This document shows positions 1 through 64,000 of a DNA stretch of 64,000 nt, one piece after another; the first letter of the stretch is position 1; each line of letters begins with the position of its first letter. The notes under the pieces are model-generated. The model did no database searches. It was not told the origin of the DNA and saw only the letters and a program-made list of their open reading frames with translations. Both the position numbers and the translations under genes were made by a program. Source of the stretch: Petrosia ficiformis (Eukaryota > Porifera > Demospongiae > Haplosclerida > Petrosiidae); the NCBI GenBank assembly GCA_947044365.1, contig OX345645.1, positions 6,205,741-6,269,740 on the forward strand. The letters run 5' to 3'.

Positions 1-180
1 CTTCTCCTACCTTTTTGTCGGCACTTTGGAGAAGGTAAGCGTTGTTTTCTTGTAGTCTGTTTCGACGGCAGGTGCTATATCTGACCGCAGTGCTATATCT
101 GACCACAGGGTGCTAAATCTTATATATATCCCTGTGGTTTACTTTGATGTTTTGCCGTATCGGGATATATTTTATTATAT

Positions 181-217
<37 letters not shown>

Positions 218-240
218 TATAATATTATATATAATTATAA
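1..240. repeat. Truncated inverted-repeat element plus AT-rich microsatellite
   Basis: The first ~160 bases match 7582-7725 almost base for base, including the end GCCGTATC, so this is a fragment of the same repeat cut by the window edge. From about 165 to 240 it runs into an AT/TAT low-complexity tract. No coding signal is seen. Confidence 0.75.
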
Positions 241-267
241 TAATAATAATGATGATTACAAACTCAC

Positions 268-3200
268 TAGTTATGTTGATGAATTCAGGAACTATAGTAA
301 AGAAATTATAATAATTGATAATATATTATATGTGACTTAATCAACAAATAGTGAGCTGTGTTTTACAACACATACAAACATTACAATGTTTGATTTTGGT
401 GGCCATTTTCTTTGGGCCAAAAATATTTTTCATGCTCATTTGGCCACCAATGAACATTACATGAAACACTGGATTACATAAACTTAGACATACCATCAGC
501 ATCTTGATCACGTACTCCATTATCTGTGAAATATACAAGACATTATACCACACACTAGTACAGTAATTAATGCTAATAACATAGCATTACAGTTGGCCAT
601 TTTTATGGCCCTTACGGCTATCCCTATGATTGCTTTCCCATGGGTTCAAACTCTATATATATATGTTTGTGTCACTTACGTGAGTATGCGTTGTATACAT
701 AGTTAAGGAAGTTATGTCATTCTCGGGTGCTCAGTCAATTAATGGGTGTGTCACGTAAAAGAACCCGCGCTCAAGCTCTACAGAAGAAAGCTGTGTACAT
801 GTAGCTTACGTAGAAACTGGAACTAATAGCTAGCCATTCTACCTGAAATATATTCCTAAAGTTCTACAAGGTTCGTTAAAAGGTAAACAGAGTAGATAAT
901 CAAAATAATAACTATAATAGGCTGTTGTGTTTCAGAGATGATAAAGTTAGCCATGATTACTGAATGCTGGACGCCACAAAGCAATCATAGAGATACTTTT
1001 TTCTCTATATTTTGTTTCAATACATGATTACCACACATACATATACTAAAATGTTTAATATCAATATAAACATTTAAACTAGCATACCTTTATCTTTATC
1101 ACCAAGGAGATTTTCAAGTTCTGCAGGCTCTGTGGAATGTAGAAGAGGTTATTTAAGACCACGAATAATAATAAATTAAACACAACTGGTAATTAAATGT
1201 TTGGAAGTAATTTACATTTTCACTGCCAATGAACAGCTTGCATATTACACTATTGCTAAGTACAGTCTGATATACTTTAAGATGTGTGCAGCTGATCATG
1301 GCAGTTACATGTACATGTTAGGTTGAATGTAACAAGATATATATTTAAAAGTATCCCTATGACTGTTTTGTGGTGTCCAGCATTCAGTAAGCCTTATTAT
1401 TTTGATTATCTACTCTGTTTACCTTTTAAAGAACCTTGTAGAACAGGAATATTTTTCAGGTAGAATAGCTAGCTATTAGTTCCAGTTTCTACGTAAGCTA
1501 CGCAGTTTTCTTTCTGCTGGTCTATAGAGCTCAAGTGCACATTCTTTCACGCGCCATGCCCATTAATTGACCGAACCCCCGGGAATGACATAACTTCCTT
1601 AACTACATATACAACTCATACTCGTGCAAGTGACACAAACACATATATATAAACATATATCGAACTCGTAGGAAAGCAATCATAGGGATGGCCCTACCGG
1701 CCTTAAAAACATGAAGAATAGAACTATACCCTTGTATGTAATGATCACAAACTAGATAAATTCACACAGACATTGTGACATCAAATTAGAAATAGGAAAT
1801 ATGGATTATAAAATGTAGGTGTACAGTAGTCTCATGTAGCCAGACCCAACTATCTATGAAGGAAGGGTTTGGGGACTATTATATCTACGATGGCTTCATG
1901 TGGTAGTCTTATATCAGTTTTATATAATAATATTCATTGTTGATACTGTTGTATATTAAGGGTTAAGGAGTGTTGTACCAAACACCCAACAGTACTTGAA
2001 CCAATGCTAGCATAGAAGGTTGGGTCTCGCTATGCAATACTAGGTGTATAAGCAAATAGCTATGTAAATAAATGTGATTGTGGATGTAAAAATCGCTTGC
2101 AGTGGTTACATGGCTGGTAGGCACACAAGTCATTATTCAACATTAAACATAGTCAATACAATGTTCATTGGTCCATATTTAGAGTAAAGCTATATTATTT
2201 ATTGAGTGTATTAGCTACTTTTTTGTGCGAGCGCAAAAAACGTAGCTAATACAAATTTTTAGCAAAAATTAATTATTACTGAGAAAGGGACAAGATACTT
2301 CAAAAACTTTTACAAAATTTCTGTTAGTCGAACAATTCGTAATATCAGTTTCAACCTTGCAGATTTTGAAAATTTTCAGCGAGTATCCTAATTAATTATA
2401 TGTATAACACACTATACAATCAACTTACCATCTGTACAGGTACAAGCCTCGGAATCACACGCCAACTGCATTTCACTACACGCACTTTCGCATAAGTCAA
2501 TATCACAATTTGTCACTAAAGAACGATAATAATAATAATTCATAATCATAATTATAACCTTTTATTACACTTTCATATGTAACGAAGACACAAACCACTG
2601 CAACTATCACTTTACCAATCATCACGACGTCTTGGAATAGACGGAGAGAAAGTAAAACTAGTGGTTTCAAGCACGAGGTTGTCCGCTAGACCTGCTCTTA
2701 ATTAGGCAGTTTCTACTATAAATAGTAACAAAAGCACACCCGTGACTATTTATAGTAACAAAATGCATGTGGTGTAATACATTACATGAGCGCCCATGGT
2801 CTTGACTGATGCATCAAGTAAACAAAATAATATTCTCACTATCAGACAATATTTCAACAGATTTCTCTTTCTTCAATTATGCTTACGTAAATTGAAAGTT
2901 CATCATATACTGCATCAAGTAGTATTCTCACTGCTGAAGTGATTTTAGTTGTTACAGTATACATGTAGTATATAACATAATAGATTTGTTGTTAATTCAT
3001 TCCCTTTTAAATTTGTTGGTACTTCATGAATGTCAAAATGAGGCATAGACAGTGCTGCATAATTAATTTGTACTGTCATGTGATTTGTTGTAAGGTTGTG
3101 TGCATTGCAAACATTTGTATATATAAACATTGAGTGCATCTAAAGCGAGTGCACTTCACAAGCTACTCAATTGAAGAACCTCCTTAAGTTTATATAAGCC

Positions 3201-4814
3201 CTCCTTAATACAACCAGTCAACCACAGTAAACAGCCCTTGCAGGTCACATTCACAATAAAATGACTATATATTGACTTTGTTATTGAACCAAGTACTTTA
3301 AGTGTTTTGCTTATTTATCAAGTGAGCTGAAATTGGTTGATAATAACGGAGAGATCATTGAATTAAGACACTGTTACAATACAATGTAAAGGCATTGATG
3401 CATTTAAACTTAATTATTGATGTAATATGCACATGAATCTAACACTGAGTAAAGCAAAACAGAGATAGAAACTGAGTTCTATGTAGTGTATGTAGACATC
3501 ATTATGTTGTACAGTGCAAGGCCTGTGTGTCTTAGTGCAAACCAATCTTTATTTGAGTAGAGAATCAATCGAATTGGTCCAAGTGTTGTGTAACTGAGAG
3601 TCTGATACAGCCATGTCTATGCAAATGATCATAGTTTCCCATCTTTTCTAAAAAGCTTTTTGTTGGTCATATACTTCTTTATTTAATGCTGTCACTTCAA
3701 ATAGTTTGTGCTGTTGTCTCAGTTGAGCAATATACTCTGCACATAGCTCCGGACATTTGTTTGGATATACACTATGTCATTAAGATTTTGGGGGGAATTC
3801 ATGATTCACAAATGGTTGATTGAATGATTTCATAACACTTGAAATAAGTGCTTTAAGTATTATGTTTTGCAATTTCTTTAGGACTTTACAGTTAAACTTG
3901 TTGATATACATATAAACAATTCTATATGCACAGCCAACACAGGTTTACAATCTATGGGAGGTAACCAATGCCAAAATGTTTATAAGCCCAGCATCGACCA
4001 AATTCGCCAAACCAGAATCTGATGTAGTTAGGGTTCCCATCTGAATCAAATTTGTTTAAATTGGAACCCTAACTACATGAGACCCTATGGTTAGGCAAAC
4101 ACGAATCACTTATATATACTATATTACAACAACACACTATAAAACAAACAGTATCCCAATACCCTTTTAAAAATAATACTATACAGATTACGCTATTGTC
4201 TAAGTATGGTCTTGATATACTTTTAAAATGTGTACGTAGCTGATGATGGTATGTACATGTGACAAGTTTAGGCTGAATGTAAAAACATGAATAGAACTGT
4301 ACCCTGTATGCAAATGATCACAAACTAGATAAATTCATAGACATTGATATCGGATTGGATACAGGAAATATGGATTATGAAATGTAGAATGTAGGTGTAA
4401 AGGTTGCTATATGACCTATACATCATGTATATAATTATAAAACTTACCCAGTTCTACAGCTTCAGGAACTAATGAATTAATACAATTGTAAACAATCGTA
4501 ATAACTATTAATCCAAGATATTTCAAAAACTTTTATAAAATTTCATACATTCAAGTACATTGAACAATTCCTAATATCAGTTTCAACCTTGCAGATTTCC
4601 AGTGAGTATCCTAATTAATTATATGTATAACACACTATACAATCAACTTACCATCTGTACAGCTACAAGCATCATGATCACACTCCTGCTGTATTTGACT
4701 ACACGCACTTTCGCATAAATCAATATCACAATATGGCACTAAAGAACGACCTTCTGCTACACTTTCATATGTAACGAAGACACACAACACTGCAACTATC
4801 ACTTTAGTAATCAT
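268..4814 (-). CDS. Gene A: secreted cysteine-rich, sequon-repeat protein (3' part outside window)
   Basis: Exons read right to left: 4814-4652 (signal peptide plus six-Cys module), 4468-4448 (PEAVEL), 1129-1088 (PAELENLLGDKDK), 523-494 (NGVRDQDAD) and 291-268 (PEFINIT). An alternative first-exon pair lies at 2622-2559 and 2515-2429. Every internal exon starts with two bases of a codon and ends with one base (phase 1-1), with AG acceptors and GTAAGT, GTATG or GTGAGT donors. The order matches genes B and C, which supports the model. The last exon seen is the first sequon micro-exon; the rest of the array and the C-alpha, C-beta and tail exons would lie left of the window. Predicted to be secreted or membrane-anchored. 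No named family is recognised. The model rests on splice signals and paralogy only. Confidence 0.55.
596..1705. repeat. Inverted pair of a ~380-bp interspersed repeat in introns of gene A
   Basis: Bases 596-1003 and 1350-1705 are inverted copies of one element: the end GGATGGCCCTACCGGCC, an internal ACGTAAGCTAC stretch and the end GGTGTCCAGCATTCAGTAA recur in opposite orientation. Further copies sit at about 17830-18225 and 57840-58050. The small exon 1129-1088 lies in the spacer between the arms. The pair could form a large hairpin in the pre-mRNA. Confidence 0.7.
2429..2622 (-). CDS. Gene A alternative first exons, copy 2: signal peptide and six-Cys module
   Basis: Exon 2622-2559 gives MIGKVIVAVVCVFVTYES plus a few residues. 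A 43-nt AT-rich intron (2558-2516) follows, from GTTATA to TTCTTTAG. Exon 2515-2429 gives the six-Cys module in C-x4-C-x3-C-x6-C-x4-C-x-C spacing, ending at a GTAAGT donor. Without splicing, the frame stops inside the Cys part, so the mini-intron is required. It lies between copy 1 and the shared downstream exons, so it could be an alternative promoter or exon of gene A, or the start of a separate gene whose neighbour has lost its 3' half. Confidence 0.55.
2746..2754 (-). promoter_or_regulatory. TATAAATAG box upstream of A copy 2
   Basis: On the minus strand GTTACTATAAATAG is followed about 20 bases later by its near mirror GTTACTATTTATAG. The same pair stands at matching positions before A copy 1 and gene B, about 125-135 bases upstream of the start codon. 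Conservation across three paralogues suggests a core promoter, though recent duplication also explains it. Confidence 0.45.
3150..3245 (-). promoter_or_regulatory. Conserved upstream block with TATATAAAC
   Basis: Read on the minus strand, GGGCTTATATAAACTTAAGG is followed by a stretch ending TCAATTGAGTAGCTTGTGAA. The block recurs at 5315-5405 and 19630-19735, and in diverged form without the TATA at about 30170-30235, always several hundred bases upstream of a first exon. It could be an upstream promoter with a long 5' leader. Confidence 0.35.
3246..4440. other. Non-coding spacer between the two first-exon copies of gene A
   Basis: AT-rich sequence matching about 19740-20540 upstream of gene B (shared GAATTCA and GGTTTACAATCTATGGGAGG stretches), so it belongs to the segmental duplication. 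No convincing exon or RNA gene is seen. Confidence 0.5.
4652..4814 (-). CDS. Gene A first exon, copy 1: signal peptide and six-Cys module
   Basis: The start ATG is taken at 4814; it begins the MI(A/T/G)K motif shared with the other copies. An open frame extends further upstream but has no ATG. The hydrophobic core VIVAVLCVFVTY is a good signal peptide. It is followed by cysteines spaced C-x4-C-x3-C-x6-C-x4-C-x-C, then a GTAAGT donor. In paralogues the signal and Cys parts are separate exons joined over a 43-52 nt intron. Here only 12 nt of that intron remain (4739-4750) and are read in frame as GRSL. Confidence 0.65.
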
Positions 4815-4941
4815 CACCACTTCTTGCAACAGACGGATAGACAGAAAGTAAAACTAGTGGTTTCAAGCACGAGGTTGTCCGCTAGATCCACTTTTAATTA
4901 GGCAGTTTCTACTATAAATAGTAACAAAAGCACACCCATGG

Positions 4942-4950
4942 CTATTTATA
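4942..4950 (-). promoter_or_regulatory. TATAAATAG box upstream of A copy 1
   Basis: Same paired TATAAATAG / TATTTATAG arrangement as at 2746 and 19250, about 130 bases before the ATG at 4814. Confidence 0.45.
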
Positions 4951-4951
4951 G

Positions 4952-5640
4952 TAACAAAATGCATGTGGTGTAATTGAGCACCCATGGTCTTGACTGATGC
5001 ATCAAGTGAACAAAATAATATTCTCACTATCAGACAATATTTCAACAGATTTTTCTTTCTTCAATTATGCTTACGTATATTGAAAGTTCATCATATACTG
5101 CATCAAGTAGTATTCTCACTGCTAAAGTGATTTTAGTCATTACAGTATACATGTAGTATATAACATATTGATATGTTGTTAATTCATTCCATTTTAAATT
5201 TGTTGGTACTTCATGAATAATGCATAGCAGTGCTGCATATTTCATTTGTGATTGTTGCAAGGTAGTGTGCATTTGACATATAGATTGGTACAAAGATGTG
5301 TGCATCTAATTGAGTGCACTTCACAAGCTACTCAATTGAAGAACCTCCTTAAATTTATATAAGCCCTCCTTAATGCAATCAGTCAACCACAGTAAACAAC
5401 CCTTGCAAGGGGCAGAGATCTCTACTCAAGGTTTGCACTAAGACACACAGGCCTTGCACTGTACAACATAATGATGCCTACATACACTACTTAGATACCT
5501 TTAATCAACTCAGTTTCTATCTCAGTGTTATATTGTAAGAATAATCATGTGTATATTACATGAATAATGGAATATGAATTCCAAGTATATAATTATGTTT
5601 GTGTAATACAAGAATTGTAGTACACACACAATCTGCTCAA
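4952..5640. other. Upstream region of gene A copy 1
   Basis: Duplicate of 2760-3240 at its start. The rest is AT-rich spacer reaching the 3' tail exon of the gene B alternative cassette. Short open frames here are not conserved and lack splice support. Confidence 0.4.
5315..5405 (-). promoter_or_regulatory. Conserved upstream block with TATATAAAT, copy 2
   Basis: Close copy of 3150-3245, placed upstream of the first exon of A copy 1. Confidence 0.35.
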
Positions 5641-5642
5641 TT

Positions 5643-5818
5643 CTACAGAAATGTTCCAAATAATGTGCAGTTACTTATTACGATTATTGTATTGTAGTTA
5701 TAAATTTTAGTTTTTATTACACATTTTAAAAAAACCACAGAATACAATAATTTCATGATCCAAGCAAGAACAAATACAGCAACATATAACCCTAACATAC
5801 TTCTAGTACCATACAAGA
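5643..5818 (-). CDS. Terminal exon with hydrophobic tail (alternative 3' cassette of gene B)
   Basis: The acceptor ...TATAG at 5819 opens in the same phase as all family exons and gives VLYGTRSMLGLYVAVFVL, a short polar stretch then a hydrophobic segment, as in a GPI-anchor signal or membrane tail. In the gene C copy (20665-20729) the frame stops right after this segment. Here a one-base difference at the end of the hydrophobic run moves the frame past that stop and adds about 38 hydrophobic or basic residues before TAG at 5643-5645. It may therefore be a degraded copy or a true longer membrane tail. Confidence 0.4.
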
Positions 5819-6945
5819 CTATACAATATAACATTATAGCATGACTCCTTATGATGAAACATGCGATTCTACTGTAATGATGTGATTGTAGTCAGTTCAG
5901 CTACTACAATTGACAGTAATCCACAATAAAATCTTAATTCATCAAAACACTTTTATTGTAATACAAAATGATTCAGCCGTGAAACCCAATACAAAATTGT
6001 GAAAATGCAAAAAAAAAATGATTGTGAATATGTATATGTACAGCAAAATTCAAATTCCTATACATAATTATGATTAGCGCAAGAAAAAAGTGTTCTTGAT
6101 TTTGAAGTTAATTGGTTGCAATATTCATCTAAGGAACTGGAAAGAATTATGAATATAACAATTAATATAAGTAATTATATAATTTACATTTATGATATTC
6201 ATAGTTGGGATTTCAAATCTTGCTATACACACAAGAATGTAATATTTCATTCTGTATGATGTTTTAATGCAGTGGATGTGAGCCATTCTCAATTATGAAT
6301 ATCATTATGTGGTTCATTTTTGCACAAACACTGGAGATTATTAAGCACAGAACAACTGTATTTACATATAAGGCTAATGTTATTGTAAAAGATATGCCTC
6401 CTCTTCAATTGAATTCTATTGTTAAATACAATCAAACACAAATACCTTATTGTTTAATTGAGTAAATGAACAGCTATAGTAATGGGGTTTTGGGATATAC
6501 TACTGTTGTACAGTATCGACCTTGATTATACTACTTGTAACAATACCTGGTTTTGTCTCTACTAGATATTAGTAACTAGAATTATATTTACTAGTATAGG
6601 TACAACACTAGTATTTGTATCTGGGTATTCGTTTAATGTTTGCTCATGTGCAGAAACCAAACATGTGAAATTGAAATCGCAATAAAATGGCAGTTGATAA
6701 GTGTCTTGCTTCGTGTTACTAGCTTTTTTGACTATAAAATGATCTGTTAACACCAATGATGCTTGTATACACATCTACTAAAGTGTTTTGGTTTTAATTA
6801 ACTAACTAAAGGTGCCAATCTTTGTTTTAGCTAGTTATAATTATTCCCATAGTAGTTAACTAAAATCACAATCCTTACTAAAAGGAGTTTTAGTTACAGT
6901 TTTCTACTAATTTATGCACAACTAGATATAATAATGCATACATAC
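5819..6945. other. Intron between C-beta exon and tail exon (cassette 1)
   Basis: Matches 10265-11590 and 20730-22254, the same intron in the other two cassettes. No additional exon is recognised. Confidence 0.5.
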
Positions 6946-7026
6946 CTTCTTCTGTACAGAGATAACGAGCATTGTAGCAACTGATGGCACAACTTTCATA
7001 AGCATAAAATGGACATATTCCCGCAC
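6946..7026 (-). CDS. C-beta exon, four cysteines (alternative cassette of gene B)
   Basis: 81-nt phase 1-1 exon between the acceptor TCCAACAG and a GTATG donor. It encodes ICPFYAYESCAISCYNARYL then CTEE, with spacing C-x7-C-x3-C-x6-C. It is intact, unlike the nearer copy at 11592-11672, which has a stop codon. It could be spliced to the gene B C-alpha exon (12357-12560) by skipping the broken copy, giving a 305-residue product together with exon 5643-5818. Confidence 0.5.
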
Positions 7027-7179
7027 CTGTTGGATAAAAAAGAGACCAAATCAATATATAACTACAAGACAAATTAAATGATTAACTGCAGCTATCAAGG
7101 GACTCGTTAAGGAACCAAATTTCAGCTTGTGGGTATGACAACCATGGCTGGCAATGTTCTGCCCACACTGGTCGGGAAT

Positions 7180-7430
7180 AACCACCACTCAGCATGAGGC
7201 TAACCACCTTTCCGATAATACATGTATAGGGACTGAGACAGAATTAACAGCACTAACAATGCAATGTAGTACATAAAGGTATATCAGGGCTGCAATGCCT
7301 TCCCTTGCAACATAGATAAAAGTGAGTGTTAAGTGCTGCTGACAAATTCACAGTGTGTTTGCACAGACAGTCACTGCCTTCATAAGTGTGAATTTGTGAT
7401 ATCACACCTGCTTAGCTAATATATACACTA
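7180..7430. repeat. Interspersed repeat, inverted relative to 37150-37320
   Basis: Contains the stretch around CACACTGTGAATTTGTCAGC and GCAGCCCTGATAT (on the complement) shared with 37150-37320 and 63160-63290, where it leads into CATA microsatellites. Non-coding. Confidence 0.6.
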
Positions 7431-7435
7431 TATGT

Positions 7436-7542
7436 ATAGGTTATGTCACAGCAGGAGTGCTATATCAGATTTATAAAACCGAGCCCGAGGGCAAGGTTTT
7501 TATAAATCTGATATAGCACGAGTGCCTGTGACATAACCAATA
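7436..7542. repeat. Hairpin-forming inverted repeat
   Basis: Arms GGTTATGTCACAGCAGGAGT and its complement at 7500-7540 enclose a short loop (GAGCCCGAGGGC). It directly abuts the element at 7548-7725. Confidence 0.7.
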
Positions 7543-7547
7543 TATGT

Positions 7548-7725
7548 CATGATACGGCGAAACCTTTGTTGATGTCTGACGCTTCTCCTACCTTTTTGTC
7601 GGCACTTTGGAGAAGGTAAGTGTTGTTTTCTTGTAGTCTGTTTCGACGGCAGGTGCTATATCTGACCGCAGTGCTATATCATATATATATCCCTGTGGTT
7701 TACTTTGATGTTTCGCCGTATCATG
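7548..7725. mobile_element. Small element with 16-bp terminal inverted repeats
   Basis: The ends CATGATACGGCGAAAC and GTTTCGCCGTATCATG are perfect inverted repeats. The inside matches bases 1-160. It is a non-autonomous element or part of one, followed directly by the GTAT microsatellite. Confidence 0.6.
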
Positions 7726-7726
7726 T

Positions 7727-8303
7727 GTATGTATGTATGTATGTATGTATGTATGTATGTATGTATGTATGTATGTATGTATGTATGTATGTATGTATGT
7801 ATGTATGTATGTATGTATGTATGTATGTATGTATGTATGTATGTATGTATGTATGTATGTATGTATGTATGTATGTATGTATGTATGTATGTATGTATGT
7901 ATGTATGTATGTATGTATGTATGTATGTATGTATGTATGTATGTATGTATGTATGTATGTATGTATGTATGTATGTATGTATGTATGTATGTATGTATGT
8001 ATGTATGTATGTATGTATGTATGTATGTATGTATGTATGTATGTATGTATGTATGTATGTATGTATGTATGTATGTATGTATGTATGTATGTATGTATGT
8101 ATGTATGTATGTATGTATGTATGTATGTATGTATGTATGTATGTATGTATGTATGTATGTATGTATGTATGTATGTATGTATGTATGTATGTATGTATGT
8201 ATGTATGTATGTATGTATGTATGTATGTATGTATGTATGTATGTATGTATGTATGTATGTATGTATGTATGTATGTATGTATGTATGTATGTATGTATGT
8301 ATG
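7727..8303. repeat. (GTAT)n microsatellite, about 144 uninterrupted copies
   Basis: 577 bases of pure GTAT with no interruption. Open frames here (MYVC or IHTY repeats) are products of the repeat and not genes. The perfect purity suggests recent expansion. Confidence 0.95.
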
Positions 8304-10050
8304 GTAACACCTCCAATCTAGCTATATAACTTAGCATTATTATATATAATAATAGGTGATACCAGTATTTTCACTTTGATATGATATGGGAATCAGCATC
8401 GATGGTATCAAATATGATACCAATACTTGTAATGTACATGCACGTAATCCATGTGGTTTGATAAACGTCAAATTCAGTTAAAAATGTGGAAACTATGAAA
8501 AATTATCTGTTAGATGGGTGTGTCAGATTAAAATAGAGGTGTGGAAAATTAGTATCGGATCAAAATTATTTTTTAAAGAATATCAATACCTCAAAGGAAG
8601 AGGTTTGAATCAGTAATATCAATATTTTCGTATCGATATCGCCCAGCACTAAATTTCACTATCCACGTCCCTTTATTTTTAGTGTAACTTCACTATTCCA
8701 AGCTCCCCGAAATGAGTACATCTCTGTATTAAGCGAAATATAACTATAACTAAACATGGTGCCACTGAAATTAAAACAGCACTACTATGTATGGTAGACT
8801 TGCAACAGAATTATCAATTTCCAAAATGTGAAGCTATGGAGTAATTTTTATGGCTTCATTAAGCTTTATAAAGTGGCTTTCTAATATTGGAATCCACGTT
8901 TTACATTAAGTTTCATTACACTTATTTTCATGTTGCAATAATTTTGAAGTCTACTGTGTGTATATCACATGGTAACTGCATGGTCAACTGTAAGGGGTTC
9001 ATGCATTTGTAAGAACACTACAATCAGTGTTCAAGGTGCCTACTATTATCTTTGCAGTTGACACCTTTTTCTGTAACATGCCTGAACAATCTAAAACACA
9101 GTGTTGGAGTGTGCAATGACTTACACATAATCCAAACCTGTTACAGAATATATTGACTAAGTAAAGTACAATGACTTTTAGTTAAACTATAACTAAATTA
9201 CAGGTCTGTAGCAATAGCAGTAGTTAACTGAAACTAAAACCCTTTAATAAGCCCAATATTATTGAACTATAAGTTAACTAAATTGTAAACTAGACATACT
9301 ATAACTAAAAGTGGTCATTATTGTCAAACTAAAACCACTAATTCATACACATTACAGTCTATTGTGTTTCTCTTTGTGAGTCAATATGCTCTTGATAGAA
9401 TAGAGTCTCCTTTGTTTAATACAACTCAGAGGGGAGTTACTTTTAGTATTGAAAATTGTATAGAGCATTTGTGCTTCTGAGGTATGCTGTATATTGTCAC
9501 ATAACTATGGATGAATATCATATCACAAATTTTTTTATATCTTTAGCCTTATTTGATTCATTGATAATAGCATCTTTCTGCATTCATAACAGTAAATATA
9601 CATTACTTAAAAGTGACATAACATGACATGGAAAACTTCCATGACAGCACTAGTCAATCTGCTACGCTGACACACTAGTGTTGTTTTAGTTACTAAAACT
9701 CTTTTTAGTAAGGTATTGTGACTTTTAGTTAACTAAACTATAACTAAATTACAAGTCTATTGTAATAATAACTAACTAAAATGAAAAATGGCCAATAATA
9801 GTTAGTTAACTAAAACTAAAACCCTTTTAGTAAGCCTAATAAAATATAATTAAATATAAACGTTTAAGAAACCAAGTCATTTTGTCATAGTAAAACAACA
9901 CTACAGTATATACATTTATTTAACTTATAGACAGGTGTTGATGTAGTGATTAACCACAGCTTTTAATGTGACATTTTGACAGCCTCCTGCATCTCATTAT
10001 GTGGTTGTATAAACTAAATCCTCTTTTAGTGTAATACCTATTGTCTATTG
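8304..10050. repeat. Left arm of a ~1.8-2.1 kb inverted duplication
   Basis: Reads inverted against 34290-36420: for example GGTAACACCTCCAATCTA at 8303 matches AGATTGGAGGTGTTACC near 36405, and AACCACAGCTTTTAATGTGA near 9955 matches the complement near 34355. Contains MITEs and no recognisable gene. Confidence 0.75.
9676..9903. mobile_element. MITE of the TTAGTTAACTAA family
   Basis: Ends TAGTGTTGTTTTAGT and its inverse AAAACAACACTA, with palindromic TTAGTTAACTAA motifs inside. Many copies occur in the window, concentrated at 32-47 kb. Confidence 0.7.
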
Positions 10051-10260
10051 TAACCATGATCAAAATGGACAGTTTACTAAAACTAAAAGCCTAACAACTA
10101 GTGTTGTTTTATTGTGACTATAGCAACTACTTAGTATGCCTAGTTTCTCAAACCTTTAGTTTAAAATAATATTAGGCTTGGGTTTTTGTTTTAGTTAACT
10201 AAAAAGAAGTGTCCATTATTCATTTTAGTTAGTTATAGTAACTGCAATTGATAGTTTAGT

Positions 10261-10300
10261 CAAATACAGCAGCATATACCCTAACAAAACAAAATGTAAC
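10261..10300 (-). pseudogene. Decayed copy of the hydrophobic tail exon
   Basis: Retains the complement of GGGTATATGCTGCTGTATTTG, related to the LGLYVAVF part of the tail exon. The acceptor side is deleted, and a TTAGTTAACTAA-family sequence ends directly against it. This is the expected 3' tail of gene B's nearer cassette, so that cassette has lost its tail. Confidence 0.5.
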
Positions 10301-10689
10301 ATTAATTATGATGAAACATGCCATTCCACTGTAATGATGTGATTGTAGTCGGCTACTACAATTGACAGTAACCAACAATAAAATTTTACTTCATCAAAAC
10401 ACTTTTATACAATGTAATACAAAATGATTCAGCAGTGAAACCCAATACAAAATTGATTGTGAATATGTATATGTGTAACAAAATTCAAATTCCTATACAT
10501 AGTTATGATTAGTGCAAGAAAAGGGTGTTCTTCATTTTGAAGTTAATTGGTTGCAACATTCATCTAAGGAACTGGAAAGAATTATGAATAATATAACAAT
10601 TAATATAAGTAATTAATTGATATTCATAATTGGGATTTCAAACCATGCTATACACATAAGAATACAATACTATAATACTCATTCTGTAT

Positions 10690-11067
10690 CAGGGCATAAA
10701 CAAAGGTGGTAACATCGAAGGTTCGTTATAATTCCTTACCTTCGAAGGTAGAATCCATTCCACAAAGGTTTGCAATTAACATGTGGTTAATTATTTGCTG
10801 CAATAATTATTTATAACTCTTAATCATTTGTCACGTGGAGATTGATAATGGCTGAGAGTGAAGAGACCATGGACGAGAGTGTGGACTTTCAAAACCAGAA
10901 TGTACTGAATCTCATCTGCCATCTTCTGAACTAAGAGGTCTCCCATTAGATAAACACTTGTATAGGTACAAAGTTAACACATTCATAGTATTACACCTTC
11001 GTGAACCTTCTTGTTCTAGTTGAAACAAACCTTCGAAGGTGTAAAAATCACCTTCGTTTATGCCCTG
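10690..11067. mobile_element. hAT-like MITE with 8-bp target duplication
   Basis: The ends CAGGGCATAAACAAAGGTG and the inverse of CACCTTCGTTTATGCCCTG form ~19-bp terminal repeats with one mismatch. TTCTGTAT is present on both sides (10682-10689 and 11068-11075). The paralogous sites near 6250 and 21745 carry a single related target and no element. An open frame crossing this element is spurious. Confidence 0.85.
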
Positions 11068-11591
11068 TTCTGTATGATGCATTAAGAATTTTAATACAGT
11101 GGATGCAAGGTTCAATGTAGCTTGTGGTCCTATTCTCAGTATTATCAATTCTGTGGTTGATTTATACACAAACACTGCAAGACCATTAAACACAACAGCT
11201 GTATTTACGCAAATGTTATTGTAAAAGATATGCCTCCTCTTCAATTGAATTCTATTGTTAAACACAAATACCTTATTGTTTAATTGAGTAAATGAACAGC
11301 TATAGTAAATGGGGTTTTGGGATATACTACTCTTGTACAGTATCGACCTTGATTATACTACTTGTAACAATACTAGGTTTTGTCTCTACTAGATATTAGT
11401 AACTAGAATTATATTTACTAGTATAGGTACAATACTAGTATTTGTGTATCTGGGTATTCATTGGCTCATGTGCAGGAACCAAACACGTGAAATTGAAATC
11501 ACAATAAAATGGCAGTTTATAAGTGTCTTGGTTAGTTATAGTTATCTACCAATTGATGTATAACTAGATATAATAATGCATGCATACATAC

Positions 11592-11672
11592 CTTCTTATG
11601 TACAGAGATAACGAGCATTATAACAACTGATCGCACAAGTTTCATAAGCATAGAATGGACATACTCCCGCAC
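11592..11672 (-). CDS. Gene B C-beta exon with premature stop
   Basis: Nearly identical to 22255-22335 and 6946-7026, but the final codons read ACA TAA GAA instead of ACA GAA GAA, so TAA at 11596-11598 ends the frame right after the fourth cysteine. All four cysteines (C-x7-C-x3-C-x6-C) are kept, so the protein would be secreted without a membrane tail. Confidence 0.55.
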
Positions 11673-14600
11673 CTGTTGGATAAAAAAGAGACCAAATCAA
11701 TATAATTACAAGACAAATTACATGAATCAAGGGTCTTGTTAAGGAACCAAATTTGAGCTTGTGGGCATGGCAACCGTAGCTGGCAGTGTTCTGCCAACAA
11801 CCACCACCTCTCAGATAATACGAGACAGAATTAACAGCACTAACAACAATGCAAGTTGGAATCCAACCACCATTCTAAACATCCTGGGCAGAACACTGCA
11901 TTGCGATGGAAATTTGCACTTTATGGCTGATCAAGGAGGGTACTCTTTGGGGACAGTGGACTGTCGTCATTTAATGACCTGAATCAACCGATTAAAAAAG
12001 TAACTACCTCCAGCTAATGTATAAATGATTCAGGAACTAGACTTGAGGTTGTGGTGAATAATAAAAATTAGGATGTGAACAGTATGACTGAAGCAATAGC
12101 AAAAATAACTAAGCTTGCATTTAGTATGGACATTTTTTCATGAAATAACTTGCTTATTAGCAATCGCTCTCCATTACACCATTTTGTACAGCCCAGTCAT
12201 TAGAAATGATATGATTATATGTAAGCATTTGATCACAATTATTTTAAGGGAAGTGTCAGTTTCCAAAGTTTATACATACACATTGTCTAAACTGTAGTTA
12301 GGTAGGGGAGGGCTGTAAGCGCTCTTTCTCCAAACATATAAATTTACGTTACTTACCATAGTTTTCCACACAATAACAAATATCTGAAGCACATATTTCT
12401 TCACTAAGAGCACACAGACTATCACAAATGGTGAAGTTTCCATCGGTGATACGGCAGAATTTATAAAGTGGCTCTACACCAACGACTTTAAAAAATTCAA
12501 CTAGAAATTCAGAGATCACCTGAGCAGTTTCATTAAACACATCAAGTATATCTTCAATATCTAGTAGAAGTATAATTGTATACATAATACATGTGTAATG
12601 AAATGAATTGGCAACGTTGCTGGCTGGCTTTTGATATAAAGATTATACTGAAAATGCTGTTTATTAATTACATTCGTGCTAATAAAGTCTGTTCATATTC
12701 ACGATGTCCTCATAATTATGATGTGATGACTTTATATGTAATATAGTGTATAGGTTAATGTCACATGGTTAATACATGATTATACTGTAACTCAATAATG
12801 AAACAATGGATTGAAATTTGACAAACAAAAAAGAACGGGAAGGATAAGTATATGAAAATGGTACAGGTAAAAAGATTGTTGGTCATTTCAAACTAAAGTT
12901 ATGAGCATTTTTCTGAGGACAAGGTGAATGTGAATAACCTTTTAGTTCTTTAGCAAGTAAAGGAGTATCATTTCATAATAATTATATTATATATTACATA
13001 TAATGATTTATTTAACTCACGAGTTGTGTTGATGGTAGGAAATTCAACTACATAAAAGAAATTATAATCATCAATATTAATAAATAAGATTATATTATTA
13101 TTAATATGATGACAAGCTCACCAGTTGTGTTAGGAGTTGGAACTGCAAGAAAGATAATAAACAGAGATGATTGACATTGATAATAAACAAATCAAAATGA
13201 ATTGGTAAATAATAATAAAATAGTCATTTATCAGCCATTTTGCACAAAAAAAAACTAATTAAATTTGGTGTCTACATGGAGCAATAGTTCCTCTACCAGG
13301 ATACCAGATTTGGTCGGTATTGTTTAGAAAATGGGTTATCAATGAGTGTTTTGCCAAATTACTGATTATTGTGTCCACTGTAACAAATATATAATTTATA
13401 ATAATAATAATTATTATTATAACTCACAAGTTATGTTGATTGGTTCAGTAGGTACTGTAGGAAAAATAATAAACAGAGATGATTGATAAACAAGATTATT
13501 AAGTGAAAATCAGTTGGAAAATAATTATAATCTTTCATTTAATCGCACGTAGCTTGCATTTAGTTGGTATCCTTTAGAAAATGCTAGAATAACGAGTGCT
13601 TTGCTAAAATGACTGATTTTCATATCCACCCTCAAAAATATATAATATAATATTAATTATAACTCACCAGTTATGTTGATTGGTTCAGTAGGAACTATAA
13701 GGAAGAATAATATGATCATAAATCAATCAATAATGGATTTGGTAAATAATAATTATGTGCAACTCATTCTCCAGCCATTTTGCAGAGGATACTGACTAAA
13801 ATACATAATATAATAATTATAACTCACAAGTTATGTTGATGTCAGGAACTACAGAGAAAAAAATTGTTATAATCATCACCCATTGAGAATCAATAAATGT
13901 GAAAGTGAACACAACAGCCTTTTGGCTATTAATAAGGTTTCAATCACTCATTGCTTAGCCATTTTGCATTTAGTTGGCATCCTTTATTTAGAAATGCTAG
14001 AATAATGAGTGTTTCGCTAAAATGAGTGTCCACTCTCACAAATATATAATGATAATTAGGGCTTGGAAAAATATTTGAAGGTTCACACATGTTTTTATCA
14101 ATGTTGCTCTTGCCTATATTGGCTTCAAAAAGCCTCCAAAACTGGATTATTGCTTTATAATATAGAGTACTACTCTTGTTTCTGTTGCTGGATCTAACAT
14201 TGCTGGATCAAGAAACTAGCAACACGGGCTCAACTATACTGGAACACACTCATATTACTAAACACACATTGAGTGTACTTTTAAAGTGGGCATGGCAGAT
14301 AGTTTCAGAGGGAGAATTTAGCTTTGAAGGCACAGCATTCTGACAGCAAACTAATGAAGGTTCTAACTATTGAAACTTTTCCCAAGCCCTAGTAATAATT
14401 AAGGTAAGTAACTCACAAGTTATGTTGATGTCAGGAACTACAGAGAAAAAAATTGTTATAATCATCATTCATTGAGAATCAATAAATGTGAAAGTGAACA
14501 CAACAGCCTTTTGGCTATTAATAAGGTTTCAATCACTCATTGCTTAGCCATTTTGCATTTAGTTGGCATCCTTTATTTAGAAATGCTAGAATAATGAGTG

Positions 14601-17600
14601 TTTCGCTAAAATGAGTGTCCACTCTCACAAATATATAATGATAATTAGGGCTTGGAAAAATATTTGAAGGTTCACACATGTTTTTATCAATGTTGCTCTT
14701 GCCTATATTGGCTTCAAAAAGCCTCCAACACTGGATTATTGCTTTATAATATAGAGTACTACTCTTGTTTCTGTTGCTGGATTTAACATTGCTGGATCAA
14801 GAAACTAGCAACACGGGCTCAACTATACTGGAACACACTCATATTACTAAACACACATTGAGTGTACTTTTAAAGTGGGCATGGCAGATAGTTTCAAAGG
14901 GAGAATTTAGCTTTGAAGGCACAGCATTCTGACAGCAAACTAATGAAGGTTCTAACTATTGAAACTTTTCCCAAGCCCTAGTAATAATTAAGGTAAGTAA
15001 CTCACAAGTTATGTTGATGTCAGGAACTACAGAGAAAAAAATTTTTATAATCATCATTCATTGAGAATCAATAAATGTGAAAGTGAACACAACAGCCTTT
15101 TGGCTATTAATAAGGTTTCAATCACTCATTGCTTAGCCATTTTGCATTTAGTTGGCATCCTTTATTTAGAAATGCTAGAATAATGAGTGTTTCGCTAAAA
15201 TGAGTGTCCACTCTCAAATATATATAATAATAATTAGGGCTTGGAAAAATATTTGAAGGTCCGCACATGTTTTTATCAATGTTGCTCTTGCCTTCATTGG
15301 CTATAAAAAGCCTCCCAAACTGGATTATTGCTTTATAACTAGTACTACTCTTGTTTCTGTGGCTGGATTTAACATTGCTGGATCAAGAAACTAGCAACGC
15401 AGCCTCGAACACACTCATACTACTAAACACACATTGAGTGTACCTGTGCAAACATTAAAGTAGGCATGGCAGATAGTTTCAAAGGGAGAATTTAACTTTG
15501 AATGCACGGCAAACAAATGAAGGTTCTAACTTTAGAAACTTTTCCCAAGCCCTAGTAATAACTAAGGTAAGTAACTCACAAGTTATGTTGATGTCAGGAA
15601 CTACAGAGAAAAAAAATTGTTATAATCATCACTCAATGAGAATCAATAAATGTGAAAGTGAACACAACAGCCATTTGGCTAATAATAATTTTGTGAAACA
15701 CTTGTATTTAAATTTGCACAAAAAGCTAACTAAATTTGGTGTCTACATGAGCAATAGTCACTATACCAGGATACCAGATTTAGTGGGTATTGTTAAGAAA
15801 ATGGGTTATCAATGAGTGTTTTACCAAATGACTAATTATTGTGTTCACTGTAACAAATATATATAATAATAATAATAATTATAACTCACAAGTTATGTTG
15901 ACTTCAGGAACTACAGGAAAAAATAATAAACAGAGGTGATTGACATTGATAAATAAACAAGATTATCAAGGAAGTGAAAATCAGTTGGCAAAATTTAATA
16001 TTATAATTATGAAACTCTTGCAATTAATCACTCGTAGCTCAGCCATTTTGCATTTAGTTGGTATATATATACATATAATTATGTATAATTATTATAATAA
16101 TAATGATGACAAACTCACTAGTTATGTTGTTGATTTCAAGAACTATAGTATATAAAGAAATTATAATAATTGACAATATATTATATGCGACTTAATTATC
16201 AAATAGTGAGCTATGTTTTACAACACATACACACATTACAATGTTTGATTTTGGTGGCCATTTTCTTTGGGCTAAAAATATTTTTCATGCTCATTTGGCC
16301 ACCAATGAACAATACATGAAACACTGGATTATATAAACTTACACATACCATAAGTTTCTTGATTACGTCCCTCGTTATCTGGGAAATATACAAGACATTA
16401 TAACCACAAGCTAGTATAATAATTAAACACAAATTGCAATTCACAATTATTGTAATGTTGTTTAGAGGCAACTAACTTACTTATTTGCATTGCAAATAAC
16501 ATACCATTACAGTCGGCCATTTGTTTCAACACATGATTATCACACATACACAAACTATGATACTAAAATGTTTAATATCAATCAGTGTTTTTGATAAACT
16601 AATATGGCGCACCATTGGCCCAAAGAGCTTCTTATTTGGCACTACACAGTTATCTCTTTGGGCAAATAGTGCAGTTAATTATGATTATATTTTTCCCTAA
16701 CAGCATTAACTATTAGGCAATTGAATCAAGATGTATTTATTACCTTCGCCGCAGAGTGTAGGGGGAAGGGTACGGTAATCGTTTTGTCTGTGTGTGTGTT
16801 AGCAATTTTTCTGGATAAATAAAAACATTGACATTTTAAACGGGGTACTGGTAGACTTCAAATTATACAAGGGAAAAAAAGAACGTAGGAAATCCTCTAA
16901 AACCTTTTGGTTCTAATGTTATGACAATTTTTATAACTCACAGTTATCGTTTCACGACTTTAAGATGAAACGAGGGCAATAACGAGAGTAAATATGGACA
17001 CACAAACACAAGTGATCCTGTTTCATGGCTGTTGCTAGCCAAGAAACACTTCAAACCAAAACAATCAAGGTAATGGTTGCTACTACACCACCATTGATCC
17101 AAGATAGAAAGCTACCTAGCTCCACCTACAGGTATGTGCAAGTGCATGCTTGCAAAGGGTCATGTACTAAACACGTGATAAAGGTGATTCAATACGTTTT
17201 CACGCGTTGGAGACTTTGGAGATTGTTTTTCGAATGAAAACAGAGAATAAGATTATACATTTCTTTTATTGATATTCTTATTTTGTCTTTTAGGATATAA
17301 AGTTATAACAGTTTTAATGCCCATAAATGTTTTTCAAATTTACATGTGTATTCCATGTAACAAAAGTATTGTTTGTTTCATACACAAACTTTATTATATT
17401 TTGAAAACAATTGTAGTGCTTGTATTACTTTGCCACGTAGGCGAGGGTCCTGTCCCAACGGCGTTTGTTTCTAATGGTACCCAACACTAACTATGTTTGA
17501 GCCATTTGGCCCATGCTTCAATACATATCAAAAACTCTGATTTAAACTAGCATACCTTTATCTTTATCACCAACGAGATCTTCAAGTTCTGCAGGCTCTG

Positions 17601-19121
17601 TGGAATATAGAAGAGATTATTTAAGACCACAGATAATAAAAAATTAAACACAATAATAATTAATTAAATGTTGTTTAGAAGTAATTTACATTTTCAGTGC
17701 CAATGAACAGCTTGCATATTACACTATTGCTAAGTACAGTCTGATATACTTTAAGATGTGTGCAGCTGATCATGGCAAAGTTACATGTATATGTTAGGTT
17801 GAATGTAACAAGATATATATATATAGAAAAAGTATCCCTGACTGCTTTGTGGTGTCCAGCATTCAGTAATCATGGCTAACTTTATCATGCCTGAAATATC
17901 ATCAGCCTATTCATAGTTATTATTCTGGTTATCTACTCTATTTACCTTTTAAAGAATCTTGTAGAACTTTAGGAATATATTTCAGGTAGAATAGCTAGCT
18001 ATTAGTTCAAGTTTCTACGTAAGCTACACAACTTTCTTTCTGCTGGTCTGTAGAGCTCAAGTGTGTGTTCTTTTACGCATCATACCCATAAATCAACCGA
18101 GCCTCCAAAATGACATAACTACATATACTGTACAACGCATGCTCATGCAAGTGACACAAACATATATATATAAACATACATTGAACCTGTGGGAAAGCGA
18201 CCGTAGGGATGACCCTACAGGCCAGAAAAGAAGTAATAAATCCAGGCACAGACATTAATATCAAATTCGAAATAGGAAATATGGATTATAAAATGTAGGT
18301 CTGCAGTAGTCTCATGTAGCCAGACCCAACTTTCTATGAAGGAAGAGTTTGGGGACTACTAATTACAGGCTTCCTCTTGTAGTCTTAATGAAATTTATAT
18401 TGGTCTTAATGATATTCATTGTTGATACTAGGGGGATTAAGGAGTGTTGTACCAAACATCCAACAGTACTTAAACCAATGCTAGCATAGAATATTGGGTC
18501 TTGCTATGTAATACCAGGTGTATAAGTAAATAGCTGTGTAGATACAACTCTTAGACTATAAATGTGACCGTGGATACGAAAATCACTTGCAGTGGTTACA
18601 TGGCTGGTAGACACAAAAGTCATTATTCAACATTAATGTTTGAATCTGTAATAGTTGATATAATGTTCATTGCTCCATATTTAAAGTAAAACTATATTAT
18701 TTAATTAGTGTTTTAGCTACTTTTTTATGTGAGCACCACATGACCGAACCACATTTTGTAATTTAGCATAATTTTAACAAAAATTAATTATGCTGAGAAA
18801 AAGACAAGATATTTTAAACACTTTTATAAAAACAATTAAGTTTCAAATTTGCAGATTTTGAAAATTTTCAGCGAGTATCTCTATATACATATATATTGCA
18901 CACTATACAATCAACTTACCAACACAGTTACAAACGTCATGATCACAGTTTTGCTGTATTTGATTACACGCAAGTTCGCATACTTCAATATCACAATATT
19001 TCACTGACGCTAAAGAACAACAATAATAATAATAACAATACACATAATCATTATAACCTTCTGCTACACTTTCATATGTAACGAAGACACAGAACACTGC
19101 AACTATCAGTTTAGCAATCAT
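11596..19121 (-). CDS. Gene B: secreted cysteine-rich protein with N-glycosylation-sequon micro-exons
   Basis: Exons, right to left: 19121-19058 (signal), 19009-18920 (six Cys), 17597-17556, 16378-16349, 16142-16119, 15910-15890, 15600-15580, 15026-15006, 14437-14417, 13848-13828, 13694-13668, 13454-13428, 13142-13122, 13047-13021, 12560-12357 (C-alpha) and 11672-11596 (C-beta, ending at TAA). The lengths sum to 738 nt, 245 residues plus stop, with no frame break. The signal peptide is MIAKLIVAVFCVFVTYES. Internal exons are all phase 1-1. The middle is an array of ten sequon micro-exons. The product is likely an N-glycosylated extracellular protein. If the stop exon is skipped, the cassette at 7026-5643 would give a 305-residue membrane-tailed form. 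No known family is recognised. Confidence 0.6.
11784..11898. mobile_element. Short TIR element in intron of gene B
   Basis: Ends CAGTGTTCTGCC and GGGCAGAACACTG are inverted repeats. A near-identical copy sits at 22447-22561 and a longer relative at 43047-43229. An open frame across it is present in both duplicates but lies inside the repeat. Confidence 0.55.
12357..12560 (-). CDS. Gene B C-alpha exon: helix plus six-Cys domain
   Basis: 204-nt phase 1-1 exon (acceptor TTCTACTAG, donor GTAAGT). The first ~35 residues, from DIEDILDVFNETAQ to VVGVEPLYKF, look amphipathic and helical. Then come six cysteines spaced C-x9-C-x3-C-x6-C-x4-C-x-C. The length is exactly that of the C-alpha exons in genes C and F. 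The last five Cys intervals equal those of the N-terminal module, so both probably share one fold. Confidence 0.65.
13021..16142 (-). CDS. Gene B sequon micro-exon array (10 exons of 21-27 nt)
   Basis: Micro-exons encode PTINTT (with leading EF), PTPNTT, PTEPINIT twice, PDINIT four times, PEVNIT and LEINNIT. Each is flanked by a branch/acceptor such as TCTCTGTAG and a GTGAGT donor and is phase 1-1. Each carries exactly one N-x-T sequon. The first codon is split, so the leading residue becomes I, F or V depending on which exon is joined before it. This looks like a glycosylated stalk whose length can vary by splicing or copy number. Confidence 0.65.
14058..14390. mobile_element. MITE (AGGGCTTGG family) inside the exon-duplication unit
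   Basis: Ends AGGGCTTGGAAAA and TTTTCCCAAGCCCT are inverted, with inner TTGAAGGTTC / GAAGGTTCTAAC. It has been copied together with the micro-exon: near-identical copies lie at 14647-14979 and 15236-15553 in gene B, and at 25305-25637, 25894-26211 and 26709-27034 in gene C. Confidence 0.75.
14647..14979. mobile_element. MITE (AGGGCTTGG family), second tandem copy
   Basis: Near-identical to 14058-14390, offset 589 bases as part of the tandem unit. Confidence 0.75.
15236..15553. mobile_element. MITE (AGGGCTTGG family), third tandem copy
   Basis: More diverged, slightly shorter copy with the same ends. Its gene C counterpart is 25894-26211. Confidence 0.7.
16583..17541. mobile_element. MITE (CAGTGTTTTTGATAA family) split by a nested insertion
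   Basis: Left part 16583-16740 and right part 17471-17541 together match the uninterrupted copies at 46166-46383 and 54420-54645 (GCACCATTGGCCCAAAGAGC and GAGCCATTTGGCCCATGCTT halves). The middle is a different repeat. Confidence 0.7.
16741..17470. mobile_element. Nested insertion, CTCGCC-ended repeat family
   Basis: Inserted into the MITE above. It starts ACCTTCGCCGCAGAG and ends near GGCGAGGGTCCTGTCC, resembling the elements at 23869-24448, 42488-42937 and 52252-52674 (CCCTCGCC ends, TATACAAGG and ACTCACGGTT inner blocks). No transposase frame is seen. Confidence 0.6.
17598..18919. other. First large intron of gene B
   Basis: Holds one copy of the ~380-bp repeat (17830-18225) and a GTAGCCAGACCCAAC repeat fragment near 18315, both shared with gene A introns at 1340-2030. 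No exon equal to PEAVEL (4448-4468) is found here; its absence keeps the frame. Confidence 0.5.
18920..19121 (-). CDS. Gene B first exons: signal peptide and six-Cys module
   Basis: Exon 19121-19058 and exon 19009-18920 are separated by a 48-nt intron (19057-19010) running from GTTATAATG to TTCTTTAG. The intron length is a multiple of three and has no stop, so retention would insert 16 Tyr/Cys-rich residues without breaking the frame. The Cys spacing is C-x4-C-x3-C-x6-C-x4-C-x-C. Confidence 0.6.
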
Positions 19122-19249
19122 CACCACTTCTTGCAACAGACGGAGAGACAGAAAGGAAAACTAGTGGTTTCAAGCACGAGGTTGTCCGCTAGACCCGCTC
19201 TTAATTAGGCGGTTACAACTATAAATAGTAACAAAAAGCACGCCCATGG

Positions 19250-19258
19250 CTATTTATA
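19250..19258 (-). promoter_or_regulatory. TATAAATAG box upstream of gene B
   Basis: Third copy of the paired TATAAATAG / TATTTATAG arrangement, about 130 bases before the ATG at 19121. Confidence 0.45.
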
Positions 19259-19629
19259 GTAACAAAATGCATAATAAGTGGGTGTAGTACAATGACTGTT
19301 ACGTGGCACCCATGGAATTATGTGCTCTTGACTGATGCATCAAGTAAACTGAATAATATTTTCACTCAGTATCAGACGATATTTCAACAGTTTCTCTTTC
19401 TTCAATTATGCTCACGTATATTGAGTGTTCATCATATACTGCATCAAGTAGTATTCTTACTGCTGAAGTGATTTTAGTCGTTACAGTATACATGTAGTAT
19501 ATAACATACAGATTTGCTGTTAATTTATTCCATTTTAAATTTGTTGGTACATACGAATGTCAAATATTGCATAGACAGTGCTGCATACTGTCATGTGATT
19601 GTTGCAAGGATGTGTGCATTTAATGTGAG

Positions 19630-19735
19630 TGCACTTCACAAGCTACTCAATTGAAGAACCTCCTTAAGTTTATATAAGCCCTCCTTAATTGATACAACCA
19701 GTCAACCACAGTAAACAACCCTAGCAGGTCACATT
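19630..19735 (-). promoter_or_regulatory. Conserved upstream block with TATATAAAC, copy 3
   Basis: Close copy of the blocks at 3150 and 5315, upstream of gene B. Confidence 0.35.
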
Positions 19736-20660
19736 CACAAACGACCTTTGTTATAACAGCACTTGAACTAAGTACTTTTAATTTACTTATTTATCAAGTG
19801 AGCTGAAATTGGTTGATAATAATGAAACACTTAAGTAAGACACTGTTAGCAAAGGCATTGATGCATTTAAACTTAATTATTGATGTTGATTCTTACAATC
19901 TAACACTGAGTAAAGCAACACAGAGATAGAAACTAAGTTCATTAAAGCTATCTATGTAGTGTATGTAGGCATCATTATGTTGTACAATGCAAGGCCTGTG
20001 TGTCTTAGTGCAAACCAGTCTTTACTTGAGTAGAGAATCATTGAATTGGTCCAAATGATGTGTAACTGAGAGTCTGATGCAGCACGCTTTTTGTTGGTCT
20101 TATTCTATGCTGTCACTTGAAATAGTTTGTGCAATTGTCTCAGTTGAGCAAAATACTCTGAACATAGCTGTACACATTTGTTTGGATATGATATACACTA
20201 TGTCATTAAGATTTTGGGGGGAATTCAAGATTCACAAATGGAATAATAATGATTGAATGATTGCTGAAATAAGTTCTTTAAGCATATATGTTTTGCAATT
20301 TTTTTAGGACTTTATAGTTAGACTAGTTGATGTCCGCATAAATAATTCTATAGGTACAGCCAACACAGGTTTACAATCTATGGGAGGTAACAAATGCCAA
20401 AATTTTTATGAGCCCAGCATTGACCCAATTCGCCGAACCAGAGTCTCATATAGTTAGGGTTCCAATCTGAATCAATTTGTTTAGATTCGAATTCTAACTA
20501 CAAGGCCCTATGGTTAGGCAAACACAAATCACTATATATACTATAATATAGTATATATAGTATATATAGTGAAAAAATAGTATCCTAAAAGTAGTGTCCT
20601 ATTACAAATACAATACTCTCTTAAAAAGCTATCTCATTTATAAAAACCACACAATACAAT
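19736..20660. other. Spacer between gene B promoter and gene C tail
   Basis: Duplicate of about 3246-4110. A short ATATAGTATATATAGT palindrome lies near 20530-20575. No gene is recognised. Confidence 0.45.
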
Positions 20661-20664
20661 CACT

Positions 20665-20729
20665 TCATGATTGAACAAGAACAAATACAGCAACATATAA
20701 CCCTAACATACTTCTTGTACCATACAAGA
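20665..20729 (-). CDS. Gene C terminal exon: short hydrophobic tail
   Basis: Acceptor TTTATAG, then codons for LYGTRSMLGLYVAVFVLVQS and TGA at 20665-20667. A small polar stretch before a ~12-residue hydrophobic end with nothing after it is the pattern of a GPI-attachment signal. A membrane tail is the alternative. Confidence 0.55.
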
Positions 20730-23700
20730 CTATAAATATAACATTATATCATGACTCCTTATTAAGAACCATGCAATTCTACTGTAATGTGATTGTAGTC
20801 AGCTCAGATACTACCACAGTCTGGCGTAGCCACACCCTTCGCATGGAGGAGGAAGGGTCTGGTATCTTACCGTCAAGAGTTTTGTACTGTCGTTTCCAGT
20901 AATCTTGCAACGGCGCTCTCAAACCGGAGATGACGTAACCTAAAGCAAACACCACATGATCAGAGTAAATTGATTGGCTAAATGTTATACTACCACGCCC
21001 ATTCCCGGTCCCGCTTTGACATTTTTTGTTGCAAGATTGATGCAAATGACAGTACCGCTGCAAAATTTCTGCAGTAGCAGGAAGTGACGTTTCTATAGGT
21101 GTGAGATCACACAATTATGGCAGATGAACGAGCTGAGCAGCTCCACCCAAGGTTGCTATAATTACATTCCATTATATATTGTTGATACCAGACCCTTCCT
21201 CCTCCATACGAAGGGTGTGGCTACGCCAGACTAATACTACCAGGGGTGTGGAAACAATGAGCCGACTACCGGACATTTTGGCCCGTTTTTACAACTCTAG
21301 TCCTGCTCCCCATATACTTTGTATACAGTTTAGTTTCAATTTACCGGATATTCAACTAGATTTATCGGACAATGTCATGCATGACTGGTTGTTTCCACAC
21401 CACTGGCTACTACGTAAATTACAATAAAATTTTATTTTATCAAAACACTTCTATTGTAATACAAAATGATTCAGCTGTGAAACCCAATACAAAATTGTGA
21501 AATTGCAAAAAAAAATTAATGATTGTGAATATATAATTATATGTGCAGCAAAATTCAAATTCCTATACATAATCATGATTGGTACAAGAAAAAGGTGTTC
21601 TTGATTTTGAAGTTAAGTGGTTTCAAGTAACTGGAAAGAATAATGAATATAACAGTAATTATAGTAGAAATAATCATAATTTACATTATTCATAATTGGC
21701 ATTTCAAACCTTGCTATATACATAAGAATGTGATATATATAATACTCATTTTGTATGATGCATTAAGAATTTTAATGCAATGGATGGGAGGGTTCAATGT
21801 AGCCTATGGTCTTATTCTGAGTATCAAAAATATTATCAAGTCTTATGAATAACATTATGTGGTTGACTACACTGCAAGACCATTAAGCACTATGCATGGT
21901 ATTATTCTTGTACCTCTTCTTCAATTGAATTCTATTGTTAAATACAATCAAACACAAATAGTTTAATCAAGTTGGGGTTTTGGGATATAGTAGTCTTGTA
22001 CAGTATCGACCTTGATTATACTAGTGTTGTACTTGTAATTTTTTGTCAATACTAAATATTAGCAACTAGAATTATATTTACTAGTATAGGTACAATACTA
22101 GTATTTGTGTATCTGGGTATTCATTGGCTCATGTGCAGGAACCAAACACGTGAAATTGAAATCACAATAAAATGGCAGTTTATAAGTGTCTTGGTTAGTT
22201 ATAGTTATCTACCAATTGATGTATAACTAGATATAATAATGCATGCATACATACGTTCTTCTGTACAGAGATAACGAGCATTATAACAACTGATCGCACA
22301 AGTTTCATAAGCATAGAATGGACATACTCCCGCACCTGTTGGATAAAAAAGAGACCAAATCAATATAATTACAAGACAAATTACATGAATCAAGGGTCTT
22401 GTTAAGGAACCAAATTTGAGCTTGTGGGCATGGCAACCGTAGCTGGCAGTGTTCTGCCAACAACCACCACCTCTCAGATAATACGAGACAGAATTAACAG
22501 CACTAACAACAATGCAAGTTGGAATCCAACCACCATTCTAAACATCCTGGGCAGAACACTGCATTGCGATGGAAATTTGCACTTTATGGCTGATCGAGGA
22601 GGGTACTCTTTGGGGACAGTGGACTGTTGTCATTTAATGACCTGAATCAACTGATAAAAAAAAAGTAACTACATCCAGCTAATGTATAAATGATTTAGGA
22701 ACAAGATTTGAGGTTGTGGGGAGTAACAAGCATTAGGATGTGAACAGTATGACTGAAGCAATGGCAAAAACAGCCAAGCTTGCATTTAGTATGGGACATT
22801 TGTTCATGAAATAACTTGCTTACTAGCAACTGCTCACCATTACACCAGTTTGTACAGCAAGTTGTTGGTATCCAGGAAATGATATATGTAAGCACAATTA
22901 TTTTAAGGGAAGTGTCAGTTTCCAAAGTTTATATATACACATTGTCTAAATTGTAGGTAGGTAGGGGAGGGCTGCAAGCATTCTTTCTCCAAACATATAT
23001 AAATGTATTACGTTACTTGCCATAGTTTTCCACACAATAACAAATATCTGAAGCACATGTTTCTTCACTAAGAGCACACAGACTATCACAAATGGTGAAG
23101 TTTCCATCGGTGATACGGCAGAATTTATAAAGTGGCTCTACACCAACGACTTTAAAAAATTCAACTAGAAATTCAGAGATCACCTGAGCAGTTTCATTAA
23201 ACACATCAAGTATATCTTCAATATCTAGTAGAAGTATAATTATAATTGTATACATAATACATGTGTAATGAAATGAATTGGCAACGTTGCTGGCTGGCTT
23301 TTGATATAAAGATTATACTGAAAATGCTGTTTATTAATTACATTCGTGCTAATAAAGTCTGTTCATATTCACGATGTCCTCATAATTATGATGTGATGAC
23401 TTTATATGTAATATAGTGTATAGGTTAATGTCACATGGTTAATACATGATTATACTGTAACTCAATAATGAAACAATGGATTGAAATTTGACAAACAAAA
23501 AAGAACGGGAAGGATAAGTATATGAAAATGGTACAGGTAAAAAGATTGTTGGTCATTTCAAACTAAAGTTATGAGCATTTTTCTGAGGACAAGGTGAATG
23601 TGAATAACCTTTTAGTTCTTTAGCAAGTAAAGGAGTATCATTTCATAATAATTATATTATATATTACATATAATGATTTATTTAACTCACGAGTTGTGTT

Positions 23701-26700
23701 GATGGTAGGAAATTCAACTACATAAAAGAAATTATAATCATCAATATTAATAAATAAGATTATATTATTATTAATATGATGACAAGCTCACCAGTTGTGT
23801 TAGGAGTTGGAACTGCAAGAAAGATAATAAACAGAGATGATTGACATTGATAATAAACAAATCAAAATGAATGCACTAAAGTGCAGAACCCTCGCTAGCT
23901 ACTGCTAAACAGCATGGCTTTAGAACAACTTTGCCTAAGTAACATTGCAACAGCCAGGAACACACCATTCATATCAACACCATAATTTGCATATTCATGT
24001 ATACTGACTTCTTATCAGTAGTACATGAATATGCAAATTATGGGGATAGCATGGCCATCAGATCTCTTGAGAACTAGTGAATTTCTGGACAAAACTTCAC
24101 AAATAGCTGTATAAACACTCGTTAGGACAATAGACAAACCTCAAGAAACAAAGCTTCAAAGAGACAAAAGTTAGTGGTTCAGTGTTTTCTGCTGACATCA
24201 GCAAAAACGAAGAAATTTCAAGATGGCGACAGATGGACGAGAGTTTACACAGCTGTTTCTCTGCAACAAGATGAGTTCAGAACAAATCCTTTAAATGTCG
24301 GCATTATGGATATATAGCGTCTTCAACCATGTGTCAACAAATTAGTATCATCAGGTATTTGCAAAGATTACGTGGTAACACACAGACAGACAGACAGACA
24401 CACACACAAACCAACTACTATAACCCTCCGCCTAAGCAGCTTGGGTTAATGAGTTGGTAAATAATAATTTTGTGAAACACTAAAATATTCCATTTTGCAC
24501 AAAAAAAGAATAATAATAACTAAATTTGGTGTCTACATGAAGCAATAGTTCCTCTACCAGGATACCAGGTTTAGCGGGTATTGTTTAGAAAATGGGTTAT
24601 CAATGAGTGTTTTACCAAATTATTGTGTCCACTGTAACAAATATATATAATAATAATAATAATTATAACTCACAAGTTATGTTGATTGGTTCAGTAGGTA
24701 CTGTAGGAAAAATAATAAACAGAGATGATTGATAAACAAGATTATTAAGTGAAAATCAGTTGGAAAATAATTATAATCTTTCATTTAATCGCACGTAGCT
24801 TGCATTTAGTTGGTATTCTTTAGAAAATGCTAGAATAACAAGTGCTTTGCTAAAATGACTGATTTTCATATCCACCCTCAAAAATATATAATATAATATT
24901 AATTATAACTTACTAGTTATGTTGATTGGTTCAGTAGGAACTATAAGGAAGAATAATATGATCATAAATCAATCAATAATGGATTTGGTAAATAATAATT
25001 ATGTGCAACTCATTCTCCAACCATTTTGCAGAGGATACTGACTAAAATATATAATATAATAATTATAACTCACAAGTTATGTTGATGTCAGGAACTACAG
25101 AGAAAAAAATTGTTATAATCATCACCCATTGAGAATCAATAAATGTGAAAGTGAACACAACAGCCAATTGGCTATTAATAAGGTTTCAATCACTCATAGC
25201 TCAGCCATTTTGCATTTAGTTGGCATCCTTTATTTACAAAATGCTAGAATAATGAGTGTTTCGCTAAAATGAGTGTCCACTCTCACAAATATATAATGAT
25301 AATTAGGGCTTGGAAAAATATTTGAAGGTTCACACATGTTTTTATCAATGTTGCTCTTGCCTATATTGGCTTCAAAAAGCCTCCAAAACTGGATTATTGC
25401 TTTATAATATAGAGTACTACTCTTGTTTCTGTTGCTGGATCTAACATTGCTGGATCAAGAAACTAGCAACACGGGCTCAACTATACTGGAACACACTCAT
25501 ATTACTAAACACACATTGAGTGTACTTTTAAAGTGGGCATGGCAGATAGTTTCAAAGGGAGAATTTAGCTTCGAAGGCACAGCATTGTGACAGCAAACTA
25601 ATGAAGGTTCTAACTATTGAAACTTTTCCCAAGCCCTAGTAATAATTAAGGTAAGTAACTCACAAGTTATGTTGATGTCAGGAACTACAGAGAAAAAAAT
25701 TGTTATAATCATCATTCATTGAGAATCAATAAATGTGAAAGTGAACACAACAGCCTTTTGGCTATTAATAAGGTTTCAATCACTCATTGCTTAGCCATTT
25801 TGCATTTAGTTGGCATCCTTTATTTAGAAATGCTAGAATAATGAGTGTTTCGCTAAAATGAGTGTCCACTCTCAAATATATATAATAATAATTAGGGCTT
25901 GGAAAAATATTTGAAGGTCCGCACATGTTTTTATCAATGTTGCTCTTGCCTTCATTGGCTATAAAAAGCCTCCCAAACTGGATTATTGCTTTATAACTAG
26001 TACTACTCTTGTTTCTGTGGCTGGATTTAACATTGCTGGATCAAGTAACTAGCAACGCAGCCTCGAACACACTCATACTACTAAACACACATTGAGTGTA
26101 CCTGTGCAAACATTAAAGTAGGCATGGCAGATAGTTTCAAAGGGAGAATTTAACTTTGAATGCACGGCAAACAAATGAAGGTTCTAACTTTAGAAACTTT
26201 TCCCAAGCCCTAGTAATAACTAAGGTAAGTAACTCACAAGTTATGTTGATGTCAGGAACTACAGAGAAAAAAAATTGTTATAATCATCACTCAATGAGAA
26301 CCAATAAATGTGAAAGTGAACACAACAGCCATTTGGTTATTTAAATTTGCACAAAAAAGCTAACTAATTTTGATGTCTTTGTTTAGAAAATGGGTTATCA
26401 ATGAGTGTTTTACCAAATGACTGATTATTGTGTCTACTGTAACAAAGATATATAATAATAATAATTATTATAACTCACAAGTTATGTTGAGGTCAGGAAC
26501 TACAGAGAAAAAAATTGTTATAATCATCATTCATTGAGAATCAATAATTGTGAAAGTGAACACAACAGCCTTTTGGCTATTAATAAGGTTTCAATCACTC
26601 ATTGCTTAGCCATTTTGCATTTAGTTGGCATCCTTTATTTAGAAATGCTAGAATAATGAGTGTTTCGCTAAAATGAGTGTCCACTCTCAAATATATATAA

Positions 26701-29582
26701 TAATAATTAGGGCTTGGAAAAATATTTGAAGGTTCGCACATGTTTTTATCAATGCTGCTCTTGCCTTCATTGGCTTCAAAAAGCCTCCAAAACTGCTTTG
26801 TAACTAGTACTACTCTTGTTTTTGTGGCTGGATTTGCATTGTTGGATTGAGAAACTAGCAACATGGCCTTAACTATACTGGAACACACTTGTATTACTAC
26901 TAAACACACGTTTCGAATTTTAACTGTGCAAACATTAAATTGGGCATGGCAACAAAGCTTCAAAGGGAGAATTTAGCTTTGAATGCACAACAAACGAATA
27001 GAGGTTCTAACCTTCGAAACTTTTCCCAAGCCCTAGTAATATTTAAGGTAATTAACTCACTAGTTATGTTGACGTCAGGTATCTCAGGAACTACAGAGAA
27101 AAAAATTGTTATAATCATCACTCATTGAGAATCAATAAATGTGAAAGTGAACACAACAGCCATTTGGTTATTTAAATTTGCACAAAAAGCTAACTACATT
27201 TGATGTCTACATGGAGCAATAGTCACTATACCAGGATACCAGATTTAGTGGGTATTGTTTAGAAAATGTGTTTTACCAAATGACTAATTATTGTGTCCAC
27301 TGTAACAAATATATATAATAATAATAATTATAACTCACAAGTTATGTTGACTTCAGGAACTACAGGAAAAAATAATAAACAGAGGTGATTGACATTGATA
27401 AATAAACAAGATTATCAAGGAAGTGAAAATCAGCTGAATCTTGTAATTGTGAAACTCTCGCATTTAATCGCTCGTAGCTCAGCCATTTTGCATTTAATTG
27501 GCATCCTTTAGAAAATGCTACAGTTACGAGTGTTTTGCTGAAATGACTGATTTTCATATCCATCCTCGCAAATATATAATATTATTATTACAACTCACTA
27601 GTTATATTGAATACATCGACGCTGATGTTGAATTCACTAGTTGTGTTGATGATGATTTCAGGGATTTCAGGAACTATAGTAAAGAAATTATAATAATTAA
27701 CAATATATTATATGCGACTTAAGTGAGCTATGTTTTACAACACATACACACATTAATAAGTACTAATTAATTAACAATTTCTAATTGAATGATCTTCGTT
27801 TGGTGATTTATGCTAATAAAAAGCTTTGCAGATTACCCTACTGTCTATAGATATGTTCTTGAAACTGAAAAAATATATTATATGCTACTTATGAAATAGT
27901 GAACTGTGTTCCACAACACATACACACATTACAATGTTTGATTTTGGTGGCCATTTTCTTTGGGGCAAAAATATTTTTCATGCTCATTTGGCCATCAATG
28001 AACAATACATGAAACACTGGATTATATAAACTTACACATACCATCAGTTTCTTGATTACGTCCCTTGTTATCTGTGAAATATACAAAACATTATAACCAC
28101 AAGCTAGTACAGTAATTAACAAAAATCGCAATTTGCAATTTTTGTAGTGTTATTTAGAGGCAATTAGCTTATTTATTTGCATTGCTAATAACATAGCATT
28201 ACAGTCGGCCATTTTTCAATACATGATCACACTAAAATCAATATTGTGCAATACCCTTCGAGTCAAATTTAAACATCAATGAGATATGAAACGATTTAAA
28301 CTTGCATACCTTTATCATCAAGGAGATCTACCAGTTTTTCATTAGCTGTGGAATGTAGAAAAGATTATTTATAAGTTTGAGCTAATAAGTACTAATTAAA
28401 TAAACACATTTTGCAATTGAATGTTGTATGGAGGTAATTTATATTTTCACTGGTAATGAACAGCTTGCAGATTACACTATTGTCTTAAGTATGGTCTGGA
28501 TATACTATTTGGCTGTGTATGTAACTGATCATGGCAAAGTTATATGCACGTGTGACAAGTTTAGGCTGAATGTAAAAAACATAAGTATAGAACTGTACCC
28601 TTGCATTGATATCGGATTGGATATGAATTATGAAATAGGTGTAAAGGTTGCTATATGACCTATGCTTCATGTATATAATTATAAAACTTACCCTGTTCTA
28701 CAGCTTCGGTGGGAACAGGTTGAGGAGCTAATAAAATTAAAAAACAATATATGAAATCCATGTAATTATTAATCCATCGAAGAATATGCGAAACAGATTA
28801 AATGGCTGCTAATTTTATCCAAATTCCAGGCATCTTTGCCAAAGATAAAAGTACAGGAGACGTAAATACATTCATTGATTAGTATCAATGCTTAGTTAGT
28901 AGTAACATGGTAGTCATTGGATTACAAGACTCAAAACTACCTATAATAGTACATGTGGCCAACTGTTTTACAGTGCTTGCAGATAATGTCAGAGATGATG
29001 CAACTATTGAGGTCTGGATAATACCTATTTTAATACATGCATGACACAAGGATTAACATATCAACTGCCTTAACAAGTATCCACCTTCAGAGATAGTGAA
29101 AAACTGGTTTTCTGCAGCTGTCTAAAAACTATATTTCAATTATAATTTGCATGCATTTTCAGCTTTTGGTGCTCAAAAATAGTTTCAGAGAGCCTGAAAT
29201 ATGACGATATTGATTCCTACAACTATTATCATAAACCAGGCATAGAAATTCCATTGCATTATATATTAGATTAAAAGTGCTACAGTAATCTTCGATATTA
29301 TTGTAATGCAAGTCGACTCCACATACAGGCGAAAGTGAATTAATTACAACACACTATACAATCAACTTACCAGCTTCGCAGGTACAAGAATCGTAAGAGC
29401 ACCTCATGTTCAAGCGTATACAATCCGTATAGCATTGGTCAAAATCGCAAAATATCGCTAAAGAAAGACAACAGTAAATAAATATACTATAACACATACT
29501 CAATTTTACTTGGATGTGCTGCTGCACTTTCGTATGTAACGAAGACACACAACACTGCAACTATCAGCTTAGCAATCATCAT
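20665..29582 (-). CDS. Gene C: 19-exon secreted, probably GPI- or membrane-anchored sequon-repeat Cys-rich protein
   Basis: Exons, right to left: 29582-29510, 29457-29371, 28727-28692, 28345-28310, 28071-28042, 27673-27599, 27359-27339, 27090-27061, 26499-26479, 26258-26238, 25684-25664, 25094-25074, 24940-24914, 24700-24674, 23812-23792, 23717-23691, 23224-23021, 22335-22255 and 20729-20665. The lengths sum to 924 nt, 307 residues plus stop, in one unbroken frame. Domains in order: signal peptide (1-22), six-Cys module (~26-52), Pro/acidic spacers (~54-87), sequon stalk (~88-190), C-alpha (~192-258), C-beta (~259-285) and hydrophobic tail. It is the only fully intact member on the minus strand. 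The donor after the C-alpha exon is GC (GCAAGT) instead of GT. The function is unknown; the architecture suggests a cell-surface glycoprotein. Confidence 0.62.
20818..21232. mobile_element. Foldback MITE with ~45-bp terminal inverted repeats
   Basis: AGTCTGGCGTAGCCACACCC at the left and GGGTGTGGCTACGCCAGACT at the right, each running on through a GGAGGAAGGGTCTGGTA block. ATACTACCA flanks both sides (20808-20816 and 21234-21242), a likely target duplication. It lies in the last intron of gene C and is absent from the same intron at 5819-6945. Confidence 0.85.
21245..21402. mobile_element. MITE with GGTGTGGAAACA ends
   Basis: Ends GGTGTGGAAACA and TGTTTCCACACC. A diverged copy occurs at 54031-54185. 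It sits right beside the foldback element. Confidence 0.7.
22255..22335 (-). CDS. Gene C C-beta exon, four cysteines
   Basis: 81-nt phase 1-1 exon with spacing C-x7-C-x3-C-x6-C, encoding CPFYAYETCAISCYNARYLC. Intact. The donor is GTATGT preceded by C, where the other copies have G. Confidence 0.6.
22447..22561. mobile_element. Short TIR element in intron of gene C
   Basis: Near-identical copy of 11784-11898, carried along in the segmental duplication. Confidence 0.55.
23021..23224 (-). CDS. Gene C C-alpha exon: helix plus six-Cys domain
   Basis: 204 nt, differing from the gene B exon at very few positions (for example EETC against EEIC). The donor is GGCAAGT where gene B has GGTAAGT, so this intron would be of the GC-AG class. 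Six cysteines spaced C-x9-C-x3-C-x6-C-x4-C-x-C. Confidence 0.65.
23691..27673 (-). CDS. Gene C sequon micro-exon array (11 exons, 13 sequons)
   Basis: Order of transcription: 27673-27599 (75 nt, three sequons NTT, NIS, NIT), then PEVNIT, PEIPDVNIT, PDLNIT, PDINIT three times, PTEPINIT twice, PTPNTT and EFPTINTT. All are phase 1-1. Compared with gene B it has one 589-bp unit fewer in the middle, but additional exons PDLNIT and PEIPDVNIT, so the two paralogues encode stalks of different composition. Confidence 0.65.
23869..24448. mobile_element. CTCGCC-family element inserted in gene C intron
   Basis: The flanks CAAATCAAAATGA and GTTGGTAAATAAT are contiguous in gene B near 13190-13205 (…ATGAATTGGTAAAT), so the ~580 bases between them are an insertion made after the B/C duplication. 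Contains ACAGACAGACAGACAGACAC and the ends GTGCAGAACCCTCGC and AACCCTCCGCC. ATGA at both edges may be the target duplication. Confidence 0.75.
23980..24043. repeat. Strong hairpin inside the inserted element
   Basis: CCATAATTTGCATATTCATG and CATGAATATGCAAATTATGG form a near-perfect stem of over 25 base pairs with a tiny loop. Confidence 0.75.
25305..25637. mobile_element. MITE (AGGGCTTGG family) in gene C array
   Basis: Counterpart of the copies at 14058 and 14647. Confidence 0.7.
25894..26211. mobile_element. MITE (AGGGCTTGG family) in gene C array, copy 2
   Basis: Counterpart of 15236-15553. Confidence 0.7.
26709..27034. mobile_element. MITE (AGGGCTTGG family) in gene C array, copy 3
   Basis: The most diverged copy of the series. 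The neighbouring unit at 26238-26479 lacks the MITE. Confidence 0.7.
28042..28727 (-). CDS. Gene C acidic and proline spacer exons
   Basis: Three phase 1-1 exons: 28727-28692 (PQPVPTEAVEQ), 28345-28310 (NEKLVDLLDDK) and 28071-28042 (NKGRNQETD). Gene A and B counterparts are 4468-4448, 1129-1088 / 17597-17556 and 523-494 / 16378-16349. Gene B lacks the first one. Confidence 0.55.
29371..29582 (-). CDS. Gene C first exons: signal peptide and six-Cys module
   Basis: Exon 29582-29510 (MMIAKLIVAVLCVFVTYES then AAAHP), a 52-nt intron, and exon 29457-29371 with cysteines in C-x4-C-x3-C-x6-C-x4-C-x-C spacing. Two adjacent ATGs are possible starts (29582 or 29579); the second matches the paralogues. 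Without splicing the frame is wrong, so the mini-intron is needed. Confidence 0.6.
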
Positions 29583-29599
29583 GACTTCTTGCAACAGAC

Positions 29600-30390
29600 A
29601 GAGTTAAGAGACCAGAATGTGATCAGAAGGTAATAATAAGGTTTTGCAACTTGCGCAAGTTAATTTAAGTGCGCTAAACTTTCCGCCCACTCTTAATTAG
29701 ATGGTTCACCGCAAACAGCTAACAACAAGTGCAATGACTGTTGTGTGTGGATGGACTCCTTATTAATAAATGACATTCTTGACTTAATGCACCAAGTAGG
29801 CGAAGTAATTTTACCATCATCAGCCAATACTTCCAATTACATGCATACTGAAAGGTTAATACATCATAAAGCAACATTCTCAATGTGAATTTTGCTGCGG
29901 TAGACATGTCATTTAGATAATATATATATATATATATAAATTATATATATATGACATCTCTGCTGTAGCAACTAAATACACTGAGATTAACTATGTATAA
30001 TTATATACATATAAGACTTCAGCTCATCATGATCACTTGCAATTGAAATGTATGGATAGCTATTTATTTTCAGTCCATCACTATAATATTATAGAGTGTG
30101 CTTAGACTGGCAGTGTGCACAGAGCAGTCATGTGATTGTTGCAATAATGAGTGCAACTACATGAGTACACTTTTACAGCTGCTCAATTGAAGAACCTCCT
30201 TCAGTTTACACTAAGCAGTCCAAACCCTCCTTGTATACAACCAGCTGTGATATAACCACAACCACAGTTGTGTAGCCATAGCAACCAAAATTTGCAAAGG
30301 GGAGAGGTGCTAAAAGTTTATGATTTCCTCAAACCGACTCCAGTAAAGTGGTTCACAAAGGCCTTGCAATGTGCCCCAATATCTAATTAC
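29600..30390. other. Upstream region of gene C
   Basis: Diverged relative of the A/B upstream regions (CTCAATTGAAGAACCTCCTT near 30183), but without the TATATAAAC motif and without the TATAAATAG pair. An AT microsatellite lies around 29920-29950. No gene seen. Confidence 0.4.
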
Positions 30391-30653
30391 CAGGGCTGGA
30401 ATGGTTAACTGATTAATTGAAGATTCTTCTGATTAAGTCTGTGATATCAATTATGCTAATTGTTCCAAAAGACATATTTTTCAAGCACGCAACCCCAAAT
30501 AATGTCCAATATGAAAGTGACAAGAAGCGATCTTTTATTTATCAAACGAGAGGAGTTTCCTACATTAATTGAGTTAAATAGCCTTATTCATTATTAATCG
30601 ATTTAAAGTTAGTGATAATCGATTTCCAGAACCTCAGCCAATTCCAATCCCTA
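30391..30653. mobile_element. MITE (AGGGCTGG family), copy 1
   Basis: Shares internal GTCTGTGATATC and AGTGATAATCGATTTC with the copies at 31307 and 32003. Confidence 0.65.
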
Positions 30654-30845
30654 ATATTTCCAGATAGCTCTTATACAGTATAATAGTAATTATGGATAGT
30701 ATATTATTAATCATAATCTCTTCCAATTTTTCAAAAGTCAAGATATATAACTTAATGATAAATACAATTAAACATTTAATTAAGAGTGGAATGTTAAGTT
30801 CTCAGTTCTATATACCTAAAAGACATGAATTGATAATAATAACAG

Positions 30846-30883
<38 letters not shown>

Positions 30884-30884
30884 T
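30846..30884. repeat. (AAT)n microsatellite
   Basis: Uninterrupted AAT copies. A similar tract lies at about 32494-32536. Confidence 0.85.
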
Positions 30885-31306
30885 ATACTAGTGTTGTTTT
30901 AGTTAACTATAACTAAACTATAACTAAAGTTGTCATTATTGTCAAACCAAAACAACACTAATATACATATGTGAAAATGTGTCCTACACATAATTATGTG
31001 TTATACATCATCTAATCCATATAGTCTTATGCAGTATGTTGGTATTGTCAGGGTTATGTGTGTGTGGATATATTTCTTCTCACTCAAGCATGAATAAAAC
31101 TATGTATTCTATACAAGTAAAGGCTAATCCCTCTGGTCATTCTTCTTTAATCAGCCTGCCCAGTAGGAAGGTGTTAATTGCTTTCATGGATACAAAGTTG
31201 ACACAAGCTAAGTAGTAAAAGGTTTAACTGTGGTCAGCCTGTTTTACAGGTTATTTCATAATGGATAGTATTGAAATTAAAATTTTAGTGAGAACTAATA
31301 AATACT

Positions 31307-31600
31307 AGGGCTGGGAGGATTAATCAATCCATACATGTATTGAAAATTCTTCTGATTATCGATTAAGAGTCTGTGATATCGATTATGCTAATTATTCCAG
31401 AAGACATACTTTTCAAGCATGTGATGGCAAATAATGTACAATATGGAAGTGATGGGAAGCCTTTCTGATCATTAAATGGGAGGAGTTTCCTGTATTAATT
31501 GAATTAATTGGCCTAATTACTTCCGCTGATTTTAATTGATTATCAATCGACTTGAAGTTAGTGATAATCGATTTCAGAATCTCAGCCGATTCCCAGCCCT
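31307..31600. mobile_element. MITE (AGGGCTGG family), copy 2 with clear target duplication
   Basis: Ends AGGGCTGGG and CCCAGCCCT. AATAAATACT flanks both sides (31297-31306 and 31601-31610). Confidence 0.8.
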
Positions 31601-32002
31601 AATAAATACTAAATTCTATGAGTAAAGCAAAGTGATTTCAGCCACCAGTGCTCTCACCACTGAGTTACGACAACCGGACATATACATTTCACCTTTCTCT
31701 TTCAGCCTTATTCCTAGAATTTAGCAATATTTTACAAGTAAATGTAAGAGAAGAAATAGCTTGTAACAAACAATTCTGACAGGAATAGATATTATTATAC
31801 TATAATATAATTATGTATATAATATTGTATTCATACAATGTCTTATAAGAATGTAAGTCTATATTCATGGCCCTGGTATCTATCTATTTATCTATATATT
31901 AATGTATCTATTGATGTACTATATCTATTTATCTATTATTTATGAAGTTATATACAATGTATCTTCCAACTCAACCTCTCCCCCCCCCAATAAATAATTA
32001 CT

Positions 32003-32291
32003 AGGGCTGCGATGAGTAACCGATTAATCAATCGATACTGACATTCTCAATTACAAGTCAGTGATATTGATTATGCTAATCATTCCAAGAGACATATTTT
32101 TCAAGCATGCAACAGCAAATAATGTCCAATGCGGAAGTGACAGGAAGCGGCCTTTTATGTCTATCAAATGAGGGGAGTTTCCCACTTAATTGATAGACAT
32201 AATTTACTTAATTGGCCTATTGATTTCAATCGATTATCAATCAATTTGAAGTTAGTGATAATTGATTTCCAGAACCTCAAACAATTCCTGA
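32003..32291. mobile_element. MITE (AGGGCTGG family), copy 3, right end decayed
   Basis: Left end AGGGCTGCGA is intact. The right side lacks a clean CCAGCCCT end. Confidence 0.6.
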
Positions 32292-32493
32292 TAGCTCTCT
32301 TTCTATTATATACTGCCAGTACAGAGTTTAGATCATAATTATAATAGTAATGGATAGTAATCATAATCTCTTCCCATTTTTCATTATTACAAAGTCATAA
32401 TTAGAATATAACTTAATGATTAATACACGAAAAGAATGCAATTAATATTTAATTAAGAGTTAAGTTCTCTAAAGTTCTATATACCTGATATTG

Positions 32494-32537
<44 letters not shown>

Positions 32538-32569
32538 TGGGACTAGCTCACACTCAGTATTATGTACAT

Positions 32570-34290
32570 ATAATATAGTTAACTATAACTATAACTGTAG
32601 CTAAAACTCCTTTTAGTAAGACATTGTGACTTTTAGTTAACAATGGGCACTTTTAGTTAGTGAACTAAAACTAAAACCTTTTTTGGTAAGCCTAATATTA
32701 TTTAAAGTAAACATTTCAGGCATACTATAATAAGCTAAAAGTGGTCATAATTGTCAAATTACTTGATATAAACCTCACTTATACCTGTAGCTACCACAGA
32801 CGCCATGCTTGAGTGAGAACATAAAGACCTTGACATAAGTAAGTCTATACACCTACTATAGCATACATTAGTGTCTGGTGAATAATACTAGAATCAGAGA
32901 CATGTAAAACTTAAATTCAAGTAATATCTAGAAAAGTGTTTGATATTCCTTACAGAATCCGTAAGATATTAAATTTAGATTTGTAATATCACAAAAAATA
33001 TATGCTTGATATACATACATTAGTTGCTCTATCGTGAATCTCGCATTAGGACTTGAGCAATCTTTGTTATCATTAACTATATGGTAACTGCATTTGTAAC
33101 TCTATTATTATAGTGTTTCAATAAAGTATATATGATTACTAACTGCATATATATGGGCTGGATATACCTTCAGATATGTATAGCAGCATAACCCGAGGTG
33201 CACATTCTACTATATGCTGCACCCATTAATTGACTGAGTCCCTCAGTATTACTTAACTATGTATAGAGGACATAGAGGTTTATATTAAGGTTTTTATTAG
33301 TGCTGTTTTAGTGTGACAATAATGACCACTTTTAGTTATAGTTATAACTAAAATAATAATATTCAGGCTTATATACGTACTAATAAAAGGGTTTTAGTTT
33401 TAGTTGAAAGTGTCCATTGTTGGCCATTTTTCATTTTAGTTGAAATAGACTTGTAATTTACGTAGTTTTTGTTATAAGTTAACTAAAACACCCTAACTCA
33501 CATACACAAATGCAAGTATTCTTAATATAGAGATGTCTTTGTGTAATACATATAATGTTGTTTAGGAGTTGTTAAATAATAATAATTAACTCAGGGATTG
33601 CTAGTGGCTATGACCAATACCAAGCTTTAGCTTAATTAACCCTCACCTGTGTAGGTGGATTGGAGGGTTACATAGACATCAGTACTCTTGTGAAAGTATT
33701 GTTGTATTTAACTATAACTATAACTAAAACATCTTTTAGTAAATAACAGGTTGTGATTTATATTTAACTAAAATATTGCTCCATACACAATTATAGATTA
33801 TTCTCAGCGTATAGTATGAAAAAGCCCTTATAGAATATTAGTGTTATTTAATTAGTGATCCCTTTTAGTTATGGTTATAAAATGTTGTATGATCGGTTTC
33901 TCAATAGCTATAGTTATAGTTTAATTATTAAAATAAATAAATAATAAAAAAACATTTTCAAAAATGAAAGAGTATGTAGGGATATATATCAAAACCGAAA
34001 AAAGCACAGTAACAAGATTGGGATGGTGCCTTGCTTTGGTAACAAAATTAAATACCACTTCCACATAACAACCGTACATAAGTATCATTTCTTTGTGTTT
34101 TGCCTTTACTCTAGCTGTATATACTTATGTGTAGTTGTTAGTAGTGCTATTTTAGTTAACTATAATTAAAACTAAAACGTTTTTTAGTATATAAGGCATT
34201 GTGACTTTTAGTTAATCAAAATTACAAGTCTACTGCAATAACTAAATGAAACCCTTTTAGTAATTGAACAAAGTTAGAACAATAGACTTG
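32570..34290. repeat. Cluster of TTAGTTAACTAA-family MITE pieces in central spacer
   Basis: Copies or fragments around 32575-32765, 33297-33490, 33700-33760 and 34140-34310 carry the CTTTTAGTTAACTAAA, GGCCAATAATGG and TAGTAAGCCTAATATT motifs. The intervening DNA is AT-rich with no supported exon. Confidence 0.55.
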
Positions 34291-34404
34291 TAATTTACAC
34301 TAAAAGAGGAGTTAGTTATACAACCACATAATGAATGCAGGAAGCTGTCAAAATGTCACATTAAAAGCTGTGGTTAATCACTGCATTAATAACATCTGTC
34401 TATA

Positions 34405-34634
34405 CATGATGTTATTGGAGATGAACGAAGAAAGAAAGACACCTGAGGCAATGGAATAATGAAAACGAGAGTTGCCTCATGTGGGATTCGAACCCACAAC
34501 ACTCTGTACTCCAGACAGATGCTCTACCAACTGAGCTACCAAGGCAGCCCAGCTGGCAGGGTCCGAATCAAACATGCAGTGTTCATGCTCCATATATATA
34601 TCTCATATAGTGCTGCGAATTGATATATAACTAT
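34405..34634. mobile_element. Candidate tRNA-derived SINE insertion
   Basis: The left arm of the inverted duplication reads straight across this position (CTGTCTATA then TTAAATAAATGTATA on the complement near 9910-9935), so ~230 bases were inserted here. The insert contains the tRNA-like sequence at 34473-34545. Confidence 0.6.
34473..34545 (-). tRNA. tRNA-like sequence, anticodon GGA, probably SINE-derived
   Basis: A box TAGCTCAGTTGGTAGAGC and B box GGGTTCGAATCCCAC are both near-consensus. The anticodon arm TCTGT-CTGGAGT-ACAGA pairs fully, giving GGA (serine). Acceptor stem GCCTTGG/ATGAGGC pairs mostly, with two wobbles and one mismatch. A serine tRNA should have a long variable arm, but this has a five-base one, and it sits in a mobile insertion, so it is more likely a SINE head than a working gene. 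Confidence 0.5.
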
Positions 34635-34918
34635 GTTAAATAAATGTATATTGTAGTGTTGTTTTACTATGACAAAATGACTCTGTTTCTGAAACGTTTA
34701 TATTTAATTATATTAGGCTTACTAAAAGGGTTTTAGTTTTAGTAGACTAACTAAAAGTGACCATTATTGGCCATTTTTCATTTTAGTTAGTTATAGTTAT
34801 TAGACTTGTAATTTAGTTATAGTTTAGTTAACTAAAAGTCACAATACCTTACTAAAAAGAGTTTCAGTAACTCAAACAACACTGGTATGTCAGGGTAGCA
34901 GACCGACTAGTGCTATCA

Positions 34919-35045
34919 CATAGGCGGCGGAAACAGGGGGGCACCAGGGGCACTGTGCCCCCCCCCCTTAAAGCTTGCTTGAAGCTTGTTTTCATTAATA
35001 ATTAGTTGTGCCCCCCTTTCCTAATGAACTTCCTCCACTTATGTA
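34919..35045. mobile_element. Small C/G-homopolymer-rich insertion
   Basis: Absent from the left arm (GACTAGTGCTGTCATGG is continuous there on the complement). Ends ACATAGGCGGCGGA and TCCTCCACTTATGT are roughly inverted. Contains a run of nine or more C. Confidence 0.55.
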
Positions 35046-36185
35046 CCATGGAAACTTTTCATGTCATACTGTATGTTATGTAACTTTGTAATCATAATGT
35101 ATATTTACTGTTATGAATACAGCAGTAGAAAAAGTTGCTATTATCAATAAATCGAATACAGCTAAAGAATACCTTATTTCTCTTCCAAGATATAAAATTG
35201 TGATATGATATTAATGCATAAGTATGTGACAATATACTGCACATCACAGTAGCTCAATTAGTCTATACAATTTTCAATACATGTATTAAACAAAAGAGAT
35301 TCTACTCTATCAAGAGTATATCGACTCACAAAGAGAAGAGGAACATGTAATAATACAATAGACCATAATGAGTATGAATTAGTGGTTTTAGTTGATAATA
35401 ATGACTACTTTTAGTTATAGTTATAGTATGTCTAGTTTATCACAATTGTAGTTATATTAGGCTTACTAAAAGGGTTTTAGTTTTAGTTAACTAACTAAAA
35501 GTGCCCATTATTGGCCATTTGTTAGTTATAAATAATGCTACAGACAGTACGTTACTTAGGGTGCAGTCAATATATTCTAAAAATAGTAACAGGTTCAGAT
35601 TTTTAATTACAACACTGTTGTAGATTGTTCATGCATGTTATAGAGAAAGGTGTCAACTGCAAAAATAATAGTAGGCGCCTTGAACAATGATTGTACTGTT
35701 CTCACAAATGCATGAGTTGACCATGCAGTTACCATGTGTTGTTTTAGTTAGCTAGCATCAGGTTTAGTTATAGTTATATTTCGCTTAATACAGAGATGTA
35801 CTTATTTCAGAGAGCTTGGAATAGTGAGGTTACACTATGGTATTATTGATAAAGGGATGACAATAGTGAATTCTAGTGCTAAGTGATACTGATACAAAAA
35901 TATTGATATCACTGATACAAACCTCTTCCTCTGAAGTATTGATATTCGTTAAAAATAATTTTGATCTGATACTAATCTGCCACACCCGATTATATTTCAC
36001 AGCGCTTCCACAATTTCAACTGAATTTGTATATATAAAATCGGATGTTTATCTAATATCATACACATATAAGTCTTGGTATCATATTTGATACCAATACT
36101 GATTCCCAAATTATTTAGTATCATATCGAAGTGAAAATACTGGTACCCCACAGCACTAGTAAATTATATATATGTAATATATATA

Positions 36186-36259
36186 GTATGCTAATAGGTC
36201 CAAAATATAGGACACAAAACAAGGGTCCTATATGCGGTATATAGGACCTATTAGCATAC
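36186..36259. repeat. Palindrome with 16-bp arms
   Basis: GTATGCTAATAGGTCC and GGACCTATTAGCATAC enclose about 40 bases that themselves contain GGTCCTATATGC / GGTATATAGGACC pieces. Confidence 0.75.
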
Positions 36260-36275
36260 TATATACAATATATTG

Positions 36276-36373
36276 TATGATGGTGACATCTCCTGCATAG
36301 TGTGCACATGGAAGATCTATAAACAATATATAGAACTCGCCACATCAAAGGAAGGGATGATGTCACCATCATA
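36276..36373. repeat. Second palindrome, 15-bp arms
   Basis: TATGATGGTGACATC and GATGTCACCATCATA enclose about 68 bases. It follows the first palindrome directly. Confidence 0.7.
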
Positions 36374-36874
36374 CTATATATATATAATGTGTAATTATAA
36401 GATTGGAGGTGTTACCATTACAGTTCACCAGCTCCTCCTCCTTTAGTGGACTGTAGCACAGTCATCATTCATTTTAGTCTTATCAATATTCGTTTGCAAA
36501 ATCTCATGATCCTTGATTTTGAGCTGCCACAAACACACCACTTCAGTCCACTGAGTCCAGATGTACAGTCAAATGAATCCACATGGCCTGGAATCTTCAG
36601 AGAGGGGTGTGGCTGGTCTGCTTGCAAATGTTAGTTGTGGATGGTATGTTAAAATTTAAAAGACTAATTAATTAATTAAATTTTATTATTATTACAGAAT
36701 TGCAGAAGTACTCCATCAGTACTATGGTAGCATACTCTAAAACAGTCGTACCAATCCTTTCATGTTAATGGTATAGATATAATATACTATTACTATACAT
36801 ACAGTACATACAGTACATACATATGCGCATACTATATGCACATAAGTTTGGGATCAAGTATAAAGAACAGTACC

Positions 36875-38751
36875 ATGCAAGAGAGCGTGTCCTTGATCAT
36901 CCTAGGTTCTCTTGTCATCAGTGTTTTAATCTGTATCATTTATAATGCCTACTTGAGGTACTGTTCTTTATGCTTGATAGTAGGTATGTATGTGCATACA
37001 TATAATCATATATACTTTACATATGTACATATGTAGCTACGTACATACATACATACATATAATCATAGAAAAGTTGCCAAGGTGGTTGTTTTCCAGAATA
37101 AATGGGGCAAACCACCCTTTTGTGTTAGCACATGGAAAACTATGGGGTGTTCTAATTGGGATCACTGCAAATAAGCAGGTGTGATATCACAAATTAACAC
37201 TTATGACTGTCTGTGTAAACACACTATGAATCTTTCAGCAGCTGTTACAGAAGAAGCTCTTAACACTCACTTTTTGCAAGAGGGCAAGATTGCAGCCCTG
37301 ATACACATGTACTACATACATACATACATACACACATACCTAAATACATACATACATACATACATACATACACACATACCTAAATACATACATACATACA
37401 TACATACACACATACCTAAATACATGCATACATACATACATACATACACACATACCTAAATACATACATACATACATACATACATACATACACACATACC
37501 TAAATACATGCATACATACATACATACATACACACATACCTAAATACATACATACATACATACATACATACATACACACATACCTAAATACATGCATACA
37601 TAAATACATACATACATACATACATACATACAACATACATACATACATACATAAAATGGGTAGATCTTCTCACAGCTGTGTAAATTCAAGGAGGGATTTG
37701 GTTTATACTATAAACCAAGTCCCTCCTTTCTATTTTATACCTTTTTCATGTATATACTCTCAAGTATTCTGTTATGTAGCACTTTTACATCAACCTGACT
37801 CAATTAAGTAAGTGTGTGGGTATGTATTATTAACTTATTGCAGAATTCATGGCTGCATCTGGGAATTAGTGTTGTTTTATATAGTTAACTATAATTACAA
37901 CAAAAACACATTTTAGTAAGGCATTATGACTTTTAGTTAACCAAATCATAAGTCTATTTTAATAACTATAACTAACTAAATTGAAAAATGACACTTTTAG
38001 TTAGTTAACTAACCCTTTTAGTAAGCCTAATATTATTTTAGTTAATTAAACTATAACTAAACTAAAAATTGGAGAAACTAGTCATACTGTAACTATAACT
38101 AAAAGTGGTCATTATTATCATACTAAAACAACATTGATGAGAATACGAACTTTATTGGATTTAAACAAAAATATACTTTTTCACATTTGCAGAAACATTT
38201 TCATTATTTTATTATTAGGAGCTTTCAAGAAAGGCTATGCAAGTGCAAGCATTGATGCATGCATGCATGCATGTGTGTGTTTTGAAATGGACTTAATTCG
38301 ATTTTCTACATTATATACAGATAGATGCAGAGCAGTGACGTTTATTTCCCTAACAAATCTTCATGGAATATTTCAGTGATATTCCCGACTTGTATATATC
38401 AGTATTCTAATTTCTGGTATTGCGAATTGTCTCACCTGTAAAGGTGGAATGGAGGGTCACTGTAATCTTTAAAATATTAACACAAGTGCATGAAAAATGA
38501 CTTTTTATTAACTTTGAAACAGGAAATTGATGTTTCAATAATAATATTGGTCAATTGAAAACTTATTTATAGATAAAAATAGTTAATTAACTACAATTAA
38601 CCATAATAATTATTATAGTTAATTAATTTAATAATTGTATAGTGTTGCAGGATTATGGTGCAGGTGTGGAGCAAATGACGACTGCCAATCTGTGTGTGTG
38701 GATTATTTTAATAATCTTGATTGCAAATGGGAATGTACTAACTGCTCATAG
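36875..38751 (+). CDS. Gene E (tentative): short secreted Cys-rich protein
   Basis: Tentative exons: 36875-36983 (ATG, hydrophobic leader MQESVSLIILGSLVISVL…, donor GTATGT), 38219-38242 (AFKKGYA) and 38651-38751 (acceptor TGTTGCAG). The last encodes eight cysteines, WCRCGANDDCQSVC onward to CTNCS and TAG. Phases match (1-1) and the total is 234 nt, 77 residues. The last exon is the best part: its C-x3-C-x8-C-x3-C-x2-C resembles the family framework. The leader lies in a palindromic repeat (ATCAAGTATAAAGAACAGTAC arms), so it may be chance. Exons 38219-38242 and upstream have a duplicate at 63972-63995. Confidence 0.3.
37150..37330. repeat. Interspersed repeat leading into CATA microsatellite
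   Basis: Direct copy of 63160-63290 and inverted relative to 7240-7430. Confidence 0.65.
37316..37653. repeat. CATA-based compound minisatellite
   Basis: (CATA)n broken periodically by CACACATACCTAAATACAT, giving units of about 45-65 bases, seven or so copies. Open frames in it (YIHT, CMYV repeats) are products of the repeat. Confidence 0.9.
37844..37869 (+). pseudogene. Shortened copy of the gene G tail exon
   Basis: Acceptor TTATTGCAG then AATTCATGGCTGCATCTGGG, ending at TAG. The gene G copy at 63579-63631 has 27 additional bases encoding the hydrophobic part. The deletion keeps the frame, but the tail here would be only eight residues. Confidence 0.35.
37867..38135. mobile_element. TTAGTTAACTAA-family MITE
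   Basis: Begins TAGTGTTGTTTTA and ends near AAAACAACATTGATG, directly after the TAG above. Its duplicate is 63630-63898. Confidence 0.7.
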
Positions 38752-40428
38752 AAGTTAGTGTACAGTTACATACAATGTGTGTCATTATAAAGCTATATGT
38801 GTTTTGTGAGTAGCTGAAGTGTTGGGACAACTTCCATAGTCCAGGCCAAGTTTATTCTTGATGATATGATTATGTGTTATTGTGCAAATAGCAAATATAT
38901 TTCTGTTCAATAGATTAGTAATATGTGGACTGATCCACAAGACACCATCACTGACTCTCTTTCTTTCTCTCTCTATATATATATATTAATCTCAAAGTAT
39001 CTGGAACAGAAAATGTAAAAGTTGCATATGGTGAGTCACAATCTCTGATTATAGAGGCATATGCATGGTTGCTGTTAAACTAATTAAATTACAATCATTA
39101 CTTTCAGCAAGTCAGATTGCAATTAGGTCCGATTGACATTGTGTAGGGATGTCATCCAATATAGGAATATATGGTAAATCCACCATTTTGAGTGGCGAGA
39201 TACTATACAATACAGTGTAGTGGTGTCCATTACTTGCTACGTTCTCTCTAGTGAAAGCAGAAAGTTGATGAATCTTAACAGTCTGGTAGTTTCCAATAAG
39301 AATTAAACATCATAATTGCTATTTTTGAGAATGCAATAGCAACAACCATTCCATTGCCGCTCATAATATGGTAAATATCTGACCTTCCAGCCTCAGCTGC
39401 ACAAGGTGTATTGCAATTTGCTTAAAATTGTTCTAAGTTGTTTAGAAGAGCCCCATACTATACAATATGCTTGCACCACTGAAAAATCGTTTGTAGTAGA
39501 TGATTATGACGAGACGTTTTCGTACTACTTACTTTACAACCTTGCACAAACAAAAATGACTAATGGAAATGAATAAGTAAGTAATGAATGTCTTAACTTA
39601 GTGGATATTATCTTAATCCTGCTATTAATTGTGTGCACTAAATTTAGGGATTTTTAAAAGCTTGGGTTTAGCACCATTAATTTTAGCGAATTCTGAGCCA
39701 CTCCTTATATGCCTAATAAAATGGTCATGAAGTATATTTTTTAGTATATAGCCTAATATCATTAATTATTTCGTTAGTTGCTAAAATTAATACATGCAAT
39801 TAAAAGTAGGCTTAACGTATCTCATTCACGGGTTCAAAGATATCATTAGAAAACAAGAATTGAAGAGCACCGAATACTGTGGTTTTACAACTAAAACTGG
39901 TTTACTGTGCAATTTACCAAGAGCCAGCTAGAGTCTAGGGTTCAAGGAAGATTCTGTCAAAAAGGGTTCTGAGGGTTCTAGAGTCTCCGGCAGGGTTCTA
40001 GTGAAATAGTGGAAGAGAGGTGCTGCACCACTCTATGCAATACCGTTTACCTTTGATGTGGTCCGAGGAATGCAATTAAATCACTAATATACTTAGATTT
40101 CTGTCGGCACCACTCTGTTGAAATGTGGCTAGCTAAAATACTCTTCGGCATTTTGTGCATTCGAAATACTAGGGCTCTGTAAATGTGTATCTCCAGTCGA
40201 TGACTTTCTTATATTAATAATTATTATAGTTATCATTACAATATTATCAAAATTGCAATTGCAAAAGAATAATAAAAAATTGGGATATATATCAAAACCG
40301 AAAAAGCACAAGATTGCAATTCTCAGGCTAATACAATTAATTGTCCCAGTTATTATCACTCAAGTATTGAGTGTAATAAATGCCTAAATATTTTCACAAA
40401 TACCATTTCTCCTATTCCTTCTTTATAG
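38752..40428. other. Spacer between gene E and gene D
   Basis: A possible 33-nt phase 1-1 micro-exon lies at 38998-39030 (acceptor CTCAAAG after a long CT-rich tract, donor GTGAGT, encoding SGTENVKVAY). It could belong to the missing 5' part of gene D. Otherwise AT-rich; no signal-peptide exon could be found. Confidence 0.3.
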
Positions 40429-43400
40429 ATTCTATCACAGATGAACCAAGTCATTGGAAACCAATAAGTGAGTTTCTAATGACCACAGTTATATACCTAT
40501 GATTACAGGGTTTCCCTCAGGATAAATGTTAAGGATGGGGGAGTGCATTAGTGGGGCATGACATTTGATCAACAATGTTCAATTGGTATTGTAAAACTAT
40601 TACTTGTAGGTAGTGTTGTTTTAGTTAACTACATGTATAACTAAAACCCCTATTAGTAAGGCATTTTGAAATTTAGTTAACTAAACTATAACTAAAGTAC
40701 AGGTCTACTTTAAAATTAAAGGATGGAGGAATGCCATTGTTTAGGGGAAACACTGGATTACAATTAATGAAATTTAATGTTTGTGTATTGGCATTGTTTT
40801 TCATATATGTACTGATAACTGATCCCATTATATCGACCTTCTGGTTTCTGATTCTTTCAATGAAAATGGGCATTTTTTCAATAATTATAAAAGCGATTAA
40901 TGATGTTATAATCACAAGAAATGACTTTATTAGTACACTTATTACAATATCGGTTACATGTATCCAAATAATCGATAATGATGCTAGAAATAATGGCCAA
41001 TGTGAACCAATGCCAATTATCTATCCAGTTATCAATCAGTACTTCAATAAATGGTGTTATTGTGGGACTTGATGTATTAATAGGTGTGGCACTTAGAATG
41101 GATACTTACACTAGAGTTACAGTACGTCTACAGAGCAAACCAACTTATAGAAATCATCTTTTGCAGCTGAAAATATGTAGCAAAGGTTTTTACAAGAATT
41201 TTTAGAAAGTGAGATGAGTGGAAAAATAGTTTCAGACATAGCAATGATTCATTTAGATTAGAAAGTTAAAGGAGTAGTTTCATCATTGATCTGTGCACTG
41301 AGACTGAATTCACTTTACAGAACTAAATATTCAGTGGTGAATAGCATGTTAGAGACATTAGTGCCATCAGCAATGATTGATAGGCACTGCAAATCAATCA
41401 TAGGGATCTATAGCTTACAGGTACATCACAGTTACTGGCAGGTGTTATATATAGAGATATGGAACCACAGGGCTGATATAAGACCCATAATGATATTCAT
41501 AATAGATTATATCAGTCTGAGCATGCATAGTTAAGTTGTAAATTAAAGAGAAGTTGGAGAAGAAGAGTTGTTAACAAATGAAAAAAGGGAAGAAAAGGCA
41601 CATAGATGTCCCCAAGAAAGCTTAAAACGAAGAGTGAAGGGCTGATATTGCTGATACACACCTCGAAGCCATGTTGTATATATTTCATATCACTAAGTTT
41701 AAAATATTCTGATAAATGCTTACATTTTAGCTCTCATTGCGCCGCCATTTCACAGGAAACTAACTAAATTTGGTATCTTGGTGGAGCAATAATTTATCTT
41801 CCTGGATACCAATTTCAGTTTGCTGCCCGTAAAAAAACATCGTTGAATATTGAACATTTAATTATAAGCTTTTGACAAAATTATTAAATTGTCAAATGCT
41901 TAATTTTCGCATCTACAGTCACAAATAAAATGAATATAAATATTTATTATACTTTTAGGCAGTAATGATAATGAAGATAAAGTGACAGTACAGGAAGGTA
42001 ATGTTTAATAATCAAGTCACAAATTTTATTGTTGAGTCAATACAATTCCATAGATATTATCAGTGACGATACCTTACAGTTACTTAAAGAAAATGTAATA
42101 GGCAAGTATTAACACTATAATATAGTTAACACTAAAACTATAGTGTTGTTCTAGTATGACAATAGTTACGTTACCACTTTTAGTTATAGTTATAATATAA
42201 CAATTTATTAATTTTGTTATAGTTAATTTTTGGCAATTTAAGCAATATTAGGCTTACTATAAGGGTTTTAGTTTTAGTTAACTAACTAAAAGTCTGTTAT
42301 TGGCCTATTTTCATTTTAGTTAGTTATGGTTATTACAATAGACTTGTATTTTAGTTTTAGCTATAGTTAACTAAAATAATAATATTTTGTTTACTAAAAG
42401 GTTTTAAGTTAACTAACTACATGTAAAAGTGCCATTGTTGGCCATTTTTCATTTTAGTTAGCTACAGTTATTACAACAGACTTAATTAACCCGAGTGTTC
42501 CCACTAATCTTTGCAACGGCTTACTTTTGAAGATTCTTGGTCACTGCGAAGAAAAGAGCACACTAGGTCTACTGTGAGATTCAAGCGATTTGCAAGAAAA
42601 CTCTTCGATGGAAAAGATACAGTCGTGCAAAGTCGAAAAATAGGCTTTTTTCACCCGTCGCCATTGTTACTCAGTCACGCCTATGTAACATTATTAATTA
42701 ATTGGTTAATCCGAACGTAAGCGGAGATTATAGTAATCGAGCATGCATACGCATTTTGCCGAAGATTCTAGAAAGGTTGAAGTGTTTCTTCAGCTATCTG
42801 TGACACCAGTTCTGAGGAGATATGAATCTGAGTTGATGAGGAACGCCCATGACGCCCTGTTTCATTGTATGCTGAGAAGCATACATTCATAGTAGCATCT
42901 TTTTAGCGAGGGTTCTGCACTTTAGTGCATTCATTAACTGTAGTCACAATACCTTGCTAAAAGCATAGTTAAAACTAAGACCTCTAGTATTTAAGCCTGT
43001 ATGTATAGACTCTATTAGTGCTGCCATGATATAAGGACATATCATACAGTGTTCTGCCCAGGAAATTCAGAGTGGTGGTTAGATTCTACATTGCTGTTTA
43101 TCCAATATATACTTAATTCTGTCTCAGTAGCCTATATATGTATTATCTGAGAAGTGGTTAATTAATACTGAGTGGTGGTTAATTAATGCTGAGTGGTGGT
43201 TATTCCCGACCAGTGTGGGCAGAACACTGATCATATATGTGACGAAAATAGATCTAATCAGCTAATTAAATAATTTCTTACCTTCAATTGCTCACCATTT
43301 CACAATTTTGTACAGGAAGTCAATGAAATGTGGTATCTAGAATGGGTTATTATAAAGCTCCATGGATACCAATTTTCAGTAATGTTTTGTACTATATGGT

Positions 43401-46400
43401 GGAATGGCAAGCAATTGAATGTAACTTGATTTTTTTTTGCCAGAACAATATCCCTTTTTGAAAATGAGATCACATAAGTATGCATGACATCATATTGCAA
43501 TTTTTTGTCATTTAAGATGTACAACTACACAATTTTAATTAAACCTCTTCTGTTACTTTAACTATAAAAGGGGTTTCTTGATGTACTATGTTACCATGGC
43601 AACTGTTTGATGCAGTTAGGTGCCTATTTTACATGTACACCTCATCAAAATTCAATTGTTAAATCATAATGTTTAGTGCTGTATATGTCAGATATAATAC
43701 CTACTAAGGCTGGGACGAAGGTGGGAAAACGGCCTTCGAAGCTATGTCAGCAAAACGAATGAAGGTTCGAAGCTTCGCACATGTTTTTATCAATGTTGGT
43801 CTTACTTTGATTGGCCTTCAAAACAAGATTGTTGCTTTATAGCGAGAACTAGTGTGGTTCCTGCCAGTGTTTCTATACAGATTAGGCACCATTGGACTGA
43901 GAAATAAGACAAAAGCAGCCAGCAACACAGCCTCAACTTTCATGGAACATGGCCACATTATTAACCACACATTTAGATTGTAGAAGTGCGCATGTGCACA
44001 CATTGAAGTAGACGTGGCAGTGAAACTTCGAAGGTAGAAATGTAGCTTCAAATGCATAACAAACAAATGAAGGTTCGAACCATCGAACCTTCATTTGCAG
44101 TCCTAGTACGTACTGGTGTTCATAGGTTTATGTGGATATACCTCTCAGCGCTACATGCCTCAGGTTATATCCACATAAACCTCCTTCATAGCAGGTGTAT
44201 ATCTGGCATATATACCTCCTAATCATTGTTTAATGATTTATACTGCTTTTCATTCTTGACCTATGATATAACATAGAAAAGGAGACAACACTAATTAAAT
44301 TAAAATCGTTACTAAATTTAGAAAAATCATTTCTTCAACAAACTTCTGGGAACCATGTATATGATAATATCCATGTCCTCTGCAAGCTCTTTCAATACAG
44401 TCCGGAGTGTTGAAAATTAAAATTAAGTACAGACCATCATTTGGAGCCAAAACCATTCTTGGTACCATACATGATTCCATTTCAAAAATATGACTAAATT
44501 CGAATCACTACTACTGCTTGCTAGTGTTGTTTTAATTATAACTAAAACCCTTTTAAGTAAGGCATTGTGACTTTTAGTTAACTAAACTATAACTAAATTA
44601 CAAATCTACTGCAACAACTGTAACTGAAAATTGGCCAATAATGGGCTAACTAATTAAAACTAAAACCCTTTTAGTAAAGCTTATAGTTGTGATAAACTAG
44701 ACATACTATAACTATAACTATCATGTTGTCATACTAAACAACACCAAATTACCTAATTATCATAATTATTATGCTACAATTAATCATATCACCACCCTAT
44801 TTAGAATACCATAATATCACATAATATAACATGTACAAGTACATTTGAAAGTACTCAACTGATGACTTACAAGTACAAGTACTCAACTAAGGACTTAAGT
44901 ACAAATACAAGTACTCAACTAAGGACTTAAGTACAAATACAAGTACTCAACTAAGGACTTAAGTACAAGTACTCAACTAAGGACTTAAGTACAAATACAA
45001 GTACTCAACTAAGGACTTAAGTACAAGTACTCAACTAAGGACTTAAATACAAGTATCAATGTACATAGACCCAGCCATGCCTGACTATAATGCATAATCA
45101 TAATTATCTAGTAATTACAATATTGTAATATCTATAATAGTGTATGTACATCCCTACCAGACAAGATCAAACTAATTATTGATTTGCTGCTAATGAGATA
45201 TATTACCAGCTACAAGACCACATGTTGTTTCTGCACTTTAATTAGTACATGTGCAGACATTACCAAACCAGGGCTGGTTATCTTAAGAGCCTGGATATGA
45301 TGCAGTACCTGACATTATTAAGTTTACATACTATCACTGTACTTCCATTGACTATAGTGTACTGTATGAGTGAAGTACACTGTACTTTCAATGTACTACA
45401 CAGTATTACAAAACTACTGTTAAAACTACTGTTGAACTGCTGTAGTGTGGAAATGAAACTACTGAGTAATTACTGTACTGTATGGTGACTTTTTATTGAC
45501 ATATACTGTATATACGGAATCTAAACTTCACTCTTACATTACATTTCAATATACCACTTTCAAGTAGTGTTTCAATCTACAGATACAATTAATTCAGATG
45601 AAGATACCTCAGAGATCATAGAGGATACAATTAGTAAGTAAACAATTGATCAACTATAATATCGTATAGCGGTAATTATTATTATCGTTAAAGTTTTATG
45701 AATATCAGTATTACTGTTGTGACTATAACTAAAACCCCTTTTAGTAAGGCATTGTGACTTTTATTAACTAAACTATAACTAAATTACAAGTCTATTGTAA
45801 TAACTATAACTAACTAAAATGAAAATTGGCCAATAATGGGCACTTTTAGTTAGTTAACTAAAACTAAACCCTTTTAGTAAGCCTAATATTATTTTAGTTA
45901 ATTAAACTATAACTAAACTAAAAGTTTGCTAAACTAGTCATACTATAACTAAAAGTACTAAATTTACATACATACATACATACACGTACATATAAATATA
46001 CATACGTACTTACATACATATATTTACATACATTTATATACATGTACAAACATACATACACACATACGTACTTACATTCGTACATACATGTACATGTATT
46101 TATATACATGTACATAAATATGCCATACTGTGCCTATACATACATGTATATATATATATATATACGTCAAAGTTTTTGATACGTTTTGAAGCACGGGCCA
46201 AATTGGCTCACCAGTGGTTAGTGTGTGTGCCATTGGGAATACATCTTGAGCCAATTAACAAAGAGTTAATGCTGTTAGTGACAATATAATCATAATTAAC
46301 TGCGCCATCTGGCCCAAAGAGAGTGCCAAATAAGAAGCTCTTTGGGCCAATGGTGCGCCATATAAGCTTATCAAAAACACTGATGTACATGTATATATTT

Positions 46401-49400
46401 ATTTATATATTACTTTCTGTTTGCTTATAAACTAAAGGTTTGATAAACTAGTCATATATAACTATAACTAAAAGTATCATAATTTGGATGTCATTGTAGA
46501 ATTATAATAATGTAATTATATTTCATTTAGATGGGTTTTCTGAGGTGTTGGACGGAAATGCGGATGATATTCCAGTTCCTGTAAATGACGTTAAACCAAC
46601 TATATTCGAACTTATTAAAATTTCTGGTTTGGAAGCACTGTATGAATATTGTGAATCTCCTCGACCTTTACCAGAACCTATTTGCGGGCAGTTGTGTGTC
46701 TTGAGTGAAAGGATTTGCAGTTCGAATGAGTGTGTGTGTATGCAACAGTCATGTGAGTTATACCCTTAACAAGAAATGCTATTGTTGTTTTTAGTTAAAA
46801 CCCCTTTTGCTAAGGTCTGTTGTTATAACTATAACTATGTAAATTGAAAAATGGCCAATAATGGACACTTTTAGTTAGTTAACTAAAACTAAAACCCTTT
46901 TAGTAAGCCTAATATTAATTTAGTTACTTAAAAACTATAACTAAACTAAAAATTGGAGAAACTAGTCATACTGTAACTATAACTAAAAGTGGTCATTATT
47001 GTCACATTAAACTAGTGTGTACTCACCCATGGACTATGAGTTGGCAAATCAATATATTTTATGATCTAATTGAACGTACAGTACACGAATAATTGCTCTA
47101 AATATATGAGAGCTTCAATTCAACGCTACACGTGATAATTATACACCTTGTGACATTTAATAATTACTGCGATGTAACTGCATGCAGTGTTGGTGACACC
47201 TTAGGACAGTGATGGTGATATATGTTACACATATTACTAGTATAAAATGGACAGTCTTGTATAGGAAAATTTATGATCCAGAAGGAGCAAGTTAGTTGGT
47301 AATCGAAAGCATGGCATCTAGTGTACGGCCCAATGGAAAACTACATTATGATGCTAAAATGATGAGTGATTTTAAAAGGTGGTTGCAAGATGTTTCTGTT
47401 GATGAAGTTGATGGCAAACAGAAACAAAATGTAACTCAGAAGCATGCAAAGCCTGTAGTAACTCCAGTTACAGTATTGACAAAGATAAAAGATCCTTTTT
47501 CGAAAGATATGATGGATGAATTTGTTGAGTGGGCGAAAGAAACTCCTCCTGTTGTTTATGCAGCTGATGCTGAAGTACAGCGATTAAACAGTTTGATATG
47601 GGTTAATGCTCACATCAACATTTTAGATTCAGATAGTGAAATAATGGGCAGTTGTGATATCGTTGGCATGTGGGATACTGGTGCAATGTGTTCAATGATT
47701 ACTACAGAGCTTCTTCCAGCACATGTTGTGGAAGCGCTAGATGTCTTCGGAGAAGATCGTATAGCTTTTGCTCATATTCAATTTACTGGAACCAACAATA
47801 GACTTCCCGTGGCTTTCCTTGTCAGAGATCAAGCAAGAATGCCAGGTCATTTACCAATTGTCATATTTGGCCAGAAATACTTGATGCAAAATATAGATTT
47901 TCAACTTCGTGGAAATGAATTTCATGGAAACCCAAACAGGATGATACTGTCGAATTACAGGTTGGGCGCTGAAGAAAACGATTTTGTCCAACTCATTATC
48001 AATTAGAGTATTCCAGGAAACACTTTTCATCATGTCTGTTAATATTCAATTAACTATTGTAATATTGCTGAGTAATCATTAATTGTAATTAATTACCTTG
48101 TGGCAGGGCAGGTTTTTTGTTGAACAAATTTAAAACAAAAGTTCATTATCTTTTATTTTTGCTTCATAATTATGCATTCATAATTAGTCCCATTTAATTA
48201 ATGTTTTTGGGCACGATGCAGAAGAAGTTTTAAGCATGTTTTTGGGATCTATGGTTTTCCTAGAAGGTCTTGTGTCTAACTGAGTATATTACAAGTCACT
48301 GATACCTAAAAGTGGGAGTTGCCCCTGGAACTACTAAACTTTCAAGCACTTGTCTTTCCGCTAATTGTGAAGCATAAATGTGACATAAATGGCTTTATTA
48401 ACAACTCTTCTTTACTTACAGTACATTGCACTTATGACAGTACAGTAGTGTGATAAACTAGTACATTACACTTATGACAGTACAGTAGTGTGATAAACTA
48501 GTACATTACACTTATGACAGTACAGTAGTGTGATAAACTAGTACATTACACTTATGACAGTACAGTAGTGTGATAAACTAGTACATTACACTTATGACAG
48601 TACAGTAGTGTGATAAACTAGTACATTACACTTATGACAGTACAGTAGTGTGATAAACTAGTACATTACACTTATGACAGTACAGTAGTGTAGTACATTA
48701 CACTTATGACAGTACAGTAGTGTGATAAACTAGTACATTACACTTATGACAGTACAGTAGTGTGATAAACTAGTACATTACACTTATGACAGTACAGTAG
48801 TGTGATAAACTAGTACATTACACTTATGACAGTACAGTAATGTGATAAACTAGTACATTACACATATGACAGTACAGTAATGTGATAAACTAGTACATTA
48901 CACTTATGACAGTACAGTAGTGTGATAAACTAGTACATTACACTTATGACAGTACAGTAGTGTGATAAACTAGTACATTACACTTATGACAGTACAGTAA
49001 TGTGATAATCTAGTACATTACACATATGACAGTACAGTAATGTGATAAACTAGTACATTACACATATGACAGTACAGTAATGTGATAAACTAGTACATTA
49101 CACTTATGACAGTACAGTAGTGTGATAAACTAGTACATTACACTTATGACAGTACAGTAGTGTGATAAACTAGTACATTACACTTATGACAGTACAGTAG
49201 TGTGATAAACTAGTACATTACACTTATGACAGTACAGTAGTGTGATAAACTAGTACATTACACTTATGACAGTACAGTAGTGTGATAAACTAGTACATTA
49301 CACTTATGACAGTACAGTAATGTGATAAACTAGTACATTACACTTATGACAGTACAGTAGTGTGATAAACTAGTACATTACACTTATGACAGTACAGTAG

Positions 49401-52400
49401 TGTGATAAACTAGTACATTACACTTATGACAGTACAGTAGTGTGATAAACTAGTACATTACACATATGACAGTACAGTAGTGTGATAAACTAGTACATTA
49501 CACTTATGACAGTACAGTAATGTGATAAACTAGTACATTACACTTATGACAGTACAGTAGTGTGATAAACTAGTACATTACACTTATGACAGTACAGTAG
49601 TGTGATAAACTAGTACATTACACTTATGACAGTACAGTAATGTGATAAACTAGTACATTACACTTATGACAGTACAGTAATGTGATAAACTAGTACATTA
49701 CACTTATGACAGTACAGTAATGTGATAAACTAGTACATTACACTTATGACAGTACAGTAATGTGATAAACTAGTACATTACACTTATGACAGTACAGTAG
49801 TGTGATAAACTAGTACATTACACTTATGACAGTACAGTAGTGTGATAAACTAGTACATTACACTTATGACAGTACAGTAGTGTGATAAACTAGTACATTA
49901 CACTTATGACAGTACAGTAGTGTGATAAACTAGTACATTACACTTATGACAGTACAGTAATGTGATAAACTAGTACATTACACTTATGACAGTACAGTAG
50001 TGTGATAAACTAGTACATTACACTTATGACAGTACAGTAGTGTGATAAACTAGTACATTACACTTATGACAGTACAGTAGTGTGATAAACTAGTACATTA
50101 CACTTATGACAGTACAGTAGTGTAGTACATTACACATATGACAGTACAGTAGTGTGATAAACTAGTACATTACACTTATGACAGTACAGTAGTGTGATAA
50201 ACTAGTACATTACACTTATGACAGTACAGTAGTGTGATAAACTAGTACATTACACTTATGACAGTACAGTAATGTGATAAACTAGTACATTACACTTATG
50301 ACAGTACAGTAATGTGATAAACTAGTACATTACACTTATGACAGTACAGTAGTGTGATAAACTAGTACATTACACTTATGACAGTACAGTAGTGTGATAA
50401 ACTAGTACATTACACTTATGACAGTACAGTAGTGTGATAAACTAGTACATTACACTTATGACAGTACAGTAGTGTGATAAACTAGTACATTACACTTATG
50501 ACAGTACAGTAGTGTGATAAACTAGTACATTACACTTATGACAGTACAGTAGTGTGATAAACTAGTACATTACACTTATGACAGTACAGTAGTGTGATAA
50601 ACTAGTACATTACACTTATGACAGTACAGTAATGTGATAAACTAGTACATTACACTTATGACAGTACAGTAGTGTGATAAACTAGTACATTACACTTATG
50701 ACAGTACAGTAATGTGATAAACTAGTACATTACACTTATGACAGTACAGTAATGTGATAAACTAGTACATTACACTTATGACAGTACAGTAGTGTGATAA
50801 ACTAGTACATTACACTTATGACAGTACAGTAGTGTGATAAACTAGTACATTACACTTATGACAATACAGTAATGTGATAAACTAGTACATTACACATATG
50901 ACAGTACAGTAGTGTGATAAACTAGTACATTACACTTATGACAGTACAGTAGTGTGATAAACTAGTACATTACACTTATGACAGTACAGTAATGTGATAA
51001 ACTAGTACATTACACTTATGACAGTACAGTAATGTGATAAACTAGTACATTACACTTATGACAGTACAGTAGTGTGATAAACTAGTACATTACACATATG
51101 ACAGTACAGTAGTGTGATAAACTAGTACATTACACTTATGACAGTACAGTAGTGTGATATTGCACTTATAATATTATACTAAAATAGATTCCTTTTCTTA
51201 GCTTCCTTACACCTGATGACAGTAACAATACTTGCACTGTTTATAACTATCGCAGGATATTAGCTGACATTCAGTAGCATTCTGTTGCTGAACGAAGAGG
51301 AACGAAATGGCATCGAAAGGAAATCCCAAAGCAGAAATACGTTACAACAAAAAAATGATGAGTGAATTTCAAAAGTCACTGCAAGAAACTCCTCCTGACA
51401 AAAGTATTCAGCCATTTTCTCAGCCAAAATTTTCAAATCCTAAATTAGCAAAAGAAAATCTTCCATACGATGAAAAGATGATGGCAGAATTTGCTGATTG
51501 GGTTAAGAAAAATCCTCCCGTTGTTTATGCAGCAATTCCACAAACACATCTTGTTCATGACTTGATATTTGTTGAGGTACAACTGCAACTTATTGATAAC
51601 GAAGAGGATGTTCTTTGTACAATTAATGACGTTGCTCTTTGGGATACTGGAGCAGCAAGCTCAAAAATGTCTCGCGGAAAAATTCCAGAGGGAACAGATT
51701 TGTCAAAAATCGTGCAGATTGAGGGCACAGATGATCTGAATGCATTCTTTCAGGTAACATTTGTTGGAAGCAGCACTATAATACCATGTCCTTTTATCAT
51801 AACCCCTCAAGCCAATATGCCGAATAACTCAAACTGGATTATATTCGGTCAGAAATCATTCATGGATTCTATTCAGTTCAGTCTTCGTGGAAACAGCTTT
51901 GCTGAAAATCCTAATACGCTGAGACTAATGAGATACATGGATCGATTAGATGGTGAAATTGATTTCAATCCATAACACAGATTACTAAAGCTGCAACTTG
52001 TACCCTAAAATTAGAACTAATAATAATTGGTGATAATTACATTACACCTCATTGTACTGAAAAAAAATTATTAATTAAATACCAACTGTATATAATTATA
52101 TTGTAATCAGAAACCACATACAAAATAGTGTATGCTAACATTGTCATTTTGTTCATAGTAGTCTTGATTTTATATTAATATAGTCTTATGGTATAAGAAG
52201 TATGTTAGGTATATATGTTGATGTATTTGGTCTCACTCAAGCATGAAATTATTAACCCTCGCCCATGTAGGCAGAGGGAAGGGTTACTGTAATTGTTCTG
52301 TCTGTCTGTCTGTCGGCAAAATTCCAGTGAACCTACGAACATTAGCACTTTGAAAATACTACCAGCTGACGTCAAATTATACAAGGATCGAAAGTAACAA

Positions 52401-55400
52401 TAGGCTTTTGCTAAAACCTTTCTGTTTTTTAGGTTATTACAACTTTTGTAACTCACGGTTGCCGTTTCACTTTCAGAAGACGTCTGGTAGCAAAATACTA
52501 GTAGGACTTGGAGTACAAGCTGTAATGCACACACACAAATATAATATAATCTCAGTATAGTAATTGTAATATTTACTTATTACAGTCAAATATTGTCTGC
52601 AGTTATTTTCTTGAATCATTCTTATTTCCCAAATCACACTTGTGGCGAGGGTTCTGCACTGCGAGTGCATTCATTGTATTCTGTGGTTTGTATAAGTATT
52701 ATGCTGGTTTGTTAAGGTAATATCACTACAATACTATCTTGTAAACCCTAAATTGCTAGCCCAATGAAGTCGGTCTCAGCTTAGCAGCCACCTCTAGAGA
52801 TTGTAGTAATAATTATAATTATAAGGTGATGTTAACATGGTAATGACATATTTAATAGAGTAACAAAATGTTTATTTTTCAACTAAATAGGTTGTTTATA
52901 TGAAGGTATTGAGCTGTAACTGTCAAGTTACAAGATTAATATCTTGTTTTGCAGTATAGAGCAGTGATAATGTCACTGTCAAGTTGCAAGATTAATATCT
53001 TGTTTTGCAGCTGTTTCGACAGTAATAGTGTTACTGTCAAGTTGCAAGATTAATATCCTGTTTTGCAGTATAGAGCTGTTTCGACAGTAATAGTGTTACT
53101 GTCAAGTTGCAAGATGTAAATAGATAGTATATTCAATCAAGCAATTTCTGTTCAAACAGTATCTTGGATCTCCTGATGTTGTTCCAAACCGGGAGCAGAT
53201 CTTGTCCATGTTATTATGTACTACGAACTGACACACACTTTAGTGACCATGTGTTATTTTACCCTTTAGTTAGTACATACCAGAGGGGGAATAACAGTGC
53301 TCCAGTACTCATTTGAGCACCAAAATTAGCTTAAGGAGCACCTGATATTGACATGACAATGCATGCTAGTTGTACTGTGGTGAGCACTGGTGACGAAATT
53401 GCTCACCAGATGTTGTAGGCTTTCTTCACGCCCTGGTACATACATGAGCAGTTGAATCCAGGCTCTTTTTCTCCCATCTTAAGTGCCTGGATACAAGGCT
53501 ACTAAAACACTAAACACCATACTCAGAAACAATATCTATTGGTGTCATTGGCTATGTGATTGTGATCTCCCCTATAGTGTAGAGTTATAATACCAATATT
53601 TACTTAGCTGCTGTGACAGCATTGAGGACATCTTGTGTTGCATCCTGTAGACTATCAGAGTAGCTTCCACATGCTTCATTGAAATATTTTCATCATAATT
53701 ACTATATATAAAAAGCAATGTGATTAACTTATATACCTAAATAACAGTTTTTACAATCTGGCTATATATATAGTCATTCTATATCATCGTCTGTTTGTTT
53801 TTTTCCTCTAGTGTTTCAGCAATGTACTAGTTATGATTTTCAAGTTTGTTCAATGACTTGTTATGCAGCTATGTTTGAATGCCCATATAAGGAGCCAGGT
53901 AATCTACATCACTATATAGAACTTCTGATAATTACATTGGTACAAGTTATTATTGGCCATTATTTGTAATAGTGATTCAGTGGTAAGAGATTTACCATTA
54001 ATCTAACAAACTACTTTAGATATGTTCATGGGTGTGGAATAGTCAGCCTACTGCCGAACATTTTTATCTATTTTCACCACTCATGTCCTGCTTCCCTTAT
54101 ACTTTGTATACAGCTCAGTTTCAATTTACCAGACATTCGCTGAATTTATCAGACAATGTCCTGTATGACTGGCTGTTTCCACACCAGTGGATATGTACCA
54201 ATAACTGATATCAACAAAATACTGATTCTCTCAATGAAAATGAGTATTTTCTCAATAGTTATGAGTATCGTAAAAGTGTTATAATCACAAGAAATGATAT
54301 TATTAGTACACTTATTACAATATCAATTACATCACTCAACTGCACGATGATGACTGATTTGAGATTGCATTTAACATTGATGAGGTTGTTCCATGGTGAT
54401 GTCGGTTATACTTATGATACAGTGTTTTTGATAAGCTCATATGGCACACCATTGGCCCAAAGAGCTTCTTTCTTATTTGTCATTCCACAGTTCTCTTTTT
54501 GGGCCAGTGGGGCAGTTGATTATGATGATATTTTCACTAACAGCATTAACTCTTTGTTAATTGGCTCAAGATGTATTCACAATGACACACTCACTAACCA
54601 TTGTTGAGCCAATTTGGCCCATGCTTCAAAAAGTATCAAAACTCTGTTGTGATAGGACAAATCTCATTGCTTTAAACTAGTTTCACAAATGACACAAGGT
54701 CTTTTGAGAGCTGATATTGGATTGATTAGTTGCAGACATTAACACTCATGCAGTTATATAATACAATGCATTACTTCGCATTACTATATAGACCTACCCT
54801 TTGATTAAAATCTGTTATTTGCTATTTACATGAAGTTTGCACAGTATACAGCATTAAGTATTGCTTTAAAAAGGTCTTGTGGGAGCTGATGTCTGATTGT
54901 GAAGACGCAAATGTACAGTTACATACATATCATCAATCCAATATCTTGTATTGATAATATATGTGACCCAATTTGGGCAAACCACACTTGTGACACATAA
55001 TAATTTTGAACAACGCTTAATATTCAAGCGATCGCTTTTCGGCCATTTTACATAGGATACTGATGAAATTTGGTATCCAGGAAGATCCGTTAATGCTCTT
55101 TTTAGATACCATATTCAGTTTGGTTCGTTTATAAAATGGCCAAAGAGCAAGTGTTGGAAGTTAAATGTTTTTCAAAATTGCAAGTATTCATTATTATTAT
55201 ACTAAAATCTATTATACACTATTTTGCATGAATAGTTCACCATACGTAGTTAATTACAGTTTATTTATTCTATTTAAGGGGATTTAATTGATGAATTAGA
55301 GAAACTTCTTTTATCTGTATCTGTTACGGAGATCATCGAAGCTGTTGTTCTTGGGCCACTTTACATCTACTGTCAAAACGTAACATTTCCAGAGGACTCC

Positions 55401-57965
55401 ATCTGCCAGGACATGTGTTCCATGAGTGAAAATATATTCAACTCAAGTATTTGTGATTGTGTGGAAAATCCTCGTAAGTGAATGAATGAATGATTCATTT
55501 TGACTATTGGTTTTCAGCTATACCTAACTATATATAGTACAGTATACAGTACCTAAATTTATTAAGTTTACATACTATGATGGGAGCTAAATTTTAACAA
55601 GGTGATAGTCAACTGTACTTCTAAGTAGTACTATAGTACTACTTTGTACTGTAATCATAGTAATGTGTGAATTTCCTTTACATTTGTATGTGATAGCATA
55701 GTACTAAGGTGTAATACTGTGTAGTACATTGAAAGTACAGTGTACTTCACTCATATAGTACACTATAGTCAACGGAAGTACAGTGATAGTATGTAAACTT
55801 AATAATGTCAGGTATTGGTTAAAATGAACACTTTTAGTAAGAAGCATTGAGAAACTAGACATATTATATTATAACTAAAAGCGGTCATTATTTTCATACT
55901 AAAACAACATTGATCTTTATTGGTTGATGTCCCAGCCAATCAGTGGTGTCCAGTGACTCTAGCATAGACCTATGACATTACAACTATATTACAATCACTG
56001 GTGGGACATGAACATACGTAACTACTGCATTACGCTCTTTTCCTTTCAGAACCTGGTGGCGATTGTCCGATCTATGCATACCGAGTGTGCGCCATCAGTT
56101 CATTTACAATTGACCATTTGTGTCCAGTAATCGAAGGTAAGAATTATATTTTTAAAATTGTGGTATCCTATTGGGAATACATCTTGAGCCAATTAACTAG
56201 TAGTTAATGCTGTTAGTGATAATATAATCATAATTAACTGTGCCACTGGTCTAAAGAAAGAACTGTCAGTACCAAATAAGAAGCTCTTTGGGCCAATGGT
56301 GTGCCATATGAGCTTATCAAAAACACTGTTCACATGTAGACAGGTAGCTAAGCATTAATACATTCTTAAGTGTGCATTTTGCTGTGTACAATGCAATCAG
56401 CTGACTATTATATTGAAATGTGATTGGTTCAATGTCATGTGATATGCACTAATATCATATGACTATTCTTATTAGTTGAAGTACTTACTAGTCTGTGAGA
56501 ATATCACCGATATTTTCACTTTGACCTCAGAAAATGTTCATGACTTTAGCTTGGAAAGACCAATAATCTATTTACCTGCAAAATTTTCATATAATTATCC
56601 TTCCCGTTCTTTTTTGTGTATATCAAATTTCAATTCATTGCTTCATTATTGAGTTACAGTATAATCATGTATTAACCTTATGACATTAAACTATACACTA
56701 TAGTACATATAAAGTCATCATATTTTGAGGTCATCGTGAATATGAAGTTCTCCTCATTCTCAATATGTTTTGCTAAATTATGTTATGCATATAAATTAGT
56801 GCTGGGAATCGGTAGAGATACCAATATTGATTATTAGTGCACCATTATCGATTCATTATCAATAATATCAGAGGATGTAATTAATTACTTGACAGGAAAG
56901 ACATCCCACTAATTAGCATGAAAATACCAAATACAAAACCAGTTGTAAGCTAAGTTACTACGATGTTAAAAAAAAACAGCAAACAAATGCCTTGTACTGA
57001 ATGCACACGTGCATAAGTACATATTAATATCTGGTCATGATATCGATTATTGCTAAATGTGCTATATCGATAATAATTATCGATATTTCAATTATCGAGT
57101 CTCAGCACTTGTATAAGTATCGGTTTAGTCTATGGAAACCAATCATAGGGATGGCCCTATGGGGCTACAGTATCAAACAATATAGCATGGGTGTACACTT
57201 AAGCCCCACCCAGTTTTAGGTAACCATTAAAAATATCGTAGAAAAATGGTGTTGAATGAAGCATACTGCATTAATAATAAATATCCAAACAATCTTTTTT
57301 CTACTATCATTACATATACAGAAGCCATCTGAGAGAATCTAAAATTTCTAAAATTTCCTTGGGAGCATGCCCCCAGACCCCTCTAGAATGCACTGGCATG
57401 CTTTGCATGTTGCAAATCTTTCAAAGCCTCCCCACTCTTACTAATATCAATTATGAGATATTTTTACAAATTCTACTCAAAACTTTGCAGAACTTTAATT
57501 TGTATAATGATAACAAGTGTATATAGAGAAAAAAACATCCCTATATTTGCTTTGTGATGACTATGTATTAAGCATTGCTGATGGCACTAGTGTCTCTACC
57601 TTTCTGTGCACTCCTGGGGCCTGAACACGTAAGTGTAAGCTTAATTGCAGTCTAAATACACAGATGTCTGATGAACTGACTGAGGTACTCCTTCAAGGTT
57701 CTAAATGATGACTTCATCTTGTCTGAAACTCAACAACTTATCATACTTACTTGTTAAAGATTCTTGCATAATATCTATACTGTTTCTCTGCTATATACAA
57801 CAGTTATTAGCAGTTTTACATCCTTTCTGAATCTTCCTGGCTGGTCTGTAGCTCAAACGCGCGTTCTTTTACGCGCCACGCCCATTAATTGACCGAGCCC
57901 CCGGGAATGACGCAACTTCCTTAACTACGTATACAACGCATAGTCGCGCAAGTGACACAAGAATA

Positions 57966-58004
<39 letters not shown>

Positions 58005-59189
58005 TAAACCCCGTGGAAAGCAATTATAGAGATGGCCCTACGGGCCATAAAAATATATATTTATTTTAATAATTGTAGTGTCTCCTACACTGTCTATTGA
58101 GCACACTACGATGATCGAAACTACGGGATCAACTTTGTTCATCAGTACGTCAGTAATTCAAAGTACAGTGGGTAGTTATAGTTCAACCTTGGTGCCTGTG
58201 GTTAGTACCTCATCCAATGCTGTGTCAACAGTTCAACCTACTAAACCTCCTGAGGAGTCCACTGTTAGTACCTTACCACCAGTACCTACTCAACCTCCTG
58301 AGGAGTCCACTGTTAGTACCTCACCACCAGTACCTACTCAACCTCCCGAGGAGTCCACTGTTAGTACCTCACCACCAGTACCTACTCAACCTCCTGAGGA
58401 GTCCACTGTTAGTACCTCACCACCAGTACCTACTCAACCTCCCGAGGAGTCCACTGTTAGTACCTCACCACCAGTACCTACTCAACCTCCTGAGGAGTCC
58501 ACTGTTAGTACCTTACCACCAATACCTACTCAACCTCCCGAGGAGTCCACTGTTAGTACCTCACCACCAGTACCTACTCAACCTCCTGAGGAGTCCACTG
58601 TTAGTACCTCACCACCAGTACCTACTCAACCCCCTGAGGAGTCCACTGTTAGTACCTCCCCACCAGTACCTACTCAACCCCCTGAGGAGTCCACTGTTAG
58701 TACCTTACCACCAGTACCTACTCAACCCCCGAGGAGTCCACTGTTAGTACCTTACCACCAGTACCTACTCAACCCCCTGAGGAGTCCACTGTTAGTACCT
58801 CACCACCAGTACCTACTCAACCTCCTGAGGAGTCCACTGTTAGTAGTACCTCATCATCTGTTGGGTCAACATCTCGACCACCAGTCTCTACTCAACCTCC
58901 AGAGGTAACTACTGGATCTGTTGTTACTACTTCATCAACTGTATCAACATCTCAACCACCAGTCCCTACTCAACCTCCCGAAAAGATTCCTACTACACTA
59001 ACTAGTATTAAACCAAGTGCTTCTACCAGCCTGGTACCATCTTTAGAATTTTTTCTTGAACCAAGCACCTCCATTGAACCAAGTTCGTCTGTTGAGCCCA
59101 ATGCAGCATTGTCAAACCAATCATGTTCGTTAGCAAGTGTACTGTTGTTCATTTGTTTCAGTTTTTTGACTCGGAAAATGTTGCTGTAG
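40429..59189 (+). CDS. Gene D: two-module Cys-rich protein with mucin-like C-terminus (5' end not found)
   Basis: Exons: 40429-40467 (SITDEPSHWKPI), 41959-41997 (SNDNEDKVTVQE), 42054-42101 (IISDDTLQLLKENVI, GC donor), 45583-45633 (TINSDEDTSEIIEDTI), 46531-46752 (C-alpha 1), 53812-53898 (C-beta 1), 55279-55473 (C-alpha 2), 56050-56136 (C-beta 2) and 58079-59189 (mucin-like plus tail). All internal exons are phase 1-1, like genes A-C. The order is acidic spacers, Cys module 1, Cys module 2, Ser/Thr/Pro repeat and hydrophobic C-terminus. It is presumably a cell-surface glycoprotein. The signal-peptide exon is missing or unrecognised. The intron 46753-53811 holds two protease-like genes and a satellite. 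A one-base deletion in the last exon breaks the frame. Confidence 0.6.
42141..42485. mobile_element. TTAGTTAACTAA-family MITE, partly duplicated inside
   Basis: Contains two GGCC..TTTTTCATTTTAGTTAG blocks, suggesting one copy inserted in or next to another. Confidence 0.6.
42488..42937. mobile_element. CTCGCC-family element
   Basis: Starts TTAACCCGAGTG and ends GCGAGGGTTCTGCACTTTAG then TGCATTCATT, the same right end as 52252-52674 and the inverse of the left end of 23869-24448. Confidence 0.6.
43047..43229. mobile_element. TIR element, CAGTGTTCTGCCCA ends
   Basis: Ends CAGTGTTCTGCCCA and TGGGCAGAACACTG are inverted. Related to 11784-11898. Confidence 0.65.
43704..44104. mobile_element. Diverged MITE related to the AGGGCTTGG family
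   Basis: Shares CACATGTTTTTATCAATGTT and the GAAGGTTCGAAC ends with the elements in the gene B and C arrays, but lies in a gene D intron. Confidence 0.6.
44124..44182. repeat. Hairpin, 17-bp arms
   Basis: AGGTTTATGTGGATATA and TATATCCACATAAACCT (one base offset) around a loop containing CAGCGCTACATGCCTC. Confidence 0.7.
44522..44744. mobile_element. TTAGTTAACTAA-family MITE
   Basis: Begins TAGTGTTGTTTTAAT and ends ACTAAACAACACC. Confidence 0.7.
44845..45055. repeat. Minisatellite of ~24/32-bp units
   Basis: Repeated ACAAGTACTCAACTAAGGAC then TTAAGTACAAAT, about seven units with alternating lengths. Confidence 0.85.
45715..45957. mobile_element. TTAGTTAACTAA-family MITE abutting a TACA microsatellite
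   Basis: Right end continues into (TACA)n-like sequence at 45964-46160. Confidence 0.6.
46166..46383. mobile_element. MITE (CAGTGTTTTTGATAA family), complete copy
   Basis: Left TCAAAGTTTTTGATA and right TATCAAAAACACTGA are imperfect inverted repeats. Other copies at 16583-17541, 54420-54645 and 56170-56329. Confidence 0.7.
46531..46752 (+). CDS. Gene D C-alpha exon 1
   Basis: 222-nt phase 1-1 exon (acceptor TTTCATTTAG, donor GTGAGT). After an acidic lead comes TIFELIKISGLEALYEYC, matching the (V)GVEPLYKFC region of genes B and C. Cysteines spaced C-x10-C-x3-C-x6-C-x4-C-x-C, complete. Confidence 0.65.
46785..47013. mobile_element. TTAGTTAACTAA-family MITE
   Basis: Standard internal motifs. 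Lies in the gene D intron directly after the C-alpha 1 exon. Confidence 0.6.
47241..47247 (+). promoter_or_regulatory. TATAAAA box before protease-like gene 1
   Basis: TATAAAA lies 64 bases before the ATG at 47311, leaving room for a short 5' leader. It suggests the gene has its own promoter inside the gene D intron. Confidence 0.45.
47311..48006 (+). CDS. Intronless retropepsin-like aspartic protease-domain protein 1
   Basis: 231 residues from ATG 47311, aligned with the start of its paralogue (both MAS…). The N-terminal half has two related segments, LHYDAKMMSDFKRWLQ and FSKDMMDEFVEWAKE, the second followed by PPVVYAA. The C-terminal half carries WDTGAMCSMI, the Asp-Thr-Gly-Ala signature of single-domain retropepsin-like aspartic proteases that act as dimers, and later VIFGQKYLM, in the position of the conserved hydrophobic-Gly motif. 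No reverse transcriptase, gag or signal peptide is adjacent. Codon use and base composition are less AT-rich than in the surrounding intron. It could be a domesticated transposon gene or an ancient acquired gene; protease activity is not proven. Confidence 0.65.
   Translation: MASSVRPNGKLHYDAKMMSDFKRWLQDVSVDEVDGKQKQNVTQKHAKPVVTPVTVLTKIKDPFSKDMMDEFVEWAKETPPVVYAADAEVQRLNSLIWVNAHINILDSDSEIMGSCDIVGMWDTGAMCSMITTELLPAHVVEALDVFGEDRIAFAHIQFTGTNNRLPVAFLVRDQARMPGHLPIVIFGQKYLMQNIDFQLRGNEFHGNPNRMILSNYRLGAEENDFVQLIIN
48421..51158. repeat. 40-bp satellite array, about 69 units
   Basis: Unit GTACATTACACTTATGACAG then TACAGTAGTGTGATAAACTA. 66 full units, two 32-bp units that lack GATAAACT (around 48661-48692 and 50100-50135), and a partial last unit. 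Two common variants recur (CTTATG/CATATG and AGTAGTG/AGTAATG). There are no unique spacers, so it is not a CRISPR array. Confidence 0.95.
51307..51975 (+). CDS. Intronless retropepsin-like aspartic protease-domain protein 2
   Basis: 222 residues, clear paralogue of 47311-48006. N-terminal segments IRYNKKMMSEFQKSLQ and LPYDEKMMAEFADWVKK repeat one motif, again followed by PPVVYAA. Then comes WDTGAASSKM (active-site-like DTGA) and IIFGQKSFMDSIQFSLRGN. The two genes lie in the same orientation on either side of the satellite, as expected for a tandem duplication split by repeat growth. The same doubts about catalytic activity apply. Confidence 0.65.
   Translation: MASKGNPKAEIRYNKKMMSEFQKSLQETPPDKSIQPFSQPKFSNPKLAKENLPYDEKMMAEFADWVKKNPPVVYAAIPQTHLVHDLIFVEVQLQLIDNEEDVLCTINDVALWDTGAASSKMSRGKIPEGTDLSKIVQIEGTDDLNAFFQVTFVGSSTIIPCPFIITPQANMPNNSNWIIFGQKSFMDSIQFSLRGNSFAENPNTLRLMRYMDRLDGEIDFNP
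52252..52674. mobile_element. CTCGCC-family element
   Basis: Starts TTAACCCTCGCCC, holds TCTGTCTGTCTGTCTG, and ends GGCGAGGGTTCTGCACTGCG then TGCATTCATT. Confidence 0.65.
52921..53117. repeat. Tandem repeat with splice-acceptor-like motif
   Basis: About four units of CTGTCAAGTTGCAAGATTAA then TATCTTGTTTTGCAG, with TAGAGCTGTTTCGACAGTAA between them. Each unit ends in TTGTTTTGCAG, which resembles a 3' splice site. Confidence 0.8.
53118..53811. other. Remaining intron before gene D C-beta 1
   Basis: No supported feature. A short minus-strand frame near 53605-53690 has no splice or start support. Confidence 0.4.
53812..53898 (+). CDS. Gene D C-beta exon 1
   Basis: 87-nt phase 1-1 exon (acceptor TTTTCCTCTAG, donor GTAATC). 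Encodes QQCTSYDFQVCSMTCYAAMF then EC, spacing C-x7-C-x3-C-x6-C, complete. Confidence 0.6.
54031..54185. mobile_element. MITE with GGTGTGGAA ends
   Basis: Diverged copy of 21245-21402 (ACTTTGTATACAG and TTTCCACACC shared). Confidence 0.6.
54420..54645. mobile_element. MITE (CAGTGTTTTTGATAA family)
   Basis: Reverse orientation to 46166-46383. An open frame across it is spurious. Confidence 0.7.
54646..55278. other. Gene D intron before C-alpha 2
   Basis: AT-rich; nothing recognised. Confidence 0.4.
55279..55473 (+). CDS. Gene D C-alpha exon 2, one cysteine replaced
   Basis: 195-nt phase 1-1 exon. Helical lead DLIDELEKLLLSVSVTEIIE, then VVLGPLYIYC. Cysteine spacing is C-x10-C-x3-C-x6-[F]-x4-C-x-C: the fourth cysteine of the framework is phenylalanine (SENIFNSSICDC). 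Confidence 0.65.
56050..56136 (+). CDS. Gene D C-beta exon 2, one cysteine replaced
   Basis: 87-nt phase 1-1 exon, CPIYAYRVCAISSFTIDHLC. The third of four framework cysteines is serine (C-x7-C-x3-[S]-x6-C). This matches the loss of one cysteine in the paired C-alpha 2 exon. Confidence 0.65.
56170..56329. mobile_element. MITE (CAGTGTTTTTGATAA family), left-truncated
   Basis: Right end ATCAAAAACACTG intact; the left part starts inside the element. Confidence 0.6.
56330..58078. other. Last intron of gene D
   Basis: Contains a stretch related to 12700-12890 (GAACGGGAAGGATAA on the complement near 56600), a TA microsatellite (57965-58000) and a copy of the ~380-bp repeat (57840-58050) ending close to the acceptor TAATTGTAG. 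Confidence 0.5.
58079..59189 (+). CDS. Gene D last exon: mucin-like PTS repeat and hydrophobic tail, with 1-bp frameshift
   Basis: About a dozen units of 16 residues (STVSTSPPVPTQPPEE, 48 bp), rich in Ser/Thr/Pro and so likely heavily O-glycosylated, followed by degenerate PTS sequence and a C-terminal LASVLLFICFSFL then TRKMLL and TAG at 59187-59189, a membrane or GPI-type tail. In one unit the C run at 58726-58730 is one base short, which shifts the frame and would end the protein near 58908 without a tail. The conserved frame resumes downstream and runs cleanly to the tail, so an assembly error or a recent allele is likely. Confidence 0.65.
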
Positions 59190-60834
59190 GAATTTTTTTT
59201 GTTTCATTAATTTTGTGTAATTAATTTTGAAGATAGTGCGCAGAGTATGCACCAAATTAATCATGTGAGGTACTGTTTTCTGTATTAAATCCCAGGTATT
59301 CCTTTAATTTTCATGCCCTTTCATTTAATTATATGTACAATGATAATAATCAATTTGTTCACTAATTTAAAAAAGAATTCCTGAAACACCACTCAACATT
59401 TCTCATTTCTCAATGGAAGTCTTACTAACCATTGCGGTCTGTATGATCATTTGTGATGAGTAAAGTATAATTTAATCATTGCCTTATAAGGAATGATGTT
59501 GCAGTATGTATCCCTTTATGCCGTCATTGGCAGTGTTTAGAGATCTGACATTCCAATATTCCAAAATAATAGTAGCTTAATCATTATTGATGTATTTACT
59601 GCAGAATTCCAATAAATATTAGGCGGTTTATAGACTTTCATCACCCTACAATATCTATTGGTAATATTCGTTGAGTTAATTGGTTTTAATAACAGTCTTG
59701 TTGTTGTAATACGATTATTATAATTAATAATGTAATTCCACTTGTCTTTAATTATCATATTGATTGCCAATTAAAAATTAATGACAAGTTAATTAATAAA
59801 CTATAAAGTCAATGTCCGAAAACATTAAAACATGATAAGTTCTATTATAATTATACAACTCTTAATAATTTTTATGATGTTGAATTGTATTATTGTTTAG
59901 TAGTACAATATAATACACAATATTGAGCCAACATAAACATTTTATCATTCTACAGTCGGTTGTTTCTTCTGATTTAATCGGGCTGTATATTATTGAAATT
60001 GATTGAAGGAGAGAGACATGTCTAGAAAAAAATCTAGAACAGCTGGGGATTTCGACCGGGGACCTTCAGATTGCTAGTTAGATGCTCTATTATCTGAGCT
60101 ACTGGAGCCAGGTTGAGGAAGAGCTTTTCATACCAGACAAATTCAGTTGTGTGTGTCTCTACTTAACCTAGATTAAATAGTAAAATATCCACAAACTGCT
60201 AACAGTTGAAGAAACATATGGGACGACCCAAAATCAACTACTGTAAATCGTACATAGTGCATAAAATTAAAAAAAAACGAAAAGTTGTTTAATTTTTATC
60301 ATTTACTGAAACATATTTTGAGAGTATTTTCATGTTATTAATGTAAACACACTAATATAGTATTGTTCAATATAATAACAAGGCATTCAAGAATAAAGAT
60401 ATTAGTGAAAATTATAATAATAATAATATTATATATTCAATCTCATCATAGGCATATACACATTCAGATATAGTGATAAATGTATATTGTATATAAAGGT
60501 AAGCTTAACAATAGTTTACTACAATTATTGTCTTTAAACATAATAATAGTCCAGCTGTCTGGTATGTGATATGAAGTATAAAGAATGCTTGTGTATCGTG
60601 TGTAGTAAATGTATTATAGATTAGACTTGTTGATTACATCAATCATTATTCCTGCAACCATCACTAGTATAACTATCAGGTTGACTCATTCACACAATGA
60701 ATATCTGGTTGATTCATCATTGTATATTCATGTAATTACATGTATAATAGATTATTGTCTTCTTGAGCCTTCTTGACTCCACTTGATGTACTCATAAAAC
60801 TAAGTGTTGTAATTAATTGGTTTTTGCTTATGAC
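59190..60834. other. Intergenic region between gene D and gene F
   Basis: AT-rich with no exon support, apart from the tRNA-like repeat at 60010-60175. A polyadenylation-like ATTAAA lies near 59284. Confidence 0.5.
60010..60175 (-). mobile_element. Degenerate tRNA-derived SINE
   Basis: On the minus strand TAGCTCAGATAATAGAGC (A box) and GGTCGAAATCC (degraded B box) flank a weak anticodon arm. A further decayed copy is at about 63010-63165 with the same 5' and 3' flanks (GAGAGACACATGTC, CAGACAAATTCAG), which shows it is a repeat and not a tRNA gene. Confidence 0.6.
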
Positions 60835-60842
60835 TATAAAAG
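60835..60842 (+). promoter_or_regulatory. TATAAAAG box of gene F
   Basis: Stands 117 bases before the ATG at 60959, with a typical invertebrate TATA sequence and no competing ATG between 60905 and 60958. Confidence 0.5.
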
Positions 60843-60958
60843 CATGCCACAATTAAACATGCTTATTATATTCTGTAAGCTGTTTCTTGGTGTGTGACTC
60901 TGTGGGGAGTAAATCTGCTGTTCTTCTTGGTATCTGACTGTGCATTGAGAAATCCACG

Positions 60959-61980
60959 ATGCTTTTCAAGTTCTGCGTTGCTGTTATCTGTTTTCTAGCT
61001 GTACACCAATATATAGAAGCAAGTTCATGTGAGAATATAAATTTCTATCGTTAGTATAATATTATTATTATATTTATTTAATTATTATTATTATTATTAT
61101 AATATCATAGAATTATAATTTACTCTAATAACAATTTGTTAATATCTTTTAGTAAGACACTTCACTGCTGCTACTAAACAAGATGACACGATTTCAACAG
61201 ATTTCAGTGATCTGTTGGAAGAATTGCAAAACACTCTTCAGTTAGTTGGTGAGCAGATGATTCTATTGAATTAACATCTCAATGGGTATTTAAGCTCAAC
61301 ACGTCTATGACCTTCTATACTAGTCTTAACAATGGTTATTTAAGCTTAACACATCTGTGTATTTCAATATCTTTCTATATTGAATATAGCTTGTATTTAA
61401 TGATTTCTATACTTCTTCTTCATAGAAGGTGTTGGTGAAAACTATTTAAAGGAATTTGCTGAGAAATATCCCGAGGCTTATGAAATCTACAAGATTATTT
61501 CCAATGCTCCATTGTATCTTAGATGCTTTACCCAGACGGACACTCCAACTCAAGATGAAGCATGCCAGGATTTGTGTCCTTTAAGCCAGGCTATATGCTC
61601 TTCAGATGTGTGCACCTGTGTAAAAGATTGTGAGTTGTAAATACAATGGAACCTATATACCACTATACCATCCATTGAATAAATAGTGCTTCATCAATAA
61701 AGTGTTACTTATATTAGCAATTAATCAATATTCATATTGTATATTAATTATTCATAAACACACAGCATCAAGTGTTGATTGTAATTATGTCTGTACTATT
61801 GCTTGTTATGAAAGTGATCACTGTCCATCACAACCACAACTAATGAGTGCAGCCAAGATTGAAGCTATGCTAGACCCAGTACGAGAAACACTTAATGAGC
61901 TGAAACAGAAAAGTGCACATGGACAAACTATTGACCCTGAAACTGAACAGAAGCTATGTGAGAAAGCAACTATATACTGA
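60959..61980 (+). CDS. Gene F: secreted helix plus Cys-rich protein, four exons
   Basis: Exons 60959-61028 (signal peptide MLFKFCVAVICFLAVHQYIE), 61153-61248 (TKQDDTISTDFSDLLEEL…, acidic helical), 61426-61629 (C-alpha, 204 nt, cysteines C-x12-C-x3-C-x6-C-x4-C-x-C) and 61766-61980 (four cysteines, then ~50 residues of polar helix, ending TGA). Sum 585 nt, 194 residues, unbroken frame, all junctions phase 1. The C-alpha exon has the same length as in genes B and C, and PLYLRC matches PLYKFC. The last exon replaces the usual C-beta and tail, so the protein should be soluble and secreted. The function is unknown. Confidence 0.7.
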
Positions 61981-62155
61981 GATAATATAAATTATATACT
62001 GAGATAATATATTATGTAAATCATAGTATACACTAATATATTATGAAGACTCAGGCGTCTCTTTACATGATGTATGTCCTGGGGATTTTAAGAATTCAAA
62101 AACAAAATGAATATTAATCTGTTATATATAATAATGTCCTGTGTTTTTCCTATAG

Positions 62156-63631
62156 TAAAATTATATAATTATTTGATTTCCAAGCTCGGTGAATTAAAGA
62201 CGACTCATCCAACAATATATGAAATTGTACGGCTTGTTGGTGTAGCACCACTTTATAAATATTGTTTATTCATTGGAAAGCTCACTGTTCCAGATGACCC
62301 TATTTGTCAACAGATATGTCCTCTCAGCCAACTAGTTTGTACTACATCACCAATCTGTGATTGTGTGAACAATCCAGGTAAACTTATTATTATACTGAAC
62401 TGTGTTACTGTTAATATCTCATTTCACAGTTGTAGGTGAGGAATGTCCTTGGTATATACCTAGAATGTGTGCCCTGGTTTGCACTATTGCTAATAAACCA
62501 GAAGTGTGTCCATCACTACTAACAGGTAAATGATGATAATTATATACTTTTGTGCATATGTCTTTATACTTTTACATGTAATAGTCTCTATTCTAATCAT
62601 TTAGCCTCCATTCTTACTATATTCACTGCAGATCTCCAATAAATTCTGTAATCTACCACCAGTTAGAGACTCATCAATAATCTCAAATGAACACAATTAG
62701 GATGTTTTTTAATGTTTTTTTTCACAATTGTTTTAAATTTTATTTTAAACGTGTATTGAATGTTGTAAGATTTCCTTTTCAATTTTCATGTCCTTTCATT
62801 TACAATAAATTAATAGTCATTGTTACTCAATTTGTTGGCTAATGTTCATTTTGCGAAATTATAATAATCATCCTAAGGAATGATGTTGCAGTATGTATCC
62901 CTGTATGCAGTCATTGACAGTGTTAGAGATCAGGTATTCAAAAATTCTATATCTTGTACCAACATCTTGGATGCTCAGTACTGTCTCATTTATTAACATA
63001 ACTAAGCTGTGTATAATTGAAATGGAGAGACACATGTCCAGAAAACATCTAGACCAATTGCGCTCTATAATCTGAGCCAGGTTGAGGAAAAGTATTTCGT
63101 AGATAATGTCTACTACTTAAGTCAGACAAATTCAGCTGTGTGTCTCTCTACTTAAGCTAGATTCACACTTATGAAGGCAGTGACTGTCTGTGCAAACACA
63201 CTGTGAATTTGTCAGCAGCACTTAACACTCACTTTTATCTATGTTGCAAGGGAAGGCATTGCAGCCCTGATATACCTTTATGTACTACATACATACATAC
63301 ATACATACACACATACATAAGTACAGACATACATACATATACACACATACATACATACATACATGCATACATACACACATATATAGATACATACATACAT
63401 ACATACATACATACACACATACATACATACATACATAAATATGTACATGCATACATACAACTTACATACATACATGTAATCAGGGTTACCCTTTTCATGT
63501 ATATACTCTTAAGTATTCTGTTATCTATCACTTTTACTCAATTAAGTATATATGTGGTATATTATTAACTTATTGCAGAATGCATTACTGTTGCAACAAT
63601 ATGTATTGTAATGGCTGCATCTGGGAATTAG
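62156..63631 (+). CDS. Gene G, or alternative 3' end of gene F
   Basis: Exons 62156-62377 (C-alpha: VRLVGVAPLYKYC then C-x3-C-x6-C-x5-C-x-C), 62430-62525 (C-beta: CPWYIPRMCALVCTIANKP then EVC) and 63579-63631 (ITVATICIVMAASGN, TAG). All phases are compatible. If joined to gene F exon 3 with the stop exon skipped, the total is 741 nt, 246 residues: a two-module, membrane-tailed isoform like gene D. Alternatively an ATG at 62107 directly before exon 62156 (MNINLLYIIMSCVFPIVKL) could serve as its own signal peptide. The C-beta exon has two in-frame acceptors (62430 and 62436). Confidence 0.5.
62526..63578. other. Intron of gene G
   Basis: Contains a decayed SINE (63010-63165), the repeat 63170-63290 and a CATA microsatellite (63287-63478). 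The stretch from about 63150 on is a direct duplicate of 37150 onward. Confidence 0.6.
63287..63478. repeat. CATA microsatellite with ACACACATA interruptions
   Basis: Matches the position and type of 37316-37653. Open frames in it are spurious. Confidence 0.9.
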
Positions 63632-63898
63632 TTAACTATATTTATAGCTAAAACACATTTTAGTAAGGCATTGTGATGTTTAGTTAACTAAATCATAAGT
63701 CTATTGCAATACGTCTATTGTAATAACTAGAACTAACTAAAATGAAAAATGGCCAATAATGGACACTTTTAGTTAACTAAACCACTTTTAGTAAGCCTGA
63801 TATTATTTCAGTTAATTACTAAACTAAAAATTAGAGAAACAAGTCATACTATAACTATAACTAAAAGTGGTCATTATTATCAAACTAAAACAACACTG
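63630..63898. mobile_element. TTAGTTAACTAA-family MITE
   Basis: Directly follows the gene G stop codon, the same junction as at 37867, so it was inserted before the duplication. Confidence 0.7.
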
Positions 63899-63971
63899 AT
63901 GAGAATGTGAGCATTTAAACAAAAATTGTTTTTTCACATTTGCAAAACAATTTTTATTATTTCATTATTAG

Positions 63972-63995
63972 GAGCTTTCAAGAAAGGCTATGCAA
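63972..63995 (+). CDS. Micro-exon at window end, duplicate of 38219-38242
   Basis: Acceptor TTATTAG then codons for AFKKGYA and a GTGCA donor-like end. It predicts that a Cys-rich terminal exon like 38651-38751 lies just beyond the window. Confidence 0.35.
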
Positions 63996-64000
63996 GTGCA

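Follow-up and report, generated by a model that had tools for sequence, protein, structure and literature searches.

Tropoelastin and the fibrillar collagens are encoded by tandemly duplicated symmetric exons, with a separate exon of the same phase for each repeat unit. The schistosome micro-exon genes (MEGs) encode secreted proteins mostly from short symmetric exons and occur as clustered, species-specific duplicates, and the MEG-26 family shows a repeated pattern of exon lengths (PMC5825161, PMC4350168). In a MEG, by definition, symmetric exons of 6-36 bp make up about 80% of the coding region (PMC5825161). Judged by the available excerpts of these papers, an earlier sequence-only reading overstated its case in holding that no described family is built like the locus analysed here, since secreted proteins assembled for the most part from short symmetric exons are on record. 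The locus lies in a window of 64,000 nucleotides from the sponge Petrosia ficiformis (contig OX345645.1). Most likely, its genes A-D represent a young tandem family of small, probably secreted and N-glycosylated proteins, with a stalk encoded by symmetric micro-exons and a sequon number set mainly in the germline.

Gene B (19121-11596, minus strand) leads from a hydrophobic first exon and a short Cys motif through the micro-exon array, which forms the stalk, to a C-terminal Cys-rich domain (Table 1). The first exon boundary is tentative because its donor, GTTATA, is weak; this boundary and the signal peptide were judged by eye. Gene B ends early, with TAA at the position where A, C and D read GAA. 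The array (13021-16142, minus strand) comprises ten micro-exons of 21 nt (six), 24 nt (one) or 27 nt (three), all of phase 1-1, as the sequence-only reading, which gave no strand, had described. The GTGAGT borders it had assigned throughout were found at nine donors, while exon 13122-13142 carries GTGAGC. Exactly one sequon is encoded by each of the ten (NIT in eight, NTT in two). The proposed unit, Pro-x-(NIT/NTT), is kept less strictly: the first micro-exon in transcript order (16119-16142) reads L-E-I-N-N-I-T and lacks Pro, and several units contain additional residues, for example PTEPINIT and EFPTINTT.

Table 1. Coordinates of genes A, B and C and of repeated elements (window positions unless marked otherwise).
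Feature	Position	Strand	Remark
Gene B exon 1	19058..19121	-	hydrophobic, signal-peptide-like segment MIAKLIVAVFCVFVTYESVAE with the start codon; conserved in A, C in the same frame
Gene B exon 2	18920..19009	-	short Cys motif YCDIEVCELACNQIQQNCDHDVCNC, phase 1-1
Gene B exon 3	17556..17597	-	42 nt, phase 1-1, PAELEDLVGDKDK; counterparts in A, C; P0001 region aligns
Gene B exon 4	16349..16378	-	30 nt, phase 1-1, NEGRNQETY, no sequon; aligns with P0001 NAVRNQDTD
Gene B micro-exon 1	16119..16142	-	LEINNIT, 24 nt
Gene B micro-exon 2	15890..15910	-	PEVNIT, 21 nt
Gene B micro-exon 3	15580..15600	-	PDINIT, 21 nt
Gene B micro-exon 4	15006..15026	-	PDINIT, 21 nt
Gene B micro-exon 5	14417..14437	-	PDINIT, 21 nt
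Gene B micro-exon 6	13828..13848	-	PDINIT, 21 nt
Gene B micro-exon 7	13668..13694	-	PTEPINIT, 27 nt
Gene B micro-exon 8	13428..13454	-	PTEPINIT, 27 nt
Gene B micro-exon 9	13122..13142	-	PTPNTT, 21 nt, donor GTGAGC
Gene B micro-exon 10	13021..13047	-	EFPTINTT, 27 nt
Gene B Cys-rich C-terminal exon	12357..12560	-	204 nt, phase 1-1, extra sequons NET and NFT
Gene B last coding exon	11596..11672	-	AGVCPFYAYETCAISCYNARYLCT then TAA
Two tandem 589-bp exon-plus-intron units in B	13828..15005	-	99.15% identical
MITE-like element in array intron	14066..14395	.	TAGGGCTTGGAAAA...TTTTCCCAAGCCCTA
Further MITE-like copies	14655-14984, 15244-15558, 25313-25642, 25902-26216, 26717-27039		
Gene C	22255..29579	-	
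Gene C exon 1	29510-29579	-	donor GTAAAA weak, tentative
Gene C exons 2-5	29371-29457, 28692-28727, 28310-28345, 28042-28071	-	
Gene C first array exon	27599-27673	-	75 nt, in-frame, 3 sequons
Gene C array exons 2-6	27339-27359, 27061-27090, 26479-26499, 26238-26258, 25664-25684	-	
Gene C array exons 7-11	25074-25094, 24914-24940, 24674-24700, 23792-23812, 23691-23717	-	
Gene C C-terminal exon	23021-23224	-	GC donor
Gene C last exon	22255-22335	-	end uncertain
Gene A, 5' part	268..4814	-	
Gene A exon 1	4652-4814	-	second, similar first exon near 2436-2646
Gene A further exons	1088-1129, 494-523	-	
Gene A first micro-exon	268-291	-	PEFINIT
Gene A remaining six array exons and 3' end	C10:6202662-6205567		left of window

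Codons are split at phase 1, and the leading residue of a unit is set by the exon joined before it, as had been proposed. The first two bases of each array exon would form part of this split codon, mostly NTT (Phe/Leu/Ile/Val) and never a stop. Because the split codon cannot be a stop, exons should be duplicable, losable and skippable without damage to the frame; in agreement with the frame-safe skipping or gain claimed earlier, all forward joins were stop-free (66/66 in B, 78/78 in C).

The same design was found in gene C, with 11 array exons, and in the diverged paralogs A and D. Arrays of 7, 10, 11 and 5 exons in A, B, C and D, together with nine recognisable units in a related protein, P0001, bear out the suggested change of germline copy number. 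The arrays encode 7 (A), 10 (B), 13 (C) and 5 (D) sequons. A hydrophobic N-terminus is kept in A, B and C, judged by eye like their first-exon boundaries. Gene D may be a pseudogene, because its last exon has a frame-shifting 4-nt deletion and tblastx found no 5' exons. Two neighbouring paralogs in the same cluster, E and F, carry Pro/Thr-rich repeats, those of F being Pro/Thr/Ser-rich. The stalk of E is mildly enriched in sequons (12 versus 6.3 in shuffles, reached by 26/2000, its repeats not being independent), and that of F showed no enrichment against residue shuffles (1 versus 0.75).

The protein P0001 has 223 residues and matches the gene C model with E 8.5e-102 and 75% identity over 86%. 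Its sequence runs through the array and has a single split-codon residue wherever two array exons meet; between exon bodies these residues are V, I seven times, V and R, followed by G at the last exon. This single record, external to the locus, supports splicing of the array, its 1054-nt ENA contig being too short for the intron-containing gene; it may derive from an intronless retrocopy. Unused splice sites, which the sequence-only reading had named as evidence against itself, are thus not what the relative suggests, as it reads as spliced. A long unit with two sequons at the start of the P0001 array matches the 75-nt exon of gene C. Its middle sequon is lost (NII versus NIS in C), so not every sequon is kept, and its first persists as NIT amid changed neighbours. 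P0001 is otherwise collinear with gene C but lacks its two adjacent PTEPINIT units. This absence could reflect skipping, and any skip would be safe for frame and stop. Micro-exons might then be skipped per transcript or tissue to give a series of stalk lengths, much as the MEGs, according to the excerpted description, produce variants by alternative splicing (PMC4350168). However, the PTEPINIT units could equally be absent from the gene of P0001, and uniform inclusion is favoured because splice sites are near-uniform throughout the array; we consider such regulated skipping unlikely. It seems to us just as doubtful that N-glycan number is digital in the full sense, with one micro-exon per glycan, tuned by both exon skipping and unit duplication, and with split codons tolerant of order.

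Altogether, genes A-D contain 33 micro-exons (21 distinct) of 21, 24, 27, 30 or 75 nt, and every one has a length of 3n and a sequon. Their donors are GTGAGT (30), GTGAGC (2) and GTAAGT (1), and their acceptors TAG (28) and CAG (5). We searched both strands of 164 kb for AG-(18-33 nt, 3n, phase 1, sequon at end)-GTRAG and obtained 32 matches; as the array copies share an origin by duplication, these are not independent events. In 20 first-order Markov sequences of equal length, there were 0 to 4 matches (mean 0.85). The matches in the real sequence include 31 of the 33 array exons, all but SDFNITFE in A and the 75-nt exon in C, which depart from the pattern; the remaining match uses an alternative, overlapping acceptor of a D exon. 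Sequon-terminal frames made up 32 of 54 AG-(3n)-GTRAG frames inside genes A-D versus none of 190 outside. Residue shuffles of the arrays averaged 1.85 sequons for B and 1.87 for P0001, whereas both have 10, a number reached by 0/2000 shuffles in either case.

The sequon codons are constrained. With SDFNITFE excluded (32/33 copies), the Asn and Thr codons show one variation only, which is synonymous, and the middle codon is ATA or ACA. The final 10 exon bases adjoining the donor, AACATAACTN, are nearly fixed; among the last 12, variation is greatest at the split final base, and the intron varies from +8 on. In the two orthologous micro-exons, exon versus intron divergence was 4/48 versus 16/176 (A-B), 4/48 versus 19/177 (B-D) and 0/48 versus 10/165 (A-D), that is, not clearly lower in exons over these few sites. 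A near-fixed stretch beside the donor is also expected from a splicing enhancer, and the hydrophobic residues alternate, so NIT/NTT might be kept as an exonic splicing element or as a beta-prone, structural heptad (I-N-I-T-I/F) with incidental glycosylation; the middle sequon lost from P0001 would fit. On the other hand, NTT and NIS persist away from the donor in the 75-nt exon of C, P0001 retains its NIT among altered neighbours, and all changes within the motif (AAT for AAC; ATA/ACA) preserve the sequon. We regard this explanation as improbable. A single structure model placed no strands in the stalk, where its very low confidence makes it undecisive.

The two 589-bp units of gene B resemble each other more than either resembles its C counterpart (98.5% and 98.0% identity), and B has recently gained a micro-exon. 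Through duplication of such units of exon and intron, the array changes length in the germline. For the MITE-like element, 40 of 612 first-look candidates genome-wide were scored. In a unit tree (12 of 28 inner branches well supported), units grouped by position at both ends of the array, namely the first unit of A, B and C and the final two of A-D; nine PDINIT-like units occurred in B and C only. Amplification of units along with introns and MITE would also suit a decaying DNA tandem repeat that resembles exons and is unused in transcripts. Yet 33/33 lengths are multiples of three, 33/33 exons encode a sequon, and P0001 reads as a spliced product unless that record is an artefact; we consider decay very unlikely.

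For the family as a whole we favour a plan in which a hydrophobic N-terminus and a short Cys motif would be followed by a Pro/Ile-rich stalk and a 10-Cys C-terminal domain. The stalk is coded by symmetric phase-1 micro-exons with one sequon each, in units mostly of the form [F/I/V/L]-P-x-x-N-I/T-T. Unequal exchange of units, each an exon with its intron and some with a MITE, would lengthen or shorten the array, and stalk sequon number would therefore be mainly germline-set. We infer secretion, glycan attachment and mainly constitutive exon inclusion; the stalk would probably act as a spacer or surface coat that lies between the Cys-rich parts, shielded by glycans and resistant to proteases. 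Exon architecture would here be tied directly to post-translational modification, with one predicted N-glycan per cassette, offering a natural system for relating glycan number to stalk stiffness, protease resistance or recognition. As 32 of the 33 array exons measure 21-30 nt, genes of this kind may escape gene predictors.

Compared with tropoelastin and the fibrillar collagens, the repeat units of A-D are sequons and their exons are shorter. As in mucin-type tandem-repeat stalks, including those of E and F, short repeats with sugar sites would form an extracellular spacer; but the E/F repeats are Thr/Ser-rich and lie in one open frame, whereas in A-D repeat, exon and N-site coincide. A mucin-like O-glycosylated stalk was rejected for B, whose 78-residue array holds 10 N-sequons and no Ser. 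With the MEGs, A-D share short symmetric internal exons, all 33 array exons being 3n and B exons 2-4 and C exons 2-5 symmetric too. They also resemble them in being clustered duplicates, and the MEG-26 family in the repeated pattern of exon lengths. By the quantitative definition, as excerpted, they are not MEGs: symmetric exons of at most 36 nt hold 35% (B) and 40% (C) of the coding sequence versus about 80%. The excerpts on MEGs stress O-glycosylation of Thr/Ser/Pro-rich regions and mark some N-sites, and within the accessible parts of the open-licence literature we found no description of one N-glycosylation sequon per micro-exon. Set against MEGs as described, the array exons here are near-copies of a single unit with one N-sequon apiece. 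The short symmetric exon architecture of the locus is MEG-like, and the locus bears on whether symmetric micro-exon arrays arose beyond trematodes.

Gene B of the Petrosia ficiformis genome (191 Mb in 29 contigs) contains, on the minus strand, the ten consecutive micro-exons that the sequence-only reading had described. The window corresponds to C10:6205741-6269740. In transcript order they measure 24, 21, 21, 21, 21, 21, 27, 27, 21 and 27 nt, and 10/10 are phase 1-1 with one N-I-T or N-T-T sequon each. Of the proposed AG / GTGAGT borders, the AG acceptors (pyrimidine-rich) held, while the donors are GTGAGY and not all GTGAGT. Every intron of the gene model is phase 1, and the spliced model is 245 residues long; the array contributes 10 of its 12 sequons.

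Features of gene B and positions of its paralogs with sequon micro-exon arrays (window coordinates)
Feature	Position	Strand	Array exons
Gene B exon 1, hydrophobic N-terminus	19058-19121	minus	
Gene B exon with short Cys motif	18920-19009	minus	
Gene B, two short exons before array	17556-17597, 16349-16378	minus	
Gene B micro-exon array	13021-16142	minus	10
Gene B Cys-rich exon, 204 nt	12357-12560	minus	
Gene B last exon, TAA at end	11596-11672	minus	
Gene C, close duplicate of B	29579-22255		11
Gene A	across left window edge		7
Gene D	beyond right window edge	plus	5

Within a 164-kb stretch, AG-(3n, 18-33 nt)-GTRAG frames ended in a phase-1 sequon in 32/54 cases inside genes A-D versus 0/190 outside, and Markov-1 sequences (n=20) contained 0 to 4 such patterns (mean 0.85). 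Since the array copies derive from duplication, this count alone is not the argument; constraint is. Among 32 aligned array copies, the Asn and Thr codons showed one variation, which was synonymous, and the middle codon was ATA or ACA. Variability over the final 12 bases of the exon peaked at the split last base (entropy 1.67), and entropies at intron positions +8 to +30 ranged from 0.53 to 1.84. Exon and intron divergence among orthologous units did not clearly differ in a small sample, which counts against constraint.

Array exon counts differ among the paralogs, as expected from the proposed germline copy-number change. The 33 array exons of A-D (21 distinct) measure 21, 24, 27, 30 or 75 nt. 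Two 589-bp units of gene B (13828-14416 and 14417-15005) are 99.15% identical to each other and 98.5% and 98.0% identical to their gene C counterpart; thus, one unit was probably gained in B after the B/C split. These units contain a MITE-like element of ~330 bp with relatives genome-wide (612 candidates, 40 scored). When all 33 units were placed in a tree, grouping followed position for the first unit (A, B and C) and for the last two (A-D), and a group of nine is confined to B and C (seven PDINIT, one PDLNIT, one PEIPDVNIT). Support was good for 12 of the 28 inner branches, which leaves the deeper order unsure. The 75-nt exon of gene C encodes three sequons, and a donor-like GTGAAT inside it is read through, suggesting a fusion of former units.

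The claim that exon skipping or gain is frame-safe was borne out: every forward join among array exons and their neighbours was stop-free (66/66 in B, 78/78 in C), with F, I, V or L resulting at 55/66 and 66/78, respectively. The array exons begin with TT (28), TA (three), TG (one) or AT (one). Codons with T in second position are hydrophobic in every case and NAT codons specify N, D, H or Y; neither are ever stops. Regulated skipping, for which the frame is safe, is possible. GTGAGT donors were found at 30/33 array exons, and this uniformity argues weakly for constitutive inclusion. The best-supported reading is that cassette number is set in the germline and cassettes are spliced constitutively. 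Genes A-D would then encode a small, probably secreted glycoprotein, with stalk length and sequon number determined by cassette count.

Searching with the gene C model returned a single protein, P0001 (223 aa, 1054-nt ENA contig; E 8.5e-102, 75% identity, 86% of the query). The matching exons extend over about 6.5 kb in gene C and are coded unbroken on this contig, which therefore appears cDNA-like, although P0001 may be a retrocopy. P0001 runs from a long first array unit through seven NIT/NTT units and a final unit, three residues shorter, to the Cys-rich domain. When it was split into bodies according to gene C exons, each array join showed a single intervening residue (V, I seven times, V, R), with G before the last exon; these residues coincide with split-codon positions. 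The R at the Cys-rich exon entry would fit C + GT, as in the gene D acceptor. Two joins ahead of the array fit less tightly: four residues lie at one, where the exon 2 and 3 bodies were cut short, and at the other, between exons 4 and 5, the single residue is replaced by DKD, as in A and B, where the exon is longer. P0001 shares with gene C the long first unit and PEIPxVNIT; it lacks the two PTEPINIT units and the long unit's middle sequon.

The gene B Cys-rich domain had at least 22 genome-wide matches (E<=0.001), and a diverged family member at least 30 (E<=1). Both sets include genes A-D and lie exclusively on contig C10, within 6.19-6.33 Mb. Sequence searches found neither a Pfam family nor a solved relative for this domain. 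AlphaFold2 predicted helices with moderate confidence (pLDDT about 65-78) and left the stalk undefined (whole-model mean 43.4). The stalk may be a glycan-armoured spacer that separates two Cys-rich parts. Paralogs E and F have Pro/Thr/Ser-rich stalk repeats, and E also an acidic repeat with NxT sites. The last Cys exon has an orphan copy between A and B (6953-7027), and Cys-domain gene pairs recur every ~3.1-3.4 kb at C10:6303-6321 kb.

The window also holds a 40-bp satellite (48420-51159, about 69 copies, 97% matches), a perfect TGTA microsatellite (7726-8303, about 144 copies) and a related TACA array (37313-37653). A 48-bp coding repeat, PTQPPEESTVSTSPPV (58236-58845; C10:6263791-6264926 and 6299805-6301505), occurs in ORFs that by eye end in a hydrophobic tail like a GPI or membrane anchor, and to the right of the window there is a longer paralog. 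A WDTGA motif, presumably like that of retropepsin-type aspartic proteases, marks ORFs at 47296-48003 and 51292-51972, which have copies right of the window. In the left flank, two ORF sets that we take to be NLR-like by domain (C10:6168584-6171641 and 6175604-6179594) each have a separate upstream ORF ending in LSGDVESNPGPVG, presumably a 2A-like motif. Elsewhere, we observed a cathepsin-L-like cluster (C15:191-197 kb, 1488-1513 kb), one member of which reads CGCSYAF, has Ser where the catalytic Cys is usually found and is presumably silicatein-like, and a gene at C1:20.36 Mb whose 459-bp domain is repeated in tandem and looks Calx-beta-like by eye.

Our searches, which covered open-licence papers, pointed to no description of one N-sequon per micro-exon. 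The closest known kind is the schistosome micro-exon gene (MEG). MEGs consist of short exons that are symmetric, encode secreted proteins, occur as clusters of species-specific duplicates and undergo alternative splicing (PMC4350168, PMC5825161). The MEG literature consulted discusses mainly O-glycosylation. The description of MEGs places ~80% of coding sequence in symmetric 6-36 bp exons (PMC5825161), versus 35% and 40% in short symmetric exons of genes B and C, which we therefore did not file as MEGs. They resemble MEGs in their use of frame-safe exon cassettes.
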